The notes beneath the pieces are model-generated. The model was not told the DNA's origin. It did no database searches and was given only the letters and a program-made list of their open reading frames with translations. Below, in pieces: positions 1-64,000 of a stretch of DNA of 64,000 nt. The stretch comes from Dehalococcoidia bacterium (GTDB taxonomy: Bacteria; Chloroflexota; Dehalococcoidia; GIF9; AB-539-J10): NCBI GenBank assembly GCA_016930935.1, contig JAFGFT010000005.1, positions 1-64,000 of the forward strand, in the 5' to 3' direction. The translations under genes were made by a program, and so were the position numbers. Within the stretch, counting starts at the first letter, position 1. The number at the start of each line of letters is the position of its first letter.

Positions 1-449
1 GCAAGGACGGCGTAGATGATGAGCCATATCACGCCTGACCATGAGGGCCAGAGAAGGGCGTATCCGACGACCACGAAGCCATAGAACAGTATCTGCGGGT
101 TTCGGCTGTGTCTGTAGACGCCGGTACAGTGGAGTTCGGGTGATTCCTGTCCCAGAGTTCGTGCCGCGCCCAGCCGTCCCATCGTGCTCAACAGCATTAC
201 CAGCCCGCCGATGATGAGCACCAGGGAAAGCCCGAACAGGGGGCTGACCGTGTCTATGGTGCTCAGCCGCGAGTCGAGAAACGCATACGACGATGCCCCG
301 TGCATGGCGAAGATGAGTATCTCAAGAGCGGTCGATTGGCTGGTGAGCTTTCCATACCGCTTGTAGTCCTGTGCCACGCGCGTGAAAATCAGTGCGCCCA
401 ATATGGGCAGCACAATCGCCAACATCGCCATCGTCATTGTGGCATTCAT
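1..449 (-). CDS. Isoprenylcysteine carboxyl methyltransferase (ICMT/PEMT)-like integral membrane protein, C-terminus cut by window edge
   Basis: Hand-translated from the minus strand; absent from the ORF track because it runs off the edge. Starts MNATMTMAMLAIVLPILGALIFTRVAQDYKRYGK and contains TGVYRHSRNPQILFYGFVVVGYALLWPSW, the 'GvYrhsRNPqi' signature of the ICMT/PEMT family. Upstream GGGAGG ribosome site. Confidence 0.75.
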   Translation of the reverse strand, partial: MNATMTMAMLAIVLPILGALIFTRVAQDYKRYGKLTSQSTALEILIFAMHGASSYAFLDSRLSTIDTVSPLFGLSLVLIIGGLVMLLSTMGRLGAARTLGQESPELHCTGVYRHSRNPQILFYGFVVVGYALLWPSWSGVIWLIIYAVL

Positions 450-658
450 CGCAGCCTCCCACTTCCGATTCTATCATCTTAGGCGTGCCTGCATCGCGAG
501 TGCTGTCGCGTTTCTGCCGTGTTCTCCTGTGGCCGTGAAGTCGAGTTGGACTTCACCCTCGCTTGACATCATTTCTTCGATAGGTCTATCGTCGAGTGAT
601 TGCAGCCACGTCCTACCACTCGTGGTTGTTCGTAAGGTGGACAGGAGAACTGACTGAT

Positions 659-2059
659 ATGCCGCCAAGCAGAAACAAGGCCGATGAGGTACTACGACAG
701 GCCCGGGAGGCACTGTGGGCAGGTCTGGACTATGCCCCTGGTGCAATCTACGTGACCGACGTCAGCGGAGTTCTTCTCTACTGTAACCGGAAGGTTGAGG
801 AACTGACCGGATATAAGAAGGAGGAGCTTATCGGAACGCCCCTTCTTACCAGTGGCCTTCTTGCAGAAACACAAGAGGCCAGGACGCGAATTCTGCAGGC
901 GTCCGGTGCGACAGGGGAGACGAGCGGACCCGATGAGATGAGGCTCACAAGGAAGGATGGGAGCACTCTGTGGGTTGAAATCAACACCACTCACGTCACG
1001 CAGCCAGGTGGCGACGTGACTATTGGCTTCGTTCGTGATGTGAGTGCGCGCAAGCAGACCGAGCGCGCTCTTGAGGCGGAGAGAGATAGATTTCGGGGCT
1101 ACCTGCACATAACGGGCAGCGCTATCGTGTTGCTGGATGCTGAGGGGAGAGTAGGGCTTGTAAACCATCGGGCTTGTGCGATTCTTGGTTACCCGCAGAA
1201 GGAAATACTGGGAAAGTCCTGGTTTGATTCGTTCATCCCTGAGCGGTTTCGCGACGAGTTGAGAGATGTCTTCGACCGGCAGATGAGGGGAGAGGCCGAG
1301 ACTCTTGAGAATCTCGAGAACCCTGTTGCAACCAGCTACGGAGAGGAACGACTCATCGCATGGCGTACCACAGTGCTGCGTGAGGGAGGGAAGACTGTGG
1401 GGGTGCTTTGCTCAGGGGAGGATGTCACCGAGTCCAGACGTGCGCAGGAGCAGCTCGAATTGAGCCGTCGGCGAATTGAACATATGCTGAAGGGAATGAT
1501 TGTGGTCATAGAACGAATGACCGAGATGAAAGATGCCTATACATCGGGGCATCAACAGAGAGTCGCGGAGTTGTCAACGGCGATCGCACGGCAACTCGGG
1601 CTGCCCGAGGAAACCTGCGTCTCGCTTGTTGATATGGCGGCGCGCGTCCATGACATAGGCAAGATAGCCGTACCTGCCGAGATACTGACGAGGCCGGGGA
1701 AGCTTCGTGACGTGGAAGTGGCACTGATTAAGGCACATCCCCTGGTTGGCTACGAGATTCTCAAGAGTGCAGACCTTCCATATCCAGTGGCGGAGGCAGT
1801 GCTGCAGCATCACGAAAGGTTGGACGGTTCCGGCTATCCGCAGGGTCTTTCAGGCTATGGCATCCTCCCCGAGGCACAGATACTGGTGGTTGCTGACGTG
1901 GTGGAGACGATGTCCTCCCACCGGCCATATCGAGCGTCACTGGGCATAGAGGCAGCGCTGGAAGAAATCTCACGGGGCAGTGGTACCCTCTATGATTCAG
2001 ATGTAGTGGCCGCCTGCCTGGAACTCTTCCGACGTCAGGGGTTCACGTTCTCTGACTGA
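659..2059 (+). CDS. PAS-PAS-HD-GYP domain protein (putative c-di-GMP phosphodiesterase/sensor)
   Basis: Two PAS-like segments (GAIYVTDVSGVLLYCNRKVEELTGY; GSAIVLLDAEGRVGLVNHRACAILGYPQKEILG) then HDIGKI and HHERLDGSGYP (HD-GYP motif). Confidence 0.85.
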   Translation: MPPSRNKADEVLRQAREALWAGLDYAPGAIYVTDVSGVLLYCNRKVEELTGYKKEELIGTPLLTSGLLAETQEARTRILQASGATGETSGPDEMRLTRKDGSTLWVEINTTHVTQPGGDVTIGFVRDVSARKQTERALEAERDRFRGYLHITGSAIVLLDAEGRVGLVNHRACAILGYPQKEILGKSWFDSFIPERFRDELRDVFDRQMRGEAETLENLENPVATSYGEERLIAWRTTVLREGGKTVGVLCSGEDVTESRRAQEQLELSRRRIEHMLKGMIVVIERMTEMKDAYTSGHQQRVAELSTAIARQLGLPEETCVSLVDMAARVHDIGKIAVPAEILTRPGKLRDVEVALIKAHPLVGYEILKSADLPYPVAEAVLQHHERLDGSGYPQGLSGYGILPEAQILVVADVVETMSSHRPYRASLGIEAALEEISRGSGTLYDSDVVAACLELFRRQGFTFSD

Positions 2060-2464
2060 CGGGAGAGTGACCTTACACATGCGCGATAGCGGATGTGGCA
2101 TCTCTGTCGCCGCAAATCTTGTGTGGCTGACCTGCATGATGTGATGTGTTTCTTTGAGAATCTCTCGCCGGTAGCGCGTGCGTCACTTCGTATGTGTAGG
2201 ATGGGTCGATTCTGACGTCCGCAAGTGTAGTCCTGCAGCATGAACTGCAACGGCGACGCCATGGCACTCTGACTCTCTTCCGGTTTCAATCGTCGTGCTC
2301 ACTGAACGTACTGCTGTTTCGATGACAGTGCGTGGCGCAGTTGATAGGGACGAAGACGCGTCCGATGGGATGCGCTGACGGAAAACGGATAGAATGTGGG
2401 GGCGAATCCCTGCTAGGATTCCTTCCGTCTGCTCTGATTCGTTCAGAGGAGACACGCACACCTT

Positions 2465-3415
2465 ATGAAGACTGTCGATTGGATTCGTCTGGTAGGTCTC
2501 TCCATTCTATGGGGAGGCACGTTCCTCTTTCAGGCACTATCGCTGAGAGCGTTTCCCGCTCTCACGATAGTGTTCTTCCGTGTATTCTTCGGCGCCTGCG
2601 TGTTCTGGCTGCTGCTTCTCGTGATGCGGCAGAGCATGCCCCGGGACCGGCGCACGTGGGGTGCATTCTTCATTATGGGCCTCATCAACAACGCCATTCC
2701 GTTCAGTCTCATCACATGGGAGCAGATACACGTAGAAGGAGGCATCGCGTCCATCATGAACGCGGTTACCTCTTGTTTTGCGGTTGTGCTGGCACACTTC
2801 CTTACCAGGGATGAGAGGCTGAGTGTCCGCAAGGTGGTAGGCGTGCTCATAGGCTTCGCCGGCGCATACGTGCTGCTGCAACCGGAACTGGATGGTGGTG
2901 TTTCCATGCGTGGCTTCGGGCAGATGGCAGGGCTGCTTGCCTCACTCTCGCTCGCGCTGGGGGGCATATTCGGAAAGCGGTTCAAGACACTCACGCCGAT
3001 GGTAACGGCGACCGGCATGTTGACCTGTTCTTCTCTGGTCATGTTGCCCATCGTAATGGTGATAGACAAGCCGTGGACGTATGCTGCCACTACGAGTGGT
3101 GTTGGCGCTATCGCCGGGTTGGTGCTTCTCAGCACCGTACTGGCCTACATCCTTTATTTCAGCGTGCTTCGCTCTTCCGGCGCCACCAACCTGCTTCTCG
3201 TGACGCTGCTCATGCCTATTTCTGCGCACATCCTCGGGGCCACATTCCTGTCTGAGCCGCTGTATGCCACGTCCGTCATCGGTATGGTGTGCATTGTGAT
3301 CGGACTCTCCATAATAGACGGGAGAGTTGTGGCGCGCATCAGAGGAGTCCCCTGGCAGGGTTCGATGCCCACGCTGCCTCCGCAACAGGAGGAAGGTAAT
3401 GACAGACCTTCATGA
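2465..3415 (+). CDS. EamA/DMT superfamily transporter
   Basis: About 10 hydrophobic segments; WGGTFLFQALSLRAFPALTIVFFRVFFGA typical of EamA proteins. Confidence 0.85.
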   Translation: MKTVDWIRLVGLSILWGGTFLFQALSLRAFPALTIVFFRVFFGACVFWLLLLVMRQSMPRDRRTWGAFFIMGLINNAIPFSLITWEQIHVEGGIASIMNAVTSCFAVVLAHFLTRDERLSVRKVVGVLIGFAGAYVLLQPELDGGVSMRGFGQMAGLLASLSLALGGIFGKRFKTLTPMVTATGMLTCSSLVMLPIVMVIDKPWTYAATTSGVGAIAGLVLLSTVLAYILYFSVLRSSGATNLLLVTLLMPISAHILGATFLSEPLYATSVIGMVCIVIGLSIIDGRVVARIRGVPWQGSMPTLPPQQEEGNDRPS

Positions 3416-4451
3416 TGAAACACTCTGGCGCGCCGTGCTGGAGAGAGATGCCGGCTATGACGGCATCTTCTACTACGGTGTGACAACCACGGGTGTGTAT
3501 TGCCGCCCTCAGTGTCCCAGTCGGAAACCGAAACGCGAGAATACCGTGTTCTCATTCTCAGGGGACGCGTTGCAGCAGGCCGGATTCCGGCCGTGCCGCC
3601 GCTGTAAGCCTGACGGGGTGGTTGAATCGGACGCAGCTGAGATGGTGGTGCGGCTCTGTCGTTTCATTGAGAATGCTGACACCATGCCGTCTCTTGCAGA
3701 CATTGCCCCATTCGCAGCAATGAGCGAATCGGCCGTCGAACGCCTCTTCCGTGGCGCTCTCGGCATCTCCCCGCACGAGTATGCGGACGCGCACCGGCGC
3801 GAGCGGTTCAGACAGGCGTTGCAGGGTGGAATGGGCGTGTTGAGCGCAGCGTATGAGTCCGGCTATGGTTCAAGCAGCAGGGTGTATGAAGGTGCGAATG
3901 GACATCTTGGCATGACGCCGAAAGCGTATCGCGATAGGGGCAGAGGACAGCATATCGGCTACACGGTGGTGGATACCGAACTCGGCTCATTGCTGGTTGC
4001 GGGTACCGGCAAGGGCATCTGTTCCGTGAAGCTGGGTGACAATCCGGAAGTATTGCTGGATGAATTCCGGCGCGAGTTCGCGGCTGCGGACCTGCTAGAG
4101 GCCGGCGAGGAGATTGCCGAATGGACCGGCGCGCTGGTCGACTATCTCTCGGGCACAGTGCCCTGGCCCCGGCTTCCCTACGATGTGAGGGCCACCGCAT
4201 TCCAGCGGCGTGTGTGGGAATACCTGCGCGCCATACCTGAAGGCCGCACGAAACACTACAGTGAGGTGGCCGCGGAACTTGGACAGCCGACGGCGACCCG
4301 TGCGGTCGCCCGCGCCTGCGCGACGAATCCGGTTGCTCTCGTGGTTCCCTGCCACAGGGTTGTGCCGAAGAGTGGGGGACTCGCTGGCTTTCGCTGGGGT
4401 ATCGAGCGCAAGCGTGCGCTCATTGAGATGGAGGCAGACCCGACGCCGTAG
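3399..4451 (+). CDS. ada: Bifunctional Ada-type methyl-DNA/phosphotriester transcriptional regulator and O6-methylguanine-DNA methyltransferase
   Basis: N-terminal Cys4 zinc motif (VYCRPQCPSRKP...FRPCRRCKPD), AraC-type HTH region, C-terminal MGMT active site NPVALVVPCHRVVPKSG. Confidence 0.9.
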   Translation: MTDLHDETLWRAVLERDAGYDGIFYYGVTTTGVYCRPQCPSRKPKRENTVFSFSGDALQQAGFRPCRRCKPDGVVESDAAEMVVRLCRFIENADTMPSLADIAPFAAMSESAVERLFRGALGISPHEYADAHRRERFRQALQGGMGVLSAAYESGYGSSSRVYEGANGHLGMTPKAYRDRGRGQHIGYTVVDTELGSLLVAGTGKGICSVKLGDNPEVLLDEFRREFAAADLLEAGEEIAEWTGALVDYLSGTVPWPRLPYDVRATAFQRRVWEYLRAIPEGRTKHYSEVAAELGQPTATRAVARACATNPVALVVPCHRVVPKSGGLAGFRWGIERKRALIEMEADPTP

Positions 4452-4569
4452 CCCTGACGGGGAGCAGCCAGCGACGGTTGTAGCTGCGACCACCTGTGAG
4501 GGATACGTGATTGTGATTACACGCCGCCTGCGGTAGTATCCTGGCAATGTGAGTGGAAAGGAGATCACT

Positions 4570-4908
4570 ATGAATGAGAGTCTTGCCGTGGTGTGGGTAT
4601 CGCGTGACAAGGAAGCCGCGATGAACATGGTGTTCATGTATGCGAAGAACTCCCTGCTTAAGAACTGGTGGGCCAAAGTCAGCCTCATCATATGGGGTCC
4701 GTCCGGTCCACTGCTGGTTGGTGATGCTGAGCTGCAGAAGGAACTCAAGGCCTTGAAGAAAGCCGGCGTGGAACTGCTGGCATGCAAAGCGTGCGCCGAC
4801 CGCTATGGGATAAGCAGTGCTCTCAGTGACCTCGGCGTCGATGTGAAGTACATGGGAGAGCCACTGACGCAGCTCCTTAAGTCGGGTACCTCCGTGCTCA
4901 CTGTCTAG
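4570..4908 (+). CDS. DsrE-like family protein
   Basis: Small alpha/beta protein; KKAGVELLACKACADRYGISSALSDLGVDVKYMGEPLT resembles DsrE/YchN-fold sulfur-relay proteins. Confidence 0.6.
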   Translation: MNESLAVVWVSRDKEAAMNMVFMYAKNSLLKNWWAKVSLIIWGPSGPLLVGDAELQKELKALKKAGVELLACKACADRYGISSALSDLGVDVKYMGEPLTQLLKSGTSVLTV

Positions 4909-5071
4909 CGTCTTGCTGTCGGTAGAGCATAGCGCCTCTATTGCGCGTGTCGTTCCTCGAGGGTTGACGTGCCCTGAGGGGCGCATTCGCCGTTGTCTCT
5001 GCGCCTACCCTGACACTCCTCTTGCATTCCCGCAACAGGGTGTTGCCCCGCATTTGTTCCTCCATTTTGAT

Positions 5072-5113
5072 TTGACACGATGCTTTGGTTTGCTTACTAT
5101 CTAGTAAGTAAGC
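5072..5113 (+). promoter_or_regulatory. Sigma70-like promoter overlapped by a palindromic operator, upstream of the TetR gene
   Basis: TTGACA (5072-5077), 17 bp spacer, TACTAT (5095-5100); inverted repeat CTTACT-ATCT-AGTAAG (5093-5108), also GCTTAC/GTAAGC (5092-5097/5108-5113). ATG at 5116. Confidence 0.6.
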
Positions 5114-5115
5114 AT

Positions 5116-5715
5116 ATGGATACGCAGGTGAGTTGGGGAGCGGGCAAGGACACCAGGACGGCCATCATTGATATGGCTGAAGACCTGATGTTGGATAGGG
5201 GCTTCAACGGCTTCAGTTACAGTACTATCTCCGCTTCCATGGGGATACGTAACGCTGCCATTCACTACCATTTCCCTGGCAAGAGTGACCTCGGGGTGGT
5301 GGTAGTACAACGGGCGCGTGAGCGGTTTCTTGCATGGGCGCGCCAACTGGAAACGGCGGACGCCAACCCCGTGGAACGCCTTGATGCGTTTTTCGCGAGA
5401 TACATGAGATATCTGGAGCGTGGAAAACGTGTGTGCCTTGGCGGCTCACTGGAGACCGACTATAAGACATTGCCGGAGCCGATGCAGGTTGAGGCAACTG
5501 CCTTCGTATCGGCCATCATGGCGTGGTGGGAGACTCTGCTTGAGACGGGACGGAAAGAGGGAGTGTTTGGCTTTCCGGGGGAGTCTCGTGACCAGGCTGT
5601 GGTGGTCATGGCTACCCTTCAGGGAGCGCTTCAGACGAGCAGGGTTGTGGAACCTCCATGTTTGTCGGCTGCGATGGAACAGACGCGGCGGATGATAGTG
5701 GTGAAGTCGCAGTGA
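5116..5715 (+). CDS. TetR/AcrR family transcriptional regulator
   Basis: N-terminal HTH GFNGFSYSTISASMGIRNAAIHYHFPGKSDLG. Confidence 0.88.
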   Translation: MDTQVSWGAGKDTRTAIIDMAEDLMLDRGFNGFSYSTISASMGIRNAAIHYHFPGKSDLGVVVVQRARERFLAWARQLETADANPVERLDAFFARYMRYLERGKRVCLGGSLETDYKTLPEPMQVEATAFVSAIMAWWETLLETGRKEGVFGFPGESRDQAVVVMATLQGALQTSRVVEPPCLSAAMEQTRRMIVVKSQ

Positions 5716-5773
5716 CCTGTTTCACACCTCATTTGTCAGACTACTGTCTATTCGCAGGAGAGGGTTGCTGCCT

Positions 5774-7045
5774 ATGAGTTCCCGAATCACTGACGCTTCG
5801 ACGTGCCAGACATCCCAAGAGGCCGTTCGTTCGATTGGAATCGGACGAATCACGGCCATACTGGCCGCCGTTGCCGCTGTCGGCCAGGTCTCAACGACCA
5901 TCTATCTGCCCTCCATTCCCATGATGGCAGTGCAGCTCGGGACGCCGGAGAGCCTTGTCCAACTGACCATTGTTGCCTATCTTGTTCCCTTTGCCCTGTT
6001 CCAGCTTCTTGCCGGTCCTGTCTCGGACAGTCGAGGTCGAAGGGTGACACTGGCCTGGGGGCTTGGGCTCTTCATCCTGGGCAGTGGCCTCGGAGCGCTC
6101 TCCTGGAATGTCCCGATTCTCTTCGTGGCGAGGTTCCTCCAGGGGGTCGGCGCATCTGCCGGCTACTCGGTTTCCAGGGCTGTAGCTCGTGACCTGTTCG
6201 AAGGCTCTGACCTGACACGAGTGATTGGGGATATCGCGCTGATTTTCGCCCTTGCTCCGGGCTGTATGCCGCTGGTGGGTGGTATTGCGAACGACGTGCT
6301 CGGGTGGCGCGCGAACTTCGCCATCCCTGTTGTGTTCGGCCTCGCTATTCTGACAGCGGTGCTTGTGTTTCTGCCGGAGACGCTTCGTTCAAGGACGCGC
6401 CTCGATGTGGCTCGGCTTGCCGGCGTTGTCTACATGCCGATAGCCAGGTCGGCGCATTTCCTCAGCTTTGCATTGCTGTCGACGGTGCCGTTCACCGGCC
6501 TCTTTGCATTCTTCGCGGCCGGACCTGCCTACACCATCAATGTCGTCGGTCTGACCCCGATGCAGTTCGGGATGCTCCCGCCGATAGCGGTCAGCGGCGT
6601 CCTAGTAGGACTGAAGCTTTCGCGACGGATGCTTCGTCGTTCCCGCGCAGGGCAGGTTATCACGCTCGGTATCGTGGTCGGGCTCGTTGCTGCAGGCCTC
6701 ATCCTGTCGCTGCACCGCTTCGGTCTTCTCGATGCGGCGGCGCTGACGGCGGGCATGTTCATCCATGGTGTGGGACTGGGAATCATTGTCCCTGTCACGA
6801 GCGCTGAGGCTATTCGTCCTTTTGGCTCGTCCGCAGGAGCAGCGTCCGCACTGCTTGGGTTCATTCAGATGACCGGCGCGATACTGGGCACGCTGGTGAC
6901 GAGCCAGCTTGGCACCCTTCTCGGCAGGTATGCCTTCCCCGAGGTGATGCTTGCCGGCGCACTGCTGGGCTGCCTGGTGCTGTGGCTGTCGCGGCGCGTT
7001 ATCTTCGAAGACCTGTATGCCGGAGCAATCCGGCGGACTGACTGA
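5774..7045 (+). CDS. MFS multidrug/Bcr-CflA-like efflux transporter
   Basis: 12-TM-like pattern; AGPVSDSRGRRVTLAWGLGLFILGS and RFLQGVGASAGYSVSRAVARDLF motifs of the Bcr/CflA group. Confidence 0.85.
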   Translation: MSSRITDASTCQTSQEAVRSIGIGRITAILAAVAAVGQVSTTIYLPSIPMMAVQLGTPESLVQLTIVAYLVPFALFQLLAGPVSDSRGRRVTLAWGLGLFILGSGLGALSWNVPILFVARFLQGVGASAGYSVSRAVARDLFEGSDLTRVIGDIALIFALAPGCMPLVGGIANDVLGWRANFAIPVVFGLAILTAVLVFLPETLRSRTRLDVARLAGVVYMPIARSAHFLSFALLSTVPFTGLFAFFAAGPAYTINVVGLTPMQFGMLPPIAVSGVLVGLKLSRRMLRRSRAGQVITLGIVVGLVAAGLILSLHRFGLLDAAALTAGMFIHGVGLGIIVPVTSAEAIRPFGSSAGAASALLGFIQMTGAILGTLVTSQLGTLLGRYAFPEVMLAGALLGCLVLWLSRRVIFEDLYAGAIRRTD

Positions 7046-7118
7046 CTTCATAGCTACATCTGACATTCCCATTCAGACTATTCACTCATAGGGCGAGCAT
7101 GACCATTCAGGAGGAAAC

Positions 7119-7907
7119 ATGGCACTGACCGTTAGCCAGGTAGAACAAGTTGCAAAGGAACTCATTGAGGCGGAAAGAACCGGCGTTCCGGTTGAAACGC
7201 TGACCGAGAGATTCGGCGACATATCCTACGAGGACGCGTACGCTGTCCAGTTGAAGACCGTCGACATCAAGACGAAGGCAGGGTCTGTAATCGTCGGCAA
7301 GAAGATTGGTTTTACGAGCAAGGCGATGATGGACCAGTTCAATATTCGAGAGCCGGACTACGGCATGCTTGATGACAGGATAGTCTTTCGTGAAGGACAG
7401 CCTATCCCTATGGCCAGCCTCATCTTCCCAAGGATTGAGCCCGAGATTGCGTTTCTTCTGAAGCATGACCTCAAGGGGCCGGGCGTGAATGCTGCCACCG
7501 TCCTTGAAGCGACGGAGGGCGTGCTGCCTGCACTGGAGGTCGTCGACAGTCGCTATGGACCAAAGCAGATTACCGTCAAGGACTCAATTGCTGACAATGC
7601 GTCTGCAGGGTTGATGATACTCGGGGGGAAGCTGACTCCGGTGAAAGACCTGGACATGCGCCTGATTGGTATGGTATTTGAACACAATGGCAGGCTGGTG
7701 AGCACGGGAGCAGGGGCGGCCGTGTTCGGAAATCCTGCCCAGTCTGTTGCATGGCTGGCAAACAAACTCTCCGAGTTTGGTATCACTATCAAGAAGGGCG
7801 AGTTTGTGATGTCCGGCAGCCTGGTGTCTGCGGTGAAGGTTGAGGAGGGCTCGTTCTTCACCGCAACGTTTGATCGTCTCGGGGCGGTGTCCGCGCTGTT
7901 TGAGTAG
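7119..7907 (+). CDS. 2-keto-4-pentenoate hydratase / fumarylacetoacetate hydrolase-family protein (MhpD-like)
   Basis: KIGFTSKAMMDQFNIREPDYGMLDDRIVF...RIEPEIAFLLKHDL, typical of MhpD/XylJ hydratases. SD AGGAGG upstream. Confidence 0.8.
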   Translation: MALTVSQVEQVAKELIEAERTGVPVETLTERFGDISYEDAYAVQLKTVDIKTKAGSVIVGKKIGFTSKAMMDQFNIREPDYGMLDDRIVFREGQPIPMASLIFPRIEPEIAFLLKHDLKGPGVNAATVLEATEGVLPALEVVDSRYGPKQITVKDSIADNASAGLMILGGKLTPVKDLDMRLIGMVFEHNGRLVSTGAGAAVFGNPAQSVAWLANKLSEFGITIKKGEFVMSGSLVSAVKVEEGSFFTATFDRLGAVSALFE

Positions 7908-7953
7908 TTGCCACATGATGGGCGAATACTACGGAAATGGGTAGAAAGGAGGC

Positions 7954-8301
7954 ATGAATATGGAGAGTCAACTCGAATCCAACCAGGAACGTCTGAGGCT
8001 GTATGGAAAGCTCAAGGAACTATTGCCCGAAACGCTTGCCGCGGAAGTGAAGGTTGGCGATGAAGCCTACGCTGATGGTGCGCTGTCCGCGAAGCAGAAG
8101 AGGCTCATTGCACTGGGAGTAGCCCTCGGAAGGGGTTGCACGAATTGCATCCTCGGCCAGACGATGCGAGCCCTGGAGGCCGACGCAACCGCGGATGAGA
8201 TTCTTGAGGTGACCGGAGTCGCCGTTGCCATAGGCGGGACCATGGGCGCCGCCGAGTCACTCCGCGTGGTGAAACTGCTCGAGGAACTGGGCAAGTTGTA
8301 G
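7954..8301 (+). CDS. Carboxymuconolactone decarboxylase / AhpD-like protein
   Basis: ALGVALGRGCTNCILGQTMRALEADATADEILEVTGVAVAIGGTMGA; CxxC motif of the CMD fold. Confidence 0.75.
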   Translation: MNMESQLESNQERLRLYGKLKELLPETLAAEVKVGDEAYADGALSAKQKRLIALGVALGRGCTNCILGQTMRALEADATADEILEVTGVAVAIGGTMGAAESLRVVKLLEELGKL

Positions 8302-8330
8302 TCATTGGTTCCTAAGTTAGTGCTTAGTGT

Positions 8331-8370
8331 GCAGGGGGTGTGGTAGTTGTTCCCTCCCCCTGCCTTCTTT
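8331..8370 (+). terminator. Rho-independent-like terminator after the AhpD-like gene
   Basis: GCAGGGGG (8331-8338) pairs with CCCCCTGC (8356-8363), followed by CTTCTTTTG. Confidence 0.65.
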
Positions 8371-8433
8371 TGCGTGGCGTCATTCCCAATAGAACGGGAG
8401 TACATGCAGTGCTCTGTTCGAATCAGAGTGGTG

Positions 8434-8853
8434 TCAGGATTCAAGTGAGTACTGCACAGTGACGTGGAGACTCTGGCCTGACTTTGACCCCACTTCCAGC
8501 GCGTACTTCCCCGTACGCGGAACCTCGAACTCCACGACTTCACAGTCGCCCCGGTTGCCAAAATCTGCGACCACGGCTGCGGTGTGCCATGCGCCCTCGG
8601 GTGTTTCCTCAAGCTCGCACAGGCGCATCGTGACTTCGGTATCCTTGGCATAGGAGAGGATGCAGCAAGCGCGGAACTCCTGTCCTGCAGACAGGTCAAT
8701 CATGTGCGAATCTGGTGATGACGCAACGGTCGTGGTGTATTCGACCTGGGGATGGAATTCCTCAGGCCGGACGGCAGGGATTGCAAGGAGGGCGATGATA
8801 GCCAGCGCGACCATCGCGCATACGTACCAGTGATTCCTCAGCCAGTAGCTCAT
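8434..8853 (-). CDS. Hypothetical membrane-anchored protein
   Basis: Single N-terminal TM (WYVCAMVALAIIALLAIPAV) and a beta-rich extracytoplasmic-like tail. Confidence 0.55.
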   Translation of the reverse strand: MSYWLRNHWYVCAMVALAIIALLAIPAVRPEEFHPQVEYTTTVASSPDSHMIDLSAGQEFRACCILSYAKDTEVTMRLCELEETPEGAWHTAAVVADFGNRGDCEVVEFEVPRTGKYALEVGSKSGQSLHVTVQYSLES

Positions 8854-8991
8854 CTTCTTTGGCGAACCTTGCCCATCATAATCCCCGCATGCCAGGTGTG
8901 ACAATAGGCTGCGAGACACCGTCGTCACGGTTTTGTGACGATGTGGTGGATGGAATTGGCCGTGCTGGACCGGTGGAGGGTGTGGTAAAGG

Positions 8992-9297
8992 CTACTTCCT
9001 CTTCTTGTCCTTGTCCCACTTGTCTCGATTGGTCAGTCCGAGGATGAGGTACGCCAGTCCGATGCCGGTGAATGGAAGGGGAATGATGAGAGGCAGGCTG
9101 AGCAACAGGTACACGAGCAACCACACCAGCCCCAGCGGAAACCAGACGACTCCCATGGTGAAGAACCCCCGGTAGTCAACGTCCTTCCTCTTGCCTCTCC
9201 CTTTCTGCCTGCGCCGCACCTTCACGACGACGTAAATCACCGCCGTCACTATCGTGACGATTGATATTGGGACAATGCTTGAAGCGATGGTCTGCAT
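8992..9297 (-). CDS. Hypothetical small membrane protein
   Basis: MQTIASSIVPISIVTIVTAVIYVVVKVRRRQKG... with two or three TM segments; start chosen internally. Confidence 0.5.
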   Translation of the reverse strand: MQTIASSIVPISIVTIVTAVIYVVVKVRRRQKGRGKRKDVDYRGFFTMGVVWFPLGLVWLLVYLLLSLPLIIPLPFTGIGLAYLILGLTNRDKWDKDKKRK

Positions 9298-9545
9298 CGG
9301 GCCTCCTGCTGCGTATAGTCTCAGAGGACGGCAGTGATGGCAAGTGCCGCTCTGATGGCGAAGAAGTGGCCCTGCAACGACGAGTGCATGAAGGGGGTTG
9401 GCGTATATGCCTTCTTTGATGAGTCTCTCTGGAGACCACGCTACGAGTAGAGGCGAATCGTGGAATTGCACAACGTGCCGGCACGAGACTGCCACGCCTA
9501 CGTGCATGAAAGCTCGTCAGGACTCCCCACGAGCCGCCGGAATCT

Positions 9546-10004
9546 CTACGTGGGCGGGGGAGGGGGGGGCTGGTTGAGCAGGAGCCAGTACATTCCCAGG
9601 TCTTTCACCGCTGCAACGAAGCTTTCGAACTCAACCGGCTTTACGATGTAGCTGTTGACACCGTATTGGTAGCTGTTGATAAGGTCCTGTTCCTCTTTGG
9701 AAGATGTGAGGATGACTACCGGAATCTGCCTTGTAGTGGGGTCTTCCTTGAGGGCTTTCAGCACCTCAAGGCCATTCACCTTGGGTAGCTTGAGGTCCAG
9801 CAGGACGACCCTGGGATGGTGGTTGCACTCTCGCCCTGCATAGTTGCCGCGTCCGAAGAGAAAGTCGATTGCCTCCTGTCCGTCTTTGACATGCACCACG
9901 TTGTTTGCCAGGTGGTTCTTTCGCAATGCGCGTAGCGCGAGTTCGGCATCGTCCGGGTTGTCCTCGACGAGGAGTATTTCCACAATTCCCTTGCTCTCAG
10001 TCAT
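9546..10004 (-). CDS. Rcp1-like single-domain response regulator
   Basis: EILLVEDNPDDAELALRAL...VVLLDLKLPKVNGLEVLKALK...VVILTSSKEEQDLINSYQYGVNSYIVKPV; ATG overlaps the stop of the upstream kinase. Confidence 0.9.
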   Translation of the reverse strand: MTESKGIVEILLVEDNPDDAELALRALRKNHLANNVVHVKDGQEAIDFLFGRGNYAGRECNHHPRVVLLDLKLPKVNGLEVLKALKEDPTTRQIPVVILTSSKEEQDLINSYQYGVNSYIVKPVEFESFVAAVKDLGMYWLLLNQPPPPPPT

Positions 10005-13000
10005 CGTTCTCCTTCTCCTGTTGGCAATGCTATATGGAATACTGCGCCTTTGCCAAGTGTACCTTCTGCCCATACCCGCCCGCCATGGCGTTGTACTATG
10101 CGCTGCACGATCGCCAGTCCGATACCGGTGCCCTGGAACTCCTCTGAGGAGTGGAGCCTCTCGAAGGGATGAAACAGCTTCTCTTTGTAGCGCGTGTCGA
10201 ATCCGGCACCGGAGTCTTTGACGTAGTACACATTCATCTTGCCGTCAACACGGCCCCCCACTTCTACCTGCCTGGTCTCTGACTTCATGGTGAACTTGAT
10301 GGCATTCTCAAGCAGGTTCCGCCACGCCTGGCGTAGCAGCGTGGCGTCCCCTCGTGCAGGGGGCATCGGCTGCACACTGAACTGGATTGTGTTCGTTGAT
10401 TCAGGGTACATCCCGGTCAGTTCATCTATCACAGACCGTGTCAGGGAAGCCATGTCCACCCTGACAAACCGAATCTCGGTGCGTGTGACACGAGCCAGGT
10501 TCAGCAGGTCGGAGATGAGGACGTCCATTTTCTGCGCGTTGTTCCGTATGATGCCGAAGAGCCTGTGGCCCTCATCATCGAATTGGTCACCGTAGTCTTC
10601 AAGTATTACTTGAGAGAAGCCGTTGATGGCCCTCAGGGGAGACCGCAGGTCGTGTGATATGGAATACCCGAAGGACTCAAGTTCTTTGTTGGAGGACTCG
10701 AGTTCAGCAGTCCGCGCGGAGACCCGCTGCTCTAGTTCGGCATTCAGTGTGCGGAGTTGCTCGTCAGCGCGCTGCCTCCTGAGCATCTCCCACATCTGAT
10801 TTGCGAGAGACTGGAGGGCATAGACATCATCCTCGTCGTAGTCCTGTTCCTTGTTGGCCACAGCCACAATCGCAATTACCCGTGACTGGTCCAGCACCGG
10901 CACTGCCATGAACCGTGCAATCGGGATATGGCCATCAGGCAGACTTTTCTTCGCGCTGTGTGGCGCGGAGTAGTCATTGACTATCACCGGGCCTGCCTGT
11001 CGGACGCATTCGGCCCACAGTTCACCATCTGCCACAGGTAAGACGCTCTCTTGAGTGTTCATGGAGCATTCCGTCCCTCCTGTCCACGTGTGGACGGACA
11101 GGATTGTGGCACCCTCGTTCATCAATCCAAGCCACGCGAACTGGCTCTCCGTGAGTCGCCGGCTTGCATCTGCCACGAAATCGAATAGCTGTCTCGCCGG
11201 GGAATCTGCAAGCAGATGCAGGTCCAACAAGGCCTGTGTTCGCAGTCCGTGGAGAGCGAGGCGGTGCTCGGCATGGCGCTGCTCCGTGATATCGCGCACT
11301 GCTGTCTGGAATGCGATGGTGGTTCCGTCGCGGTCCTTCTGCACCACAGCGTTGCGTTCACACAGGAACTCGGTGCCGTCCCGTCTCCTTTGGCGTACCT
11401 CGTCCTTCACGAAGCCAGCCTTTGCGATTTTCTTGAGGAAATCTCCGCGTTTCGTGGGGTCCGCATAGAACGTGGCGATGTTGAGACTACTCAGTTCTTC
11501 CCTGCTGCACGCGAACAGCGTAAGCCATGCCGGATTAGCTTCAAGCAGGCTTCCGTCAGGAGCCACCACCGATATGGCCTCGCCGGATTGTTCAAACAGC
11601 GTGCGGAACTTCTCCTCGCTGTCCCGCAGAGCCCTGCTGGCCCTCTTCGCTTCTGTGATGTCCCGCGTGACGCCCTGTAGCGCAACGGGTCTCCCGTTCT
11701 CATCCGCGATGACCTTGCCGCGTATCTCGACCTCAACCTCCGAGCCATCCTTGCGCAGCATGGTCGACTCGAATACTACTCCCACGTGACTCTCCATGTG
11801 TTGCAACTCGTGCGCAATCAGCGCTCCCATGTACTGGAAGGCTTCGGGCGTCGTGTGCTCCGCCAGTGAGGTTCTCTCCCATTCCTCCGGAGTGAATCCG
11901 GTCAGTGAGGTGATGGCAGGGTTCACGTAGGTGAAAATCGTGTCCAGGTCCATTCTCCAGATGACATCGACGGTGTTGTTCGCGATGTGCCGGTAGCGCC
12001 ATTCGCTTTCTTTGAGGGCTTCCTCAGCCTTCTTGCGTACGGAGATGTCCGTGATAGCGGAGAGCGCGGCCTCGCTCTCCGCTGTTGCCGTGAGCATTGA
12101 TCGAAAGGAGGCGAAGAAGCGCGTTCCATCCTTGTGGAGCATCTCAATCTCGTAGTCAATGATTCGACCCTGGGAGTGCAGCAGCGATATCAGCGGTGTG
12201 CGGTCTTGTGTGTTTGCGAACAGAGAGTGTGAGGAGACGCTGAGCATCTCACCTTTGCTCTCGAACCCGAACAGGCTTACGGCAGTCTGATTGCAGTCAA
12301 CCAGTGTGCCATCGAGCCTGCTCAGTATGATGCCCACATCGGTATTCTCGAACAGGTCCTGGGCCAGAGACTCTGCCTGCTGTCGCGCACGCTCTGCCTG
12401 TGTGCGTTCGACGAGCGCACCAATGAGAGTTGCGGAATTGCGCAACCGTTCCTTTGCCAGTTCAATCAGAAATGGTGGGCGGGTTTCATATGCGGCTGCC
12501 TGCTCCTCAAGCTGTGCGAGAGGGACAGAATACCTGTCAGCGAGTTCCTGCAGCCTGGCAGGGTCCGTGGGGGGGTCTCCGTAGCCTATGTTGATGGAGC
12601 CGACTGCCTTCCCTTGTGAAAAGATGGGGACCGCATAGAGGTGGATGCCTCCAAGACACTCGATATCGACCGGCTGTCCTGATTCGATAGATAGCTTCGA
12701 ACAACTTGTCCAGCACGACTCGTGGCAGTGCCACCTCCCGCTGTCGAGGGCAACACTGTTGTCTTCTGTGCCACAGAGATTCCGCGAGGCGCTGTCCATC
12801 AACTGACACCAGCCTGATGCGAACAGTCCGAGCGCGTAGTCCCCGTTCGTTTCGTATACCGCGGCTGATGTCTCCAGCAGGTCGAGATAGTCCCTGGCGA
12901 TACTCCTGAGAGTCTCGGCTCCCACGGCATCGAGCAGTGTTCGTGCAGTATTGAGCGTAGTGAGGTCGCCATAGGGTGGGGATGAGTGCGCGCCTTGCGC

Positions 13001-14218
13001 TTCTGGCGCAAGTTCGACGCGTGGTGACAACATCCACTCGAGACGCTTCAGGTTCCGTTGTGCCTGGAGAAGAGAGGCGTAGCGTTCCTTCTCCCCTCTT
13101 TGCCAGAGCATCGCAGCCATGGCTACTGCAACCACGATGAGCGCAACCATGAGAACGATGATGAGGCCAAGCTGTGTGCTCCATCCACTGAACACCTCAT
13201 CCTGGTCTACCTTGGCCACCATGAACCATTTAGAGTCTGGCACCGGCTTGAGCACGGCCAGGACGGGTACGTTCCGGTAGTCTCTCCCGTAGACCAGGCC
13301 CGTGGTACCTGTGACGGCCATGACAGCAGGCACGTCGGTCTCCGTGAGTGGGACGCGGAGTTGCAGCGCGGCATTGTCACTGAAACGCAGGTCGTTAACG
13401 AACAGCACGTCGTCGCCCGAAATCTCCACGAGGAGTGTTTCGGCGGTGTCACTTGGCGTCGGCCATGATTGCAGCAGCGGGTACAGGAATGTGCGGGCGT
13501 CCATCGAGAGGACGATGGCGCCAATCGGTTTTGGAGAATCGCCCGAAGTCGTATAGAACGGCGCTATCACGCCGATGTGAGGTGGTGCGCCATCGATTCC
13601 GGCGTGAATGCCCGTCAGCAGTGGCATGCCTTCATCGAGTGCTCTCTCGAGTGTATCCAGGGCCTCCCTGTGGAATGGCGTGGTCTCCTCCTCGAGGTCG
13701 AGTCGCACGGCACCGTCGGTGTCCACGATCAGTATGTTGGAGAAACTGTACTGTTCCTTCAGTATATCGAACTGTACTGCAAGGTATTCCCCGTCGTCGG
13801 TGGACGACGTGACCATGAAGTCGTGCACTCGCGACTCAATGGCCGGCCTCTGCATCAGCACGAATGCATCGGCGAGCAGTTCTGTGCGCCAGCCGACTAT
13901 CTGGGCGACCTTCAGTTCAGCAATGCTCTCCAGCCTGGTCTCGGCTTCCTGTGCGAGCCTGTCCCTCTCCGCCCGATAGAAGAGAAGCCCTCCAACAACG
14001 ACTGCTGCGGCTGCGACCATGAAGATGGCTGCTATCCACCAGGGGAAGCGCGGTCGCGTTACTCCAGCGCCAATCGGCTGCTTGCCTGCCTGCACGGGTG
14101 GTTTGGTTGGTGCGCCATCACCTTCTGCAATGGCGTTGGCACCTCTACGATGCGTCTGCGCGTTCAACGCGGACTCATTCCGATGGTGTGATGACTGTGG
14201 TTCTGGCGTGTTAGTCAT
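10001..14218 (-). CDS. Multi-domain sensor histidine kinase (periplasmic sensor, PocR domain, three PAS, GAF, HisKA/HATPase)
   Basis: Two TM segments flanking a Cache-like periplasmic region; PocR-like Cys-rich segment WHCHESCWTSCSKLSIESGQPVDIECLGGIHLYAVPI; PAS repeats; phospho-acceptor SFGYSISHDLRSPLRAI; ATPase GTGIGLAIVQRIVQRHGG. Confidence 0.88.
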   Translation of the reverse strand: MTNTPEPQSSHHRNESALNAQTHRRGANAIAEGDGAPTKPPVQAGKQPIGAGVTRPRFPWWIAAIFMVAAAAVVVGGLLFYRAERDRLAQEAETRLESIAELKVAQIVGWRTELLADAFVLMQRPAIESRVHDFMVTSSTDDGEYLAVQFDILKEQYSFSNILIVDTDGAVRLDLEEETTPFHREALDTLERALDEGMPLLTGIHAGIDGAPPHIGVIAPFYTTSGDSPKPIGAIVLSMDARTFLYPLLQSWPTPSDTAETLLVEISGDDVLFVNDLRFSDNAALQLRVPLTETDVPAVMAVTGTTGLVYGRDYRNVPVLAVLKPVPDSKWFMVAKVDQDEVFSGWSTQLGLIIVLMVALIVVAVAMAAMLWQRGEKERYASLLQAQRNLKRLEWMLSPRVELAPEAQGAHSSPPYGDLTTLNTARTLLDAVGAETLRSIARDYLDLLETSAAVYETNGDYALGLFASGWCQLMDSASRNLCGTEDNSVALDSGRWHCHESCWTSCSKLSIESGQPVDIECLGGIHLYAVPIFSQGKAVGSINIGYGDPPTDPARLQELADRYSVPLAQLEEQAAAYETRPPFLIELAKERLRNSATLIGALVERTQAERARQQAESLAQDLFENTDVGIILSRLDGTLVDCNQTAVSLFGFESKGEMLSVSSHSLFANTQDRTPLISLLHSQGRIIDYEIEMLHKDGTRFFASFRSMLTATAESEAALSAITDISVRKKAEEALKESEWRYRHIANNTVDVIWRMDLDTIFTYVNPAITSLTGFTPEEWERTSLAEHTTPEAFQYMGALIAHELQHMESHVGVVFESTMLRKDGSEVEVEIRGKVIADENGRPVALQGVTRDITEAKRASRALRDSEEKFRTLFEQSGEAISVVAPDGSLLEANPAWLTLFACSREELSSLNIATFYADPTKRGDFLKKIAKAGFVKDEVRQRRRDGTEFLCERNAVVQKDRDGTTIAFQTAVRDITEQRHAEHRLALHGLRTQALLDLHLLADSPARQLFDFVADASRRLTESQFAWLGLMNEGATILSVHTWTGGTECSMNTQESVLPVADGELWAECVRQAGPVIVNDYSAPHSAKKSLPDGHIPIARFMAVPVLDQSRVIAIVAVANKEQDYDEDDVYALQSLANQMWEMLRRQRADEQLRTLNAELEQRVSARTAELESSNKELESFGYSISHDLRSPLRAINGFSQVILEDYGDQFDDEGHRLFGIIRNNAQKMDVLISDLLNLARVTRTEIRFVRVDMASLTRSVIDELTGMYPESTNTIQFSVQPMPPARGDATLLRQAWRNLLENAIKFTMKSETRQVEVGGRVDGKMNVYYVKDSGAGFDTRYKEKLFHPFERLHSSEEFQGTGIGLAIVQRIVQRHGGRVWAEGTLGKGAVFHIALPTGEGER

Positions 14219-14477
14219 GGTGTGCCATGTCCATCGCAAGAGAATTGACCGAAAGAAGGGGCCAGCCTCTCCATCGCATGGACTGGTCCCCGTGGGGAAC
14301 GCGGAGGACACCTCATCTGTATATGGTCACTCTGCTGTATAGGACATACTATGTCAAATCGACACTCTCCAGTGGTCCTCTGTGCCGTGATGACTGTCGC
14401 GTCTTGAACCCAGCTTCCCGACTTCATAGCCATCCGATTGGAGGATGGTCTGTCGTGCGTGGCCGCCCCTGTGCTGC

Positions 14478-14506
14478 TTGACAGCACATTCCGGCTGGCG
14501 TACAAA
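14478..14506 (+). promoter_or_regulatory. Sigma70-like promoter upstream of GyrI-like copy 1
   Basis: TTGACA, 17 bp spacer, TACAAA; the surrounding ~35 bp recurs at 15587-15615. Confidence 0.5.
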
Positions 14507-14559
14507 GAGGGCCGCGCACTGCAGCGCAATGTGGAAAATTACTATGTGGAGGGTTGTGA

Positions 14560-15033
14560 GTGTCCGATGTAATGGTCGTTGAGATGCCTGTGTTGACAGT
14601 TGCGGGTATTAAGCGGAGAGGGAGCTTCTCTGATATCCCCTTTGTTCTCAACGAACTGATAGGTTTCGTGATGGAGAATGGTGCGGATGTCGTTGGCCCT
14701 CCTTTCGCCTTGATGCATGAGACGGGCAGCACGGAAGACGTGGAGAAGGCGGACCGTGAAGGAACCGCGACCATCGACGTGAACTTGCCCATCGCGAGAC
14801 CCGTTGCCGGTAACGACACGGTGAAAGTGTACCGGCTTCAGGGCGGCAGGATGGCAAGGATACTCCACACGGGGCCGTACGATGAGAGCGAATCCGCGTA
14901 TGAGGCGCTCTTCCAGTGGGTTGAGGAGAACGGCAAGCAGGTCACAGGTCCCCTTCGGGAGGTCTACCTGAACGACCCGTGGATTGTGGAGCCGGAGGAG
15001 ATTCTCACGGAGATATACGTCCCGATATCTTGA
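14560..15033 (+). CDS. GyrI-like small-molecule-binding domain protein, copy 1
   Basis: GTG start; VVEMPVLTVAGIKRRGSFSDIPFVLNEL...GRMARILHTGPYDESESAYEALFQWVEENGKQVTGPLREVYLNDP. Confidence 0.75.
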   Translation: MSDVMVVEMPVLTVAGIKRRGSFSDIPFVLNELIGFVMENGADVVGPPFALMHETGSTEDVEKADREGTATIDVNLPIARPVAGNDTVKVYRLQGGRMARILHTGPYDESESAYEALFQWVEENGKQVTGPLREVYLNDPWIVEPEEILTEIYVPIS

Positions 15034-15102
15034 GCGTGGCCCGCGCCGCACGTACCGCGGTGTGTGAATACTCGAGGCATCACTATTTTGGGAGGGTGGC
15101 AT

Positions 15103-15573
15103 ATGGCAGATGTGACGATAGTTGAAGTGCCCGCGCAGATGGTTGTGTGTATCAAGCGCAAAGGAAATCTCTCCGGTATCCCTGCTGCAATCGTGGAACT
15201 GGTGGAGTATGCGATGGCGAATAGTGCCGATATCGTCGGCCCGCCGGTTGCACTTTTTCACGAGACGAGTGCGGAGGCCATGGAAAAGGCGAATCGCGAG
15301 GGTACCGCCATCATAGACGTGAGTTTTCCGGTGTCACAGACCGTCGTTGAAAGCGATGCCGTGAAGAACTGTGAGCTTCCGGGCGGTACGATGGCGAGAA
15401 TCGTTCACAAAGGCCCGTACGACGCCAGTGAACCGGCGTACATCGCGCTATTCAAGTGGATTGCGGACAACGGCAAGGTGGTGATTGGTCCAGTTCGTGA
15501 GGCCTATATGAATGACCCTGCTGAGATTTCTCCGGAGGAGTACGTCACCGAGATATACGCCCCGATTGCTTGA
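15103..15573 (+). CDS. GyrI-like small-molecule-binding domain protein, copy 2
   Basis: MADVTIVEVPAQMVVCIKRKGNLSGIPAAIVELVEYAM...GTMARIVHKGPYDASEPAYIALFKWI; paralog of neighbours. Confidence 0.75.
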   Translation: MADVTIVEVPAQMVVCIKRKGNLSGIPAAIVELVEYAMANSADIVGPPVALFHETSAEAMEKANREGTAIIDVSFPVSQTVVESDAVKNCELPGGTMARIVHKGPYDASEPAYIALFKWIADNGKVVIGPVREAYMNDPAEISPEEYVTEIYAPIA

Positions 15574-15586
15574 GTGCGGCTGCTGG

Positions 15587-15615
15587 TTGACAGTGGAATT
15601 CTGCTGGCGTACATA
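15587..15615 (+). promoter_or_regulatory. Second copy of the promoter-like element, upstream of GyrI-like copy 3
   Basis: TTGACA, 17 bp spacer ending CTGGCG, TACATA; parallels 14478-14506. Confidence 0.45.
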
Positions 15616-15673
15616 GAAATTCGAGGCCACTTGCAGAAATCGCCGTGAAGAATCTGCTTCAGGAGGTCATACT

Positions 15674-16144
15674 ATGGCCGAAGTGACAATCGTTGATGTG
15701 CCTGCACAGACGGTGGTGGGCATCAAGAGGACAGGTCGTTACTCTGACATTCCTGCTCTTCTCGGAGAACTGGTGCAGTATGCGATGGCGAACGGTGGCG
15801 AACTTGTTGCCGCACCTGTCGTCCTGATACACGAGATGTGCAAAGAAGAAGTGGAAAAGGCGAACCGTGAGGGAAGTGCGATACTTGATGTGAACTTCCC
15901 CATCGCGATGCCCATCACGGGGAGTGATAGGGTCAGTGTCTACGAGCTCAAGGGCGGCACGATGGCGAAGATTGTCCACAAAGGTCCATACGAAGAGTGT
16001 GAGACTGCCTACAACGCGCTATTCGCATGGATTGCGCAGAATGGCAGGAAGGTGACGGGCAATGTTCGTGAGGTATACCCCAACGACCCTCGTTCGGTAC
16101 CTCCGGAAGATATCCTCACCGAGATTTACGCGCCGATAGTCTGA
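15674..16144 (+). CDS. GyrI-like small-molecule-binding domain protein, copy 3
   Basis: MAEVTIVDVPAQTVVGIKRTGRYSDIPALLGELVQYAM...GTMAKIVHKGPYEECETAYNALFAWI. Confidence 0.75.
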   Translation: MAEVTIVDVPAQTVVGIKRTGRYSDIPALLGELVQYAMANGGELVAAPVVLIHEMCKEEVEKANREGSAILDVNFPIAMPITGSDRVSVYELKGGTMAKIVHKGPYEECETAYNALFAWIAQNGRKVTGNVREVYPNDPRSVPPEDILTEIYAPIV

Positions 16145-16159
16145 GTGTGACCCGTGCCG

Positions 16160-16177
16160 CACGAACCGCGGTTCGTG
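16160..16177. repeat. Perfect 18-bp palindrome CACGAACCG/CGGTTCGTG after GyrI-like copy 3
   Basis: Direct reading; a degraded version (CACGTACCGCGGTGTGTG) lies just after copy 1 near 15048-15065. Confidence 0.6.
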
Positions 16178-16208
16178 TGTATGCGGGTGGCCCGTTGCGG
16201 TACGGGTG

Positions 16209-17207
16209 ATGGAGGCAAGAGTGCGCATCTTTTCGCGACCAACCGTCGTAGTTAGTCGCTGCATCGAGTTTGAGCATTGCCGCTGGAATGGCGACCTGAT
16301 TCCCAGCGACGTGGTGCAGCAACTCAAACCGCATGTGGACTTCATTCCTGTCTGTCCGGAAGCTGATATCGGGCTTGGTATCCCCCGCCCCCCGCTACGC
16401 CTCGTGCGGTCAGAAACCGGCGTTCGCGTCGTTCAGCCCGCGACCGGGCGTGATGTGACAGGGGAAATGGATGCTTTCACAACTTCTTTCATCAGCGGGC
16501 TTGGCGTCATAGACGGGTTTATTCTCAAGGGCCGTTCTCCCACCAGTGCGATGAAGGACGCAGTGGTCTACGCGAGCGCGGACCGTGGCGCAGGAAAAGT
16601 GGCGAAGGGCCCTGGTTTCTTCTCCAGTCGGCTCATGGCGGCGTTCCCCGACGCGGCTATCGAGGATGAAGGGAGGCTCCGTAATGCGCGCATCAAGGAT
16701 CATTTCCTCATCAGCCTGTTCCTGTCTTCTGATTTTCGTCAGGCCAGAGAAGCAGGCTCTCCGGCGGCACTCCGTGCCTTCCAGACCACGAATGAGTTGC
16801 TGCTTCACACGTATCACGCACGGTTGGCGGTGGAGATGAGCCGGATTGCATCAGAGGCTGCTTCTGAGACCATCGAAGCGTCACTTGATGCCTATGAGGT
16901 ACTGCTGCATCGCGTTATGGCAAAGGCTCCTTCCTGTGGCACCCATGCTGACACATTGCATGACGTGTTCGGCAGAATGTCGGCACGTCTCTCGGCTGAT
17001 GAAGTTGCTTTGTTCGAGGATTCTGTGGCGAAATACCGCGCCATGCTGTTGCCCTTCAGTGTGCCTGTCAGCGTGCTGCGGACATGGATGGTCCGTTTCA
17101 AGCAGACATCCCTTGCATCCCAGTCCTTTTTCCAGCCGTTTCCCGAGTCCCTCATCGACCTCAACACCATGACCGCGTATTGCGATGGCAAGGACTACTG
17201 GAGCTGA
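16209..17207 (+). CDS. DUF523-DUF1722 (YbgA-type) fusion protein
   Basis: N-terminal PTVVVSRCIEFEHCRWNGDLI...VDFIPVCPEADIGLGIPRPPLRLV (DUF523) and C-terminal KDHFLISLFLSSDFRQA...LHTYHARL (DUF1722-like). Confidence 0.75.
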   Translation: MEARVRIFSRPTVVVSRCIEFEHCRWNGDLIPSDVVQQLKPHVDFIPVCPEADIGLGIPRPPLRLVRSETGVRVVQPATGRDVTGEMDAFTTSFISGLGVIDGFILKGRSPTSAMKDAVVYASADRGAGKVAKGPGFFSSRLMAAFPDAAIEDEGRLRNARIKDHFLISLFLSSDFRQAREAGSPAALRAFQTTNELLLHTYHARLAVEMSRIASEAASETIEASLDAYEVLLHRVMAKAPSCGTHADTLHDVFGRMSARLSADEVALFEDSVAKYRAMLLPFSVPVSVLRTWMVRFKQTSLASQSFFQPFPESLIDLNTMTAYCDGKDYWS

Positions 17208-17345
17208 GAATGCTGTTGTGCACGTTTCACCTTCCTGTAACGGTCCTGCCCGGTTCGTGACCTGTGCACAACCCCGGTCGGTGCATGGTACTATCGTTTG
17301 TGAGGTGCTTTGCACCGTGCGACTTCTTGAGGAGGTGTCCCGACG

Positions 17346-18284
17346 ATGAAAGCTGCTTCTCCAAGGGTTCTGTGCCTGCTCCTGCTGTTGCTATTGGCGT
17401 GCGCGGGTTGTGCCGGTGGCATATCTGTAGAAGACCATGACGCTGCACTGGCTGACCTTGCCGCGGCTCAGGCCGACGCGACTGCGGCAGAAGCTGAGGT
17501 GGATGCTCTGCGCAGTCAGGTAGAAGCCCTGACTGCCGAACGCGACGAAGCGCTGAGTGACGTGGCTTCACTGGAGATGCAGCGTGGAGAGATGACCTGT
17601 GGCGAGTCCGCACAGGATGCGTGGGATGCTGTGTGGGCGCGCCATGAACGGATAAGAGTGGACGTGCCTGAGAGGGGCGCACTTCTGGACCTCGCGCCAT
17701 GGATGATATTCCCGGAACCTCCGTCATGGCTTGACGCGTGCACGCTCTGCTCGATTCAACTCAAGCCTGACCTGGATGGTGAGGAGCGTGTCTGTATCAT
17801 CGAATCACCTGAAGGAGACATGCTTGTCTCAATCAAGGACGCGGAAGGGCTCATTTCAATGAGTTGCCGTGGTGGTGGTGCTGACTATGATATGACCGTC
17901 ACGAACGCCGGAGACCGGCGTATAGTCCAGCAGATGATGATGGTGGATGAGGACTACGCGCAGCTTGAATGGGTGGGTCCTGAGGGCATGGAGCGCTTCG
18001 TTGCTATCTATAACGGCATCGAGTACACATCATACTGGCCTGCCAACAAGCTGGAGTATGACAAAGTGTACGAGTCCTTTGTCCAGTGGAACCGTGACGT
18101 GGGCAATGAGGGTGGTCTTATCAGGGATGAAGACAGGCCGTTGATGATGATTGGACTCGGCAATCTGCGGGGACTGCCGTACGCAGGGTTGACCCTGACC
18201 GATGCGGAGGCTTTGAAGATGGCGATAGCCGACCTCGTGTTCGGTGTGCCGACGGGCTCATTGCAGCTCAGAAGCGCAACCTAG
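17346..18284 (+). CDS. Hypothetical lipoprotein with N-terminal coiled coil
   Basis: Signal peptide with LACAGC lipobox followed by Ala/Glu-rich heptad-like stretch. Confidence 0.6.
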   Translation: MKAASPRVLCLLLLLLLACAGCAGGISVEDHDAALADLAAAQADATAAEAEVDALRSQVEALTAERDEALSDVASLEMQRGEMTCGESAQDAWDAVWARHERIRVDVPERGALLDLAPWMIFPEPPSWLDACTLCSIQLKPDLDGEERVCIIESPEGDMLVSIKDAEGLISMSCRGGGADYDMTVTNAGDRRIVQQMMMVDEDYAQLEWVGPEGMERFVAIYNGIEYTSYWPANKLEYDKVYESFVQWNRDVGNEGGLIRDEDRPLMMIGLGNLRGLPYAGLTLTDAEALKMAIADLVFGVPTGSLQLRSAT

Positions 18285-18330
18285 CCGGTTGGCGCCCGCA
18301 GTGTTTAGTCGGTCAGGCGCGGCCCCGGGC

Positions 18331-18555
18331 CTATGGCATGGCGTAGAGCAATGCGAGCAGCACGGTGAGGGCAATGGTCATTGCCGCCCACACCTTGAAG
18401 CCGGCGCCCCCGACGGCGTAGCCCGCGAACAGGAACGCCGGAACCAAGAAGAGCGGAACCACGTTCTGTGACCTGTTCAGCACTGCGCTGAACAATACTG
18501 CTACGCCCATGATCAGGGCAGCAGCCACGATTCCTGCCTTGAACTCATTCTTCAT
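18331..18555 (-). CDS. Hypothetical small membrane protein
   Basis: MKNEFKAGIVAAALIMGVAVLFSAVLNRSQNVVPLFLVPAFLFAGYAVGG..., two or three TM segments. Confidence 0.5.
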   Translation of the reverse strand: MKNEFKAGIVAAALIMGVAVLFSAVLNRSQNVVPLFLVPAFLFAGYAVGGAGFKVWAAMTIALTVLLALLYAMP

Positions 18556-18608
18556 TCTGTATTCTGTGTACTCCTCTTCCCATGTGAATGCCTTGTTGTT
18601 CGCGGCCG

Positions 18609-19745
18609 TCAGGCTGCCAGCGCAGCCTCCATCTCTTCCCTGGCGGACTCGTCCGTTTCAACCTTGAGCGCCTTTTCGATGGCGGCGCATGCTTCGTCGC
18701 CGCCAAGTCTGCCCAGCGCCCATGCTGAGTAGCCGCGTACGAGTGGTTCAGGGTCCTCCAGCGCCTGCACAAGGTGCGGCGCATATGAGAGGTCGCCACT
18801 GTTACCCATCGCGATAGCGGCGTTGCGTTGGAAGTATTTCTTCTCGCGGATGTAGTTGTACATGACCGGTCGCAGGACTGCCTCATAGTACTCATCGGTG
18901 AGCAGGAGAATCTTGCGCAGGTCGAACTCGGCGGCGATGCGGGCGAGGAACTCGTTCACCGGTGGATTCGCCTTCAGCTTTCGCTGGTTGCGGGGACACA
19001 CTTCCTGGCAGATATCGCAGCCGTGTATCCATGAGCCCATCTTTTCCCGTATCTCCGGTGGTATGTGGCTTGAGGTTGATGGAGCATAGTCGTCCTGGGA
19101 CATGAAACAGTTGTAGGCGATGCACTTGCGGGGGTTCAATTTGAATGGCTCCAGCGCTCCCGTGGGACAGGCATCGATACAGAGACGGCAGCCCTCGGGA
19201 CAGGGTGCCTCGATGGTCGGCTCATCGTACTCCAGCTCCGCATCGACGACGAAGGCGGTTATCACGATGAACGAGCCTGAATCCTTCGTGTAGGCGAAGT
19301 TGTTCCTGCCAAACGTGGCCACGCCCGCACGGGCTGCGGCCATGCGTTCGGGCACAGTGAGTTTTGGGGTGAGCATCACTTCCAACCCCTTGGATTCGAG
19401 GAACTCCTTGAACAGGTGACGCCGCGCGCCGTGGATGCGGTTCTTCGGTGCAATATAGCTCCGTGACTGGTACAGGCGGCCCAACTTGCCCACCAGTTCC
19501 TTGGGGAACCCTTCACGTGCGTAGTCGTATGCCACGACGATAATGGACTTCGCAGAGGGCCAGATGTCTGTCGGCGTGGCGCAGTCAAGCATCTTGAGGC
19601 GGCCATCGATGACCCACCGGTAGGCATCCTGGCGTGATTCCAGTTCTTCAGCGGCTTTCGCGAATGGCTCGGCCGTGGTGATGCCGACGTAGTGATAGCC
19701 GAGGTCCAGCGCAAAGTTCTTTATCTCACGGGTGAGTGACATCAA
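18609..19745 (-). CDS. Epoxyqueuosine reductase (QueG)-like ferredoxin-domain protein with C-terminal HEAT-like repeats
   Basis: Two 4Fe-4S motifs (CPEGCRLCIDACPTGAL; CDICQEVCPRN) and HEAT-like APHLVQALEDPEPLVRGYSAWALGRLGGDEA. Confidence 0.7.
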   Translation of the reverse strand: MMSLTREIKNFALDLGYHYVGITTAEPFAKAAEELESRQDAYRWVIDGRLKMLDCATPTDIWPSAKSIIVVAYDYAREGFPKELVGKLGRLYQSRSYIAPKNRIHGARRHLFKEFLESKGLEVMLTPKLTVPERMAAARAGVATFGRNNFAYTKDSGSFIVITAFVVDAELEYDEPTIEAPCPEGCRLCIDACPTGALEPFKLNPRKCIAYNCFMSQDDYAPSTSSHIPPEIREKMGSWIHGCDICQEVCPRNQRKLKANPPVNEFLARIAAEFDLRKILLLTDEYYEAVLRPVMYNYIREKKYFQRNAAIAMGNSGDLSYAPHLVQALEDPEPLVRGYSAWALGRLGGDEACAAIEKALKVETDESAREEMEAALAA

Positions 19746-20203
19746 TCCTCCTGTCCTGTGGTGTCATTGTCGGTGGTGGTTGTGTCGAGTACGTTGGCGA
19801 ATGCGTCCAGAAGACGCTCGAACACGCTCAAGTCTGCTGAGGAGAATGGACGGCGAAGTGATATGTCGAGCTCGTCCACAATCGGCATGACCTGCGCCTC
19901 CAGTTCCCGGGCGCGGGCTGTGAGTGTGACCAGTGTGGAGCGGCGGTCGGTGGGGTTCTGGTGCCGCTCAGCGAGGCCGCTGCGCTCAAGACGGTCGAGG
20001 ATGCCGGTCAGGGTAGAGGTGTCCAGTGCGACTTTCTCTCCAAGCTCACCCATGGTGATGCCGTCTCCGGACCACAGTGCATCCAATACGAAGAATTGGG
20101 ACACGGTGATGCCGAAGGGGGAGAGGCGTGCTTCGTAGTACTGCTGCACACGCCGTACTACCCGTCCAAGTTTGAAGCAGAGTTGTGTGCTCGGGTCTGA
20201 CAT
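19742..20203 (-). CDS. MarR family transcriptional regulator
   Basis: GITVSQFFVLDALWSGDGITMGELGEKVALDTSTLTGILDRLERSGLAERHQNPTDRRSTLVTLT; overlaps the QueG-like start. Confidence 0.85.
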   Translation of the reverse strand: MSDPSTQLCFKLGRVVRRVQQYYEARLSPFGITVSQFFVLDALWSGDGITMGELGEKVALDTSTLTGILDRLERSGLAERHQNPTDRRSTLVTLTARARELEAQVMPIVDELDISLRRPFSSADLSVFERLLDAFANVLDTTTTDNDTTGQED

Positions 20204-20360
20204 CGTTCTGTTTCCTGTGTCCCGCGCGGAATTCATGCCGCATGCGGATTATCCGCACACAATGTAATTATGCCGTGCGGTCCTGTCAAGTTCAGTGGAC
20301 CATCGGGGGATTGTGGAAAGCGGTATGAAGGGGACATAATCAACATGATGGGGGTGTGAG

Positions 20361-21176
20361 ATGGCGTGTGAGCAGGTGCTGGAACAGTGGTCGCGACCGG
20401 CGGTTCTGCGGGCGCTCGATTGCAACACGACCCGGAGCTACATGGCCGGTGGTTCGTGCGAGTCCTTGATTGTCTGTCGCGAAGAAGTGCTGCCGTATGT
20501 GATGACCTCATTTCCCTTTCCGCAGTTCAACGTGTTCATGAAGCCCCGCCTGGTTGAGGACAATGCGGAGGCGTACGTGGAAACGTCCATCTGTCTCGCC
20601 ATGCAGAACCGGGTTCCCATCACGTGGTGGCTGGGTGCATTGCCCACGCCGGAGAGCCTGGGCAGGATACTGACCGAGCACGGCTTCGTGAGTATCGCAT
20701 CGCCGTGGGGCATGGCGGCGCAGTTGCTGAGTGCGGACCTTGAGTCCACGTTGAAGCTGAAAGTCGTTGAGGTTACTCATGCAGGACAACTGGATGAGTT
20801 CAGCGCGGTGATGTGCCCTGCACATGCCATGTCTGAGGGTGCGCGCGTACCGTGGACGGAGATTTTCAGGGCGTTTGGCTACGGTGAAGGCAAGGCGTGG
20901 AGGCACTTCATCGGCTACCTGGGTGAACAGGCGGTAGCCACCTCATCATCCTTTACAGGGATGGGAGTTGTGAGCGCTACTCATGTTGCGGTGGCTCCTG
21001 ACTACCGCGGTTGGGGCTTTGGGGGTGAGATGGTGGCATGGCCAATGCGGTTGGCCCGTGACCTGGGGTACCGCATCGGGGTGCTATGGGCGATGGATGT
21101 CGGTAGACCTGCGTGCGAGAAGATAGGATTCACTTCGCTCTGTCGTGGACAGGTATACGCATGGACGCCCGGCTAA
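20361..21176 (+). CDS. GNAT-family N-acetyltransferase
   Basis: C-terminal ATHVAVAPDYRGWGFGGEMVAWPMRLARDLGYRIGVLWAMDVGRPACEKIGF (acetyl-CoA-binding region). Confidence 0.75.
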   Translation: MACEQVLEQWSRPAVLRALDCNTTRSYMAGGSCESLIVCREEVLPYVMTSFPFPQFNVFMKPRLVEDNAEAYVETSICLAMQNRVPITWWLGALPTPESLGRILTEHGFVSIASPWGMAAQLLSADLESTLKLKVVEVTHAGQLDEFSAVMCPAHAMSEGARVPWTEIFRAFGYGEGKAWRHFIGYLGEQAVATSSSFTGMGVVSATHVAVAPDYRGWGFGGEMVAWPMRLARDLGYRIGVLWAMDVGRPACEKIGFTSLCRGQVYAWTPG

Positions 21177-21265
21177 CCCTTCTTCACGTGCCGTAAACGT
21201 GCGGTCAACCCCATCATTTCTACCATGATGTCAAGTCGTGCATTGCCGTGCGCTCTCGCAGAAAG

Positions 21266-21295
21266 ACGAAGGGGACCCGTCAAGGCCCCCTTCGT
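21266..21295 (-). terminator. Terminator-like hairpin downstream of serA
   Basis: ACGAAGGGG (21266-21274) pairs with CCCCTTCGT (21287-21295). Confidence 0.55.
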
Positions 21296-21314
21296 GACTG
21301 GTTTCAGTACGGAA

Positions 21315-22907
21315 CTAGCGCAGAACCACGACCTTGGCCTTGAGCATACCCTCGATAGCGAGGACCTGCTTGTATACCTCCGCCGGTAGTTCCTGTCCGA
21401 GGCAGAGCGCCATCATGGCCGTGCCCGGGGTCTTGGAACTGAGGCTCACCTGCATCTGTGAGATGTTGATGCTGTTGTTGCCCATGACGGAGCCAACCAG
21501 ACCAATCATGCCCGGCTTGTCCATATGCTCTGTGAAGAGCATGGCTACGTCTTGTGGCTCTATCTGCAGGGTGAAGCCGTTTATCGACGTCAGGTATGCC
21601 CGGCCCTGGAAGGCAGTGCCTGAGATGGACGCGGTGCCCTTGGTCGTCATAACTTCCAATGACAGAGAGTTGGCGTAGGTGCCCTCGCTGGGGTCGGTCT
21701 CTTCCTTCACGCGAAGGCCGCGATCCTTTGCGATGGCGTCCGCGTTGGTGAGGGTGATTCGTCCTTCGGACTCGGTTCCGAGCAGAGCGTTGAGTATCTC
21801 CACTTTGAGAGGCAGCGTGCTGACTGTGGCAATCTCGCCCTGGTAGACGATGGTGAGTTCCTGTGCCTGTCCCTCCATCATGCCGGCTGTTATCTGTCCC
21901 AGCTTGGAGGCCACAGCCATGAATGGGTTCAGGATTGCCATGTGCTCTGCAGGGATGATTGGCGCGTTGACAGGGGTTGCGGGAGGAAGGCCCATGAGCA
22001 CATCACGGACCTGCTTGGCCACGTCAGTACCTGCGCCGCGTTCTGCCTCTACAGTGGAGGCTGCGAGGTGTGGAGTGACCACCACCTTGTTGCTCTTGAC
22101 GATGATGTTGTCCGTGGCAGGCTCGGCGCTGTAGACGTCCACAGCAGCCCCTGCGATGGTCCCGGCCTCAAGTGCGTCGTAGAGTGCCTGCTCGTCAACC
22201 AGCTTGCCTCGCGCACAGTTCACCAGCATCGCGCTCTTCTTCATCAGTGCGAGCTTCGATGCGTCGATGAGTTTCTCTGTGTTTGGCGTGAGGGGCATAT
22301 GCAGCGTGACGAAGTCGGCCTCCTTCAGCAGGTCGTCGAGTTCCATCATCTTGACTCCGAGGCGGTCCGCCATCTCCTGTGAGACGAATGGGTCATAGGC
22401 GATGACCTGCATCTTGAGGCCGAGGGCCATGCCCGCAACCTGCGTGCCTATCTTGCCGAGACCCACGATGCCGAGGGTCTTGTTCCGCAGTTCGATGCCC
22501 TTGAGAGAGCGGTTCCACGTGCCGCCCTTCAGTTCGGAGTACGCGAGTGGTATCTGGCGTACCATGGACATGAGCATGGCGATGGTGTGCTCCGCGGTGG
22601 AGACCGTGTTGCCGAGTGGTGAATTGACGACGATTATGCCTCGGGCGGAAGCGGCGGCAACATCGATGTTGTCAACGCCAACGCCCGGCCTACCTATGAT
22701 ACGCAGCTTTGTACCACCTTCAAGCAAATCCGCCGTGACCTTGGTCTGGGACCGGACCACGAGAGCATCGTAGTCTCCGAGGATGGCTTTCAGCTCCTCG
22801 GGAGGGAGTCCCTTCTTGATGTCCACATCACCGGCAGTCTTGAGAATCTCAATCGCATCTTCCGCGACGGATTCTGCCACGAGGATCCTGGGTCTGTTTG
22901 CTGTCAT
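21315..22907 (-). CDS. serA: D-3-phosphoglycerate dehydrogenase, long form with C-terminal ACT domain
   Basis: GRPGVGVDNIDVAAASARGIIVVNSPLGNTVSTAEHTIAMLM; LGIVGLGKIGTQVA; ACT-like DKPGMIGLVGSVMGNNSINISQMQVS. Confidence 0.93.
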   Translation of the reverse strand: MTANRPRILVAESVAEDAIEILKTAGDVDIKKGLPPEELKAILGDYDALVVRSQTKVTADLLEGGTKLRIIGRPGVGVDNIDVAAASARGIIVVNSPLGNTVSTAEHTIAMLMSMVRQIPLAYSELKGGTWNRSLKGIELRNKTLGIVGLGKIGTQVAGMALGLKMQVIAYDPFVSQEMADRLGVKMMELDDLLKEADFVTLHMPLTPNTEKLIDASKLALMKKSAMLVNCARGKLVDEQALYDALEAGTIAGAAVDVYSAEPATDNIIVKSNKVVVTPHLAASTVEAERGAGTDVAKQVRDVLMGLPPATPVNAPIIPAEHMAILNPFMAVASKLGQITAGMMEGQAQELTIVYQGEIATVSTLPLKVEILNALLGTESEGRITLTNADAIAKDRGLRVKEETDPSEGTYANSLSLEVMTTKGTASISGTAFQGRAYLTSINGFTLQIEPQDVAMLFTEHMDKPGMIGLVGSVMGNNSINISQMQVSLSSKTPGTAMMALCLGQELPAEVYKQVLAIEGMLKAKVVVLR

Positions 22908-23070
22908 AGCTGCGCTCCTTACGTGAAAAAATAACCGAGGCGCAAGCACCCCCGATTGGTGTCCCGCGCCAAAGTCCTATTATGCCACTTTGTGGCGTTG
23001 GGGGCGAGGGGGGTTGCGCTCTCCCTTGGAAGAAGGCCATGCCTGATGGCTCGGTAGAGGTAGGAAATGC

Positions 23071-23099
23071 GGGAACACCATACTCATTTCAGATGTGAA
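23071..23099 (+). repeat. Left direct repeat flanking the ORF6N gene
   Basis: GGGAACACCATACTCATTTCAGATGTGAA; 26/29 identical to 23823-23851. Confidence 0.75.
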
Positions 23100-23275
23100 G
23101 GCGCTTCCTACGTGCCGTCTTGCTTGGATTGTGCTTCACTTTGATCGAACGTAGCGGTCGTCTGAGTTCTGCGAAGGCGCAGGGCATCCGCATGGCTGTG
23201 CTAAACGTGTCCTGAGGGATTGTCCTCCACGCTGTGTGGTGCTACCGTTTGTCGGTTGTTTCGCAGGAGGTCGGC

Positions 23276-23800
23276 ATGGCGCATGAGAGTGAAGGCTTGG
23301 TAGTCCCACTGCAGCGTATAGAACAGGCAATCATACGTATGAGAGGGCTGAACGTGATGCTTGATGAGGACCTCGCCGCGCTCTATGGTGTGGAGACTCG
23401 GATGCTCGTGCAGGCTGTCAAGCGCAATATCGATAGATTCCCTTCCGACTTCATGTACCAGCTCACTCAGGAAGAACTGGGCATCTTGAAATCACAATCT
23501 GTGATTTCAAGACAGTGGGGTGGACGCCGAAGCCTCCCTTATGTCTTCACGGAACAGGGTGTTGCTATGCTCTCCGGCGTGCTGAGGAGCGCACGGGCAG
23601 TGCAGGTGAATGTTGAGATTATGAGAGCGTTTGTCAGGCTGCGCAGTCTACTTGGTTCCAACAAGGAGCTTCTCCAGCGGCTTGATGAGATGGAACGTCG
23701 GTACGATGCTCAATTCCAGGCGGTTTTCGAGGCGATTCGTGAACTGATGCGCTCCCCCGAGACACCACAGCGAAGAATCGGCTTCGTCAGGGATGACTAG
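23276..23800 (+). CDS. ORF6N domain-containing protein (phage/KilA-N-type DNA-binding)
   Basis: [39 protein letters not shown]...[43 protein letters not shown] is the ORF6N signature. Confidence 0.9.
23484..23512. repeat. 13-bp-arm perfect palindrome inside the ORF6N coding sequence
   Basis: TCTTGAAATCACA-ATC-TGTGATTTCAAGA by direct reading. Confidence 0.8.
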
Positions 23801-23822
23801 CAGCGGTCTCAGTTCGTGAACC

Positions 23823-23851
23823 GGGGACACCATACTCATTTCAGCCGTGAA
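23823..23851 (+). repeat. Right direct repeat flanking the ORF6N gene
   Basis: GGGGACACCATACTCATTTCAGCCGTGAA; shares an 18-bp exact core (ACACCATACTCATTTCAG) with the left repeat. Confidence 0.75.
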
Positions 23852-25033
23852 TCACCCCGCCCTGACATAGATTCTCCCATCCCCTTTCTTAATCTGAAAC
23901 ACCGTATCTTGTTGACCAGACGTGACGTCCGTGTGGGGTGCATCCAAGGTGACGGTTGTGTTCGCGTATGGAGCGGCGGCGACGACTCCGTGCTCGAATT
24001 CCCGATAGTAGGCATCGTCAATCTGGTAGTAGCTGCCGAGCGGTTGCCCCAGTTCCACATCGTACTCCGGGAACCACCATGCCTGGCCGTGGTCGCGGGG
24101 TCCGAAATCGTAGGTGAACCATGTGTTGTCATTCAGCAGGCTCAGGACAAGTCCCAGCCGCATCCTGGCCAGGTCCTGTTGTCCGGTGTCGTCCGTATCG
24201 ACGGCATACACGATCATGTAGCCGAGTTGCGCTGCCTGCAATCCATCCTCAAACGTAGACCCCACCTGCGTGCCCATGAAGTTCTCCATCACGAAGCCGT
24301 CCATGAACTCAGCGTAGGCATCAATTTTAGAGAAGTCTCTGCCGGAATTGAGCACCACCGGCTTGTTCGTGGTGTTCAACTCGCTGATGCCTGCCATGAT
24401 GCGCTGCGTGGACTCCATCCACTCCCGGTCTGAGACAGCGTCCGGAAAGAGCGACCTGTTCAGCACCATGTCGATGATGATGCCATCGTGCTGCGGCTGT
24501 TCCAGCACGGTCTTGTAGAACGAGGTGATAAGGTCGACCCACTCCGGATTCGCGGGGTCCATGGCGTATATCTCTTCATGCCCCCAGTCTTCTGACGCCC
24601 AGCCGAAGGCGCATCTCTCGCCACCGGGGGTGTGGAGGTACATGTCCTCCGTGATAGCCACGGGAGTCTCCTTCCCGTAGTCGGCCACAGTGAGCAGGAA
24701 GGTCATCCAGTCCGCGTTATCCCACGTGAAGTTGACGGACAGTCCGGCCAGCAGGATGGCATCTGGGTTGTGTGCCTTGAGTTGGGAGGCCTCTTCCGGT
24801 GTGAACCAGCCTGCCATCACGAGGCCGTACGGCTTCTGACTGGCGATGAGCTGTTCCTTTCTGGCGAGCCAACTGGCGATGGAGGGACGGCCGTTTGCCG
24901 ACCCGGATTGCGCCGGTTCTACCGAAGAAGGAGTTGGCTCAGGAGGTGCAGTTGGCGCGACTTGGGATTGCTGACAAGCCGGGAGGGCCAGCAGAAAGCA
25001 CACCATGAGAGAGGCGACGATGAGTCTGCCCAC
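23852..25033 (-). CDS. Lipoprotein with putative glycoside-hydrolase-like TIM-barrel domain
   Basis: Lipobox LLALPACQQ; MAGWFTPEEASQLKAHNPDAILLAGLSVNFTW...DGIIIDMVLNRSLFP pattern of GH-like barrels. Confidence 0.55.
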   Translation of the reverse strand: MGRLIVASLMVCFLLALPACQQSQVAPTAPPEPTPSSVEPAQSGSANGRPSIASWLARKEQLIASQKPYGLVMAGWFTPEEASQLKAHNPDAILLAGLSVNFTWDNADWMTFLLTVADYGKETPVAITEDMYLHTPGGERCAFGWASEDWGHEEIYAMDPANPEWVDLITSFYKTVLEQPQHDGIIIDMVLNRSLFPDAVSDREWMESTQRIMAGISELNTTNKPVVLNSGRDFSKIDAYAEFMDGFVMENFMGTQVGSTFEDGLQAAQLGYMIVYAVDTDDTGQQDLARMRLGLVLSLLNDNTWFTYDFGPRDHGQAWWFPEYDVELGQPLGSYYQIDDAYYREFEHGVVAAAPYANTTVTLDAPHTDVTSGQQDTVFQIKKGDGRIYVRAG

Positions 25034-25124
25034 AGTTGTGGACTATACCCGTTTGCGTTGCGTGGGGGAATGGGACTCTCTTCCACTCGGCCTTTCTGCG
25101 CTAGACAGTGTGGCTTGGATTCGA

Positions 25125-25170
25125 TCTCTCAAGATCACGATCTGTGACTTCAAGACGGTGGGGTGCATGC
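25125..25170 (+). pseudogene. Decayed ORF6N gene fragment
   Basis: CTCAAGATCACGATCTGTGACTTCAAGACGGTGGGGTGCATG aligns with TTGAAATCACAATCTGTGATTTCAAGACAGTGGGGTGGACG in the intact gene (33/41 by hand count); peptide SRSVTSRRWG vs [10 protein letters not shown]. Confidence 0.6.
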
Positions 25171-25260
25171 TGGAATTGCCCTGTCCTTGCTTCGCGGCAA
25201 AGTGCGGGCTACAATGGCGCCACAGGATGTATTCGCTGCTTTGCAGCGGGAGAGCAGACC

Positions 25261-25473
25261 ATGGTGCGTAGATTCACCGTTGTTATAGAGAGAGATGAGG
25301 ATGGCATCTTCGTGGGAAGTGTTCCCGGGCTGGTTGGCTGCCATACGCAAGGGAAGTCGCTGGACGAGTTGATGGAACGCATCCGAGAGTGTATCGAGTT
25401 GTGCCTCGAAGTCCAGGGAGAGAACACCGAATCAGTTCTCGAACTGGTCGGGGTTCAATCCATAGCGGTATGA
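25261..25473 (+). CDS. hicB: HicB-like antitoxin
   Basis: MVRRFTVVIERDEDGIFVGSVPGLVGCHTQGKSLDELMERIRECIELCLE; directly upstream of HicA. Confidence 0.85.
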   Translation: MVRRFTVVIERDEDGIFVGSVPGLVGCHTQGKSLDELMERIRECIELCLEVQGENTESVLELVGVQSIAV

Positions 25474-25697
25474 CCCGACTGCCTCGTGTGACGGGGGCAG
25501 ACATGGTTCGTGCGCTGGAAAAAGAGGGCTTCGTCCTGGTGCGCCAGAGAGGCAGCCATGCTTACCTTAGACACCCTGATGGGCGCATCACTGTCGTGCC
25601 GTTGCATGCTGGTGAGACACTTGGAGTCGGACTTGTTTCCAAGATACTGCGCGACGTGAAACTCGACCGCCACCGACTGGAGACCCTTCTGGGCTAG
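25470..25697 (+). CDS. hicA: HicA-like mRNA interferase toxin
   Basis: MTRLPRVTGADMVRALEKEGFVLVRQRGSHAYLRHPDGRITVVPLHAGETLGVGLVSKILRDV; ATGA overlap with hicB stop. Confidence 0.87.
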   Translation: MTRLPRVTGADMVRALEKEGFVLVRQRGSHAYLRHPDGRITVVPLHAGETLGVGLVSKILRDVKLDRHRLETLLG

Positions 25698-25739
25698 ACT
25701 ATGCGCTTCCGCGCGTGCGCAGACTGCCTCCCGGCCGTA

Positions 25740-26171
25740 CTATCCCCTTCCAAACACCAGCGTCTCGTCCCCGCAGTCGATGCTGAGCGTGTCGCCATCG
25801 ACGGTGTAGCTCTCCGCCCTCATGAGTGTGAAGATGTATTGCTGTTCCGCATCCATACCGCCCTCTGCCTGGCAGGCCATCGTGATCCAGTGGACGTCGG
25901 TGATGGTGAGCGTGCCTGCGTCTACCCCGTAGTCTCCTTCGTACTTGCTCCAGCCATAGGAGCCGGATACGGCCCCGCCTGAGGCTGAACCGAACTCGAT
26001 GTGTATCTCCGTAGGGCCTATGAGGGAGTCAACTGCTCCCGGCTCTGGCTCCAGCACGATGACCCAGGATGTGCCTGCAAGCGAGGAAGCCTCTGCCGTG
26101 GAGCATGCGGCCAGCGGCATCAGCGAGATTGCGCTGAGCATCAGCATCAGCAGCGGTCGGCGTGTCTTCAT
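25740..26171 (-). CDS. META-domain (HslJ-like) lipoprotein
   Basis: Lipobox LAACST; LAGTSWVIVLEPEPGAVDS...GSYGWSKYEGDYGVDAGTLTITDVHWITMACQAEGGMDAEQQYIFTLMRAESYTVDGDTLSI. Confidence 0.75.
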   Translation of the reverse strand: MKTRRPLLMLMLSAISLMPLAACSTAEASSLAGTSWVIVLEPEPGAVDSLIGPTEIHIEFGSASGGAVSGSYGWSKYEGDYGVDAGTLTITDVHWITMACQAEGGMDAEQQYIFTLMRAESYTVDGDTLSIDCGDETLVFGRG

Positions 26172-26246
26172 TCATCTTCCCCTGCGTGGAATGGCATGCC
26201 GAAGGATAGCGCGCGATGTGCCGTTCGGCATAATCGGCACAGGTGC

Positions 26247-26669
26247 CTACCGCCGCCTGAACACGAGTATCCTGTCCCCGCAGTTGATGGTGAGCGTGTT
26301 GCCATCCAGGGCGTAGCTCTCCGCGCCCACGAACGTCGAGAGAAACATCTGCTCCTGCTCCACGATGGCGGACAGGTCGCAGCGTTGGCCGGAGCCTATC
26401 TCGTAGTCGATGCTGAGCGCGTTGCCGTCAACCTCGTAGCCACCCTCAAACGCGTTGCAGCCCGTGGAGCCGGTGACCCTGTGACCGGAGCGGACGAAAT
26501 CGAGTGACACGTTGGTGCCCTCGATGACCTGTGAAAGGTTGTCCGGAGGGCCTATCGACTCCAGCAGCCATGAGGTATCGTCAAGCGCCGAGCCACCGGT
26601 TGCGCACGAGGGCGCAACCAGCAGCGCAACACCCACCATCGATGCGATGAGTATCCGTGCCCGCATCAT
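26247..26669 (-). CDS. META-domain (HslJ-like) lipoprotein
   Basis: LDDTSWLLESIGPPDNLSQVIEGTNVSLDF...VTGSTGCNAFEGGYEVDGNALSI...RILVFRRR. Confidence 0.78.
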   Translation of the reverse strand: MMRARILIASMVGVALLVAPSCATGGSALDDTSWLLESIGPPDNLSQVIEGTNVSLDFVRSGHRVTGSTGCNAFEGGYEVDGNALSIDYEIGSGQRCDLSAIVEQEQMFLSTFVGAESYALDGNTLTINCGDRILVFRRR

Positions 26670-26720
26670 TGCCTCCTTCTCCCCAACGGAAATGGCAGCC
26701 GCGCACTCGTGCTTGTCCAG

Positions 26721-28298
26721 CTACGCGGCAGTCAGTATCAGCAGCTTCCCGTCGCCTTCAATGAGCAGGTCTCCTCCAACAACCTCGTATGTCTCTGCAT
26801 TCCGGAGTGCCTCAAGGAAGGCCGTCTCCTGGTTTCTGACGTTCACATCTATGCACAGCATCATGGTGCTGCCGAGGTCGGTTACCTCAAGAGTGCCGTC
26901 TACGTCCGATGTGTACGTGCCGGAGAAGGAGTTGCAACCTGCCACGCCGCTCACATTGCTCGTCGTGAAAGACAACGTTGACTCCTTGCCCGGGACGGCT
27001 GCTGTCAGGTGGCCCGGTGTCCCGTAGGCCTCCAGTTCCCACGACGTGTTCTTCAGTTGTGGCTGTTCTTCTCTTTCCACGAACAGCAGCACCTTCCCAC
27101 CACCAGCGATGCGCAGGTCCCCTCCAATCACCTCGTAGGTCTCTGCGTCCCCGAGCGCATCGAGAAAGGCCTGTTCCTGGTTTCTGACGTCCACATTCGT
27201 ACATAACATCATGGTGCTGCCGAGACCGTCTATCTCAAGAGTGCCTTCGGTGTCCGATGTGTACGTGCCGAAGAAGGAGTTGCAGCCGCCCGAGCCGTTC
27301 ACGTCGCCCGTAGTGAAATGCAACGTTGGCTCTTTGCCTGAGATGGCGGCTGTCAGATTGCCGGGCGTTCCGTACGCCTCAAGCTCCCATGACGTGTTCT
27401 TCAGTGGTGGTTGTTCCACGGGGGCAGGCTCTTCCTCGGTTTCCACAAGTATCAGCACCTTCCCTCCGCCTTCGATGAGCAGGTCTCCTCCAACCACCTC
27501 GTAGGTCTCTGCGTCCCCCAGTGCGTCGAGGAAGGCATGCTCCTGATTCATGATGTCATTATTCGTACATAACATCATCGTACTGCCGAGTCCCTCAATC
27601 TCAAGAGTGCCGTCTGTGTCCGATGTGTACGTGCCGAAGAAGGAGTTGCATCCGCCTGAGCCGTTGATGTCCCCCGTCGTGAAGTGCAATGTAGGCTCTT
27701 TGCCGGCTATGGCTGCCTTCATGTTGCCGGGTTCCCCAAATGCTTCAAGCGTCCACGATGTGTTCTTCAGCGGTGGTTGCTCCACAGGTTCCGGCTCATC
27801 CTCTTCCTCTTCCGTCGCTGGTACTTCGGCAGGGTTCTGCGCCTCAGCGGCCCGTCCCAATACCAGCAGATTCCCGCCGCCGACTATGCGCAGCTTCCCC
27901 TGGACCACCCTGTACGATTCGGCCTCTCGGAGCGTGTCCAGAAAGACCTGTTCCTGTTGCATCACGCCTGCTTCCATGCAGGCCATCTCGGTATTGCTGA
28001 GCTGGTCTATGGCGAGTGTGCCATCCGTGTCGTATGTGTATGTGCCGAAATAGGAGTTGCAGCCGGCTGAACCACTCAGGTCGCTTGTGGCGAAGTCAAT
28101 CGTTGGTTCCTTCCCTGGAATAGCGTCCTTCAAGGTGCCGGGCGTTCCGTATGCCTCGAGCTGCCACGAAGAATCATGGAGTTCCGGCTGCACCATCGCG
28201 TCGGGAACGGGTTCCTGCTGGGATGGCAGACAGCCGGCAAGTACAAGCAGCATTGCCATGGATGCAAATAGGATTGCCGGGAGCGTCCTCTCTCTCAT
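26721..28298 (-). CDS. Lipoprotein with four tandem META domains
   Basis: Lipobox LAGC; four ~110-aa repeats each with L(K/H)(N/D)(T/S)SW.LEA(Y/F)G.PG and GCNS(Y/F).GTYT.D. Confidence 0.85.
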   Translation of the reverse strand: MRERTLPAILFASMAMLLVLAGCLPSQQEPVPDAMVQPELHDSSWQLEAYGTPGTLKDAIPGKEPTIDFATSDLSGSAGCNSYFGTYTYDTDGTLAIDQLSNTEMACMEAGVMQQEQVFLDTLREAESYRVVQGKLRIVGGGNLLVLGRAAEAQNPAEVPATEEEEDEPEPVEQPPLKNTSWTLEAFGEPGNMKAAIAGKEPTLHFTTGDINGSGGCNSFFGTYTSDTDGTLEIEGLGSTMMLCTNNDIMNQEHAFLDALGDAETYEVVGGDLLIEGGGKVLILVETEEEPAPVEQPPLKNTSWELEAYGTPGNLTAAISGKEPTLHFTTGDVNGSGGCNSFFGTYTSDTEGTLEIDGLGSTMMLCTNVDVRNQEQAFLDALGDAETYEVIGGDLRIAGGGKVLLFVEREEQPQLKNTSWELEAYGTPGHLTAAVPGKESTLSFTTSNVSGVAGCNSFSGTYTSDVDGTLEVTDLGSTMMLCIDVNVRNQETAFLEALRNAETYEVVGGDLLIEGDGKLLILTAA

Positions 28299-28399
28299 TC
28301 TCTCACCTCACGTGAACTTGTGATGGCAACTTTCACACCAACACCAGCATCAGCGCATGCCGGGAATGTACGAGTACGGCGCAGTGGTGCCGCTTCGCT

Positions 28400-28606
28400 C
28401 TATGCGTAACGTTCGGGATGGCAGGTTGTGCATTGCAGCACGGGGCGATTGGTGACTGTCGCATGCTCCATCGCCTGTGCGTAGTCCTCAAATCCCGTCC
28501 AACTACTGCCTGGCTGCGACTTCGTCCCGTCCAGGCAGCGTTCGCAGGAAGGGACGTGAATCTGTACGTAGTTGCCTGCCGCGTTTTCGAGTACCCAGAA
28601 GTGCAT
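28400..28606 (-). CDS. Hypothetical small Cys-containing protein
   Basis: MHFWVLENAAGNYVQIHVPSCERCLDGTKSQPGSSWTGFEDYAQAMEHATVTNRPVLQCTTCHPERYA with CxxC pairs; AAGGAGA upstream. Confidence 0.55.
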   Translation of the reverse strand: MHFWVLENAAGNYVQIHVPSCERCLDGTKSQPGSSWTGFEDYAQAMEHATVTNRPVLQCTTCHPERYA

Positions 28607-28731
28607 GAGTCTATTCTCCTTGCATCCATGCTACTACGCAAAGTGGCAGCTACGCCAATCACGAACGGATAGCTTCTGCGTGTCGGCGATAGTAGCATGG
28701 TACAATCGCCCAAACCATTACGCGGGCCGCT

Positions 28732-30459
28732 ATGACCTGCGACGAAAGGCAGAATGTGGCAGAGACTATGAATGACCGACCCTGGCTCAGACTTCATCCG
28801 CAGGACCTGCCGGCGGAGTGCGCCGCATTGCAGCCCACAGGGATTGCGGCATTCAAGAATACCGCAGCCTCTCATGCGGGCAGTCCGGCGATTCACTATT
28901 TCGATGGCACCCTCACGTATGGTGAGATAGACCGCGCCTCATCCAGTCTTGCCGCGGCCTTCGTGCAGATGGGCGTGAAGAAGGGCGACCGCGTCATCGT
29001 GCAACTCCAGAACATCCCGCAGTTCCTCATCGCGCTCTATGGTGCGTGGAAGGCGGGTGCCGCAGTGGTGCCGTTGAACCCGATGTACAAGGAACGGGAA
29101 CTTGTCTTCTATGCGAAGGACTCCGGCGCGCGGGTGTTCGTGACTATGGAGTCGTCGGGAGAGGATGCGCGGAATGCCATGCAGGGCACAGATGCCCTGC
29201 ACCTCATCACCACTTCAGAACTGGACTACCTCCACATCTCCGGCGAGATGCCGGTGGCGTTGCAGAACTCGACACGAGTCCATGTGGAAGGTGCGACCGA
29301 CCTCATGGCGCTATTGCGGGAATATGACGGGGCGAGCGCTTCTGTCATGGACGTGTGTCCTGAGGACATCGCCTACCTGACCTACACGTCCGGCACTACC
29401 GGCCCGCCCAAGGGTGCGATGAACACGCACGGCAACCTGGCATACGCTTGTAGCGCATACCGGCTTGCGTACCACATGACGTCAGAGGACAGAGTCCTGG
29501 CGATGGCGCCGTTCATCCACGTAACAGGCTCCAGTTGTCTCCTGGCAGTGGCGACTCTGGTTGGTGCGCCCGTCATCGCGTGTTTCCGCTTCGAGCCTGG
29601 GGAGGTGCTACGCCTGATTGAGAAATGGCGAGCCACCTATACGAACGGCCCTCTCACTGCCTATATCTCCATGCTGAACCATCCTTCCATGCGGGAGCGC
29701 GACCTCAGTTCATTGCACAAGGCATTGAGCGGCGGTGCTCCTGTGGCTCCCGGCGTGGCGCGAGAGTTCGAAGAAATCACCGGCCACTACCTGCACAACA
29801 CGTATGGATTGACGGAGACCACCTCTCCCGGAATCATGACCCCTCTTGGTGTGAAAGGGCCGGTGGATGATGAGACGGGCGCGTTGTCCGTCGGTTTCCC
29901 TCCGCCCGGTTCAATGGCGAAAGTGGTGGATAGTGAGAGCGGTGCCGACCTTCCCGCAGGGCAGATAGGAGAGATACTGCTCAAGGGCCCCCACATCGTT
30001 CCCGGCTACTGGAAGAAGGAAGAGGAGACAGCAAAGGCGATACGGGATGGATGGCTCTACACCGGCGATGTCGGCAAGATGGATGCCGAAGGCTTCTTCT
30101 ACATCGTGGACCGTAAGAAAGACCTCATCAATGTCTCAGGCTTCAAGGTGTGGCCGCGTGAGGTGGAGGATGTGCTCTACCAGAACCCCGCGGTGAGCAT
30201 TGCCTGTGTTATCGGCGTACCGGATGCGTACCGGGGCGAGACTGTGAAGGCGTTTGTTGCGCTCAAACGGGGCCATGAGGCGACGAAGCCGGAAGAACTC
30301 ATCGATTTCTGCAGGCAGCGCATGGCGGCCTATAAGTACCCGAGGCAACTCGATATCGTTGAAGAGATCCCGAAGACTGCTTCAGGCAAGATGCTCAAGC
30401 GGCAACTTCGAGAGCAAGAGCCGGAGCGGGACGAGTCAGGCGCGCAGCCTGCTGTCTGA
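28732..30459 (+). CDS. Acyl-CoA synthetase / AMP-dependent ligase
   Basis: AYLTYTSGTTGPPKGAMNTHGN; GWLYTGDVGKMDAEGFFYIVDRKKDLINVSGFKVWPREVE; PKTASGKMLKRQLRE. Confidence 0.93.
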   Translation: MTCDERQNVAETMNDRPWLRLHPQDLPAECAALQPTGIAAFKNTAASHAGSPAIHYFDGTLTYGEIDRASSSLAAAFVQMGVKKGDRVIVQLQNIPQFLIALYGAWKAGAAVVPLNPMYKERELVFYAKDSGARVFVTMESSGEDARNAMQGTDALHLITTSELDYLHISGEMPVALQNSTRVHVEGATDLMALLREYDGASASVMDVCPEDIAYLTYTSGTTGPPKGAMNTHGNLAYACSAYRLAYHMTSEDRVLAMAPFIHVTGSSCLLAVATLVGAPVIACFRFEPGEVLRLIEKWRATYTNGPLTAYISMLNHPSMRERDLSSLHKALSGGAPVAPGVAREFEEITGHYLHNTYGLTETTSPGIMTPLGVKGPVDDETGALSVGFPPPGSMAKVVDSESGADLPAGQIGEILLKGPHIVPGYWKKEEETAKAIRDGWLYTGDVGKMDAEGFFYIVDRKKDLINVSGFKVWPREVEDVLYQNPAVSIACVIGVPDAYRGETVKAFVALKRGHEATKPEELIDFCRQRMAAYKYPRQLDIVEEIPKTASGKMLKRQLREQEPERDESGAQPAV

Positions 30460-30527
30460 AACACGGATTGCAGTGTGCACAATGCGTAGAGCGTCGTGTA
30501 CCGGCAGTTCCGGCAAGGAGCGAAGGA

Positions 30528-31826
30528 ATGAATGAGCAGACGCGAACGGGAGTGGTGGACCTGCTTCACAGGGAGGTGGTGCCCGCAGGTGCCGTTCAGG
30601 AGACGCTTGCCATCGCTCTCGCGGCGGCGCGCGCCGCGCGCGCGATTGGTGGAGAGGTTGAGCGGGTCCGTGTTTGGGCTGACCCCGTGCTCTTCAAAAT
30701 GGCGTATTCCTTGACCATTCCTGGCACAGGTGAGACAGGCATCCTTATGGCTGCAGCACTCGGTGCAGTGGCGGGCAAACCTGCTGGAGAGTTGAAGAAC
30801 GTTCTTGCGGCGGCGACCGCGGAAGACATAGAGACCGCACACGCGCTCGTGTCTCGTGGCGCCGTGGAAGTACAGTCATGGGCCTGGATGGAGTATCCGT
30901 TTGTGCGGGTGAGTGTTGCCAGTAATGAGGGAGAGGCACTTGCGGTCACTCGTGGTTCGTTCGAGAATGTGTCTCTCGTTCTCGCGAACGATGTGACTGT
31001 AATGCGTGCAGACGAGAAGACGCGAAAGCCGCAGGGATTTGAGCCTGTCGACATTCTTTCCGTCGAAGAACTCGTGTCGGTTGTACGGGGTATCCGTATG
31101 GACGACATCGCCTTCCTCCTCGATGCGGCTCACATGAACTTGAGGCTGGCCACCATTGGCATGACGGGGGCGAAAGAGGGTGGCATCGCGCGTGGCATGC
31201 TTACGATGAGGCAGAATGGAACCCTGGCGAAAGACCTGCGGACTGAAGTGGAACTTCACGTGATTGCCGCAGAAGAGGCTCGGGTGATGAGCGAAGGCCC
31301 AGTGATGACACTGGCCGGAAGCGGCTCTCATGGCATCGCGGCGACGTTGCCGGTGGCAGTGGTTGCAGGGGATGACGCAGCTGATGATGAGCGGCTCGCA
31401 CGTGCTCTGGCACTCAGCTTCCTGATTACCCTGAAGGTGAAATCGGCTACTGGACGGTTGACTGCGCTGTGCGGCTGTGCCGTCGCGTCCGCAACTGGTT
31501 CAGCTGCAGGACTTGTGTTGTTGAAAGGTGGGACGGACGAGCAGGTTGGCTATGCCATCCGCAATATCGCGGCCGATATCCCCGGCATGGTGTGTGACGG
31601 TCTGAGCGCAGGGTGTGCTTTGAAGGCATCCACTGGAGCAGGTGCTGCGGTGCGTGCCGCCTTTCTCGCGCTTGGGGATGTGGTGGTTCCTGCCGACACG
31701 GGTATTTCCTTCGGTGACCCGAATCGTGCCATCGCGACCATTGGCCGCCTTGCGAGGGAGGGCATGGCGCCCTCCGACATCGTTCTGGCCGACGCGATGA
31801 CCGATGGTCTCAGCGAACGGGGTTGA
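30528..31826 (+). CDS. UPF0597 / L-serine dehydratase alpha-like (possible L-cysteine desulfidase) protein
   Basis: GTGETGILMAAALGAVAG...GSGSHGIAATLPVAVVA...CGCAVASATGSAAGLVLLKGG...MVCDGLSAGCALKASTGAGAA. Confidence 0.8.
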   Translation: MNEQTRTGVVDLLHREVVPAGAVQETLAIALAAARAARAIGGEVERVRVWADPVLFKMAYSLTIPGTGETGILMAAALGAVAGKPAGELKNVLAAATAEDIETAHALVSRGAVEVQSWAWMEYPFVRVSVASNEGEALAVTRGSFENVSLVLANDVTVMRADEKTRKPQGFEPVDILSVEELVSVVRGIRMDDIAFLLDAAHMNLRLATIGMTGAKEGGIARGMLTMRQNGTLAKDLRTEVELHVIAAEEARVMSEGPVMTLAGSGSHGIAATLPVAVVAGDDAADDERLARALALSFLITLKVKSATGRLTALCGCAVASATGSAAGLVLLKGGTDEQVGYAIRNIAADIPGMVCDGLSAGCALKASTGAGAAVRAAFLALGDVVVPADTGISFGDPNRAIATIGRLAREGMAPSDIVLADAMTDGLSERG

Positions 31827-32015
31827 CCGTATTCGCTACCACTCTGGTGACAGTCGAGTCACGGAGTTCGGCCACCTGAATCGTCAGAGGACATTCCTCT
31901 GTGTTCTTCTGTTGGCTGTCTGTCTTCGCCCCGCAGATGTGTGGTTGACCTTCGTAGTGCCCACTTGGCGATGCTGTCCGGATAGAGTACACTCGCACTG
32001 GTATCGTCGCTCGGG

Positions 32016-32318
32016 TTGTTGGGGGTGGTCGTGGATGTGCTGCGTTCTGCAGGAGTGTCTCTTGTTCCTCTGTATGGCTTCGTCGGGCTCAACGTTCTCG
32101 ACGCGCGCCTTACGTCATGGGCCATTTCTCTTGGCAGCAGGGAGGCGAATCCGCTCGCGATTGGATTCGGCTCAAGCATGGTGCTGAAGGCCCTCATTGC
32201 CCTGTGCATCGCTATCGTGCTCATCAAGGTGGGACGTTGTCACCTTCTGAAGCCCCTCTGCGTCGGCATGTGCCTCATCGTTGCCTGGAATACCCTCGCC
32301 GTTGTCTCCTGGATGTAG
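32016..32318 (+). CDS. Small membrane protein, DUF5658-like, copy A
   Basis: FVGLNVLDARLTSWAISLGSREANPLAIGFGSSMVLKALIALCIAIVLIKVGR; near-identical paralog at 32602. Confidence 0.7.
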   Translation: MLGVVVDVLRSAGVSLVPLYGFVGLNVLDARLTSWAISLGSREANPLAIGFGSSMVLKALIALCIAIVLIKVGRCHLLKPLCVGMCLIVAWNTLAVVSWM

Positions 32319-32601
32319 CGGGGGTCATTCCACTGGCATTCCTTCGTCGTGCTGAACTTGATTCAGTGTCTTTTGCGAATCGTCTTCAGTGCGAGGTGCC
32401 TCAGTGTGTCAGCCATAGTCATGTTTCGGGTGGACGAAGCAACGCGGTCAAACGAGCGTGCAGGATGCCTCCCAACGTGCCAGTCTGAGTCCTGATTGGT
32501 CCACGTTCGGTCCCCGGCTTTCCACCTTCTGTCCTTTGTTCTTACGGTACACGGCGTCCAGAATTGCGTATGGTCACAGTACGTAAGTACGGGTGGTCGG
32601 A

Positions 32602-32892
32602 ATGAAGACGCTACGACGACATCTATCGCTCTCTCTGGCTCTCCCTTTCGCTTTCGTGGGGCTCAATATCCTCGACGCGCGCCTTACGTCATGGGCGATT
32701 TCCCTTGGCAGCAGCGAGGCGAATCCGCTCGCGGTGGGATTCGGCTCAAGCATGTTCCTGAAGGCACTCATCGCCCTCTGTATCGCTATCGTGCTCATCA
32801 AAGTGGGACGCTCCCGCCTTCTGAAGCTTCTTTGTATGGGGATGTGCCTCATCGTTGCGTGGAACACGCTTGCCGTGGTCTCCTGGATGTAG
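32602..32892 (+). CDS. Small membrane protein, DUF5658-like, copy B
   Basis: FVGLNILDARLTSWAISLGSSEANPLAVGFGSSMFLKALIALCIAIVLIKVGR...LIVAWNTLAVVSWM. Confidence 0.7.
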   Translation: MKTLRRHLSLSLALPFAFVGLNILDARLTSWAISLGSSEANPLAVGFGSSMFLKALIALCIAIVLIKVGRSRLLKLLCMGMCLIVAWNTLAVVSWM

Positions 32893-33053
32893 CGAGTTGC
32901 GACTACCATCTGTTGTCTTCGTCTCTGTTCTGAATTTGATTCTGTAGCAGTCGCGCCCTGCCTCCTGTGTGATGTGCTCCAAAGGACCGACCACCCTGGA
33001 TGTCCCCGGCGTGCGAGGTGTCGTAGGAGCGCTGGCTTGAGTACAATGGAGCT

Positions 33054-33299
33054 GTGGCACGCACTGGCAGGGGCTACACCATCGATGTCTACTGTGCCAA
33101 TTGCGGCACACGACTCTATCACTACTTCAAGGCCGGTCCCGGTCATCTGGTGAAGTGCTACCGCGACCGCATACTGAGAGACTTCACCAATGGCTCGCTC
33201 ACATGTCCTTCGTGCGGCCGGCAGTTCGCCCGTGAGACGATGATGCACGGTCGCCCTGCCAACAAGATAATCCAGGGAAAAGTCAGGGTCAGACGCTGA
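33054..33299 (+). CDS. Small zinc-ribbon protein
   Basis: GTG start; YCANCGTRLYHYFKAGPGHLVKC...LTCPSCGRQFARE with two CxxC pairs. Confidence 0.65.
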   Translation: MARTGRGYTIDVYCANCGTRLYHYFKAGPGHLVKCYRDRILRDFTNGSLTCPSCGRQFARETMMHGRPANKIIQGKVRVRR

Positions 33300-33420
33300 A
33301 TTGCCCCCTGACTTTGTCGATACTGTCCCTCTGTTGGTCCTTGTGGTACGCGACCGTCAGTCAGCGCAGCACTGCTCCTGTATAATGGGGCGAACGTAGC
33401 CAAACGGGCCGGGAGTGCTC

Positions 33421-33885
33421 ATGCAGACGCAGAAAGAGTGGAAAGCGACGAGTGGCGGCATCATGTGCCTGGTTGCGGGGACGTGGGGAGTGATGAGTGG
33501 GGTGATACTCACGTTCATCACGTCGTCCTATCCCACGGTGTGGATACGGCTCAGCCTGATGGAAACGGTCCTTGTGAACCGACTCGCACCGTTTGGTGCG
33601 GCTCTGGGATTGGTGGCCATACTGGGTGGCGTGTACGCACTGAGGCGGAGAAGATGGGGCCTTGCCCTTGCAGGAGCGATATGTGCCGCGATGATTCCCC
33701 CTCCCCTGTTCGTCGGCGTGTTGGCGATCGTGTTCATCTCCGTCGGGAGGGATGAATTCATAGAGGATGAATCTGGCCATGCGCCGATTGACCCGGGTCT
33801 TCCTGACCTTGACGGGCCTGCCAGCCATCTTGCGTCGGCTGAAACCAGGGATGTTTCCGGGCCGCCTGTCGACTCTCCGGAGTAG
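33421..33885 (+). CDS. DUF4064-like small membrane protein
   Basis: Repeated hydrophobic segments (GGIMCLVAGTWGVMSGVILTFI; FGAALGLVAILGGVYAL; AGAICAAMIPPPLFVGVLAIVFI). Confidence 0.6.
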   Translation: MQTQKEWKATSGGIMCLVAGTWGVMSGVILTFITSSYPTVWIRLSLMETVLVNRLAPFGAALGLVAILGGVYALRRRRWGLALAGAICAAMIPPPLFVGVLAIVFISVGRDEFIEDESGHAPIDPGLPDLDGPASHLASAETRDVSGPPVDSPE

Positions 33886-34217
33886 CCTGCGGGTGGGTCA
33901 CTTCACTCTCGTTCTGAAGTAGATGCGACCATAGGGCTATCGGTGTAACAGTGCATCTGCATTTGATAGGGTGATACAACGAGTGGACTCACTGGCGGGC
34001 GTTGCGTGACAAGGCACATGGCTGCCGCCGACGCCTAGGCGCGATTCGTGAAGCGATATTCCCTATCAAGAACTCTCTCAAACCGTGGCACTTCGTAGTC
34101 GCGGCATTGCGAAATCGATTCCATAGTGGCTGAATTGTGCTGGTCCTGGTGGTACGTGAAATGGGCTGTCAGAACGGCTGAAGAAATAACTGGAACATCG
34201 AGGAGGAACACAGAAAT

Positions 34218-35879
34218 ATGAGAAGCGACATTACCAAAGTGGGGCCGGAGCATGCAGCTACGAGGGCGTTGCTCCACGCCGTCGGCGTTGACGATTATGA
34301 GATGGGGCTTCCGTTCGTAGGTGTGGCAAATAGCTTCAGTGAAATCGTACCCGGTCACGTGCACCTGAGGACTATTGCCGAGGCGGTGAAGGCAGGTATC
34401 CGGGAGGCAGGTGGCACCCCGTTCGAATTCAACACCATCGCAGCATGTGATGGTGTGGCGCAGGGTCATGGTGGGATGCGCTACATTCTTCCCACTCGAG
34501 AGGTTATTGCGGATTCAATCGAGCTTATGGCGGAGGCAAACCAGCTCGATGGCCTTGTGTTCATTCCAAATTGCGACAAGATTGTGCCGGGCATGCTGAT
34601 GGCCTGTGCCAGGGTCAATATTCCCTCCGTGTTTGTGAGTGGTGGTCCGATGCTGACGGGGCGGATGCCTGACAAATATGACGAGCAACTCGACGCGGCC
34701 TCGATGCTGGTGGCTCTGGGCGAACTGACCCGCGGAACACTGTCGGCCGAGCGCATGAAGGAGATGGAGCACTGCGTTGCTCCGGGATGTGGCAGTTGTT
34801 CCGGAATGTGGACGGCCAATACCATGAACTGCCTCACTGAGGCGATAGGTATGGGACTGCCGGGGAACGGCACGGTTCCGGCCGTGTTTGCCAATCGTAT
34901 CTGGCTTGCAAAACAGGCGGGACGACAGGCTGTGGAACTTATCCGCCGGAATGTGTTGCCGAGTGACATCATTACTGCTGCCTCTTTGCGCAACACGTTT
35001 GTGACGGACATGGCCATGGGTGGCAGCACCAACTCCGTGCTGCATCTGATGGCCATTGCCCATGAGGCGGGTTTGTCCTTTCCGATAGACGAACTCAACA
35101 AGATTCGGGCGGCGACTCCCCAGCTTACGAAGCTTGCCCCTGCCTCCAACTATCACCTTGAAGACTTCTATTACGCTGGTGGTATCCAGGCACTCATGTC
35201 CCGTATCGGGGACCTTCTCGATACGAGTGCCATGACCGTGAACTGCAAGACCGTTGCAGAGAATACGGCGGCGGCGAAAGTGTATAACGAAGACGTTATC
35301 CGCCCGCGCAGCAATCCCTACAGGGAGACGGGCGGACTCACGATTCTGTATGGCAACCTGGCGCCGGACAGCGCGGTTGTGAAGAGCGGAGCCGTACTGC
35401 CCGAGATGCTTGTGCACAGCGGCCCGGCACGAGTGTTCGATAGTGAGGAAGAGGCGGCAGAGTCTCTGGCGGGCCAGAACATCAAGCCCGGCGACGTGGT
35501 TGTCATCCGCTACGAAGGCCCGAAGGGTGGACCTGGAATGAGGGAGATGCTTGACTGCACCTCACTTCTCAAGGGCCTTGGCCTGGACAAGAGTGTTGCA
35601 CTTGTGACCGATGGGCGCTTCTCAGGAGCGACGAGCGGGGCGTCGATAGGGCATGTGTCTCCCGAGGCTGCGGAGGGTGGTCCGTTGGCGGCTGTGAGGG
35701 AAGGCGACATCATCAGTATCGATATACCGAATTGTCGACTCGAGGTCGCGTTGAGCGAAGAGGAAATCAAGAGCCGACTCGCAGAAGTGCCGGCCTTCAA
35801 GCCTCGTGTGCAGAAGGGATACCTTCTCCGCTACGCGCAGCGTGTTTCCTCCGCCAGCAAAGGCGCCATCGTAGGCTGA
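34218..35879 (+). CDS. ilvD: Dihydroxy-acid dehydratase
   Basis: [109 protein letters not shown]. Confidence 0.95.
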
Positions 35880-35956
35880 TTGCTCTCTGAATGAAGTGCT
35901 ACACGGAGGGGGCATCGCGGGTTGGGACATGCGATGCCCCCTCCAGTGTGTGATAT

Positions 35957-36277
35957 CTAGCGTTCTTCTCGTTGGAAGGAGACGGCAACGTCCCTGGGCA
36001 GGGCCACACCGACCGCGACCTCAATCGCCTTGGCCATTGCAGTGGGCCCCGGGCAGCCGGCGTGCTTGATGGTGCCGAACATGACGGCATGAACCGAATG
36101 TGGGTGTCCCGGCCTTAGCGCCTCGCGCCAGTCAGCCCCGTCCATCTGCTCGGCCGCCTCTCTTAGCATCTCACAATTGGTCTCCACGCTCACATGAAGC
36201 TGCGTTGCGCCATTCTTTGAGACGTTGATAGTGGCGCGCTGGCCACAGATTCCGCAATTTACGTTCACTACTGTCAT
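35957..36277 (-). CDS. Conserved-looking small Cys-containing protein at the 3' end of the corrinoid cluster
   Basis: MTVVNVNCGICGQRATINVSKNGATQLHVSVETNCEMLREAAEQMDG...IKHAGCPGPTAMAKAIEVAVGVALPRDV; 19 nt after the UROD gene. Confidence 0.65.
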   Translation of the reverse strand: MTVVNVNCGICGQRATINVSKNGATQLHVSVETNCEMLREAAEQMDGADWREALRPGHPHSVHAVMFGTIKHAGCPGPTAMAKAIEVAVGVALPRDVAVSFQREER

Positions 36278-36296
36278 CCTGTGCACTTCTTCCTTC

Positions 36297-37346
36297 TCAC
36301 AATTTGCCGAGTTCTCTTGCGGCCTTCACCATCGTGTAGAGGTTGAAAGGCGGTGTCTTTGGAGGAAAGCCACAACCTGACATGAGGACGTAGCCCCGCG
36401 GGGCGAGTCTCGCTTCCTCGATGTTTGCAGCGCAGGCGGCGTAAACCTTGTCGGGGTGTCCGTTCTGAATGATTGCAGGCTCCACGTTGCCGGCTATGAC
36501 GCTTGTCTCTCCAAATTTCTGTATCGCGGTCGTCAGCGAAACCTCGTGTCCGAAACTGAGCAGTCCGGGGTCTCCCATCGGAATCTGTGCCCAGAAGTCC
36601 AGGTTCAGATTCTGGTCTCCGCAGACATGCGTCACAATGTGCCCGATGCCCATCTTCAATACCGCCCTGTGGACCTCTATCGTGTAGGGGAGAACGAATT
36701 CCTCGAAGTGGCGTGCAGAGAGTACCTGGTTTGAGGCGGAAGGCTCGGCGTTGTAGAAGAGAATGTCTTTTCCAAAGGTATCCACCCAGAGTTGTGCCGT
36801 GTTGATGAGATACTGTGTGGCAAGTTCCATCAGGTGATGAGCGATGGGTGGTTTCTTTATCATCCATCGCGCCATCTTCTGTACGCTGCACAGGCTGGCG
36901 GCAGTGGTGAATGCACCATTCGTCGGTGTGATGACGGTTGCTCCTGCTGCCTTAGCAGTGCGCGAGTGAGCCAGTCCAATCGGTATTGCCCCCGCGGTAG
37001 CCAGATTGTCAGGCATCTTGAGTGCCATCACTTCTTCCTCGGTTGTTGCGGGGTAGCGGACCGCCATCGGCGCCTGCTGGAACTCTCCTTCGGGCATCCG
37101 TATCTCGCCGCCAAACTCTGACGTGCCGGATACGCCGTAGGCATAGTTGGGGTATCCATCATAGCCGTACTGTTCATGTGCCCACAGCTCCGCTTCGCAG
37201 CTCTTCTGCCCATCTGCGTACGCATCTGTGACTGTGCGACCGGCATTGAGTGAGGCGAATCCACGTGCCCCCAGGGGGAATACGGGAATCAGGTCCAGTT
37301 TCTCACCCTTGAGAAGTCGGCTTACGCGGTCATTGCCCATGCCCAT
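36297..37346 (-). CDS. UROD-fold (MtaA/CmuA-type) corrinoid methyltransferase, copy 1
   Basis: LLKGEKLDLIPVFPLGARGFA...GIGHIVTHVCGDQNLNLDFWAQIPMGDPGLLSFGHEVSLTTAI...MSGCGFPPKTPPFN; HxC...C zinc-ligand-like pattern. Confidence 0.82.
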   Translation of the reverse strand: MGMGNDRVSRLLKGEKLDLIPVFPLGARGFASLNAGRTVTDAYADGQKSCEAELWAHEQYGYDGYPNYAYGVSGTSEFGGEIRMPEGEFQQAPMAVRYPATTEEEVMALKMPDNLATAGAIPIGLAHSRTAKAAGATVITPTNGAFTTAASLCSVQKMARWMIKKPPIAHHLMELATQYLINTAQLWVDTFGKDILFYNAEPSASNQVLSARHFEEFVLPYTIEVHRAVLKMGIGHIVTHVCGDQNLNLDFWAQIPMGDPGLLSFGHEVSLTTAIQKFGETSVIAGNVEPAIIQNGHPDKVYAACAANIEEARLAPRGYVLMSGCGFPPKTPPFNLYTMVKAARELGKL

Positions 37347-37430
37347 GGTGATATTCCTCCACGCAGTAGTCGGCTACAGTGTACAGCGAACGGCTGGCAA
37401 GTTTGTGATGCCTGTTTTCGCTGGTTCGTC

Positions 37431-38477
37431 CTACTTGTAGTACCCGAAGTCCTCTATGGCTTTCTTCATCATGTAGACGTTGAACGGTGGCGCCATGGGT
37501 GGCAGTTCGCAGCCCGGCATAAGCATGAAACCGCGAGGGGCGTTCTTCGCCTCGAGGATGCAGTCCCTGCATGCCTCGTAGACTTCCTTGGGGGTACCCG
37601 TCTGGATGAGTGACGGGCGCACGTTGCCGAGGATGAGGCATGAGTCACCGAAATACTCTATCGCCGTGGTCAGCGTGACTTCGTGACCGAAGGTGACCAT
37701 GCCGGGGTCGCCCATGGGTATCTGTGCCCAGAGGGGCAAGTTTGCGTTCTGCTCCCCGCATATGTGGTAGAGGATGTGCTTGATGCCCATGGAGAGCATC
37801 TTCTCGTTGGTCTCCTTGATGTAGGGCAGCACGAACGTCTCGAACTGCTTCGGGGAGATGATGTTATTGGCGGCCATCGGTTCCCACAGGTTGGGAATGA
37901 CGTTCTCTGCGCCGAACGTGTCAGCCCAGAGGCGCGCGACGTCGAGCATGTGCTCGCTGGCGATGCGGAGCAGGTGGTGTGCGGCATCGGGCTTCTTGAG
38001 CATCCAGCGGCAGAGAAGGCTGGGTGGACAGATGTTGCCGGCAACGCTGAAATTGCCGCCCATGGTGACGGTGATGGGTTCCTCATGGTGCTGTTGCAGC
38101 TTCGAGAACTCCATCGCGAGCGGCAGAGAGCCTGCCGAGGTGACGTCGGGCATGGAGAGGGTATCAATGTCCTCTATGGCGTTGACGGGAAATCGAACGT
38201 GGGAAGGGGCCTGCTGCCACTCTCCCTCGGGCATCTTAATCTCACCGCCAAACTCCCAGCCGCCGTAGGAGGCGTACCCGTAATCGGGACCGCCGTCTAT
38301 GCCGTACTGTTCGAAGGTCCACTTCTGGGCCTGAAAGCTCTTCTGCGGGTTGTCATACATCTCAGCGGTGGTGTAGCCGACGTTCCTGGCGCAGAAGCCG
38401 AGCAGGAAGTGGTAGAGAGGGACACGGTCGACTTTCTCGCCGCGGAGAAGCGCTTCTACTCTGTGGCTGTTGCTCAT
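37431..38477 (-). CDS. UROD-fold (MtaA/CmuA-type) corrinoid methyltransferase, copy 2
   Basis: LLRGEKVDRVPLYHFLLGFCARNVGYT...GIKHILYHICGEQNANLPLWAQIPMGDPGMVTFGHEVTLTTAIEYF...MPGCELPPMAPPFN. Confidence 0.83.
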   Translation of the reverse strand: MSNSHRVEALLRGEKVDRVPLYHFLLGFCARNVGYTTAEMYDNPQKSFQAQKWTFEQYGIDGGPDYGYASYGGWEFGGEIKMPEGEWQQAPSHVRFPVNAIEDIDTLSMPDVTSAGSLPLAMEFSKLQQHHEEPITVTMGGNFSVAGNICPPSLLCRWMLKKPDAAHHLLRIASEHMLDVARLWADTFGAENVIPNLWEPMAANNIISPKQFETFVLPYIKETNEKMLSMGIKHILYHICGEQNANLPLWAQIPMGDPGMVTFGHEVTLTTAIEYFGDSCLILGNVRPSLIQTGTPKEVYEACRDCILEAKNAPRGFMLMPGCELPPMAPPFNVYMMKKAIEDFGYYK

Positions 38478-38488
38478 GGTGTCTTCTC

Positions 38489-39142
38489 CTATGCTGCCTG
38501 GAGCATCTTCTCGGCCTTGGCCACTGCCTCGCCGGCATTGTCGCCGTAGTCGTCGGCACCGTAGGACATGGCGATATCGAGGTTGAGAGGAGCGCCGCCG
38601 ACGAGGACATGGACGTTGGGGTCGGTGGCCCGCAGCATCTTGATAATCTTGGGCATGGCAAGCATGCTCGTAGTCATGAGCGCGGACAGCCCTACGACTT
38701 GTGCGCCGTTGATTTTCTGTTCTTCGGCGAAGCGCTCAATCTTGACGTCGGCTCCGAGGTCGATGACCTCCCAGCCTGCGGCGTCGAACATGACCTTGAT
38801 GAGGTTCTTGCCGATATCGTGGATATCCCCCTCAACGACGCCGAGCATAATCTTCTTGGTCTGCGCCGTCGTCTTCTTCGGAAGATGAGGTCGGAGGATG
38901 TCGAGTCCGGCGTAGAGGGCATCTGCGCAGAGGAGCAGTTCGGGAACGAAGTACTCCTGGCGTGCGTACAGGTCGCCGACGGTCTCCATGCCTTTGGCGA
39001 GTCCGCCCATGATGGCCTCAAAGGCATCGACGCCTTCTTCGACGGCGGCGTTGGCCATCTTGATGGCGTCGTCTTCTTCGTACTCAACGACGGCGTCGTG
39101 CAGCCCCTTCAGAATCTCTGCTGTTCTCTCGTTGCTTGCCAC
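38489..39142 (-). CDS. Corrinoid (B12)-binding methyltransferase protein (MtaC/MtbC-type)
   Basis: KKIMLGVVEGDIHDIGKNLIKVMFDAAGWEVIDLGADV (DxHxxG cobalamin motif), VVGLSALMTTSMLAMPKII, VLVGGAPLN; N-terminal helical cap. Confidence 0.93.
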   Translation of the reverse strand: MASNERTAEILKGLHDAVVEYEEDDAIKMANAAVEEGVDAFEAIMGGLAKGMETVGDLYARQEYFVPELLLCADALYAGLDILRPHLPKKTTAQTKKIMLGVVEGDIHDIGKNLIKVMFDAAGWEVIDLGADVKIERFAEEQKINGAQVVGLSALMTTSMLAMPKIIKMLRATDPNVHVLVGGAPLNLDIAMSYGADDYGDNAGEAVAKAEKMLQAA

Positions 39143-39167
39143 AGGTGTTCTCCTTGTGATGTGTTAT

Positions 39168-40214
39168 TCAATACCAGCCGTGGTCGTGCACGGCCTTAGT
39201 CATCTGGAAGACGTTGAATGGTGCGGACATTGGAGGCAGTTCGCAACCGGGTGAGAAGATGAAACCTGCAGGAACCTTCTTGCCTTCTTCGACTATGCGG
39301 GTTGTCTCTTCGTAGACTTGTTGGGGCGTGCCGGTCTGTATGAGTGCGGGGTTGATGTTGCCGAAGATAATGTCATCAGGGAAGTACTGAGCGGCGGTCG
39401 CAATTGCCACCTCGTGACCGATGCTGATGATGGAGGGGTGTGTGCACAGGTCGATTGTGGCGAGGTAAGGGAGGTTGAGGTTCTGCTCGCCACATATGTG
39501 AAGCCCGAAACCACGAATCGGGAACCGGTTCAATCGCTGGTGAAACTCGACGTGGTACGGGAGGGCGAATCTTTCAAATTGCTTGGGGGAGATGATCTGG
39601 TTGGATTCTGACGGAGAACTCATCCATACATACACGTTCTCTGCGCCGAAGGTCTCGACCCAGTACTGGAACACGTTGAAAGTGTGCTCGATGGCCATGC
39701 GCAGAAGGTGGTCACACAGATGAGGTTTCTTGAGCATCCACTTGCAGAATTGCTGCGTGCCACATATGTTTGCGGCCATGCAGAAAGCGGACCTGGGGAA
39801 GAATGTGGCGGGGAGACCATGCTGTCTCTGGAGCCGGGAGAATTCCAGGGCGGCGGGTATGCCTCCAGCGGACCTCGGGTCGGGCATCTGAAGGCTGAGT
39901 ACTTCTTCCTCGGTTGTGGCCGGGAAGCGGCTTATGGAAAGGGCGCCCTGGTACTCGCTTTCAGGGAACTTGACGTCGCCGCCAAAGTCCCAGCCCCCCA
40001 GGATTGTATGGCCGAACATCTGGGGAATAAGTTCCCAGTCGTACTGCTCCGCCGTCCAGAGGCTTGCATTGAATGCTTTCTCAGGGTCGTTGTAGGCGCT
40101 GGCAATTGTGAAGCCGCAATTGCGGTTGCTGAAGCCGGTGCTGTTTCCGTGGATGGGAACTCTGTCGACCTTCTCTCCGCGGAAGAGCGCCTCGATTCTG
40201 TCGTTGTATCCCAT
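39168..40214 (-). CDS. UROD-fold (MtaA/CmuA-type) corrinoid methyltransferase, copy 3
   Basis: MGYNDRIEALFRGEKVDRVPIHGNSTGFSNRNCGFT...FGLHICGEQNLNLPYLATIDLCTHPSIISIGHEVAIATAAQYF...SPGCELPPMSAPFN. Confidence 0.82.
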   Translation of the reverse strand: MGYNDRIEALFRGEKVDRVPIHGNSTGFSNRNCGFTIASAYNDPEKAFNASLWTAEQYDWELIPQMFGHTILGGWDFGGDVKFPESEYQGALSISRFPATTEEEVLSLQMPDPRSAGGIPAALEFSRLQRQHGLPATFFPRSAFCMAANICGTQQFCKWMLKKPHLCDHLLRMAIEHTFNVFQYWVETFGAENVYVWMSSPSESNQIISPKQFERFALPYHVEFHQRLNRFPIRGFGLHICGEQNLNLPYLATIDLCTHPSIISIGHEVAIATAAQYFPDDIIFGNINPALIQTGTPQQVYEETTRIVEEGKKVPAGFIFSPGCELPPMSAPFNVFQMTKAVHDHGWY

Positions 40215-40296
40215 GAAATGGACCCTCTCTTTACAAATGCACGGCGACTCCGACATGGGGATGTCCCATGCCGGAGTCGTTCTGGCGAATTGTTGT

Positions 40297-41091
40297 TCAG
40301 GCGATGCCGTAAGCCCTTCTGGGGTTATCCCACAGCACCTTCTCTATGTCAGCCTCGGTCATGCCCAGGCGTTTCATCTCAAGAGCCGTCTTTGGCACTG
40401 CGAGGCTGTCCGATTCCGGTATGCCCGAGTCGCTGTCGACAAGGATAAGGTCCATGTTTCCTGCCTTGACCATCTGGGCGGCCTCAGGAGCGCGCACCTT
40501 GCGGAACGGCTGTATGGTGATGCCTGCCCAGCAGCCTGCATCTGTAATCATCTTGACGCACGTTTCATTGGCGTGGTCGATGACGACTTTGGCAGGATTG
40601 ACTTTGTGCTCGGCGATGATGCCGAGGTATCGGTCGACCCACTTGGGTTTATCAGTGAGGGGAGTATGAATGTCGATAGTCTTGTCTGCATCGCGGGCGA
40701 TGTCCATCTGTGCTCGGAGTATCTTCTCCTGCACCGCGAGGTCTGAGCAGGTTGCCGAGTTTGGCTCAAAGCCCACCTCGCCAAGGCCGATGATGTCCGG
40801 TCTCTTTACGAACTCGGGCAGACGTGCGAGTGCAACTTCATAGTCGACGGGCACGCCGACCATGGAGACGCAGGTGCAAACGTACACATCGATGTAGTAC
40901 TTGGCGGCCCTCCACGCGTGGAAGCTGACCATCCTCTCAGCAAAGTCGAAAATCGACTGCGAGGGAATGTCCTTGTAGACCTCCGGCTCGGAGGTGTGAG
41001 CAATGACTGCTTTGACGTTGGAAAGCGCCATCACCTCAAGGTCGCGCTGGTTCAGTGCGGGGATGTGAACGTGGCAATCCATCAATTTCAT
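40297..41091 (-). CDS. TatD-like metal-dependent hydrolase
   Basis: DCHVHI; IGLGEVGFEPNS; IDIHTPL; VVIDHANE; LILVDSDSG (metal-ligand positions of the TatD/amidohydrolase fold). Confidence 0.75.
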   Translation of the reverse strand: MKLMDCHVHIPALNQRDLEVMALSNVKAVIAHTSEPEVYKDIPSQSIFDFAERMVSFHAWRAAKYYIDVYVCTCVSMVGVPVDYEVALARLPEFVKRPDIIGLGEVGFEPNSATCSDLAVQEKILRAQMDIARDADKTIDIHTPLTDKPKWVDRYLGIIAEHKVNPAKVVIDHANETCVKMITDAGCWAGITIQPFRKVRAPEAAQMVKAGNMDLILVDSDSGIPESDSLAVPKTALEMKRLGMTEADIEKVLWDNPRRAYGIA

Positions 41092-41109
41092 TTCCAGACT
41101 CCTTTGTCT

Positions 41110-41526
41110 CTATGACCGTTTGGTGATTGTGACGACGCCGCTGTAACCGTCGACGGCTACAGTGTCGCCAGTATCTATCACTTGGGTTGGGTCCTGATTC
41201 AGTTCTGTGACTGCAGGTATGTGCATCACGGTTGTAGCGAGAGCTATCTGGGGATTTACTTCCTTGACCAAGATGGCCGCTGGCTGACAGCCCGCAACTC
41301 TGCACACGTGAGCTGCATGGGAAAAGGCAGAGGAACCTTTGCCTGTCGTGAATACCAACACCTTCCCCTTCACGTTCTGCCCTTTCAGGCTGTGCCCAAG
41401 TTCCGTGACGATCCCGGTCATGGGGTCAACGCCTCCGCACCAGGAGATGGCCTCAGTTGTGACGAGTGCTTCACCCTTGGCTTCGCCCGGAGCTACGGGG
41501 CGTCCCTGTAGTGCTATCGATTTCAT
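41110..41526 (-). CDS. Aconitase X small subunit (DUF126-type)
   Basis: LQGRPVAPGEAKGEALVTTEAISWCGGVDPMTGIVTELGHSLKGQNVKGKVLVFTTGKGSSAFSHAAHVCRVAGCQPAAILVKEVNPQIALATTVMHIPAV; overlaps the large subunit. Confidence 0.87.
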   Translation of the reverse strand: MKSIALQGRPVAPGEAKGEALVTTEAISWCGGVDPMTGIVTELGHSLKGQNVKGKVLVFTTGKGSSAFSHAAHVCRVAGCQPAAILVKEVNPQIALATTVMHIPAVTELNQDPTQVIDTGDTVAVDGYSGVVTITKRS

Positions 41527-42809
41527 CTCAGTTCACCTCTCCATTGGCCTGTGATGGCAGCGTCCACGCAATCCAGCATGCTGCCGTACCAGACGTTCTC
41601 GTAGCCTCGTAGACCAGTCATGTAGTAAGTAATCTTGGCAGCGTCAGTTGCCACAACGCTTGAAGTGGGGAAGTAGATGTTTATCGGGCAACTGTCCACG
41701 ACAATGTGTGCACCGGCTGCTTCAATTGCTTCTGCATATCCGCTTCTGGCGGCTACCGTCTCGATTGACCTGGCCGTATAGACAAGGAGGAGAGTATTCT
41801 CGTTGACCTTCTTTCCTTCTAGAAGGCGGGCAAGTTGAGCCATCTGGCGGATGGAATAGTGCGGGCATCCGATCGTTACAACATCCACGAGGTCTTTGCT
41901 GGAGTTGTTAAGCCGTTCGTAACACTCCCTCCGTTCGCGCGTACCGTACTGTATGGCTTGCTTGGGAGAAAGCCCTCCTGTGGCTTCCTCAAGAGAGTGT
42001 GCTTCCGGCGTCACTCCAACCATGTGGTACATCTCAATACCGCCGCAACTTGCACCAGTAGCGCACAAACCCTTAAGCATATCTGCATTGGGATGGTGTT
42101 TCCCGCATGGGTATATTGGAATTTCCGTGCCTATGGTTCTACCTACATGACAGCCCATGAGTTCGTAGTCCATCACGGTGTCGAGGCTTATCGCTTTCTC
42201 GTCCACCTGGACAAGTGTTGTTCCCCTGCGATTCTCCTTGAGGTGGAATCCCCATAGCGGAGTCTTGCCCGTCAGTGCGGACGAGAACGAGCTCTCGAGT
42301 CCCTCTATGTTTGTGCGGGCACCAAGTACTGCATTTGCGTAGGAAATCGCGGATGACTCTACCCATGCGACGTGTTCGCCGAACACAGGGGTGTTTCCGC
42401 ACTGGTATGGTGTACAGGTCCCCGTGACGCTGATACCGATTCGTTTGCAGTAGTGTTGCGTGGCTGCAATCAGGTCCTGCAGTATCTTCGGTGCTTTGAC
42501 TAGATCGGCGTGTCCATTTGCGAGGTCGATAGTGAAGAGATGGTTCGTTGTGAATGCTTTCACATTGTCCACCATGAGCTTCTCTTGGCTGTCCAGAAAA
42601 TACTCGCTTGCGATGGAATCTATATCTATCGGGTACTTGAACACGTCGGTATAGCTGAACAGCCCCGAGAGTATAAATACGTTATCCACATCCACGAACT
42701 CAGCAGCGCCAAGTGCGTCTCCATACTTGACCAGCAGTTCCATGGCTTTCTGGCGGACCAGTCCCTCTTTTCCGTCAAGCATCCTTAGTTCGTCAGTCTT
42801 CAGTTTCAC
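41523..42809 (-). CDS. Aconitase X large/catalytic subunit (DUF521-type)
   Basis: LTEE-like N-terminus MLDGKEGLVRQKAMELLVKYGDALGAAEFVDVDNVFI; GTCTPYQCGNTPVFGEHVAWVESSAISYANAVLGARTN; VDVVTIGCPHYSIRQM. Confidence 0.9.
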   Translation of the reverse strand: MKLKTDELRMLDGKEGLVRQKAMELLVKYGDALGAAEFVDVDNVFILSGLFSYTDVFKYPIDIDSIASEYFLDSQEKLMVDNVKAFTTNHLFTIDLANGHADLVKAPKILQDLIAATQHYCKRIGISVTGTCTPYQCGNTPVFGEHVAWVESSAISYANAVLGARTNIEGLESSFSSALTGKTPLWGFHLKENRRGTTLVQVDEKAISLDTVMDYELMGCHVGRTIGTEIPIYPCGKHHPNADMLKGLCATGASCGGIEMYHMVGVTPEAHSLEEATGGLSPKQAIQYGTRERRECYERLNNSSKDLVDVVTIGCPHYSIRQMAQLARLLEGKKVNENTLLLVYTARSIETVAARSGYAEAIEAAGAHIVVDSCPINIYFPTSSVVATDAAKITYYMTGLRGYENVWYGSMLDCVDAAITGQWRGELR

Positions 42810-42862
42810 GTTCTATGCTCCCTTCTCTTCCTGCGTGGCCATTTCTTCTTCGGGTGGTGGAG

Positions 42863-43264
42863 TCACAGTGCCGAGATACAATCCACAAACAGAAAGGGCT
42901 CCGTGCCTGCCCGTGGGCCAATCGTGTGTAGTTCATTTGATGGAATGAACACGCAGTCTCCTGCCCCCACTACGATCTTCTCGTGTTCGGTAATGATGAT
43001 TCCCTTTCCTTTGACAACGAAAATCTGATGCTCCCATGCATGCGCGTGCAACCCGTGGGGTAGTTCGTCGGAAGGTTCATCCTCAATGACCCGCATCGAG
43101 AAAGAGGCTCCATCCTCCTTCCCAAATATTCTTCGCATCGTGACTCCCTGGGACACTCTGCCGACTCCCGGAGCAGACTGCATTGGCTCAATGTCGCGAA
43201 AACTGATTGTTTTCATAAGGACTGACTCTCCGCGTATTGGTTTTCGTTGGAACATCATACGCAC
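42863..43264 (-). CDS. Cupin-domain protein
   Basis: ELPHGLHAHAWEHQIFVVKGKGIIITEHEKIVVGAGDCVFIPSNELHTIGPRAGTEPFLFVDCI. Confidence 0.85.
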   Translation of the reverse strand: MRMMFQRKPIRGESVLMKTISFRDIEPMQSAPGVGRVSQGVTMRRIFGKEDGASFSMRVIEDEPSDELPHGLHAHAWEHQIFVVKGKGIIITEHEKIVVGAGDCVFIPSNELHTIGPRAGTEPFLFVDCISAL

Positions 43265-43516
43265 ATACAGTCTCTTCTTGAGATTCGCTATTTAGTACTG
43301 GTGCTTGTGTTCGCTGCAACCCGGTCTCTCTTCTTGGTATCGGAATCGTCTAAGGTTGGTTTGTGGAAGCTCTGACCACTTCTAAAGAGCATATCGGCGC
43401 AAAAGCCTCTTTGGCATCTGAGCGAAGTGAGAAGTTCAACAACGGCATTCAATTGCACTAAGTGTGTCCTATTCCAATGCGCTTGTTGGTGCAGATTCTT
43501 CGACGTGATGCGAGGA

Positions 43517-44656
43517 CTATGACAAGATTGCTCGACCTATCACGAGCTTCTGGACTTCGCTCGTGCCCTCGTAGATTTCAAGGATTTTTGCGTCCCTGTA
43601 GAATCTCTCTATGGGCAGATCTTTCATGTAGCCATACCCTCCATGGATCTGAAGTGACTTCCTTGCGACATCCATTGCAGTGTTGGCTGCGAAGAGCTTG
43701 GCCTGTGCGACTTCCTTGCTAAACCTCTGGCCCTGGTCTGCCAGTCTGGCGGCTCGATAGGCGAGAAGCCACGCGGCGTCTACCTGGGTCGCCATGTCAA
43801 CCAGCATCCACTGGATACCTTGGAACTCACAGATTGGCTGTCCAAACTGCTGTCGCTCCTTGGAATAGGCCACCGCGGCGTCAAGAGCGGCTGATGCCAG
43901 ACCCACGCCTTGTCCAGCCACGTCCAGTCTGCCTTCGTCGAGGATAGAAAGGGCTATCCTCATTCCCTTTCCGACTTCTCCGATCTGGTTTTCCATCGGA
44001 ACATGCACATCATCGAACATGAGCTCTGCCGCACTCTCCGCCCTTATACCAAGTTTGTCCTCAATTTTGCCGACCGAGAATCCTGGCGTGCCCTTCTCCA
44101 CAACGAAAGCCGTTATGCCCTTGTTACCGAGTTGTTTGTCAACCGTCGCAAACAGAAGAACCATGTCGGCTCGGTCTCCATTAGAGATGAAACACTTGGC
44201 ACCGTTGATAATCCACTCGTCACCCTCCCTGCGCGCCGTCGTTGTCATTCGTGAGATGTCGCTGCTTGCGTCATGTTCGGTGAGAGCATAGGAGCACAGT
44301 CTCTCTCCCTTCGCTGCAGGAACGACGAACCTTCGTCTCTGGTCCTCGTTGCCATAGCGGTACAAGCCGCCAAGTGCCAGCCCCATATGTGTGCCGACTA
44401 TCGAGGCGACGGAGACGCTCGCGCGCGCCAGTTCAATCGAAGCAATCAGTGCGTCCATGAGGGACCCTCCCTGTCCACCGTACTCCTCAGGTACGGTGAG
44501 ACCGGTGAGGCCGACAGATGCAACCTTCTGGAATGCCTCATAGGCGAGCTCATTTCGTCTGTCCCATTCATCTGCGCACGGTGCGATTTCCGCCTGAACG
44601 AAATCTCTAAGTTGACGCTGCAGCATTCTTTCCGGCTCAGTAAGAAGTATGTCCAT
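43517..44656 (-). CDS. Acyl-CoA dehydrogenase
   Basis: CSYALTEHDASSDISRM; KQFGQPICEFQ-like SKERQQFGQPICEFQGIQ; QIHGGYGYMKDLPIERFYRDAKILEIYEGTSEVQKLVIGR with catalytic-Glu IYEGTSE. AAGGAGA upstream of chosen ATG. Confidence 0.93.
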   Translation of the reverse strand: MDILLTEPERMLQRQLRDFVQAEIAPCADEWDRRNELAYEAFQKVASVGLTGLTVPEEYGGQGGSLMDALIASIELARASVSVASIVGTHMGLALGGLYRYGNEDQRRRFVVPAAKGERLCSYALTEHDASSDISRMTTTARREGDEWIINGAKCFISNGDRADMVLLFATVDKQLGNKGITAFVVEKGTPGFSVGKIEDKLGIRAESAAELMFDDVHVPMENQIGEVGKGMRIALSILDEGRLDVAGQGVGLASAALDAAVAYSKERQQFGQPICEFQGIQWMLVDMATQVDAAWLLAYRAARLADQGQRFSKEVAQAKLFAANTAMDVARKSLQIHGGYGYMKDLPIERFYRDAKILEIYEGTSEVQKLVIGRAILS

Positions 44657-44769
44657 GTTCCAGTTCTCCTTCATGATAGGTGATTTCCTATTGATGCGTT
44701 CTAGGCGAGAACGGACCCCTATCGGATGTTCGTTCCCGCCATACAAACGGGGTTATGATGAGAGGTATC

Positions 44770-45897
44770 TCAGGATATTCCTTCAGCCACCTTGACTTCA
44801 TTCACGAGCCGCTCATACATGTTCTGTCCCGGGAAATACTTCTCCAGGAGGTCTGAGTACAACTCGTCGTATATTTCAAAAGGCTGCACCCTATCGATGA
44901 ACACCTTTCTTTGGTCAGGAGTGAGGTGAGTGAATTCACATCCTTCCGCACTTAGTTTCTCTTCAATCACACTGGCTTGAGCGCGATAGCGAAACCGGCA
45001 GTTCGCTTCCAGAGTCTTCGCGCATTCCTTGAGGGTTTCCTGGAGATATCCCGGTAATGAGTCGTAGAGGTCGAGGTTCATAATGATGTCATCGCGGTTG
45101 TACATCTGGTTCACGTCCGTGTAGTAGTGGCAGACCTCATAGTGCTTCTCGCTCATGTAGGAACCGATGTACGTGCAGGTCGCATCGATGACGCCTCGTT
45201 CGAGTGAGGTGTAGATTTCACTCCACGGGATTGCTTCGCCGAGGGAATCGGGACACATTTTCGTGAAGGTCTTGACGTATACGTCGCTAGTGGGCACTCT
45301 GACTTTGAGCCTGGAGAAGTCATCGGGCGTGACCAATGGATGAGCATCTGTCGCATAGGCCATCCATCCGTTTTCGGTAGTGGCAAGAGACTTGCATCCT
45401 GTCAGTTCCCATCCGTGATCAAGGATGACGTCGAGTACGCCGCCGTTGTAGAAGAGCTTGTCTGCGGACTCAGGGGTGGCTCCCGCAAATGGCAGTCCCT
45501 TCACATTGAGAATCTCATGGTAGGTGCTGTACGGACTGGAGAAGCCCATGGCAAGATCTCCGGTTGTGACGGCGTCGAAAGTCTCCTCCTGATCCCCAAG
45601 CATGCCAGCGCCATAGAACTTGACATTCATCCGGCCATCGGTGGCACCATATATCATGTTGCAGAAGTGCTCGATGGGTATGTAGCGCGGGTCGCTCGAA
45701 GTCATGTGTGCCGCGCACGAAAGATCATATTCAGGCGTGACCATACCACTGTCACCAGCCTGCTGCTGAACTTGGGCTTCGCTAGAGGAGCCACTGTCCT
45801 GCGTTGGGGCACAGCCGATGGAAGTTGCCACCAGCACCAATAGAAGAGTCATGCATGTCCACATCGTTACAGGTCGCACGTTTCCTACCTCCTTCAC
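44770..45897 (-). CDS. TRAP transporter solute-binding protein (DctP family), orphan copy
   Basis: Lipoprotein leader (SIGCAPTQ); FKVRVPTSDVYVKTFTKMCPDSLGEAIPWSEIYTSLERGVIDATCTY; paralog of the protein at 50836-51933. Confidence 0.88.
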   Translation of the reverse strand: MKEVGNVRPVTMWTCMTLLLVLVATSIGCAPTQDSGSSSEAQVQQQAGDSGMVTPEYDLSCAAHMTSSDPRYIPIEHFCNMIYGATDGRMNVKFYGAGMLGDQEETFDAVTTGDLAMGFSSPYSTYHEILNVKGLPFAGATPESADKLFYNGGVLDVILDHGWELTGCKSLATTENGWMAYATDAHPLVTPDDFSRLKVRVPTSDVYVKTFTKMCPDSLGEAIPWSEIYTSLERGVIDATCTYIGSYMSEKHYEVCHYYTDVNQMYNRDDIIMNLDLYDSLPGYLQETLKECAKTLEANCRFRYRAQASVIEEKLSAEGCEFTHLTPDQRKVFIDRVQPFEIYDELYSDLLEKYFPGQNMYERLVNEVKVAEGIS

Positions 45898-46172
45898 TAG
45901 ATGAATGCAAGTTCCACAGCGGTACTTGTTGCGCCAAGCATAGGGACTGAAGGCTAAAAGGTGCCTAAATGTGGAGTGGCGAGAACTAAACGGTTCGGTA
46001 TTCGGCCTGTGAGTGTGAAATCTTGTGGCATCTGAGTGTTCAGGAGAGGGTCCAGTTCCTCAGACGTCCAGTGGATGGCGAATATTGACCAACGGAGGAG
46101 TGCCCTTTATCACGGTGCTGGTGGATGCAAGTCTACTGTTGCGATAGTGGTGCAACGTCAAGTATGAAAGGC

Positions 46173-47885
46173 CTATGGTTCGTAAGCGGTTTCCTTTAGA
46201 ATCGGCAACTCAACCGTAAGAGTGGCTCCGCTTCGCGCATTGTTGGCTGCGCGAATCTTGCCCTCGTGTTCTGAGACGATGCTGTGGCATATGGTCAATC
46301 CCAATCCTGTGCCTTGTCCAATCTCTCGAGTTGTGAAGAACGGATCGAATATTCGGTCCATGTGCTCCGGCAGGATTCCGGGGCCATCATCCTCAAATGT
46401 CACGACAACATTGTCTTCGTCGCAAGTAGTGGCAATTCGCAGGTGCCCTCTGCCATTGGATAGGCGTATCTCTGTCTCCGCATTCGCCAGAATGTTGCGG
46501 AAACACTGCTCAAGCTGCGATTCGTTGCCAAGAATTGTCTGAGGTGCGAGGTCCAGGTCAGTCGTGATCTGAATGGCCCCATCGGACGTTGGAAGATGTT
46601 GCCTCCGCAAGGCTGATTCTACTACCATGTTCACCGAGACGGGTTCTCTTGCCGGACTTGTCCATCTTGCGGACGCCAACAGTTGTTGCACGATTCCGGC
46701 CACCCGCTGGCCGGCCTCCAGAATTCCTTTGGCGTACTCGCGACAGTCCTCCGTGAGGTCTTGCTTCAGCAGCAAGTCTGCGAACCCGATGATTCCCGTC
46801 ACAGGGTTGTTGATTTCATGTGCTACACCTGCTGCCATTCTACCTACTGATGCGAGGCGCTGTGACTGTTGTGCTCGTCTTTCGGCCTCACATCGCGCTT
46901 TCTGGGCTTGCTTCTCCTGAGTCATATCCATGAACGATGTCAGAATGAACTCACTGCATGGAATAAGTGTCGAAGTCTTCAATACCGGAATGATTGCGCC
47001 ATTGGCGGCGACCAGTCGTGCCTCATATTGATGGGGTACGCTAGGGTCACCGGAGAGACGTCTGTTTCTCACCTTCTGCATCTTCAAGACGTCCTCTGCT
47101 GGGAAGAGCGCTTCCCAGCCAAGTGTGCCTTCAATATCCTCGCGCTTGTAGCCCAGCACGTTCTCAAACTGTCGGTTCACTAGAGCTACCAACCCGTGGT
47201 TGTCGGTGACGCAGATCATTGTGCCGGTGTTGTCAAATATCGTTCTGTAGAGATCAGGCAACGGAATACCTGCCTCCCGCACTCGATTGTGGCCGCTAAT
47301 CTCGTCCAGTTTAAGAGCTAGAGCGGTGGCCAGCTTCTGAAGCGTCGTTGATTCCACAGGGGTGGGGTGCTCTCCGGAAAGCGGTTCAATTGACAATATG
47401 CCATGGACAGTATGCTGAGTGGCCAAACGGATTGTGAGCCGTGTTGTCTCGCAGTGGCCATTTGCTACAGGACAGGACTGGAGTATCGCTTTGCGCCATT
47501 GCAGGGCGACGAGTGTGTTCATCTGCAGTGCTTGCTGTACACAAGGCAACACCTGTAGGGAGGAGGACTCGTCTGAGTCAGAAAACAGAGGAGTTGACTC
47601 TTGACAATTGAAGGGGTTGGTTTCGTTTCGAGGTGGCGTCAGTAGCTGCCATTGAATCTCCTTGTAGATACCTGAATTGGTAATAGTCTCACAGACGTCT
47701 TGCAGAAGTTGCTGTGGACTATCTGTTGGTCGAGTGTTGCAAACCATCGCAACTGTTGACTCCAGAATTCGAAGTCGGTCTTGCAGATGATTGGGTGGGC
47801 TACTGTGCATCAATGCTGGCACATCAGTTGGAGACAATATTGGTGTGATTGTCTGAGTGTCTTCTCTGTCGGCTCTGATCTTCAA
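46173..47885 (-). CDS. PAS-containing sensor histidine kinase
   Basis: PAS segment FDNTGTMICVTDNHGLVALVNRQFENVLGYKREDIEG; VGRMAAGVAHEINNPVTGIIGFADLLL; FEDDGPGILPEHMDRIFDPFFTTREIGQGTGLGLTICHSIVSEHEG. Confidence 0.9.
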   Translation of the reverse strand: MKIRADREDTQTITPILSPTDVPALMHSSPPNHLQDRLRILESTVAMVCNTRPTDSPQQLLQDVCETITNSGIYKEIQWQLLTPPRNETNPFNCQESTPLFSDSDESSSLQVLPCVQQALQMNTLVALQWRKAILQSCPVANGHCETTRLTIRLATQHTVHGILSIEPLSGEHPTPVESTTLQKLATALALKLDEISGHNRVREAGIPLPDLYRTIFDNTGTMICVTDNHGLVALVNRQFENVLGYKREDIEGTLGWEALFPAEDVLKMQKVRNRRLSGDPSVPHQYEARLVAANGAIIPVLKTSTLIPCSEFILTSFMDMTQEKQAQKARCEAERRAQQSQRLASVGRMAAGVAHEINNPVTGIIGFADLLLKQDLTEDCREYAKGILEAGQRVAGIVQQLLASARWTSPAREPVSVNMVVESALRRQHLPTSDGAIQITTDLDLAPQTILGNESQLEQCFRNILANAETEIRLSNGRGHLRIATTCDEDNVVVTFEDDGPGILPEHMDRIFDPFFTTREIGQGTGLGLTICHSIVSEHEGKIRAANNARSGATLTVELPILKETAYEP

Positions 47886-47942
47886 CTCTGCTAACGCCTC
47901 CTGGACAGTCGACGGGATGGGTCTACGTTGTGCTACTCGAGT

Positions 47943-48710
47943 TCATGCGGCTTGTGGGGACGCTTGGACATCTGCCTCAACTGGTTCTTTCCTAAACAGG
48001 TACCCAATGCCGTGGACCGTGATAATGAATCGAGGGTTGTGTGGTTCTGGTTCAATCTTTCCGCGGAGTCGGTTCACAAATACATGAAGGTACTCCTTGG
48101 AATGAGAGTGGCTTGAACCCCAGACGCGATTCAGTAGGCGCGAATGGGTCAGCACTTTGTCAGGATTATCCAAGAACTCTTCAAGCAACGCGTATTCTGT
48201 CGGCGTGAGATGCGAAGAGATACTATCCATGGAGTGTATCGTCTGGGTTGCTAGATCCACTGATAGATTCCCGAGGCTCTTTCGAGGTTCAATCGGAGCG
48301 TCGACGCCGGCTCGGACTCGCCTAAGCACCGATGACATGCGTGCGGTAAGTTCCTCTAGTGAAAAGGGCTTCACAAGATAGTCATCCGCACCAAGGCGCA
48401 ATGCCTTCACCTTGTCACAGGGCTCGTTGCAGACGCTGAGGACTATAATAGGTGTGTGAGTTCTCTCCCTCAGGAGTCGACATACCTCGAAGCCGTTGAG
48501 CGATGGCATCATCAAGTCGAGAATCACCAAGTCAGGGCGTTCTGTTTCCTGGAGAGCCAGCGCTTCGAGTCCGTTTCGGGCGACAACAGTTGCCCATCCT
48601 GCGGAACGAAGACTGGCCTGCAAGTATCTGGTAATAATATCGTCGTCATCGACAACCAATACCAGAAAACGTCTCGATGGGTTTGTCATGGCCTCTTCGC
48701 TAGACGACAT
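47943..48710 (-). CDS. OmpR/PhoB-type response regulator
   Basis: VLVVDDDDIITRYLQASL...LVILDLMMPSLNGFEVCRLLRE...LRLGADDYLVKPFSLEELTARM; C-terminal winged helix HLTPTEYALLEEFLDNPDKVLTHSRLLNRVWG. Confidence 0.92.
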   Translation of the reverse strand: MSSSEEAMTNPSRRFLVLVVDDDDIITRYLQASLRSAGWATVVARNGLEALALQETERPDLVILDLMMPSLNGFEVCRLLRERTHTPIIVLSVCNEPCDKVKALRLGADDYLVKPFSLEELTARMSSVLRRVRAGVDAPIEPRKSLGNLSVDLATQTIHSMDSISSHLTPTEYALLEEFLDNPDKVLTHSRLLNRVWGSSHSHSKEYLHVFVNRLRGKIEPEPHNPRFIITVHGIGYLFRKEPVEADVQASPQAA

Positions 48711-48896
48711 ACTTCTATACCATGGCGTGGCGCGTGTCAATACACAGGATGCATTCGAGTCCTCATTCCAACCTGAGTCTCATCTAGAACAACGATTCAT
48801 TGGCCTTGTACCGCAGCTTTTGCAAGCATGTCTGGTATTCGTGACAATTAGTGGCATGTCGGTCCTTCTCCTTCTGACCGGCATGCCACTATTGCC

Positions 48897-50243
48897 CTAT
48901 GGTAATCCCACGATCTTCTCTCCAACTAGGAGAGTGGGAAGCCACAACGAAAGCTGCGGGATGTAGGTGGTGAGTAGGAGAACCGGTATGGCTCCGAGTG
49001 CGATGAATAGAAGTGCAGGTTTTATCAGTCTGTGGAGTTGAACGTTTGATACTCGTGCTCCGAGGAACAGAGTTGCTGCAAACGGTGGTGTGACCATGCC
49101 GATTCCACAATTGAGAACAACCATGGCGCCAGCGTGGACGAGATTCATGCCGATTTGGTCGAACAGGGGGAGTAGGAGCGGCACCACAATTATTAGGATG
49201 CAGAGAGTCTCCATGAACATCCCGAGAAAGAGCAAGAGCAGGTTGATCATGATGAGAATCACGACGGGGTTGCTGGAGATACTGAGTACACCACTGGTCA
49301 ATGCTTCAGCCACTCCAACCTTGAGCATCACGCGGCTGAAGAACATGCCAGTGCCAACGAGGATGATAATCATTCCTGTGCTGCCTGCTGCCTCGAAGAT
49401 GAGACGAGGGAGATTGCCAACCTTCAGTCCCTTGTACACGAAGAGGCCGATTACCAGAGCATATATGCAGGACACTGCGGCTGCCTCGGTGGGAGTGAAG
49501 GCTCCAAGATAGATACCGCCGATGATGATGATTGGGAACAATAGGGCAGGGATAGCTGCCCATGTGTGCTGTGCAGTGGTGCGGGTGAATATGTTGGAGA
49601 ACTTCGTGACATCGCCAGTTATCTTTGCAGGAATCATCCAGTGTTTGACGGCGACGGCGTTGATAATGACGTATGCACCCGCAAGCAGGCAGCCCGGTAT
49701 GATGGTGCTTGCAAAGAGGGCTGCGATGGATTGGTCGGCGAGCAGGCCATACACGAGGAACGGGATACTTGGTGGTATCAGGTGCCCCATGAAGGCCGAG
49801 GCGCAGATTACTCCCGTGGAGTATTCTTTTCGGTATCCGTAGTCCTCCATCCTTGGTACCAATATAGGAGTGAGGGCTGCAACCGAGGTGAGACCGGAGC
49901 CAGTCAATGCCCCGAAGAAGAGACTCGACATGATAGCAACAGCAGGCAGTCCTCCTCGTATCCAGCCCACAAGGTCATTCACCCAACTTATGAGCTTCTC
50001 AGCGATGCCTCCCTCGGACATCAATGCGCCTGCCAGGAGGAAATAGGCCACAGCCATCAATACTTCGGTGTCGATAGCATGATAGACCACTCGTGGCATG
50101 CTTGCTACGTCGAGACCAAGGAGCAGGAAGGTTGCTGCGCCAGAAAAGACAAAGCACCACATCACCTCTAGACCGACCACCAGGAGGACAAAGAACAGAG
50201 AAATCCCGACAGCTACTTGCCATCCAAAAGCAATTTCAGTCAT
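48897..50243 (-). CDS. TRAP transporter large permease (DctM)
   Basis: GLTSVAALTPILVPRMEDYGYRKEYSTGVICASAFMGHLIPPSIPFLVYGLLADQSIAALF; start chosen so that ATGA overlaps the DctQ stop. Confidence 0.93.
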   Translation of the reverse strand: MTEIAFGWQVAVGISLFFVLLVVGLEVMWCFVFSGAATFLLLGLDVASMPRVVYHAIDTEVLMAVAYFLLAGALMSEGGIAEKLISWVNDLVGWIRGGLPAVAIMSSLFFGALTGSGLTSVAALTPILVPRMEDYGYRKEYSTGVICASAFMGHLIPPSIPFLVYGLLADQSIAALFASTIIPGCLLAGAYVIINAVAVKHWMIPAKITGDVTKFSNIFTRTTAQHTWAAIPALLFPIIIIGGIYLGAFTPTEAAAVSCIYALVIGLFVYKGLKVGNLPRLIFEAAGSTGMIIILVGTGMFFSRVMLKVGVAEALTSGVLSISSNPVVILIMINLLLLFLGMFMETLCILIIVVPLLLPLFDQIGMNLVHAGAMVVLNCGIGMVTPPFAATLFLGARVSNVQLHRLIKPALLFIALGAIPVLLLTTYIPQLSLWLPTLLVGEKIVGLP

Positions 50244-50770
50244 AGTCCGGGGCCTCCTGCCAGGGATGAATTGCGCAGCCGGGATATGCTGACAGCGAGA
50301 TCTCTGCCGATGTAGGCACAGAGCAAGACTCCCATGACAAATGGCAAGGTCTTGACCACTCCCAAGTTGAACCATGTGAGTATCACATCGTGTTGGTTGG
50401 ATGCCCACATTCTAATCATGAAATCAAAGCTTAGATACGTGAAGAAACATGCGCTAGTGAGGGCGATGCCGTGCAATATTGCTCGGAGAATGTCGTTTTC
50501 CCTCGAGTGAGTCTTACTCAACATGGAATCCAAAATCTCGACCCTCACGTGTATGCGCTGTCTGGCTGCGATGGCAGCACCGAAGAATATGAGAAACAGA
50601 TAGCTATAGTGTTGCACCGGGAAGATCCACCATGAGGGAATCTCCAGGACGTAGCGGAAAACGACGCCAAGAAAGGACATGAAAGCCGATATGCTGAACG
50701 CAACGACTGCCACTGCGAACTCGACCCGTCCAACCGTTGTAGCGAGTTTGTTGAAGTGTTCTGAAAGCAT
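50240..50770 (-). CDS. TRAP transporter small permease (DctQ)
   Basis: Four TM segments, VVFRYVLEIPSWWIFPVQHYSYLFLIFFGAAIAARQRIHVRVEIL. Confidence 0.88.
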   Translation of the reverse strand: MLSEHFNKLATTVGRVEFAVAVVAFSISAFMSFLGVVFRYVLEIPSWWIFPVQHYSYLFLIFFGAAIAARQRIHVRVEILDSMLSKTHSRENDILRAILHGIALTSACFFTYLSFDFMIRMWASNQHDVILTWFNLGVVKTLPFVMGVLLCAYIGRDLAVSISRLRNSSLAGGPGL

Positions 50771-50835
50771 TGTCGATTCCTTTCAATATGAGTGGCGGAC
50801 AGAGAGTCAGGATTGACTCGCTGTCCGCCGCGTTT

Positions 50836-51933
50836 CTATGCCACTCCTTCAGCTTCTTTCACTGCGTTCACGAGTTGCTCGTACATCTTTTCGCCAGGGT
50901 AGTACTCCTCCAACAAGTCCTTGTAGAGTTCCTCGTACAGTTGATACGGATTGACGTTGTCGATGAAGACCTGTCGCTGTTCTGGAGTGAGGAAAGTGAA
51001 CTGTGTTCCCGTTTCCTCGCACCTGGCCATAATCTCAAGATGTGACGCACGATTGGTGAATCGGCAATCTGCTTCCATTACGTCTGCTGCCTCAAGAACC
51101 ATGTCTCTAACGTCGTCAGGAAGCGATTCGTAGAGTTCCTTGTTAATCAGCAGGTTGTCCCAGTTGTACATCTGATTTATGTCGGTGTAGAACTTGGCGA
51201 CTTCGTTGAATTTGCTCGCTTCGTAGACGCTGATGTAGTTGACGGTGCCGTCAACTACGCCCCTTTCGAGCGAGGTGTAGGTTTCCGTCCACGGAATCGT
51301 CTCGCCGATTCCTTTAGGAGCCATCCGTTCAAATGTCTTCACGTATACGTCGCTTGGCGGGACGCGTATCTTGAGGCCATCGAAGTCGTCCGGAGTGAGA
51401 ATAGGTCGTACCTTGTTGATGTAAACCATGTGGGAATTCTCGATGTAGCCGAGACACTTCATGCCGCACAAGTCCCACGAGTGATCGATAATCTGTCTGA
51501 TGAGACCGTCACCGTAGAACAGAGTGTCAACAGCTTCCCACGTGCTACCAGCGAATGGCAATCCTTTCACATTCTGGAGTTCATGGAAGCCACTGTAGGG
51601 GCTGATGACGCCGATTTCCAGTTCCCCTGCCTGGACTGCATCGAAGTTTTCCTCGCTATCTCCCAGAGCGGCAGAACCGTAGTACTTCGCGTCAACGCGT
51701 CCGTCAGAAATGCCGTAGAGTACATCGCAAAAATGACGTATGGATCGGGAGCCAACCCCCGCCTCTCCCAAGAAGTTGCTTACTCTCCATTGATATTCAG
51801 CCTCGACGGTGGCGCCACCACCATCATCTCCGCTGCCTGCGGGGGCTGCAGTGCAGCCGCTGAGAATAGCAACGCCAGCCAGTGTGAGTGAGATAAAGAG
51901 CAATACCACTTTTTTCAAGTTGCGAACCTCCAT
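50836..51933 (-). CDS. TRAP transporter solute-binding protein (DctP family)
   Basis: Lipobox ILSGCTAAP; LKIRVPPSDVYVKTFERMAPKGIGETIPWTETYTSLERGVVDGTVNYISVY; upstream of DctQM. Confidence 0.9.
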   Translation of the reverse strand: MEVRNLKKVVLLFISLTLAGVAILSGCTAAPAGSGDDGGGATVEAEYQWRVSNFLGEAGVGSRSIRHFCDVLYGISDGRVDAKYYGSAALGDSEENFDAVQAGELEIGVISPYSGFHELQNVKGLPFAGSTWEAVDTLFYGDGLIRQIIDHSWDLCGMKCLGYIENSHMVYINKVRPILTPDDFDGLKIRVPPSDVYVKTFERMAPKGIGETIPWTETYTSLERGVVDGTVNYISVYEASKFNEVAKFYTDINQMYNWDNLLINKELYESLPDDVRDMVLEAADVMEADCRFTNRASHLEIMARCEETGTQFTFLTPEQRQVFIDNVNPYQLYEELYKDLLEEYYPGEKMYEQLVNAVKEAEGVA

Positions 51934-52984
51934 AGCGGGGTGCTTTTACCTGCTGCACCCCAATTGTTTGCCTCAACCTTGGTCAAGCCGAGAGTCCAGC
52001 GGAACCTGAACAGGAGTCGTGTTCCGTAGATGGTCTTCGATACTGACTATCTTGTTTCTTCGTGTACCTCCTTCTCTTCTGACTATGTAGAAGCGCATTT
52101 GATGGACACTGGTGCATGGATAGTGAGACTGCCAATCCCGAACTTGTTCATGTCACCATCTTATTTGTGTCCACTCAAGGGAACTCGATTGCATCATTGC
52201 CTTGGTTGCCCAACAAAACGGGCAGTCGCAGATAACTTCACTCGGATGGCAACACAGGCCCACTCCTCTTGATTCTCTCCCTGTTGCTGTAGTTGTTGTT
52301 GAAAATACCGAAGTCTGTGGTTTGGCGACGGACAGTCCTGGCCCAGGGCGCTTCTGGGTGTGGATTAATGTAGGGATGGGCCATCTGGCTTGAGTAGGAA
52401 ACGGAATCTTGCTTGCGTCAATTCTTATGACCTCCAGAGAGCCGTACCTGCTGAATCGAGGGGCCCATATGAATGGAACGTTACTCTCGTAGTTCTAAAC
52501 AATGGCTAAATGGCCTGCATGACGAGATAAACGATGTTCTAAAAGTCTTGCGTGCGGTCTGTAAGAGAGCCGTCCAAGTCGGCTATAGTATTCGTTGACT
52601 CTAGTATGTGCGCTAGCGTTTTGCGATGCGGACCGCAAATGTGAAGACTCATAATCAGTGGTCAATGACACGCAGGTGTAGGGTCTGTGACGGAGTACCC
52701 TTTCTGAGGAATGATGGTGTTCTTGTCGGCGCCATGTTAGTACGGGTTCTCGAAAGCTTGGTATTGAGACTCCGAATCTGACGGTATTGTGGTTCTCGGA
52801 GATGAGCAAATCCAGATTAATGTCGACGATGGTGGAGCTTCGCAGTATTGCACTGTATTCAGAAGTTCATGGTGAGTGCGGCAGGGACTGGTGTCTTATG
52901 ATGCGTCTTGCTCGGCGAGTGCGTCTCAGGATTTCCTGCTACGGGTAGTCGTGCTTGCCGGGACTTCAGGCTGAAAGGAGAAAG

Positions 52985-53977
52985 ATGGACGAAATCTGGG
53001 TAGTTTCGGGTACGCCGGGTGTGGGGCAGATTGAAAGCTACGATTCCTTGCTGCTCTCGGCGGCCGTGCTTTCACAGACAATGGGAGCGAAGCTTCACAA
53101 CGTTGTCCTTGCAGAGAAGGGTGCACCTCGTGAAGTCCCTCTGTTGTCCTCATCCCATGCGGAGACTCATGCAATGGCAGTGATGTCCAATCTGTCCATT
53201 GAGACATTGTGCGACTCGCTTGCCGGCATGATAGCTGTACAGCAATCCTGTCTTGTCCTCATGTCCGCAGGGGCATGGTGGAACGACCTGTCCTGTCGAC
53301 TCGCCGCATCTCTAGGTGTCGATGCAATCACCGATTGCACCGGCCTTGCATCGGAAGACGGCGCGAGTGTTATTCTACGCGCCCCGATATTCGGTGGTCG
53401 GATTCTCTGCACCTCCACCGTTTCCGAAGGGATCCACGTCGTCTCCGTGAGGGATACGGATGAGGCCCATGGTGCGGGATTGGAGCAGGGGCTGTTGGAT
53501 GAGCTACCGACGAGTGAACTTGTTCCCTCCGGAAGGGAACGGGTGAAGATGACGAATGTGACTGCGATTGATTCACTCCTGTTGGGCGTGGAGGAAGCAG
53601 ATGTGGTTGTGGCTGGTGGACGTGGAGTGAAAGGGCTGGAAGGGTTCGCTCAACTTGAAGAGTTGGCGAAGGTTCTTGGCGGTACCGTCGGGGGTTCGCG
53701 GATTGCGGTTGACAATAGATGGGTTGCTCGTGAGAGGCAGATTGGACAGACGGGCAAGACGATAAGGCCAAAGCTGTATTTCGCATGTGGAATATCAGGC
53801 TCCTCACATCACGTCCTGGGTATGAAGGACTCCGAGACGGTCATTGCGGTCAATACTGACGCCGGGGCTCCCATCTTCCGTGTGGCCGACGCAGGAGTCG
53901 TCGGAGACTTCAGTGAATACGTGCCGGCGCTCGTCGAAGAACTTGGTAGCCGAAGGAAAGGAGACGCCGACGTATGA
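52985..53977 (+). CDS. etfA: Electron transfer flavoprotein alpha subunit, module 1
   Basis: VVVAGGRGVKGLEGFAQLEELAKVLGGTVGGSRIAVDNRWVARERQIGQTGKTIRPKLYFACGISGSSHHVLGMKDSETVIAVNTDAGAPIF; AAAGGAG upstream of ATG. Confidence 0.92.
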   Translation: MDEIWVVSGTPGVGQIESYDSLLLSAAVLSQTMGAKLHNVVLAEKGAPREVPLLSSSHAETHAMAVMSNLSIETLCDSLAGMIAVQQSCLVLMSAGAWWNDLSCRLAASLGVDAITDCTGLASEDGASVILRAPIFGGRILCTSTVSEGIHVVSVRDTDEAHGAGLEQGLLDELPTSELVPSGRERVKMTNVTAIDSLLLGVEEADVVVAGGRGVKGLEGFAQLEELAKVLGGTVGGSRIAVDNRWVARERQIGQTGKTIRPKLYFACGISGSSHHVLGMKDSETVIAVNTDAGAPIFRVADAGVVGDFSEYVPALVEELGSRRKGDADV

Positions 53978-54840
53978 AAGTTCATGTTCTGGTTCGCCAT
54001 GCACCCGACCCTGGAACGAGTGTCCGCGTGACGAAGGATGGTGTGGTTGACTGGGGGGGCATGCCCCCCGTACCCAATCCGTCTGACCTGTCGGCAGTGG
54101 AGACTGCAGTACGCCTCAAGGAAGAGGGGATGGCGAGTTTCGTGACCGCTGTCTCGGCGGGTAATTCCTTACTTGATGCAACTCTTCATCTCGCGGTGGC
54201 CATGGGCGTTGATGATGCGCTGCGAATCCCCGCCGATTCTGTCAATTGGATGTCGCCGCGCAACCTGGCTCTAGGTCTTGTGCAATCCTTGAAGGATGGG
54301 CAATCGGACTTGTTTCTGTGTGGTCAGACTGCACCGAATGACGAGTCGGCACAGGTTGCGTATCAGCTTGCGGCATTGCTTGGATGGCCCGTCGTAACTG
54401 CTATCGTGACATTGAAAGCATCAGCAGAGAGACTCGTCGTCACACGTCGGCTGGATAAGGGAGTGCGTGAGACACTCGAATTGCCTCTGCCCGCCGTGGT
54501 CGCTGTTCATGAGTCGATTGCCGATGCCCGATATGTTGGGCGTGGAGCACGTGCCCGGGCGAGTCGAGCGGCTGTGAACCTGGGTTCCCAGGATGTGTCA
54601 GAAGCAGGAGGAGGTCTGTCGAATGACCTGGGTCTGCCCACGCCTGTATTCGGTCGTCCCATGCCAGCGGCTGTTTTTGTCCCGGATTCTGAACTGCCCG
54701 CCCTTGAGCGTCTTGAGCAGGTCATATCGGGGGGAGTGAGCGAGAAGGCAGGCAGTCTGATGAGAGGAACCCCCTGTGAAGTCGCCGCCAGGATTGCCGA
54801 TTTCATCGATGCACGCTTCGGTCAAGCGCACCGGGTATAG
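53974..54840 (+). CDS. etfB: Electron transfer flavoprotein beta subunit, module 1
   Basis: MKVHVLVRHAPDPGTSVRVTKDG...DLFLCGQTAPNDESAQVAYQLAALLGWPVVTAI; ATGA overlap with etfA. Confidence 0.9.
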   Translation: MKVHVLVRHAPDPGTSVRVTKDGVVDWGGMPPVPNPSDLSAVETAVRLKEEGMASFVTAVSAGNSLLDATLHLAVAMGVDDALRIPADSVNWMSPRNLALGLVQSLKDGQSDLFLCGQTAPNDESAQVAYQLAALLGWPVVTAIVTLKASAERLVVTRRLDKGVRETLELPLPAVVAVHESIADARYVGRGARARASRAAVNLGSQDVSEAGGGLSNDLGLPTPVFGRPMPAAVFVPDSELPALERLEQVISGGVSEKAGSLMRGTPCEVAARIADFIDARFGQAHRV

Positions 54841-54867
54841 CGGCGTATAACGAATAGGAGAGATTTC

Positions 54868-56826
54868 ATGGCACATGAGTTCAGTCATATGCTGAGTCCA
54901 GTAGAAGTGGGACCGGTCACCATGCGCAACAGGGTCTATTTTGCGCCGCACGACACCAATTTCATGCCACCCAACACTCCGCCGACCGATAGGGCCATTG
55001 CGTACTATGTGGCTCGGGCTCGAGGTGGAGTTGCGGCGATTGTGACCCCCAATCTGCTCGGGGTGACAGCATCGGGTGCGGCTCTTCCTGAAAAGACGTT
55101 GACGAATGAAGATGCGGTGCCAGAGTATCGAAAGTGTGTGGATGCCATACACCAGTATGAGTCGAGAGTACTCGCGCAGATGACAATGGTGGGTAGAATG
55201 GGTCAGACGCGACCTGCGGGTGGTATCACCTCCAGTGCCTCTGCAGTGAGAGTCGACCTGGCTCCCTTTGCACGTGAGATTCCCCATGCAATGGATGTTG
55301 AAGAGATACGCGACGCTGTCGCGATGTTCGGAAAAGCGGCGCAGACTGCACGTCTGGCCGGATTCGATGGTATAGAGATTCTTGGGGCAGGAGGACTGTT
55401 CATACACCAGTTCATCTCTCCCGTGTCGAACAAGAGGACAGACGCCTACGGTGGCAATGAGGAGGGGCGGATGCGTTTGGCCCTTGAGGTCATTGATGCG
55501 GTCAGGGGGGCAGCAGGCCCCGACATGGTGGTGGGTTTCAAACTGGCTGGCGATGAGTTCTACGAAGGTGGAATTGGACTTGAGGATGCAAAACGGCTTG
55601 CGCTAATGCTCGAAGGCACGAACAGTCTTGACTACTTGACCATAGTGGGTGGTATGTACACCTCAGTTCCGACACACGTGCCGCCGATGTACTATCCGCT
55701 CGGCTGTTTCGTCTATCTCGCGAGTGAAATCCGTCGCACTGTGAAACGAATCAACGTGAATTGCATGGGCCGCGTGAATGACCCTGCACAGGTGAACAGC
55801 ATCATCGCAGACAGACATGCGGACATGGTGGGCATGGTGAGAGGACTCATCTGCGACCCGGAGTTTGTGAAGAAGTCTCGTGATGGCAGGACAGATGAGT
55901 TACGGCAATGTGTTGGCTGTGAAGAAGGCTGCTACGGCAGGTTCAGGCGTGGCCTTCCAATAACGTGCGCGTACAATCCGGAGGCAGGCCGGGAACTCGA
56001 GTTGACTCTTGAGCCTGCGGCGACCAGGAAGAAGGTTATGGTGATAGGTGGTGGTGTGGCTGGCATGGAGACTGCACGAGTTGCGGCTTCAAGAGGACAC
56101 AAAGTGAGCCTTTACGAGAGTAGTCCTGAGCTTGGCGGGCAGGTTAATGTGGCAGCCATGGCTCCTCGCCGCGACGACTTCGAGCAGATGCCGCGATACT
56201 TTGCCTGCCAGTCGCAGGTTCTGGGCATCGACGTGCATCTGGGAGAGACGGTCGACATCGCGCTGGTGGAGAAAGAGGCTCCTGATGCGGTGGTGGTGGC
56301 AACCGGCTCGACACCTCGTCAACTCGTTGTGATGGGAGGGAATGGGCAGAACGTGGTCGACGTGCGCTCGGTGCTGAACGGGTCAGCGAACGTAGGTGAA
56401 CGTGTTCTTGTAATTGCGGGAGAGCATGGCGTGGAAGCATTGTCTGTGGCTGACTATCTCAGTGAGAGGGGCAAGGACGTCACTATCGTCACGGAGTTCT
56501 TCTATGCTGGTTCTGAGGCACCGTTCGGCATACTTCAAACCCTCTATACCCGGCTTTGCCGCAGAAACGTGTCCGTACTGACACTTACGTCCGTGAAGGA
56601 AGTACGTCATGACACTGTGATTGTGAGCAACATATTCAGCGGATTCGAGTCAACCATCGAAGGCATCGACACTGTGGTCACGGCGATAGGTAGCGATGTG
56701 AATGATGTGTTGTACACACAGCTTCGGGAGAAGGGGTGGGAAGTCTATATTGTCGGAGACTGCCTCCAACCCCGGTTCTTGCCGCAGATTACTCTCGAGG
56801 CCGCCCGGGTTGGTCGGCAACTCTAG
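54868..56826 (+). CDS. Old-yellow-enzyme-family Fe-S flavoprotein (2,4-dienoyl-CoA reductase / TMADH / N-methylproline demethylase-like)
   Basis: N-terminal OYE barrel; CVGCEEGCYGRFRRGLPITCAYNP 4Fe-4S motif; KKVMVIGGGVAGMETARVAASRGHKVSLYESSPELGGQV nucleotide-binding domain. Confidence 0.88.
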   Translation: MAHEFSHMLSPVEVGPVTMRNRVYFAPHDTNFMPPNTPPTDRAIAYYVARARGGVAAIVTPNLLGVTASGAALPEKTLTNEDAVPEYRKCVDAIHQYESRVLAQMTMVGRMGQTRPAGGITSSASAVRVDLAPFAREIPHAMDVEEIRDAVAMFGKAAQTARLAGFDGIEILGAGGLFIHQFISPVSNKRTDAYGGNEEGRMRLALEVIDAVRGAAGPDMVVGFKLAGDEFYEGGIGLEDAKRLALMLEGTNSLDYLTIVGGMYTSVPTHVPPMYYPLGCFVYLASEIRRTVKRINVNCMGRVNDPAQVNSIIADRHADMVGMVRGLICDPEFVKKSRDGRTDELRQCVGCEEGCYGRFRRGLPITCAYNPEAGRELELTLEPAATRKKVMVIGGGVAGMETARVAASRGHKVSLYESSPELGGQVNVAAMAPRRDDFEQMPRYFACQSQVLGIDVHLGETVDIALVEKEAPDAVVVATGSTPRQLVVMGGNGQNVVDVRSVLNGSANVGERVLVIAGEHGVEALSVADYLSERGKDVTIVTEFFYAGSEAPFGILQTLYTRLCRRNVSVLTLTSVKEVRHDTVIVSNIFSGFESTIEGIDTVVTAIGSDVNDVLYTQLREKGWEVYIVGDCLQPRFLPQITLEAARVGRQL

Positions 56827-56852
56827 AGTACTCATCGAATTGCCATGTAGAA

Positions 56853-56881
56853 AGGCCCCGATTCATCTCGAATCGGGGCCT
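56853..56881. terminator. Bidirectional terminator-like hairpin between convergent operons
   Basis: GGCCCCGATT (56854-56863)/AATCGGGGCC (56871-56880), loop CATCTCG, plus A-T closing pair. Confidence 0.7.
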
Positions 56882-56907
56882 CTCTCCTACCATCTGGCGG
56901 AATCGGA

Positions 56908-58095
56908 TCAGGCGACTGATTCAAGGACCAGTTGTGCCAGGTCCTTCGCTGCAATCTTGTCTTCAACGTTGACGGACTTGATACCGTCTTCCATGTTGAT
57001 AAGGCAGAAAGGACAGGCGGTAACGATGGTGTTCACTCCCATTGATACCGCGTCTCGCACACGGATGTTGGCCATGCGGTCCTGCTCTACCTCGAAGTCA
57101 GACCACATGCGGCCACCGCCACCGCCACAGCACAGGCTGTTCTCTCTGCACCTCTCGAATTCGATGAACTCGATGCCGGGAATGCTGGAGAGGACCTTTC
57201 TTGGCGCGTCATACACGTCGTTATGCCGGCCAAGATAGCAGGGGTCGTGATAGGTGACTTTGCTGTTGACAGGGTTCTTCAATACCAGGCGGCCTTCGTC
57301 GATAAGGTCGGCGAAGAACTGGGTGTAGTGTTGTACCTTGATATCAGCCATCTGGTCTTCAGGGTACTCATTTGCGTAGGTGTTGTAGCAGTGCGGAGAG
57401 AGTGTGACTATGTGCTTCACTCCCATTGCCTTGAATTGCTCGATGTTCTTCACGCTGAGGTCCTCAAAGAGGAAACTCTCTCCGACGCGCTTCGACGGCG
57501 ATGCACAACATATCTCATCCTCGGCAATGCCGAAAGATACGCCTGCTGCCTTCAGAACTCCGACAATGGCTCGTGCCATGTTGCCAACGAGTGGGTCGTG
57601 AGGGGCTGTACAGCCCACATAGAGCATCATCTCGTGGCCTGCCCCTGTGTCAAATTGGGGCACGCCAAGCCCTTTCATCCACTCCTTGCGGTCCGTCGGT
57701 AGCATACCGTAAGGGTTGCCGTATCGCTCGGAATGTTCCAGAAGAGCCTTCTGCTCCGGCATCGGGCCTATCATCTTCTCGATGAGCCATTCCCTGCCTG
57801 CCTCAATGGCATCCACGAGTTTTACGCCCGTGCTCAGATTGGCACAGGCAACTTCGCAGTTCCCACACGTGGTACATGCGTACAGTAGGTCTCTCATTTC
57901 TGTGAGCGTGGCTTTGTCTTTCTCGTCCCACTTCACCATCCAGTAGAGCGCGCGAGTGATGCCTGATGCGCCGCCCGATACACTGTTCTCTGTTATCTCG
58001 AACAGGGGGCAGGCGGGCAGGCAGAAGCGACAGTTCATGCACTGCGAGACGGTCTCAAGTATGTTCTCTTTCAGTTCCAGTTCTGGATCCTGCAT
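56908..58095 (-). CDS. GlpC/HdrD-like (Fe-S)-binding, CCG-domain protein
   Basis: CMNCRFCLPACP and CTTCGNCEVAC ferredoxin motifs; C-terminal CCG-type segments (EICCAS...; SLCCGGGGGRMW...TACPFC). Confidence 0.9.
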   Translation of the reverse strand: MQDPELELKENILETVSQCMNCRFCLPACPLFEITENSVSGGASGITRALYWMVKWDEKDKATLTEMRDLLYACTTCGNCEVACANLSTGVKLVDAIEAGREWLIEKMIGPMPEQKALLEHSERYGNPYGMLPTDRKEWMKGLGVPQFDTGAGHEMMLYVGCTAPHDPLVGNMARAIVGVLKAAGVSFGIAEDEICCASPSKRVGESFLFEDLSVKNIEQFKAMGVKHIVTLSPHCYNTYANEYPEDQMADIKVQHYTQFFADLIDEGRLVLKNPVNSKVTYHDPCYLGRHNDVYDAPRKVLSSIPGIEFIEFERCRENSLCCGGGGGRMWSDFEVEQDRMANIRVRDAVSMGVNTIVTACPFCLINMEDGIKSVNVEDKIAAKDLAQLVLESVA

Positions 58096-58132
58096 ATGTT
58101 TCTCCCTCTACCTGCGTGTTTCGTGACGCTCA

Positions 58133-59560
58133 TCAGTCGTCAGGAAGGACGTCAGGGTTGAGTATGTTGTTGGGGTCGAAGGCGGCCTTCATCTTCTTGA
58201 TGAGTGAGTAGTTCACCTCGCCGTAGCGCTGGCGGTAGAAGGTAGCCCGTCTGCCGGTCTGTCCCCATTCGGCGCCGCACGTCTCGTACTTTATGTTCAA
58301 CTCAGCTTCCTTCTTGAAGACTTCTGCCACCGCGTTTACTTTCTCTTCATCTGACATGGTAGAGAGCAAGACGAAGCTTGGATGGAAGCTGAGCGCTCCG
58401 AGATGTCCGTATAGATAGTTGGGGCAGAGCTTGGAAAGCGTGGGCATGTCTTCGCCCATGACGACAGCGTCGTCGTAGCACTCGACAAGTCGCTCGACAG
58501 TCGACATAATCTCAGCAGAGATAATGAGTCCCTTGGCCTTCTGTGCGGCGAATGGCCCCGATGAAGCTCTGGCTGTCCACACTCGCTGCCAGTAGTCGAG
58601 GTCCTTGATTGCGATGGTGTTGATTGCCCCTTCCTGTTTGGTGATGTCAAGGAAGGCATCGCACTGTGCAATCGCATCGGCTTCCGTGTGGCCGGCGAAC
58701 TGGAAGAGTATCAACGGTCCCGGAGGGGTGGGCAGTTTTTGAACCTCGAAACCAGGTAGCGCGGTGCGCCTGTCGAGGTACTCAAGGAACAGAGGTGGGG
58801 TAAGGCGTTCCTGATACATTCTCTGAACTGAGCGGGCCGTACCCCTGCCTTCTTCAAAGAAGGCGACGCCGTATGCGTACTTGGGGAGTGGTTCGAGGCG
58901 CATCCGAACGTTCGTGATGACACCGAAGAGTCCATCTCCTCCGACGAACAGTTGTGTCAGGTCAAGCCCTGCAGCCCTGCGCAGACTCTTTGTCCCGACA
59001 TCGAGTATCTCGCCTGACGGAGTGACTGCTTCGACGCCAAGTATGTAGTCCTTTGGCTTGCCCATTCTTGGGTCAACAACGTGAGCGCTGGTATTGTTGC
59101 AGACAACTCCACCAACGGTTGCAATTCGGACGCTGCCGGGATGCATCGGGAAGAAGTACCCCTCTTTCTCAAGAATGTCCATTGCTTCCTGGCAGCGGCG
59201 ACCTGGGCCAAGTTCAACGTAGCCATTGTCCTGATACATGCGGACGTGATTCATACGTCCCGTGTTCAAGACAATGCCCTTGTGCCTGTAGTCAGACGCA
59301 CCGGACAGACTTGTACCCGATCCTCGAACGAAGACGGGGATATGTCTCTCGTTGGCGAAGATCATGAGTTGGCTCACTTCCTGCGCGTTTGCTGGTCGTG
59401 CCACCACGTATGGAAGGTCCTTCTTCTCAAGGTAGACTTTGTGTATGCCCACAGAATTGTTGATTCGCTCGGGCATGCTTGCAGTGGCGTACTTCTCTCC
59501 AACTATCTTCTGTACGCCCGCAAGGACTTCCGATGCTTCATATGCGGGATAATCGCTCAT
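58133..59560 (-). CDS. FAD-linked oxidase (GlcD/D-lactate dehydrogenase-type)
   Basis: PVFVRGSGTSLSGASDYRHKGIVLNTGRMNHV; HPGSVRIATVGGVVCNNTSAHVVDPRMGKPKDYILGVEAVTPSGEIL; AAFDPNNILNPDVL. Confidence 0.92.
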   Translation of the reverse strand: MSDYPAYEASEVLAGVQKIVGEKYATASMPERINNSVGIHKVYLEKKDLPYVVARPANAQEVSQLMIFANERHIPVFVRGSGTSLSGASDYRHKGIVLNTGRMNHVRMYQDNGYVELGPGRRCQEAMDILEKEGYFFPMHPGSVRIATVGGVVCNNTSAHVVDPRMGKPKDYILGVEAVTPSGEILDVGTKSLRRAAGLDLTQLFVGGDGLFGVITNVRMRLEPLPKYAYGVAFFEEGRGTARSVQRMYQERLTPPLFLEYLDRRTALPGFEVQKLPTPPGPLILFQFAGHTEADAIAQCDAFLDITKQEGAINTIAIKDLDYWQRVWTARASSGPFAAQKAKGLIISAEIMSTVERLVECYDDAVVMGEDMPTLSKLCPNYLYGHLGALSFHPSFVLLSTMSDEEKVNAVAEVFKKEAELNIKYETCGAEWGQTGRRATFYRQRYGEVNYSLIKKMKAAFDPNNILNPDVLPDD

Positions 59561-59600
59561 TTGCGGCCTCCTGTGACAGGGCTAGTGAGAATGGCATTGG

Positions 59601-60602
59601 TCATTGAGATGCCATCTCTTTGCACTTTTCGATGAATGCCGGTAGTACTTTCTGGTACTCGCCTACTACACCGTAATGCGCAATACCAAATATGTTTGCC
59701 TCTTCATCCTTGTTGATTGCGACGATGGTCTTGGAGCCTGACATGCCTGCCTGATGCTGGCTGCTACCGGAGAGTGCGATTCCGATGTAGAGAGAAGGCG
59801 AAACCAGCTTGCCGGTCAGTCCAATCTGGCATGACGAAGCACACCACTTTGTATCGCACGGTGGTCTGGACGCACCCACGGCACCCCCCAATATCCCTGC
59901 GAGTTCCTCCAGTTGACGGAAAGGTTCGGGCCCACCGAGACCACGACCGCCGCACACGACCACGTCTGCATCTTCCAGTTTGATTCCCTCTGCCTCTTCC
60001 ACATCCTTGCGTATGAACTTGCCTCTGATGACCGATTCATCAAGGCCGGGGTCGAAGATGGTGACCTCGCCACGGCGTGATTCATCCCGTACCGCCGCGG
60101 TCATGGTCTTTGGCCGAACTGCTGCCATTTGCGGGCGCGCGGCTTCGCATACGTAGCTGGCAATAGCATTGCCCCCATATACGGGCTTGACCTTGTTGAG
60201 AAGTCCGGTTGCAGAGTCGATTGACAGTCCCACACAGTCTATCGTCAAGCCCGTGCCGAGTCTGAAAGCGAGGCGTGGCGCGAGGTCCCTGCCGACGGCG
60301 GTGTGACCGAACAGCAGGACTTCAGGCAGGTGCTCCTTGTCGAAGTTCTCGACTGCGCCTACGTAGGAGTCCGTCATGTAGTTGGCATACATGGGGGCAT
60401 CTGTCGCGTAGACCTTGTCCGCTCCGTACACGAACGCTTCTTGTGCTGCTGTGGTGATGTTGTTTCCGACGAAAAGGACGGCCAGTTCCTGACCGAGTTG
60501 ATTGGCGAGAGTCCGACCCACGCCTAAGAGTTCTAACGTGATGGGCGCAAGCGAATCGCCTGCAACCTCACCGAAAACTGTGACACCTTGTCTGTCTGAC
60601 AT
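59601..60602 (-). CDS. etfA: Electron transfer flavoprotein alpha subunit, module 2
   Basis: VVVCGGRGLGGPEPFRQLEELAGILGGAVGASRPPCDTKWCASSCQIGLTGKLVSPSLYIGIALSGSSQHQAGMSGSKTIVAINKDEEANIF. Confidence 0.92.
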   Translation of the reverse strand: MSDRQGVTVFGEVAGDSLAPITLELLGVGRTLANQLGQELAVLFVGNNITTAAQEAFVYGADKVYATDAPMYANYMTDSYVGAVENFDKEHLPEVLLFGHTAVGRDLAPRLAFRLGTGLTIDCVGLSIDSATGLLNKVKPVYGGNAIASYVCEAARPQMAAVRPKTMTAAVRDESRRGEVTIFDPGLDESVIRGKFIRKDVEEAEGIKLEDADVVVCGGRGLGGPEPFRQLEELAGILGGAVGASRPPCDTKWCASSCQIGLTGKLVSPSLYIGIALSGSSQHQAGMSGSKTIVAINKDEEANIFGIAHYGVVGEYQKVLPAFIEKCKEMASQ

Positions 60603-60630
60603 ATGCGTTCTTCCTCTTTGGTCGTTTGTC

Positions 60631-61413
60631 CTAGATTACTTTGGCCTCGCGAAGAGCGATGGCGAGTTTCTGGCCCATCTCCTCCGGAGACTCGCCTTCC
60701 ATGAAGTGGCATTGCGCATCGTGAACCGGAATGGAAAGCGATAGCATCTGGTTCAATGCAGTGGTGGGGGCTATCTCGGTGGATGACCACGTGGGCACTT
60801 CCACTGCGAACGCCTGCCTGATTCGGCGAACCGAAGGGTAACGCGGTTCTCCTATCTCGCTGCTGATGGTGAGTGCAGAGGGGAGAGGAGTCTCAACGAA
60901 TTCTCGGCCATCCGGCACAATTCGTTCAACCGTTGCACTTGTGTCGCCAATGGAGATGTTTCCGACCATGGTGACACTCGGAAGTCTAAGCATCTCAGCA
61001 ATGCCGGAGCCGACCTGCCCCGCGTCCCAGTCGCCTTCTTGTCGACCGCAAAGATCGAGGTCGTAGGCACCGATCTTCTTTATGGCTGCTGAGAGTGTTG
61101 CGGCAATTGCGTAGCTGTCGGATTCTTCGAATGCTGGATCGCTCAGCAGGACGCCGGCGTCAGCGCCCATAGCGATGCATCGCCGTATCGTAGTAAGGGC
61201 TGATTTTGGGCCAAGACTCAGGATGGTGACGTTGGCTCCCATTGTGTCTTTAATTTGAAGGGCTGCTTCCACGGCGTTCTCGTCGTAGTCGCTTGTTACA
61301 GGCTCAGAGCCTGCGGGTGCCATCGCGCGCCTGGAGTCGGGGTCCAACTTGAAAGATTTGGCAGGTGTCTCGGGGTCGAGTATCTGCCGTACGCACACAA
61401 TAATGTTGAGCAT
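60631..61413 (-). CDS. etfB: Electron transfer flavoprotein beta subunit, module 2
   Basis: MLNIIVCVRQILDPETPAKSFKLD...YDLDLCGRQEGDWDAGQVGSGIAEMLRLPSVTMV. Confidence 0.92.
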   Translation of the reverse strand: MLNIIVCVRQILDPETPAKSFKLDPDSRRAMAPAGSEPVTSDYDENAVEAALQIKDTMGANVTILSLGPKSALTTIRRCIAMGADAGVLLSDPAFEESDSYAIAATLSAAIKKIGAYDLDLCGRQEGDWDAGQVGSGIAEMLRLPSVTMVGNISIGDTSATVERIVPDGREFVETPLPSALTISSEIGEPRYPSVRRIRQAFAVEVPTWSSTEIAPTTALNQMLSLSIPVHDAQCHFMEGESPEEMGQKLAIALREAKVI

Positions 61414-61560
61414 TGTCCTTCCTTCTGGGCGTAGATATTGGTTGCGGGGGGATGCTTAGCGGATTGGCAGTCGGGCCGATTATATCAGAACTCTTGCGTC
61501 GTGCGACAGTGTCTTGGCTTGGTTGCAGGAAAGATATCGGACGCAAGACTTCAACAAGAT

Positions 61561-61593
61561 AAGGAGGCTTCCGGTGCAACCGGGAGCCTCCTT
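61561..61593 (-). terminator. Terminator-like hairpin downstream of the MacB-like operon
   Basis: AAGGAGGCTTCCGGT (61561-61575) vs ACCGGGAGCCTCCTT (61579-61593), one G-T mismatch; T-rich on the minus strand beyond it. Confidence 0.7.
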
Positions 61594-61628
61594 CCTGTGA
61601 TGTTCGTGAGTATTCGGGGCGCAGTGCT

Positions 61629-62861
61629 CTACTCTGAGCGCAGTGCGTCTATGGGGTTGAGGCGCGAGGCCTGGAAGGCGGGGTAGAACCCGAAGAACAG
61701 GCCGATGCCCACCGACACAGATGCTGCCAGTATGATTGCGTCTGGCGTGACCATGGGTGTGATTTCTTGAACGAAGTGGCCTACCAATGCTGCAATTCCC
61801 CAACCCGAGGCGATGCCGATGAGGCCGCCGGTGAAGCTGAGCAGTGCTGCCTCAATGAGGAACTGAATCCAGATGTCCCGCTCCTGGGCGCCGAGTGCCT
61901 TCCGTATGCCTATCTCCCTGGTACGTTCCAGCACTGAGACGAGCATGATGTTCATCACGCCTATACCGCCAACCAGCAGAGAGATAGCTGCGACTGAGCC
62001 GAGGAATATCACCATGACGTCCATGGCTGATGACACCTGGGCTATTATCTCCTCGGTAGACATCATGCGGAAATCGTCCTCCGCATCAGGCAGCAGCCTG
62101 TGGCGCGTTCTCAGTAGTTCTGTGATGGCGGCCGTCGTCTCTTCGGATTGTTCGCCGTTCTCAAGGCTGAGAGCGATCATGCTGACGATGTGGTCTCCCT
62201 GTGCGGTGCGTTGTTGCGCGGTGGTCTGCTGCAAGAGTGTGAGCGGCACAAAGATACTGTCGTCCGGACTGGTGAACGACGCTCCCTTCTCTTGGAGGAC
62301 ACCGATGACGTGGGTAATGGTTCCATTGACCTTGATAGTCTGGCCGAGCGGGTCTTCCTTCCCGAAGAGGTCCTCCGTTACCGTGGAACCCAGTACCGCG
62401 ACTTTCGCCCCCCTATCATAATCGTAATCGGAGAAGAACGCGCCTGATGCAAGTTCCAGGTTGTACGCGATGCGGTAGTCGGCCGTTGTGCCAGAAACGC
62501 TGGATGACGTGTTTTCGCTTCCCGCGATTATCTGTGCGCTGGTGGATATGACAGGGGAGATAGCTACAATGTTGCCTATCTGGTTCTCTATGGCTTCAGC
62601 GTCCTCAATGGTGAGCGTCTGAGTTGCTCCGCCTCTCACTCCTCCCGGGCTGAAGCCCGAGCTGGGATAGATTTGTACCAGGTTGGCGCCGAGCGATTCT
62701 ATGCTCGAGATAATCTCAGCCTGCGCCCCCTGCCCGATGGCAAGCAGCGCGATGACTGAGGCGACACCGATGACGATGCCTAACACGGTAAGAAAGCTGC
62801 GCAATTTGTGCGCAATCACGCTCGCTGCAGCGGACAGAAGCGGGTCCATGAAGCGGTTCAC
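61629..62861 (-). CDS. MacB/FtsX-type ABC transporter permease
   Basis: LRSFLTVLGIVIGVASVIALLAIGQGAQ; VSVLERTREIGIRKALGAQERDIWIQFLIEAALLSFTGGLIGI. Confidence 0.92.
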   Translation of the reverse strand: MNRFMDPLLSAAASVIAHKLRSFLTVLGIVIGVASVIALLAIGQGAQAEIISSIESLGANLVQIYPSSGFSPGGVRGGATQTLTIEDAEAIENQIGNIVAISPVISTSAQIIAGSENTSSSVSGTTADYRIAYNLELASGAFFSDYDYDRGAKVAVLGSTVTEDLFGKEDPLGQTIKVNGTITHVIGVLQEKGASFTSPDDSIFVPLTLLQQTTAQQRTAQGDHIVSMIALSLENGEQSEETTAAITELLRTRHRLLPDAEDDFRMMSTEEIIAQVSSAMDVMVIFLGSVAAISLLVGGIGVMNIMLVSVLERTREIGIRKALGAQERDIWIQFLIEAALLSFTGGLIGIASGWGIAALVGHFVQEITPMVTPDAIILAASVSVGIGLFFGFYPAFQASRLNPIDALRSE

Positions 62862-63526
62862 AGTGTCTCCTCGCTCTTCACGAGCCCGTCCTTCAGGTGG
62901 ATAATCCGTTCACAATAGCTTGCCATGTCAGGCTCATGTGTAATCATGATGAGCGTGTTGCCTTGCTCCTTGTGGAGTGCCACGAGCATGTCCATGATGT
63001 CCGCGCTCGAACGACTGTCGAGATTGCCTGTTGGCTCGTCTGCCAGTATGACCGGTGGGTTCTTTGCCAATGCACGGGCAATCGCCACGCGTTGCTGCTC
63101 GCCGCCGGACATCTCCGTTGGCTTGTGACCTGCGCGGTCTGCAAGTCCAACGCGTGCGAGCGCTTCCTGCGCAAGTGAACCATCGTGTATGCCGGCGTAC
63201 TTGAGTCCCAGCTTCACGTTTTCCAGTGCACTCATGCGCGGCAGGAGGTTGTAGGACTGGAAGACGAAGCCAATCTTCTGTGACCTCACGGTGGCCAGTT
63301 CATGTCGGTTGAGCTTACTCACATCGCGACCGTCAAGGTAGTAGCTGCCGCTCGAGGGTGTGTCCAGGCATCCGAGTATGTTCAGTGTAGTTGACTTGCC
63401 CGAACCCGAAGGTCCCATTATGGCAACCATCTCGCGAGGCTTGATGTTGAACTCTATGCCGTGGAGAACGGTCAACTCCCGGTTGCCCATCGGGTACGTC
63501 TTGGTGATGCGTTCGAGGCGAATCAT
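62858..63526 (-). CDS. MacB/LolD-type ABC transporter ATP-binding protein
   Basis: Walker A GPSGSGKST; signature MSGGEQQRVAIARAL; Walker B PPVILADEPTGNLDS. Confidence 0.95.
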   Translation of the reverse strand: MIRLERITKTYPMGNRELTVLHGIEFNIKPREMVAIMGPSGSGKSTTLNILGCLDTPSSGSYYLDGRDVSKLNRHELATVRSQKIGFVFQSYNLLPRMSALENVKLGLKYAGIHDGSLAQEALARVGLADRAGHKPTEMSGGEQQRVAIARALAKNPPVILADEPTGNLDSRSSADIMDMLVALHKEQGNTLIMITHEPDMASYCERIIHLKDGLVKSEETL

Positions 63527-64000
63527 GTGCGCGGGTGTCCTCCGCCTCCCATCACGAACATGCCGTTGGGGCGTTCACCATCAGTCAGCGTTGGGACGGT
63601 GCCGATCGTCTTGATGACTTCGCCTTCTGCAAGTCCGTCGGTCACCTCTGTGAACTGCCAGTTGCTGATGCCGGTGGTGATGGTGCGCTGTTCCTCCGAG
63701 CCGTCTTCAGCCAGCACCGTTACGAAGGAACGGCTACCTGCCGTACTGATGGCAGCATTCGGCACGAGTATGATATTGGTCTTCTCAGCGATGAGCAGTG
63801 TCACGCTGACACTGAGCCCTTCGCGCAGTTGTATGTTTTCCATCGCAGTGGCAGTCGTTGCTGCGTTCTGCGTGGGTCCTCCGGACTGCATCCGTTCCAT
63901 GAGAGCGAGAGCCTCTTCCTCAGTCATCTCGCCGGCCTCGATGGCGGTCTTCAGCCGTTCCGGCATCTCTCCTGAAGAAGTCGCTTCTTCGCGTTCCTGC
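63523..64000 (-). CDS. MacA/HlyD-type periplasmic adaptor subunit, N-terminus cut by window edge
   Basis: Frame remains open to 64000; IILVPNAAISTAGSRSFVTVLAEDGSEEQRTITTGISNWQFTEVTDGLAEGEVIKTIG typical of adaptor C-termini. Confidence 0.8.
   Translation of the reverse strand, partial: QEREEATSSGEMPERLKTAIEAGEMTEEEALALMERMQSGGPTQNAATTATAMENIQLREGLSVSVTLLIAEKTNIILVPNAAISTAGSRSFVTVLAEDGSEEQRTITTGISNWQFTEVTDGLAEGEVIKTIGTVPTLTDGERPNGMFVMGGGGHPRT

Follow-up and report, generated by a model that had tools for sequence, protein, structure and literature searches.

A corrinoid demethylation core beside an aconitase X-containing island in a Dehalococcoidia genome: two putative modules in one gene series

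The gene series studied here, from a Dehalococcoidia bacterium (GTDB lineage Chloroflexota; Dehalococcoidia; GIF9; AB-539-J10), probably (about two chances in three) consists of two adjacent modules, a conserved corrinoid demethylation core and an acquired hydroxy-acid island. The link between the core and the aconitase X (AcnX) of the island is weak, and coupling is possible at most through one UROD-like protein, UroD3. With this analysis, Dehalococcoidia gain a corrinoid demethylation core of the UROD type, together with its H4folate acceptor and activase. It also invites caution, as what looks like one neat operon may have arisen by the recent joining of two modules. The window, that is the whole stretch of DNA analysed, comprises 64,000 nt (assembly GCA_016930935.1, contig JAFGFT010000005.1, positions 1-64,000 of the forward strand).

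Organisation of the locus

An earlier note on this DNA had described an unbroken series of eleven minus-strand genes at 35957-45897. Gene calls and Pfam searches recovered all eleven on that strand and in the order claimed, and chance matches are of no concern, the Pfam scores being far above cut-off. The order is contiguous but not strictly unbroken, with gaps of 252 bp between the acyl-CoA dehydrogenase (ACAD) and cupin genes and of 275 bp between the histidine kinase (HK) and DctP genes. Moreover, the minus-strand unit is longer than had been claimed. It runs upstream through a two-component system (PAS-HK, 46173-47885; OmpR-type response regulator, 47943-48740) and a full TRAP transporter (DctM, 48897-50408; DctQ, 50240-50770; a second DctP, 50836-51933), up to position 51,933. 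From AcnX to the gene of the small protein DUF6951, the intergenic gaps are only -4 to 84 bp, so that this stretch is operon-like. A promoter and terminator scan gave sites no more frequent than in shuffles.

In the same-genus genomes G005 and G006, only about 0.3 kb separate the MacB gene and the corrinoid gene, as against 22,486 bp in the window, where a MacB-like permease gene (61629-62861, minus strand) forms the right border of an insertion. The 22.5 kb of inserted DNA carry the genes for TRAP, ETF, AcnX, a TatD-like hydrolase and UroD3. The GC content of the inserted genes is 0.505-0.584, for most of them below that of the flanks (0.567-0.613). The start of the insertion is blurred, however, because the GC3 of the UroD3 and TatD genes (0.71-0.73) is near the core value. 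It may also be that the block was lost in G005 and G006 rather than gained by the organism of the window.

The probable corrinoid demethylation core

The first module would comprise UroD1 (36297-37346), UroD2 (37431-38477), the corrinoid protein (38489-39142) and DUF6951 (35957-36286), all on the minus strand. UroD1 and UroD2, putative UROD-superfamily methyltransferases of the genus core, match Pfam URO-D with 164 and 152 bits. With UroD3 (39168-40256, minus strand) included, the three URO-D scores span 146-164 bits, in agreement with a UROD fold. A His-Cys-Cys (HCC) zinc site is kept in all three proteins, as in nearly all of their class homologues. The corrinoid protein carries the B12-binding_2 and B12-binding domains (Pfam 96 and 72 bits), with the DxHxxG motif in GDIHDIG; its score against TIGR02370 (181 bits) is below the cut-off of 215.

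The predicted model of UroD3 (pLDDT 88.8) has MtaA (PDB 4ay7) as first Foldseek match in the PDB (E 2.8e-16), with a TM score of 0.77-0.82; the true UROD decarboxylases rank behind. The window proteins thus share with the soluble CoM methyltransferases MtaA and MtbA both the fold and the HCC zinc site. In contrast, they are only about 21% identical to these enzymes, fall below the curated cut-offs of TIGR01463 (116.5, 95.6 and 73.8 bits, for 235.4) and NF040654, and probably use H4folate rather than CoM as acceptor. Judging from sequence, they are best placed as a sister group to the MtaA/CmuA-type methyltransferases rather than as a filed member. The earlier suggestion of a part for the UROD-like proteins in corrinoid methyl transfer is borne out by the zinc site, the fold and the operons of relatives, where they accompany a corrinoid protein, an activase and an H4folate methyltransferase.

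In G005 and G006, orthologues of the corrinoid protein (78-81%), of UroD2 (85-86%, adjoining the corrinoid gene) and of UroD1 (71-72%) are found at the same chromosomal site without AcnX. Homologues of UroD2 at 65-67% occur in operons of G013 and G016. In G016, which belongs to the same family, the order is corrinoid protein, UroD2, DUF6951, RACo and AcsE, followed by a MinD-like gene and FTHFS (formate-H4folate ligase). Among the class homologues, locus L108 shows the order corrinoid protein, UroD, DUF6951, RACo and MtrH, and L101 and L102 are comparable. In the genome of the window, the sole RACo activase lies on another contig, C69, beside an AcsE-like H4folate methyltransferase; the two are 55% and 65% identical to their counterparts in the G016 operon. 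With a corrinoid protein in the cluster and an activase and a methyl-acceptor enzyme elsewhere in the genome, the parts of a system made of MTI, corrinoid protein, MTII and activase are present.

By this set of genes, an HCC-zinc UROD protein would transfer the methyl group of a methylated donor to the Co(I) of the corrinoid protein, from which the AcsE-like enzyme would pass it to H4folate. The cobalt would be kept reduced by the RACo activase, and DUF6951 would aid activation. Methyl-H4folate would most likely undergo oxidation in the folate branch or feed biosynthesis, because FTHFS is present in the genome and a CdhC-type acetyl-CoA synthase, which was looked for there, was not found.

DUF6951 (PF22263; 109 aa; Pfam 76.4 bits, for a cut-off of 27) was not mentioned in the literature searched. 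Its alignment shows invariant C38, H75 and C78 in a ligand-like Cys/Cys/His..Cys pattern, of which the first Cys is missing in one homologue. In a Foldseek search with its AlphaFold model (pLDDT 85), ranks 1 to 29 are all IscU or SufU, but with E-values of only 4e-3 or weaker. DUF6951 adjoins RACo at five loci (L099, L102, L108, L155, L163), an arrangement that is usual; in G580 it stands on a 12 kb contig without a corrinoid gene. DUF6951 is thus reminiscent of RACo/AcsV activase systems by its gene neighbour and of IscU/SufU scaffolds by its predicted fold. It differs from the latter in having no match to Pfam NifU_N/IscU. It is probably an accessory of corrinoid activation, which would tie an unnamed family to this process and offers an IscU-like model that can be tested.

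The probable hydroxy-acid island and its aconitase X

The second module would be an acquired island, about 22 kb long, that serves the uptake and breakdown of a hydroxy-carboxylate. Beyond UroD3, its part of the series encodes, on the minus strand, a metal-dependent hydrolase of the TatD/amidohydrolase superfamily (40297-41091; Pfam TatD_DNase 62.6 bits), which matches the uncharacterised AF_1765 (PDB 3guw; E 4.5e-17), the small (swivel) and large subunits of AcnX (41110-41526 and 41523-42809, overlapping by 4 bp), a small cupin (42863-43264; Cupin_2 40.8 bits), an ACAD (43517-44746) and the TRAP solute-binding protein DctP (44770-45897; profile match). The model closest to the ACAD is acryloyl-CoA reductase (477 bits, for a cut-off of 640). 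A role in acrylate or DMSP metabolism, considered from this likeness and the cupin, was set aside, the cupin having matched no DMSP-lyase model. Farther on, the insertion carries an EtfAB-like pair with a FadH/OYE-type Fe-S flavoenzyme (52955-56826, plus strand) and a putative 2-hydroxy-acid oxidation unit made of a CCG protein (GlcF/TfrB-like), a GlcD-like FAD oxidase and a second EtfAB (56908-61413, minus strand). The island would thus combine two-component control, TRAP import, Fe-S-dependent dehydration of a beta-hydroxy acid by a type-II AcnX, and flavin/ETF redox steps.

Both AcnX subunits are above their Pfam cut-offs (AcnX, 352.6 bits; AcnX_swivel_put, 77 bits). The enzyme resembles characterised AcnX in being made of two subunits and in retaining the TkAcnX-type residues that bind the carboxylate and the 3-OH group. 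The Fe-S cysteines equivalent to Cys110, Cys283 and Cys342 of TkAcnX are also kept, in TCTP, GCPH and DSC motifs, as in type II. The catalytic Ser motif GKGSS of the small subunit is retained. However, the substrate landmarks of both known activities are missing. The small subunit has a Cys at the Trp35/Leu27 substrate position, the Asp203/Ile206 region of the large subunit differs, and the score against NF051439 is 221.8 bits, for a cut-off of 700. The features of mevalonate-5-phosphate dehydratase (PMDh), namely Asn79(L), the 5-phosphate site and a place in the PMDh clade, were not found: a His stands at the Asn79 position, as judged from a homologue alignment, the TkAcnX stretch being outside the alignment. 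In the phylogeny that the earlier note had suggested, the window AcnX forms a separate supported clade outside the TkAcnX (PMDh) clade. By its sequence, it is placed in an uncharacterised type-II subclass; because of the separate clade and the absent landmarks, it would fall within types IIc-IIf, called uncharacterised in the AcnX paper.

Its closest relatives are found in G455 (50%) and in Halalkalibacter, Burkholderia and Paroceanicella (42-43%). In Halalkalibacter and Paroceanicella, AcnX is accompanied by TRAP genes and a flavin oxidoreductase, without UROD neighbours. A genomic setting of TRAP organic-acid uptake is thus provided for this AcnX subclass, and can guide substrate screening.

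One pathway or two modules

The earlier note had proposed a single pathway. Worked out further here, a methylated hydroxy acid would be imported by TRAP, demethylated stepwise or by methyl relay by UroD3, UroD1 and UroD2, hydrolysed as an ester or lactone by the TatD-like protein, and dehydrated by AcnX as the freed beta-hydroxy acid, with ACAD and ETF finishing the degradation. The colinear gene order argues for it, as the tightness from AcnX to DUF6951 favours one functional unit and counts against two modules. So do the 3-hydroxy-acid-binding residues of AcnX, the recurrence of TRAP genes next to UroD/corrinoid genes (in G013) and next to UroD1 (in G005), and UroD3, a lone lineage in the tree with no orthologue in the genus core. 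Against it, the core stands alone in relatives, the relatives of AcnX sit with TRAP and flavoenzymes without UroD, and AcnX accompanies an HCC UroD in no other genome examined. It is therefore possible but doubtful.

The survey of this pairing covered the 41 nearest genomes, 399 genomes of the phylum and 396 of the class, with gene neighbourhoods. Its reach was thus a sample of genomes from a single phylum, to which plasmids and a sparse genome-wide scan were added; the latter, for which one AcnX sequence served as query, proved too strict, with one full-length relative as its result. Save for weak partial matches, the other 40 nearest genomes have no AcnX, and an adjoining HCC UROD gene was seen in none of the roughly 25 further AcnX neighbourhoods examined. 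Nothing was found in the viral contigs searched. Two candidates for a second case were set aside: on a Sporomusa termitida plasmid, the UROD gene belongs to a different operon some 9 kb off and has no HCC, and in G455 it lies about 17 kb away and lacks the HxC motif. Judging from its sequence, the B12 protein near the AcnX of G455 looks like part of a mutase. Throughout this sample, the neighbourhood is not conserved, an outcome that the earlier note had named as refuting its proposal, and the idea that AcnX is a conserved partner of UROD proteins in one pathway has to be abandoned. The earlier statement that no described pathway joins the corrinoid/UROD families with AcnX still stands for the literature searched.

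With two modules, UroD3, within the island yet adjoining the corrinoid gene, would be the likeliest coupling point. This candidate substrate-specific methyltransferase of the island, for which a plasmid scan gave relatives at only about 20-22%, would take the methyl group from the imported hydroxy acid (an S- or O-methyl compound) or from a product of this acid. The zinc site with its HCC ligands speaks for a thiol or selenol, but the cluster bears no other sign of sulfur chemistry. That UroD3 would demethylate the imported acid onto the corrinoid protein, a new functional class of AcnX then dehydrating the product and the IscU-like DUF6951 serving corrinoid activation, would amount to an undescribed pathway; this full scheme is rather improbable.

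That the UROD proteins act on methoxylated compounds imported by TRAP, as aryl or alkyl O-demethylases resembling MtvB, OdmB, VdmB or MtoB, is unlikely. The proteins share with the O-demethylase and chloromethane systems (MtvB, OdmB, VdmB, MtoB, CdmB) the superfamily and the logic of a UROD-type MTI, a corrinoid protein, an H4folate MTII and an activase (PMC13222342), and import of aromatics via TRAP transporters was proposed for marine Dehalococcoidia (PMC4959651). However, in O-demethylases one or both zinc-site Cys are replaced (PMC10418091), whereas HCC is kept in all three window proteins. Moreover, CdmB, a close O-demethylase relative, lacks the motif at the aligned position, and the window proteins form a separate branch closest to MtaA in sequence and fold.

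Less likely still, the core would be a type 1 mlp cluster for methyl-selenium or methyl-sulfur salvage (Kountz and Balskus, PMC10418091), unrelated to the catabolic island: three UROD paralogues with HCC as in Mlps and a corrinoid protein fit, but the cluster encodes no RACE protein and no sulfur or selenium genes, TRAP and AcnX lie nearby, and the activase and the H4folate methyltransferase are encoded elsewhere in the genome. Type 1 mlp clusters lack H4folate methyltransferases (PMC10418091), whereas in relatives the core, with its UroD2 clade, is paired with such enzymes, AcsE or MtrH.

Gene content and methyl-transfer core

Contig C41, whose bases 1-64000 form the window, is 71.8 kb long and belongs to a draft genome of 2.38 Mb (92% complete, 6% contaminated). 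All genes of the minus-strand series listed in the earlier note were recovered in the order and on the strand described, with Pfam matches far over cut-off; its small Cys protein corresponds to DUF6951 (PF22263). The series continues colinearly upstream with a histidine kinase, a response regulator, DctM, DctQ and a second DctP, up to 51,933. From AcnX to DUF6951, intergenic gaps range from -4 to 84 bp; two wider gaps (252 and 275 bp) occur further upstream.

In alignments, the His-Cys-Cys zinc ligands of MtaA are retained in UroD1 (36297-37346), UroD2 (37431-38477) and UroD3 (39168-40256), as in nearly all aligned class homologues. The AlphaFold model of UroD3 (pLDDT 88.8) has MtaA as its top match (4ay7, E 2.8e-16), uroporphyrinogen decarboxylases ranking behind. 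Together with complete gene sets in relatives, these features tie the UROD-like proteins to corrinoid methyl transfer, as had been supposed. In profile searches, none of the three reached the curated MtaA/CmuA cut-off; we therefore place them as a sister group to MtaA/CmuA. In a tree that had no Mlp or O-demethylase reference sequences, UroD1 and UroD2 cluster with genus orthologues and UroD3 forms a lone lineage. At least seven paralogues from the UROD clade to which these proteins belong are spread over several contigs of genome G650 (L104, L105, L106, L107), and most have a Pro-containing zinc motif, HPCG.

In G016, of the same family, the corrinoid protein and UroD2 (67%) are followed by DUF6951, the corrinoid activase RACo, an AcsE-like protein, a MinD-like protein and FTHFS. 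Locus L108, which L101 and L102 resemble, comprises corrinoid protein, UroD, DUF6951, RACo and MtrH. The only RACo of the window's genome lies on contig C69, after an MTTB-type set and a MetF-like gene and before an AcsE-like methyl-H4folate methyltransferase; identity to the G016 pair is 55% for RACo and 65% for AcsE. FTHFS was found in the window's genome; CdhC was looked for there and not found. Given the relatives' complete sets, the C69 RACo and AcsE, and FTHFS without CdhC, methyl transfer to H4folate is the best-supported function of the core (UroD1, UroD2, corrinoid protein at 38489-39142, DUF6951). The methyl group would then be oxidized or used in biosynthesis.

The C69 genes belong to an MTTB-type demethylation cluster (L148, 3603-13971) with a corrinoid protein, three MTTB-family proteins, an acyl-CoA dehydrogenase, and the MetF-like, RACo and AcsE-like genes. 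In L102 (11273-14707) and L101 (13627-17142), RACo is part of a fusion protein of 1144-1171 aa that also carries a Fer4_20/pyridine-nucleotide oxidoreductase segment (L102 by its domains, L101 by similarity) and may be an activase with its own NAD(P)H-dependent reductase.

DUF6951, a proposed partner of RACo

Intact DUF6951 copies in sampled relatives usually adjoin RACo, whatever the methyl-donor enzyme family: UROD-type in L099 (6816-7127), L102 (10900-11214), L108 (2314-2658) and L163 (8115-8441), MTTB-type in L155 (9218-9766). Three genomes depart from this pattern: in G013 the gene sits between UROD genes on a short contig, G580 shows no corrinoid gene within 12 kb, and the G561 copy is degenerate. 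The family was matched in Methanosarcina acetivorans and in 0/13 other control genomes. For the model of the window protein (35957-36286; pLDDT 85), Foldseek ranks 1-29 are IscU/SufU, with weak E-values. Cys38, His75 and Cys78 are invariant and the first Cys is mostly conserved, in an order resembling the IscU ligands. We propose that DUF6951 aids Fe-S supply or redox activation of RACo.

Probable composite origin of the cluster

G005 and G006, two genomes of the same genus, have the corrinoid protein (78-81%) and UroD2 (85-86%) adjoining the same MacB permease (70-71%); in G006 the UroD1 orthologue (71-72%) comes after UroD2, and in G005 it is on a separate contig. The MacB-corrinoid spacing is 22,486 bp in the window versus about 0.3 kb in these relatives. 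All genomes compared are drafts, with the sequence breaking off close to the cluster in two of the key relatives. The intervening genes encode UroD3, TatD, AcnX, cupin, acyl-CoA dehydrogenase, DctP, the two-component system, TRAP proteins, two EtfAB pairs, an OYE-type flavoenzyme and a GlcD/CCG pair; their GC (0.505-0.584) is mostly lower than that of core and flanks (0.567-0.613). Gain of this block in the window's species is the simpler reading, its loss in the relatives a less likely alternative. That C41 is a contaminant appears improbable, since both flanks have orthologues in relatives. Of the two EtfAB pairs within 52955-61413, one adjoins the GlcD-like oxidase and CCG protein, possibly an electron-confurcating 2-hydroxy-acid dehydrogenase.

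AcnX and organic-acid genes

AcnX (large subunit 41523-42809, small subunit 41110-41526) is single-copy in the window's genome, and the other 40 nearest genomes gave no more than weak partial matches. Its relatives occur in G455, of the same class (50%), and in Halalkalibacter, Burkholderia and Paroceanicella (42-43%), the genome-wide scan relying on strict 8-residue patterns. In the phylogeny for which the earlier note had called, the window protein groups with that of G455 (99/96) within a five-member clade (100/98) apart from TkAcnX and AtAcnX. By published residue criteria (PMC8184944), the three cysteines and the acid/3-OH-binding Glu/Ser/Lys/Tyr of TkAcnX are retained, and in alignment the residues that mark the substrate in each of the two characterised activities are absent; the protein is thus probably an Fe-S dehydratase acting on some beta-hydroxy acid.

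The earlier note had placed AcnX and the UROD-like proteins in one demethylation pathway, a neighbourhood that did not recur at the AcnX loci examined. AcnX sits with flavin oxidoreductase and TRAP genes in Halalkalibacter and Paroceanicella, and adjoins a flavin oxidoreductase in G455, with DctP-like genes nearby; no His-Cys-Cys UROD gene lies beside it in these three, nor in about 20 further neighbourhoods from Chloroflexota, the one phylum surveyed in depth.

Gene content, zinc ligands, folds, the insertion and the relatives' operons are established at the sequence level, and around them a route can be proposed. A small hydroxy-carboxylate would enter through the TRAP system. UroD3, possibly aided by UroD1/2, would methylate the corrinoid protein, and AcsE would pass that methyl group to H4folate. 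AcnX would dehydrate a beta-hydroxy acid, the electrons being handled by acyl-CoA dehydrogenase and ETF. By the reasoning of PMC10418091, the His-Cys-Cys site favours a thiol or selenol as the leaving group.

The core is repeatedly found beside organic-acid uptake genes: in G005 (L098, 49-10995), the UroD1 orthologue is near a different organic-acid module (TRAP DctP/DctM, IclR regulator, CoA-ligase pair, HpcH/HpaI lyase, Asp/Glu racemase), and G013 has TRAP genes adjoining the UroD/corrinoid genes. An IlvD gene (34218-35879) converges on the cluster. Four genomes of the genus have its orthologues (78-80%) in the vicinity of TRAP or GlcD-like genes, and those of G001 and G003 are accompanied by a LarA-type racemase, several GlcD-like oxidases and a UxaA/galactarate-dehydratase-like gene; because of these settings, the window's IlvD may have a catabolic role. 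In Paroceanicella (L114), an IlvD gene adjoins the AcnX operon.
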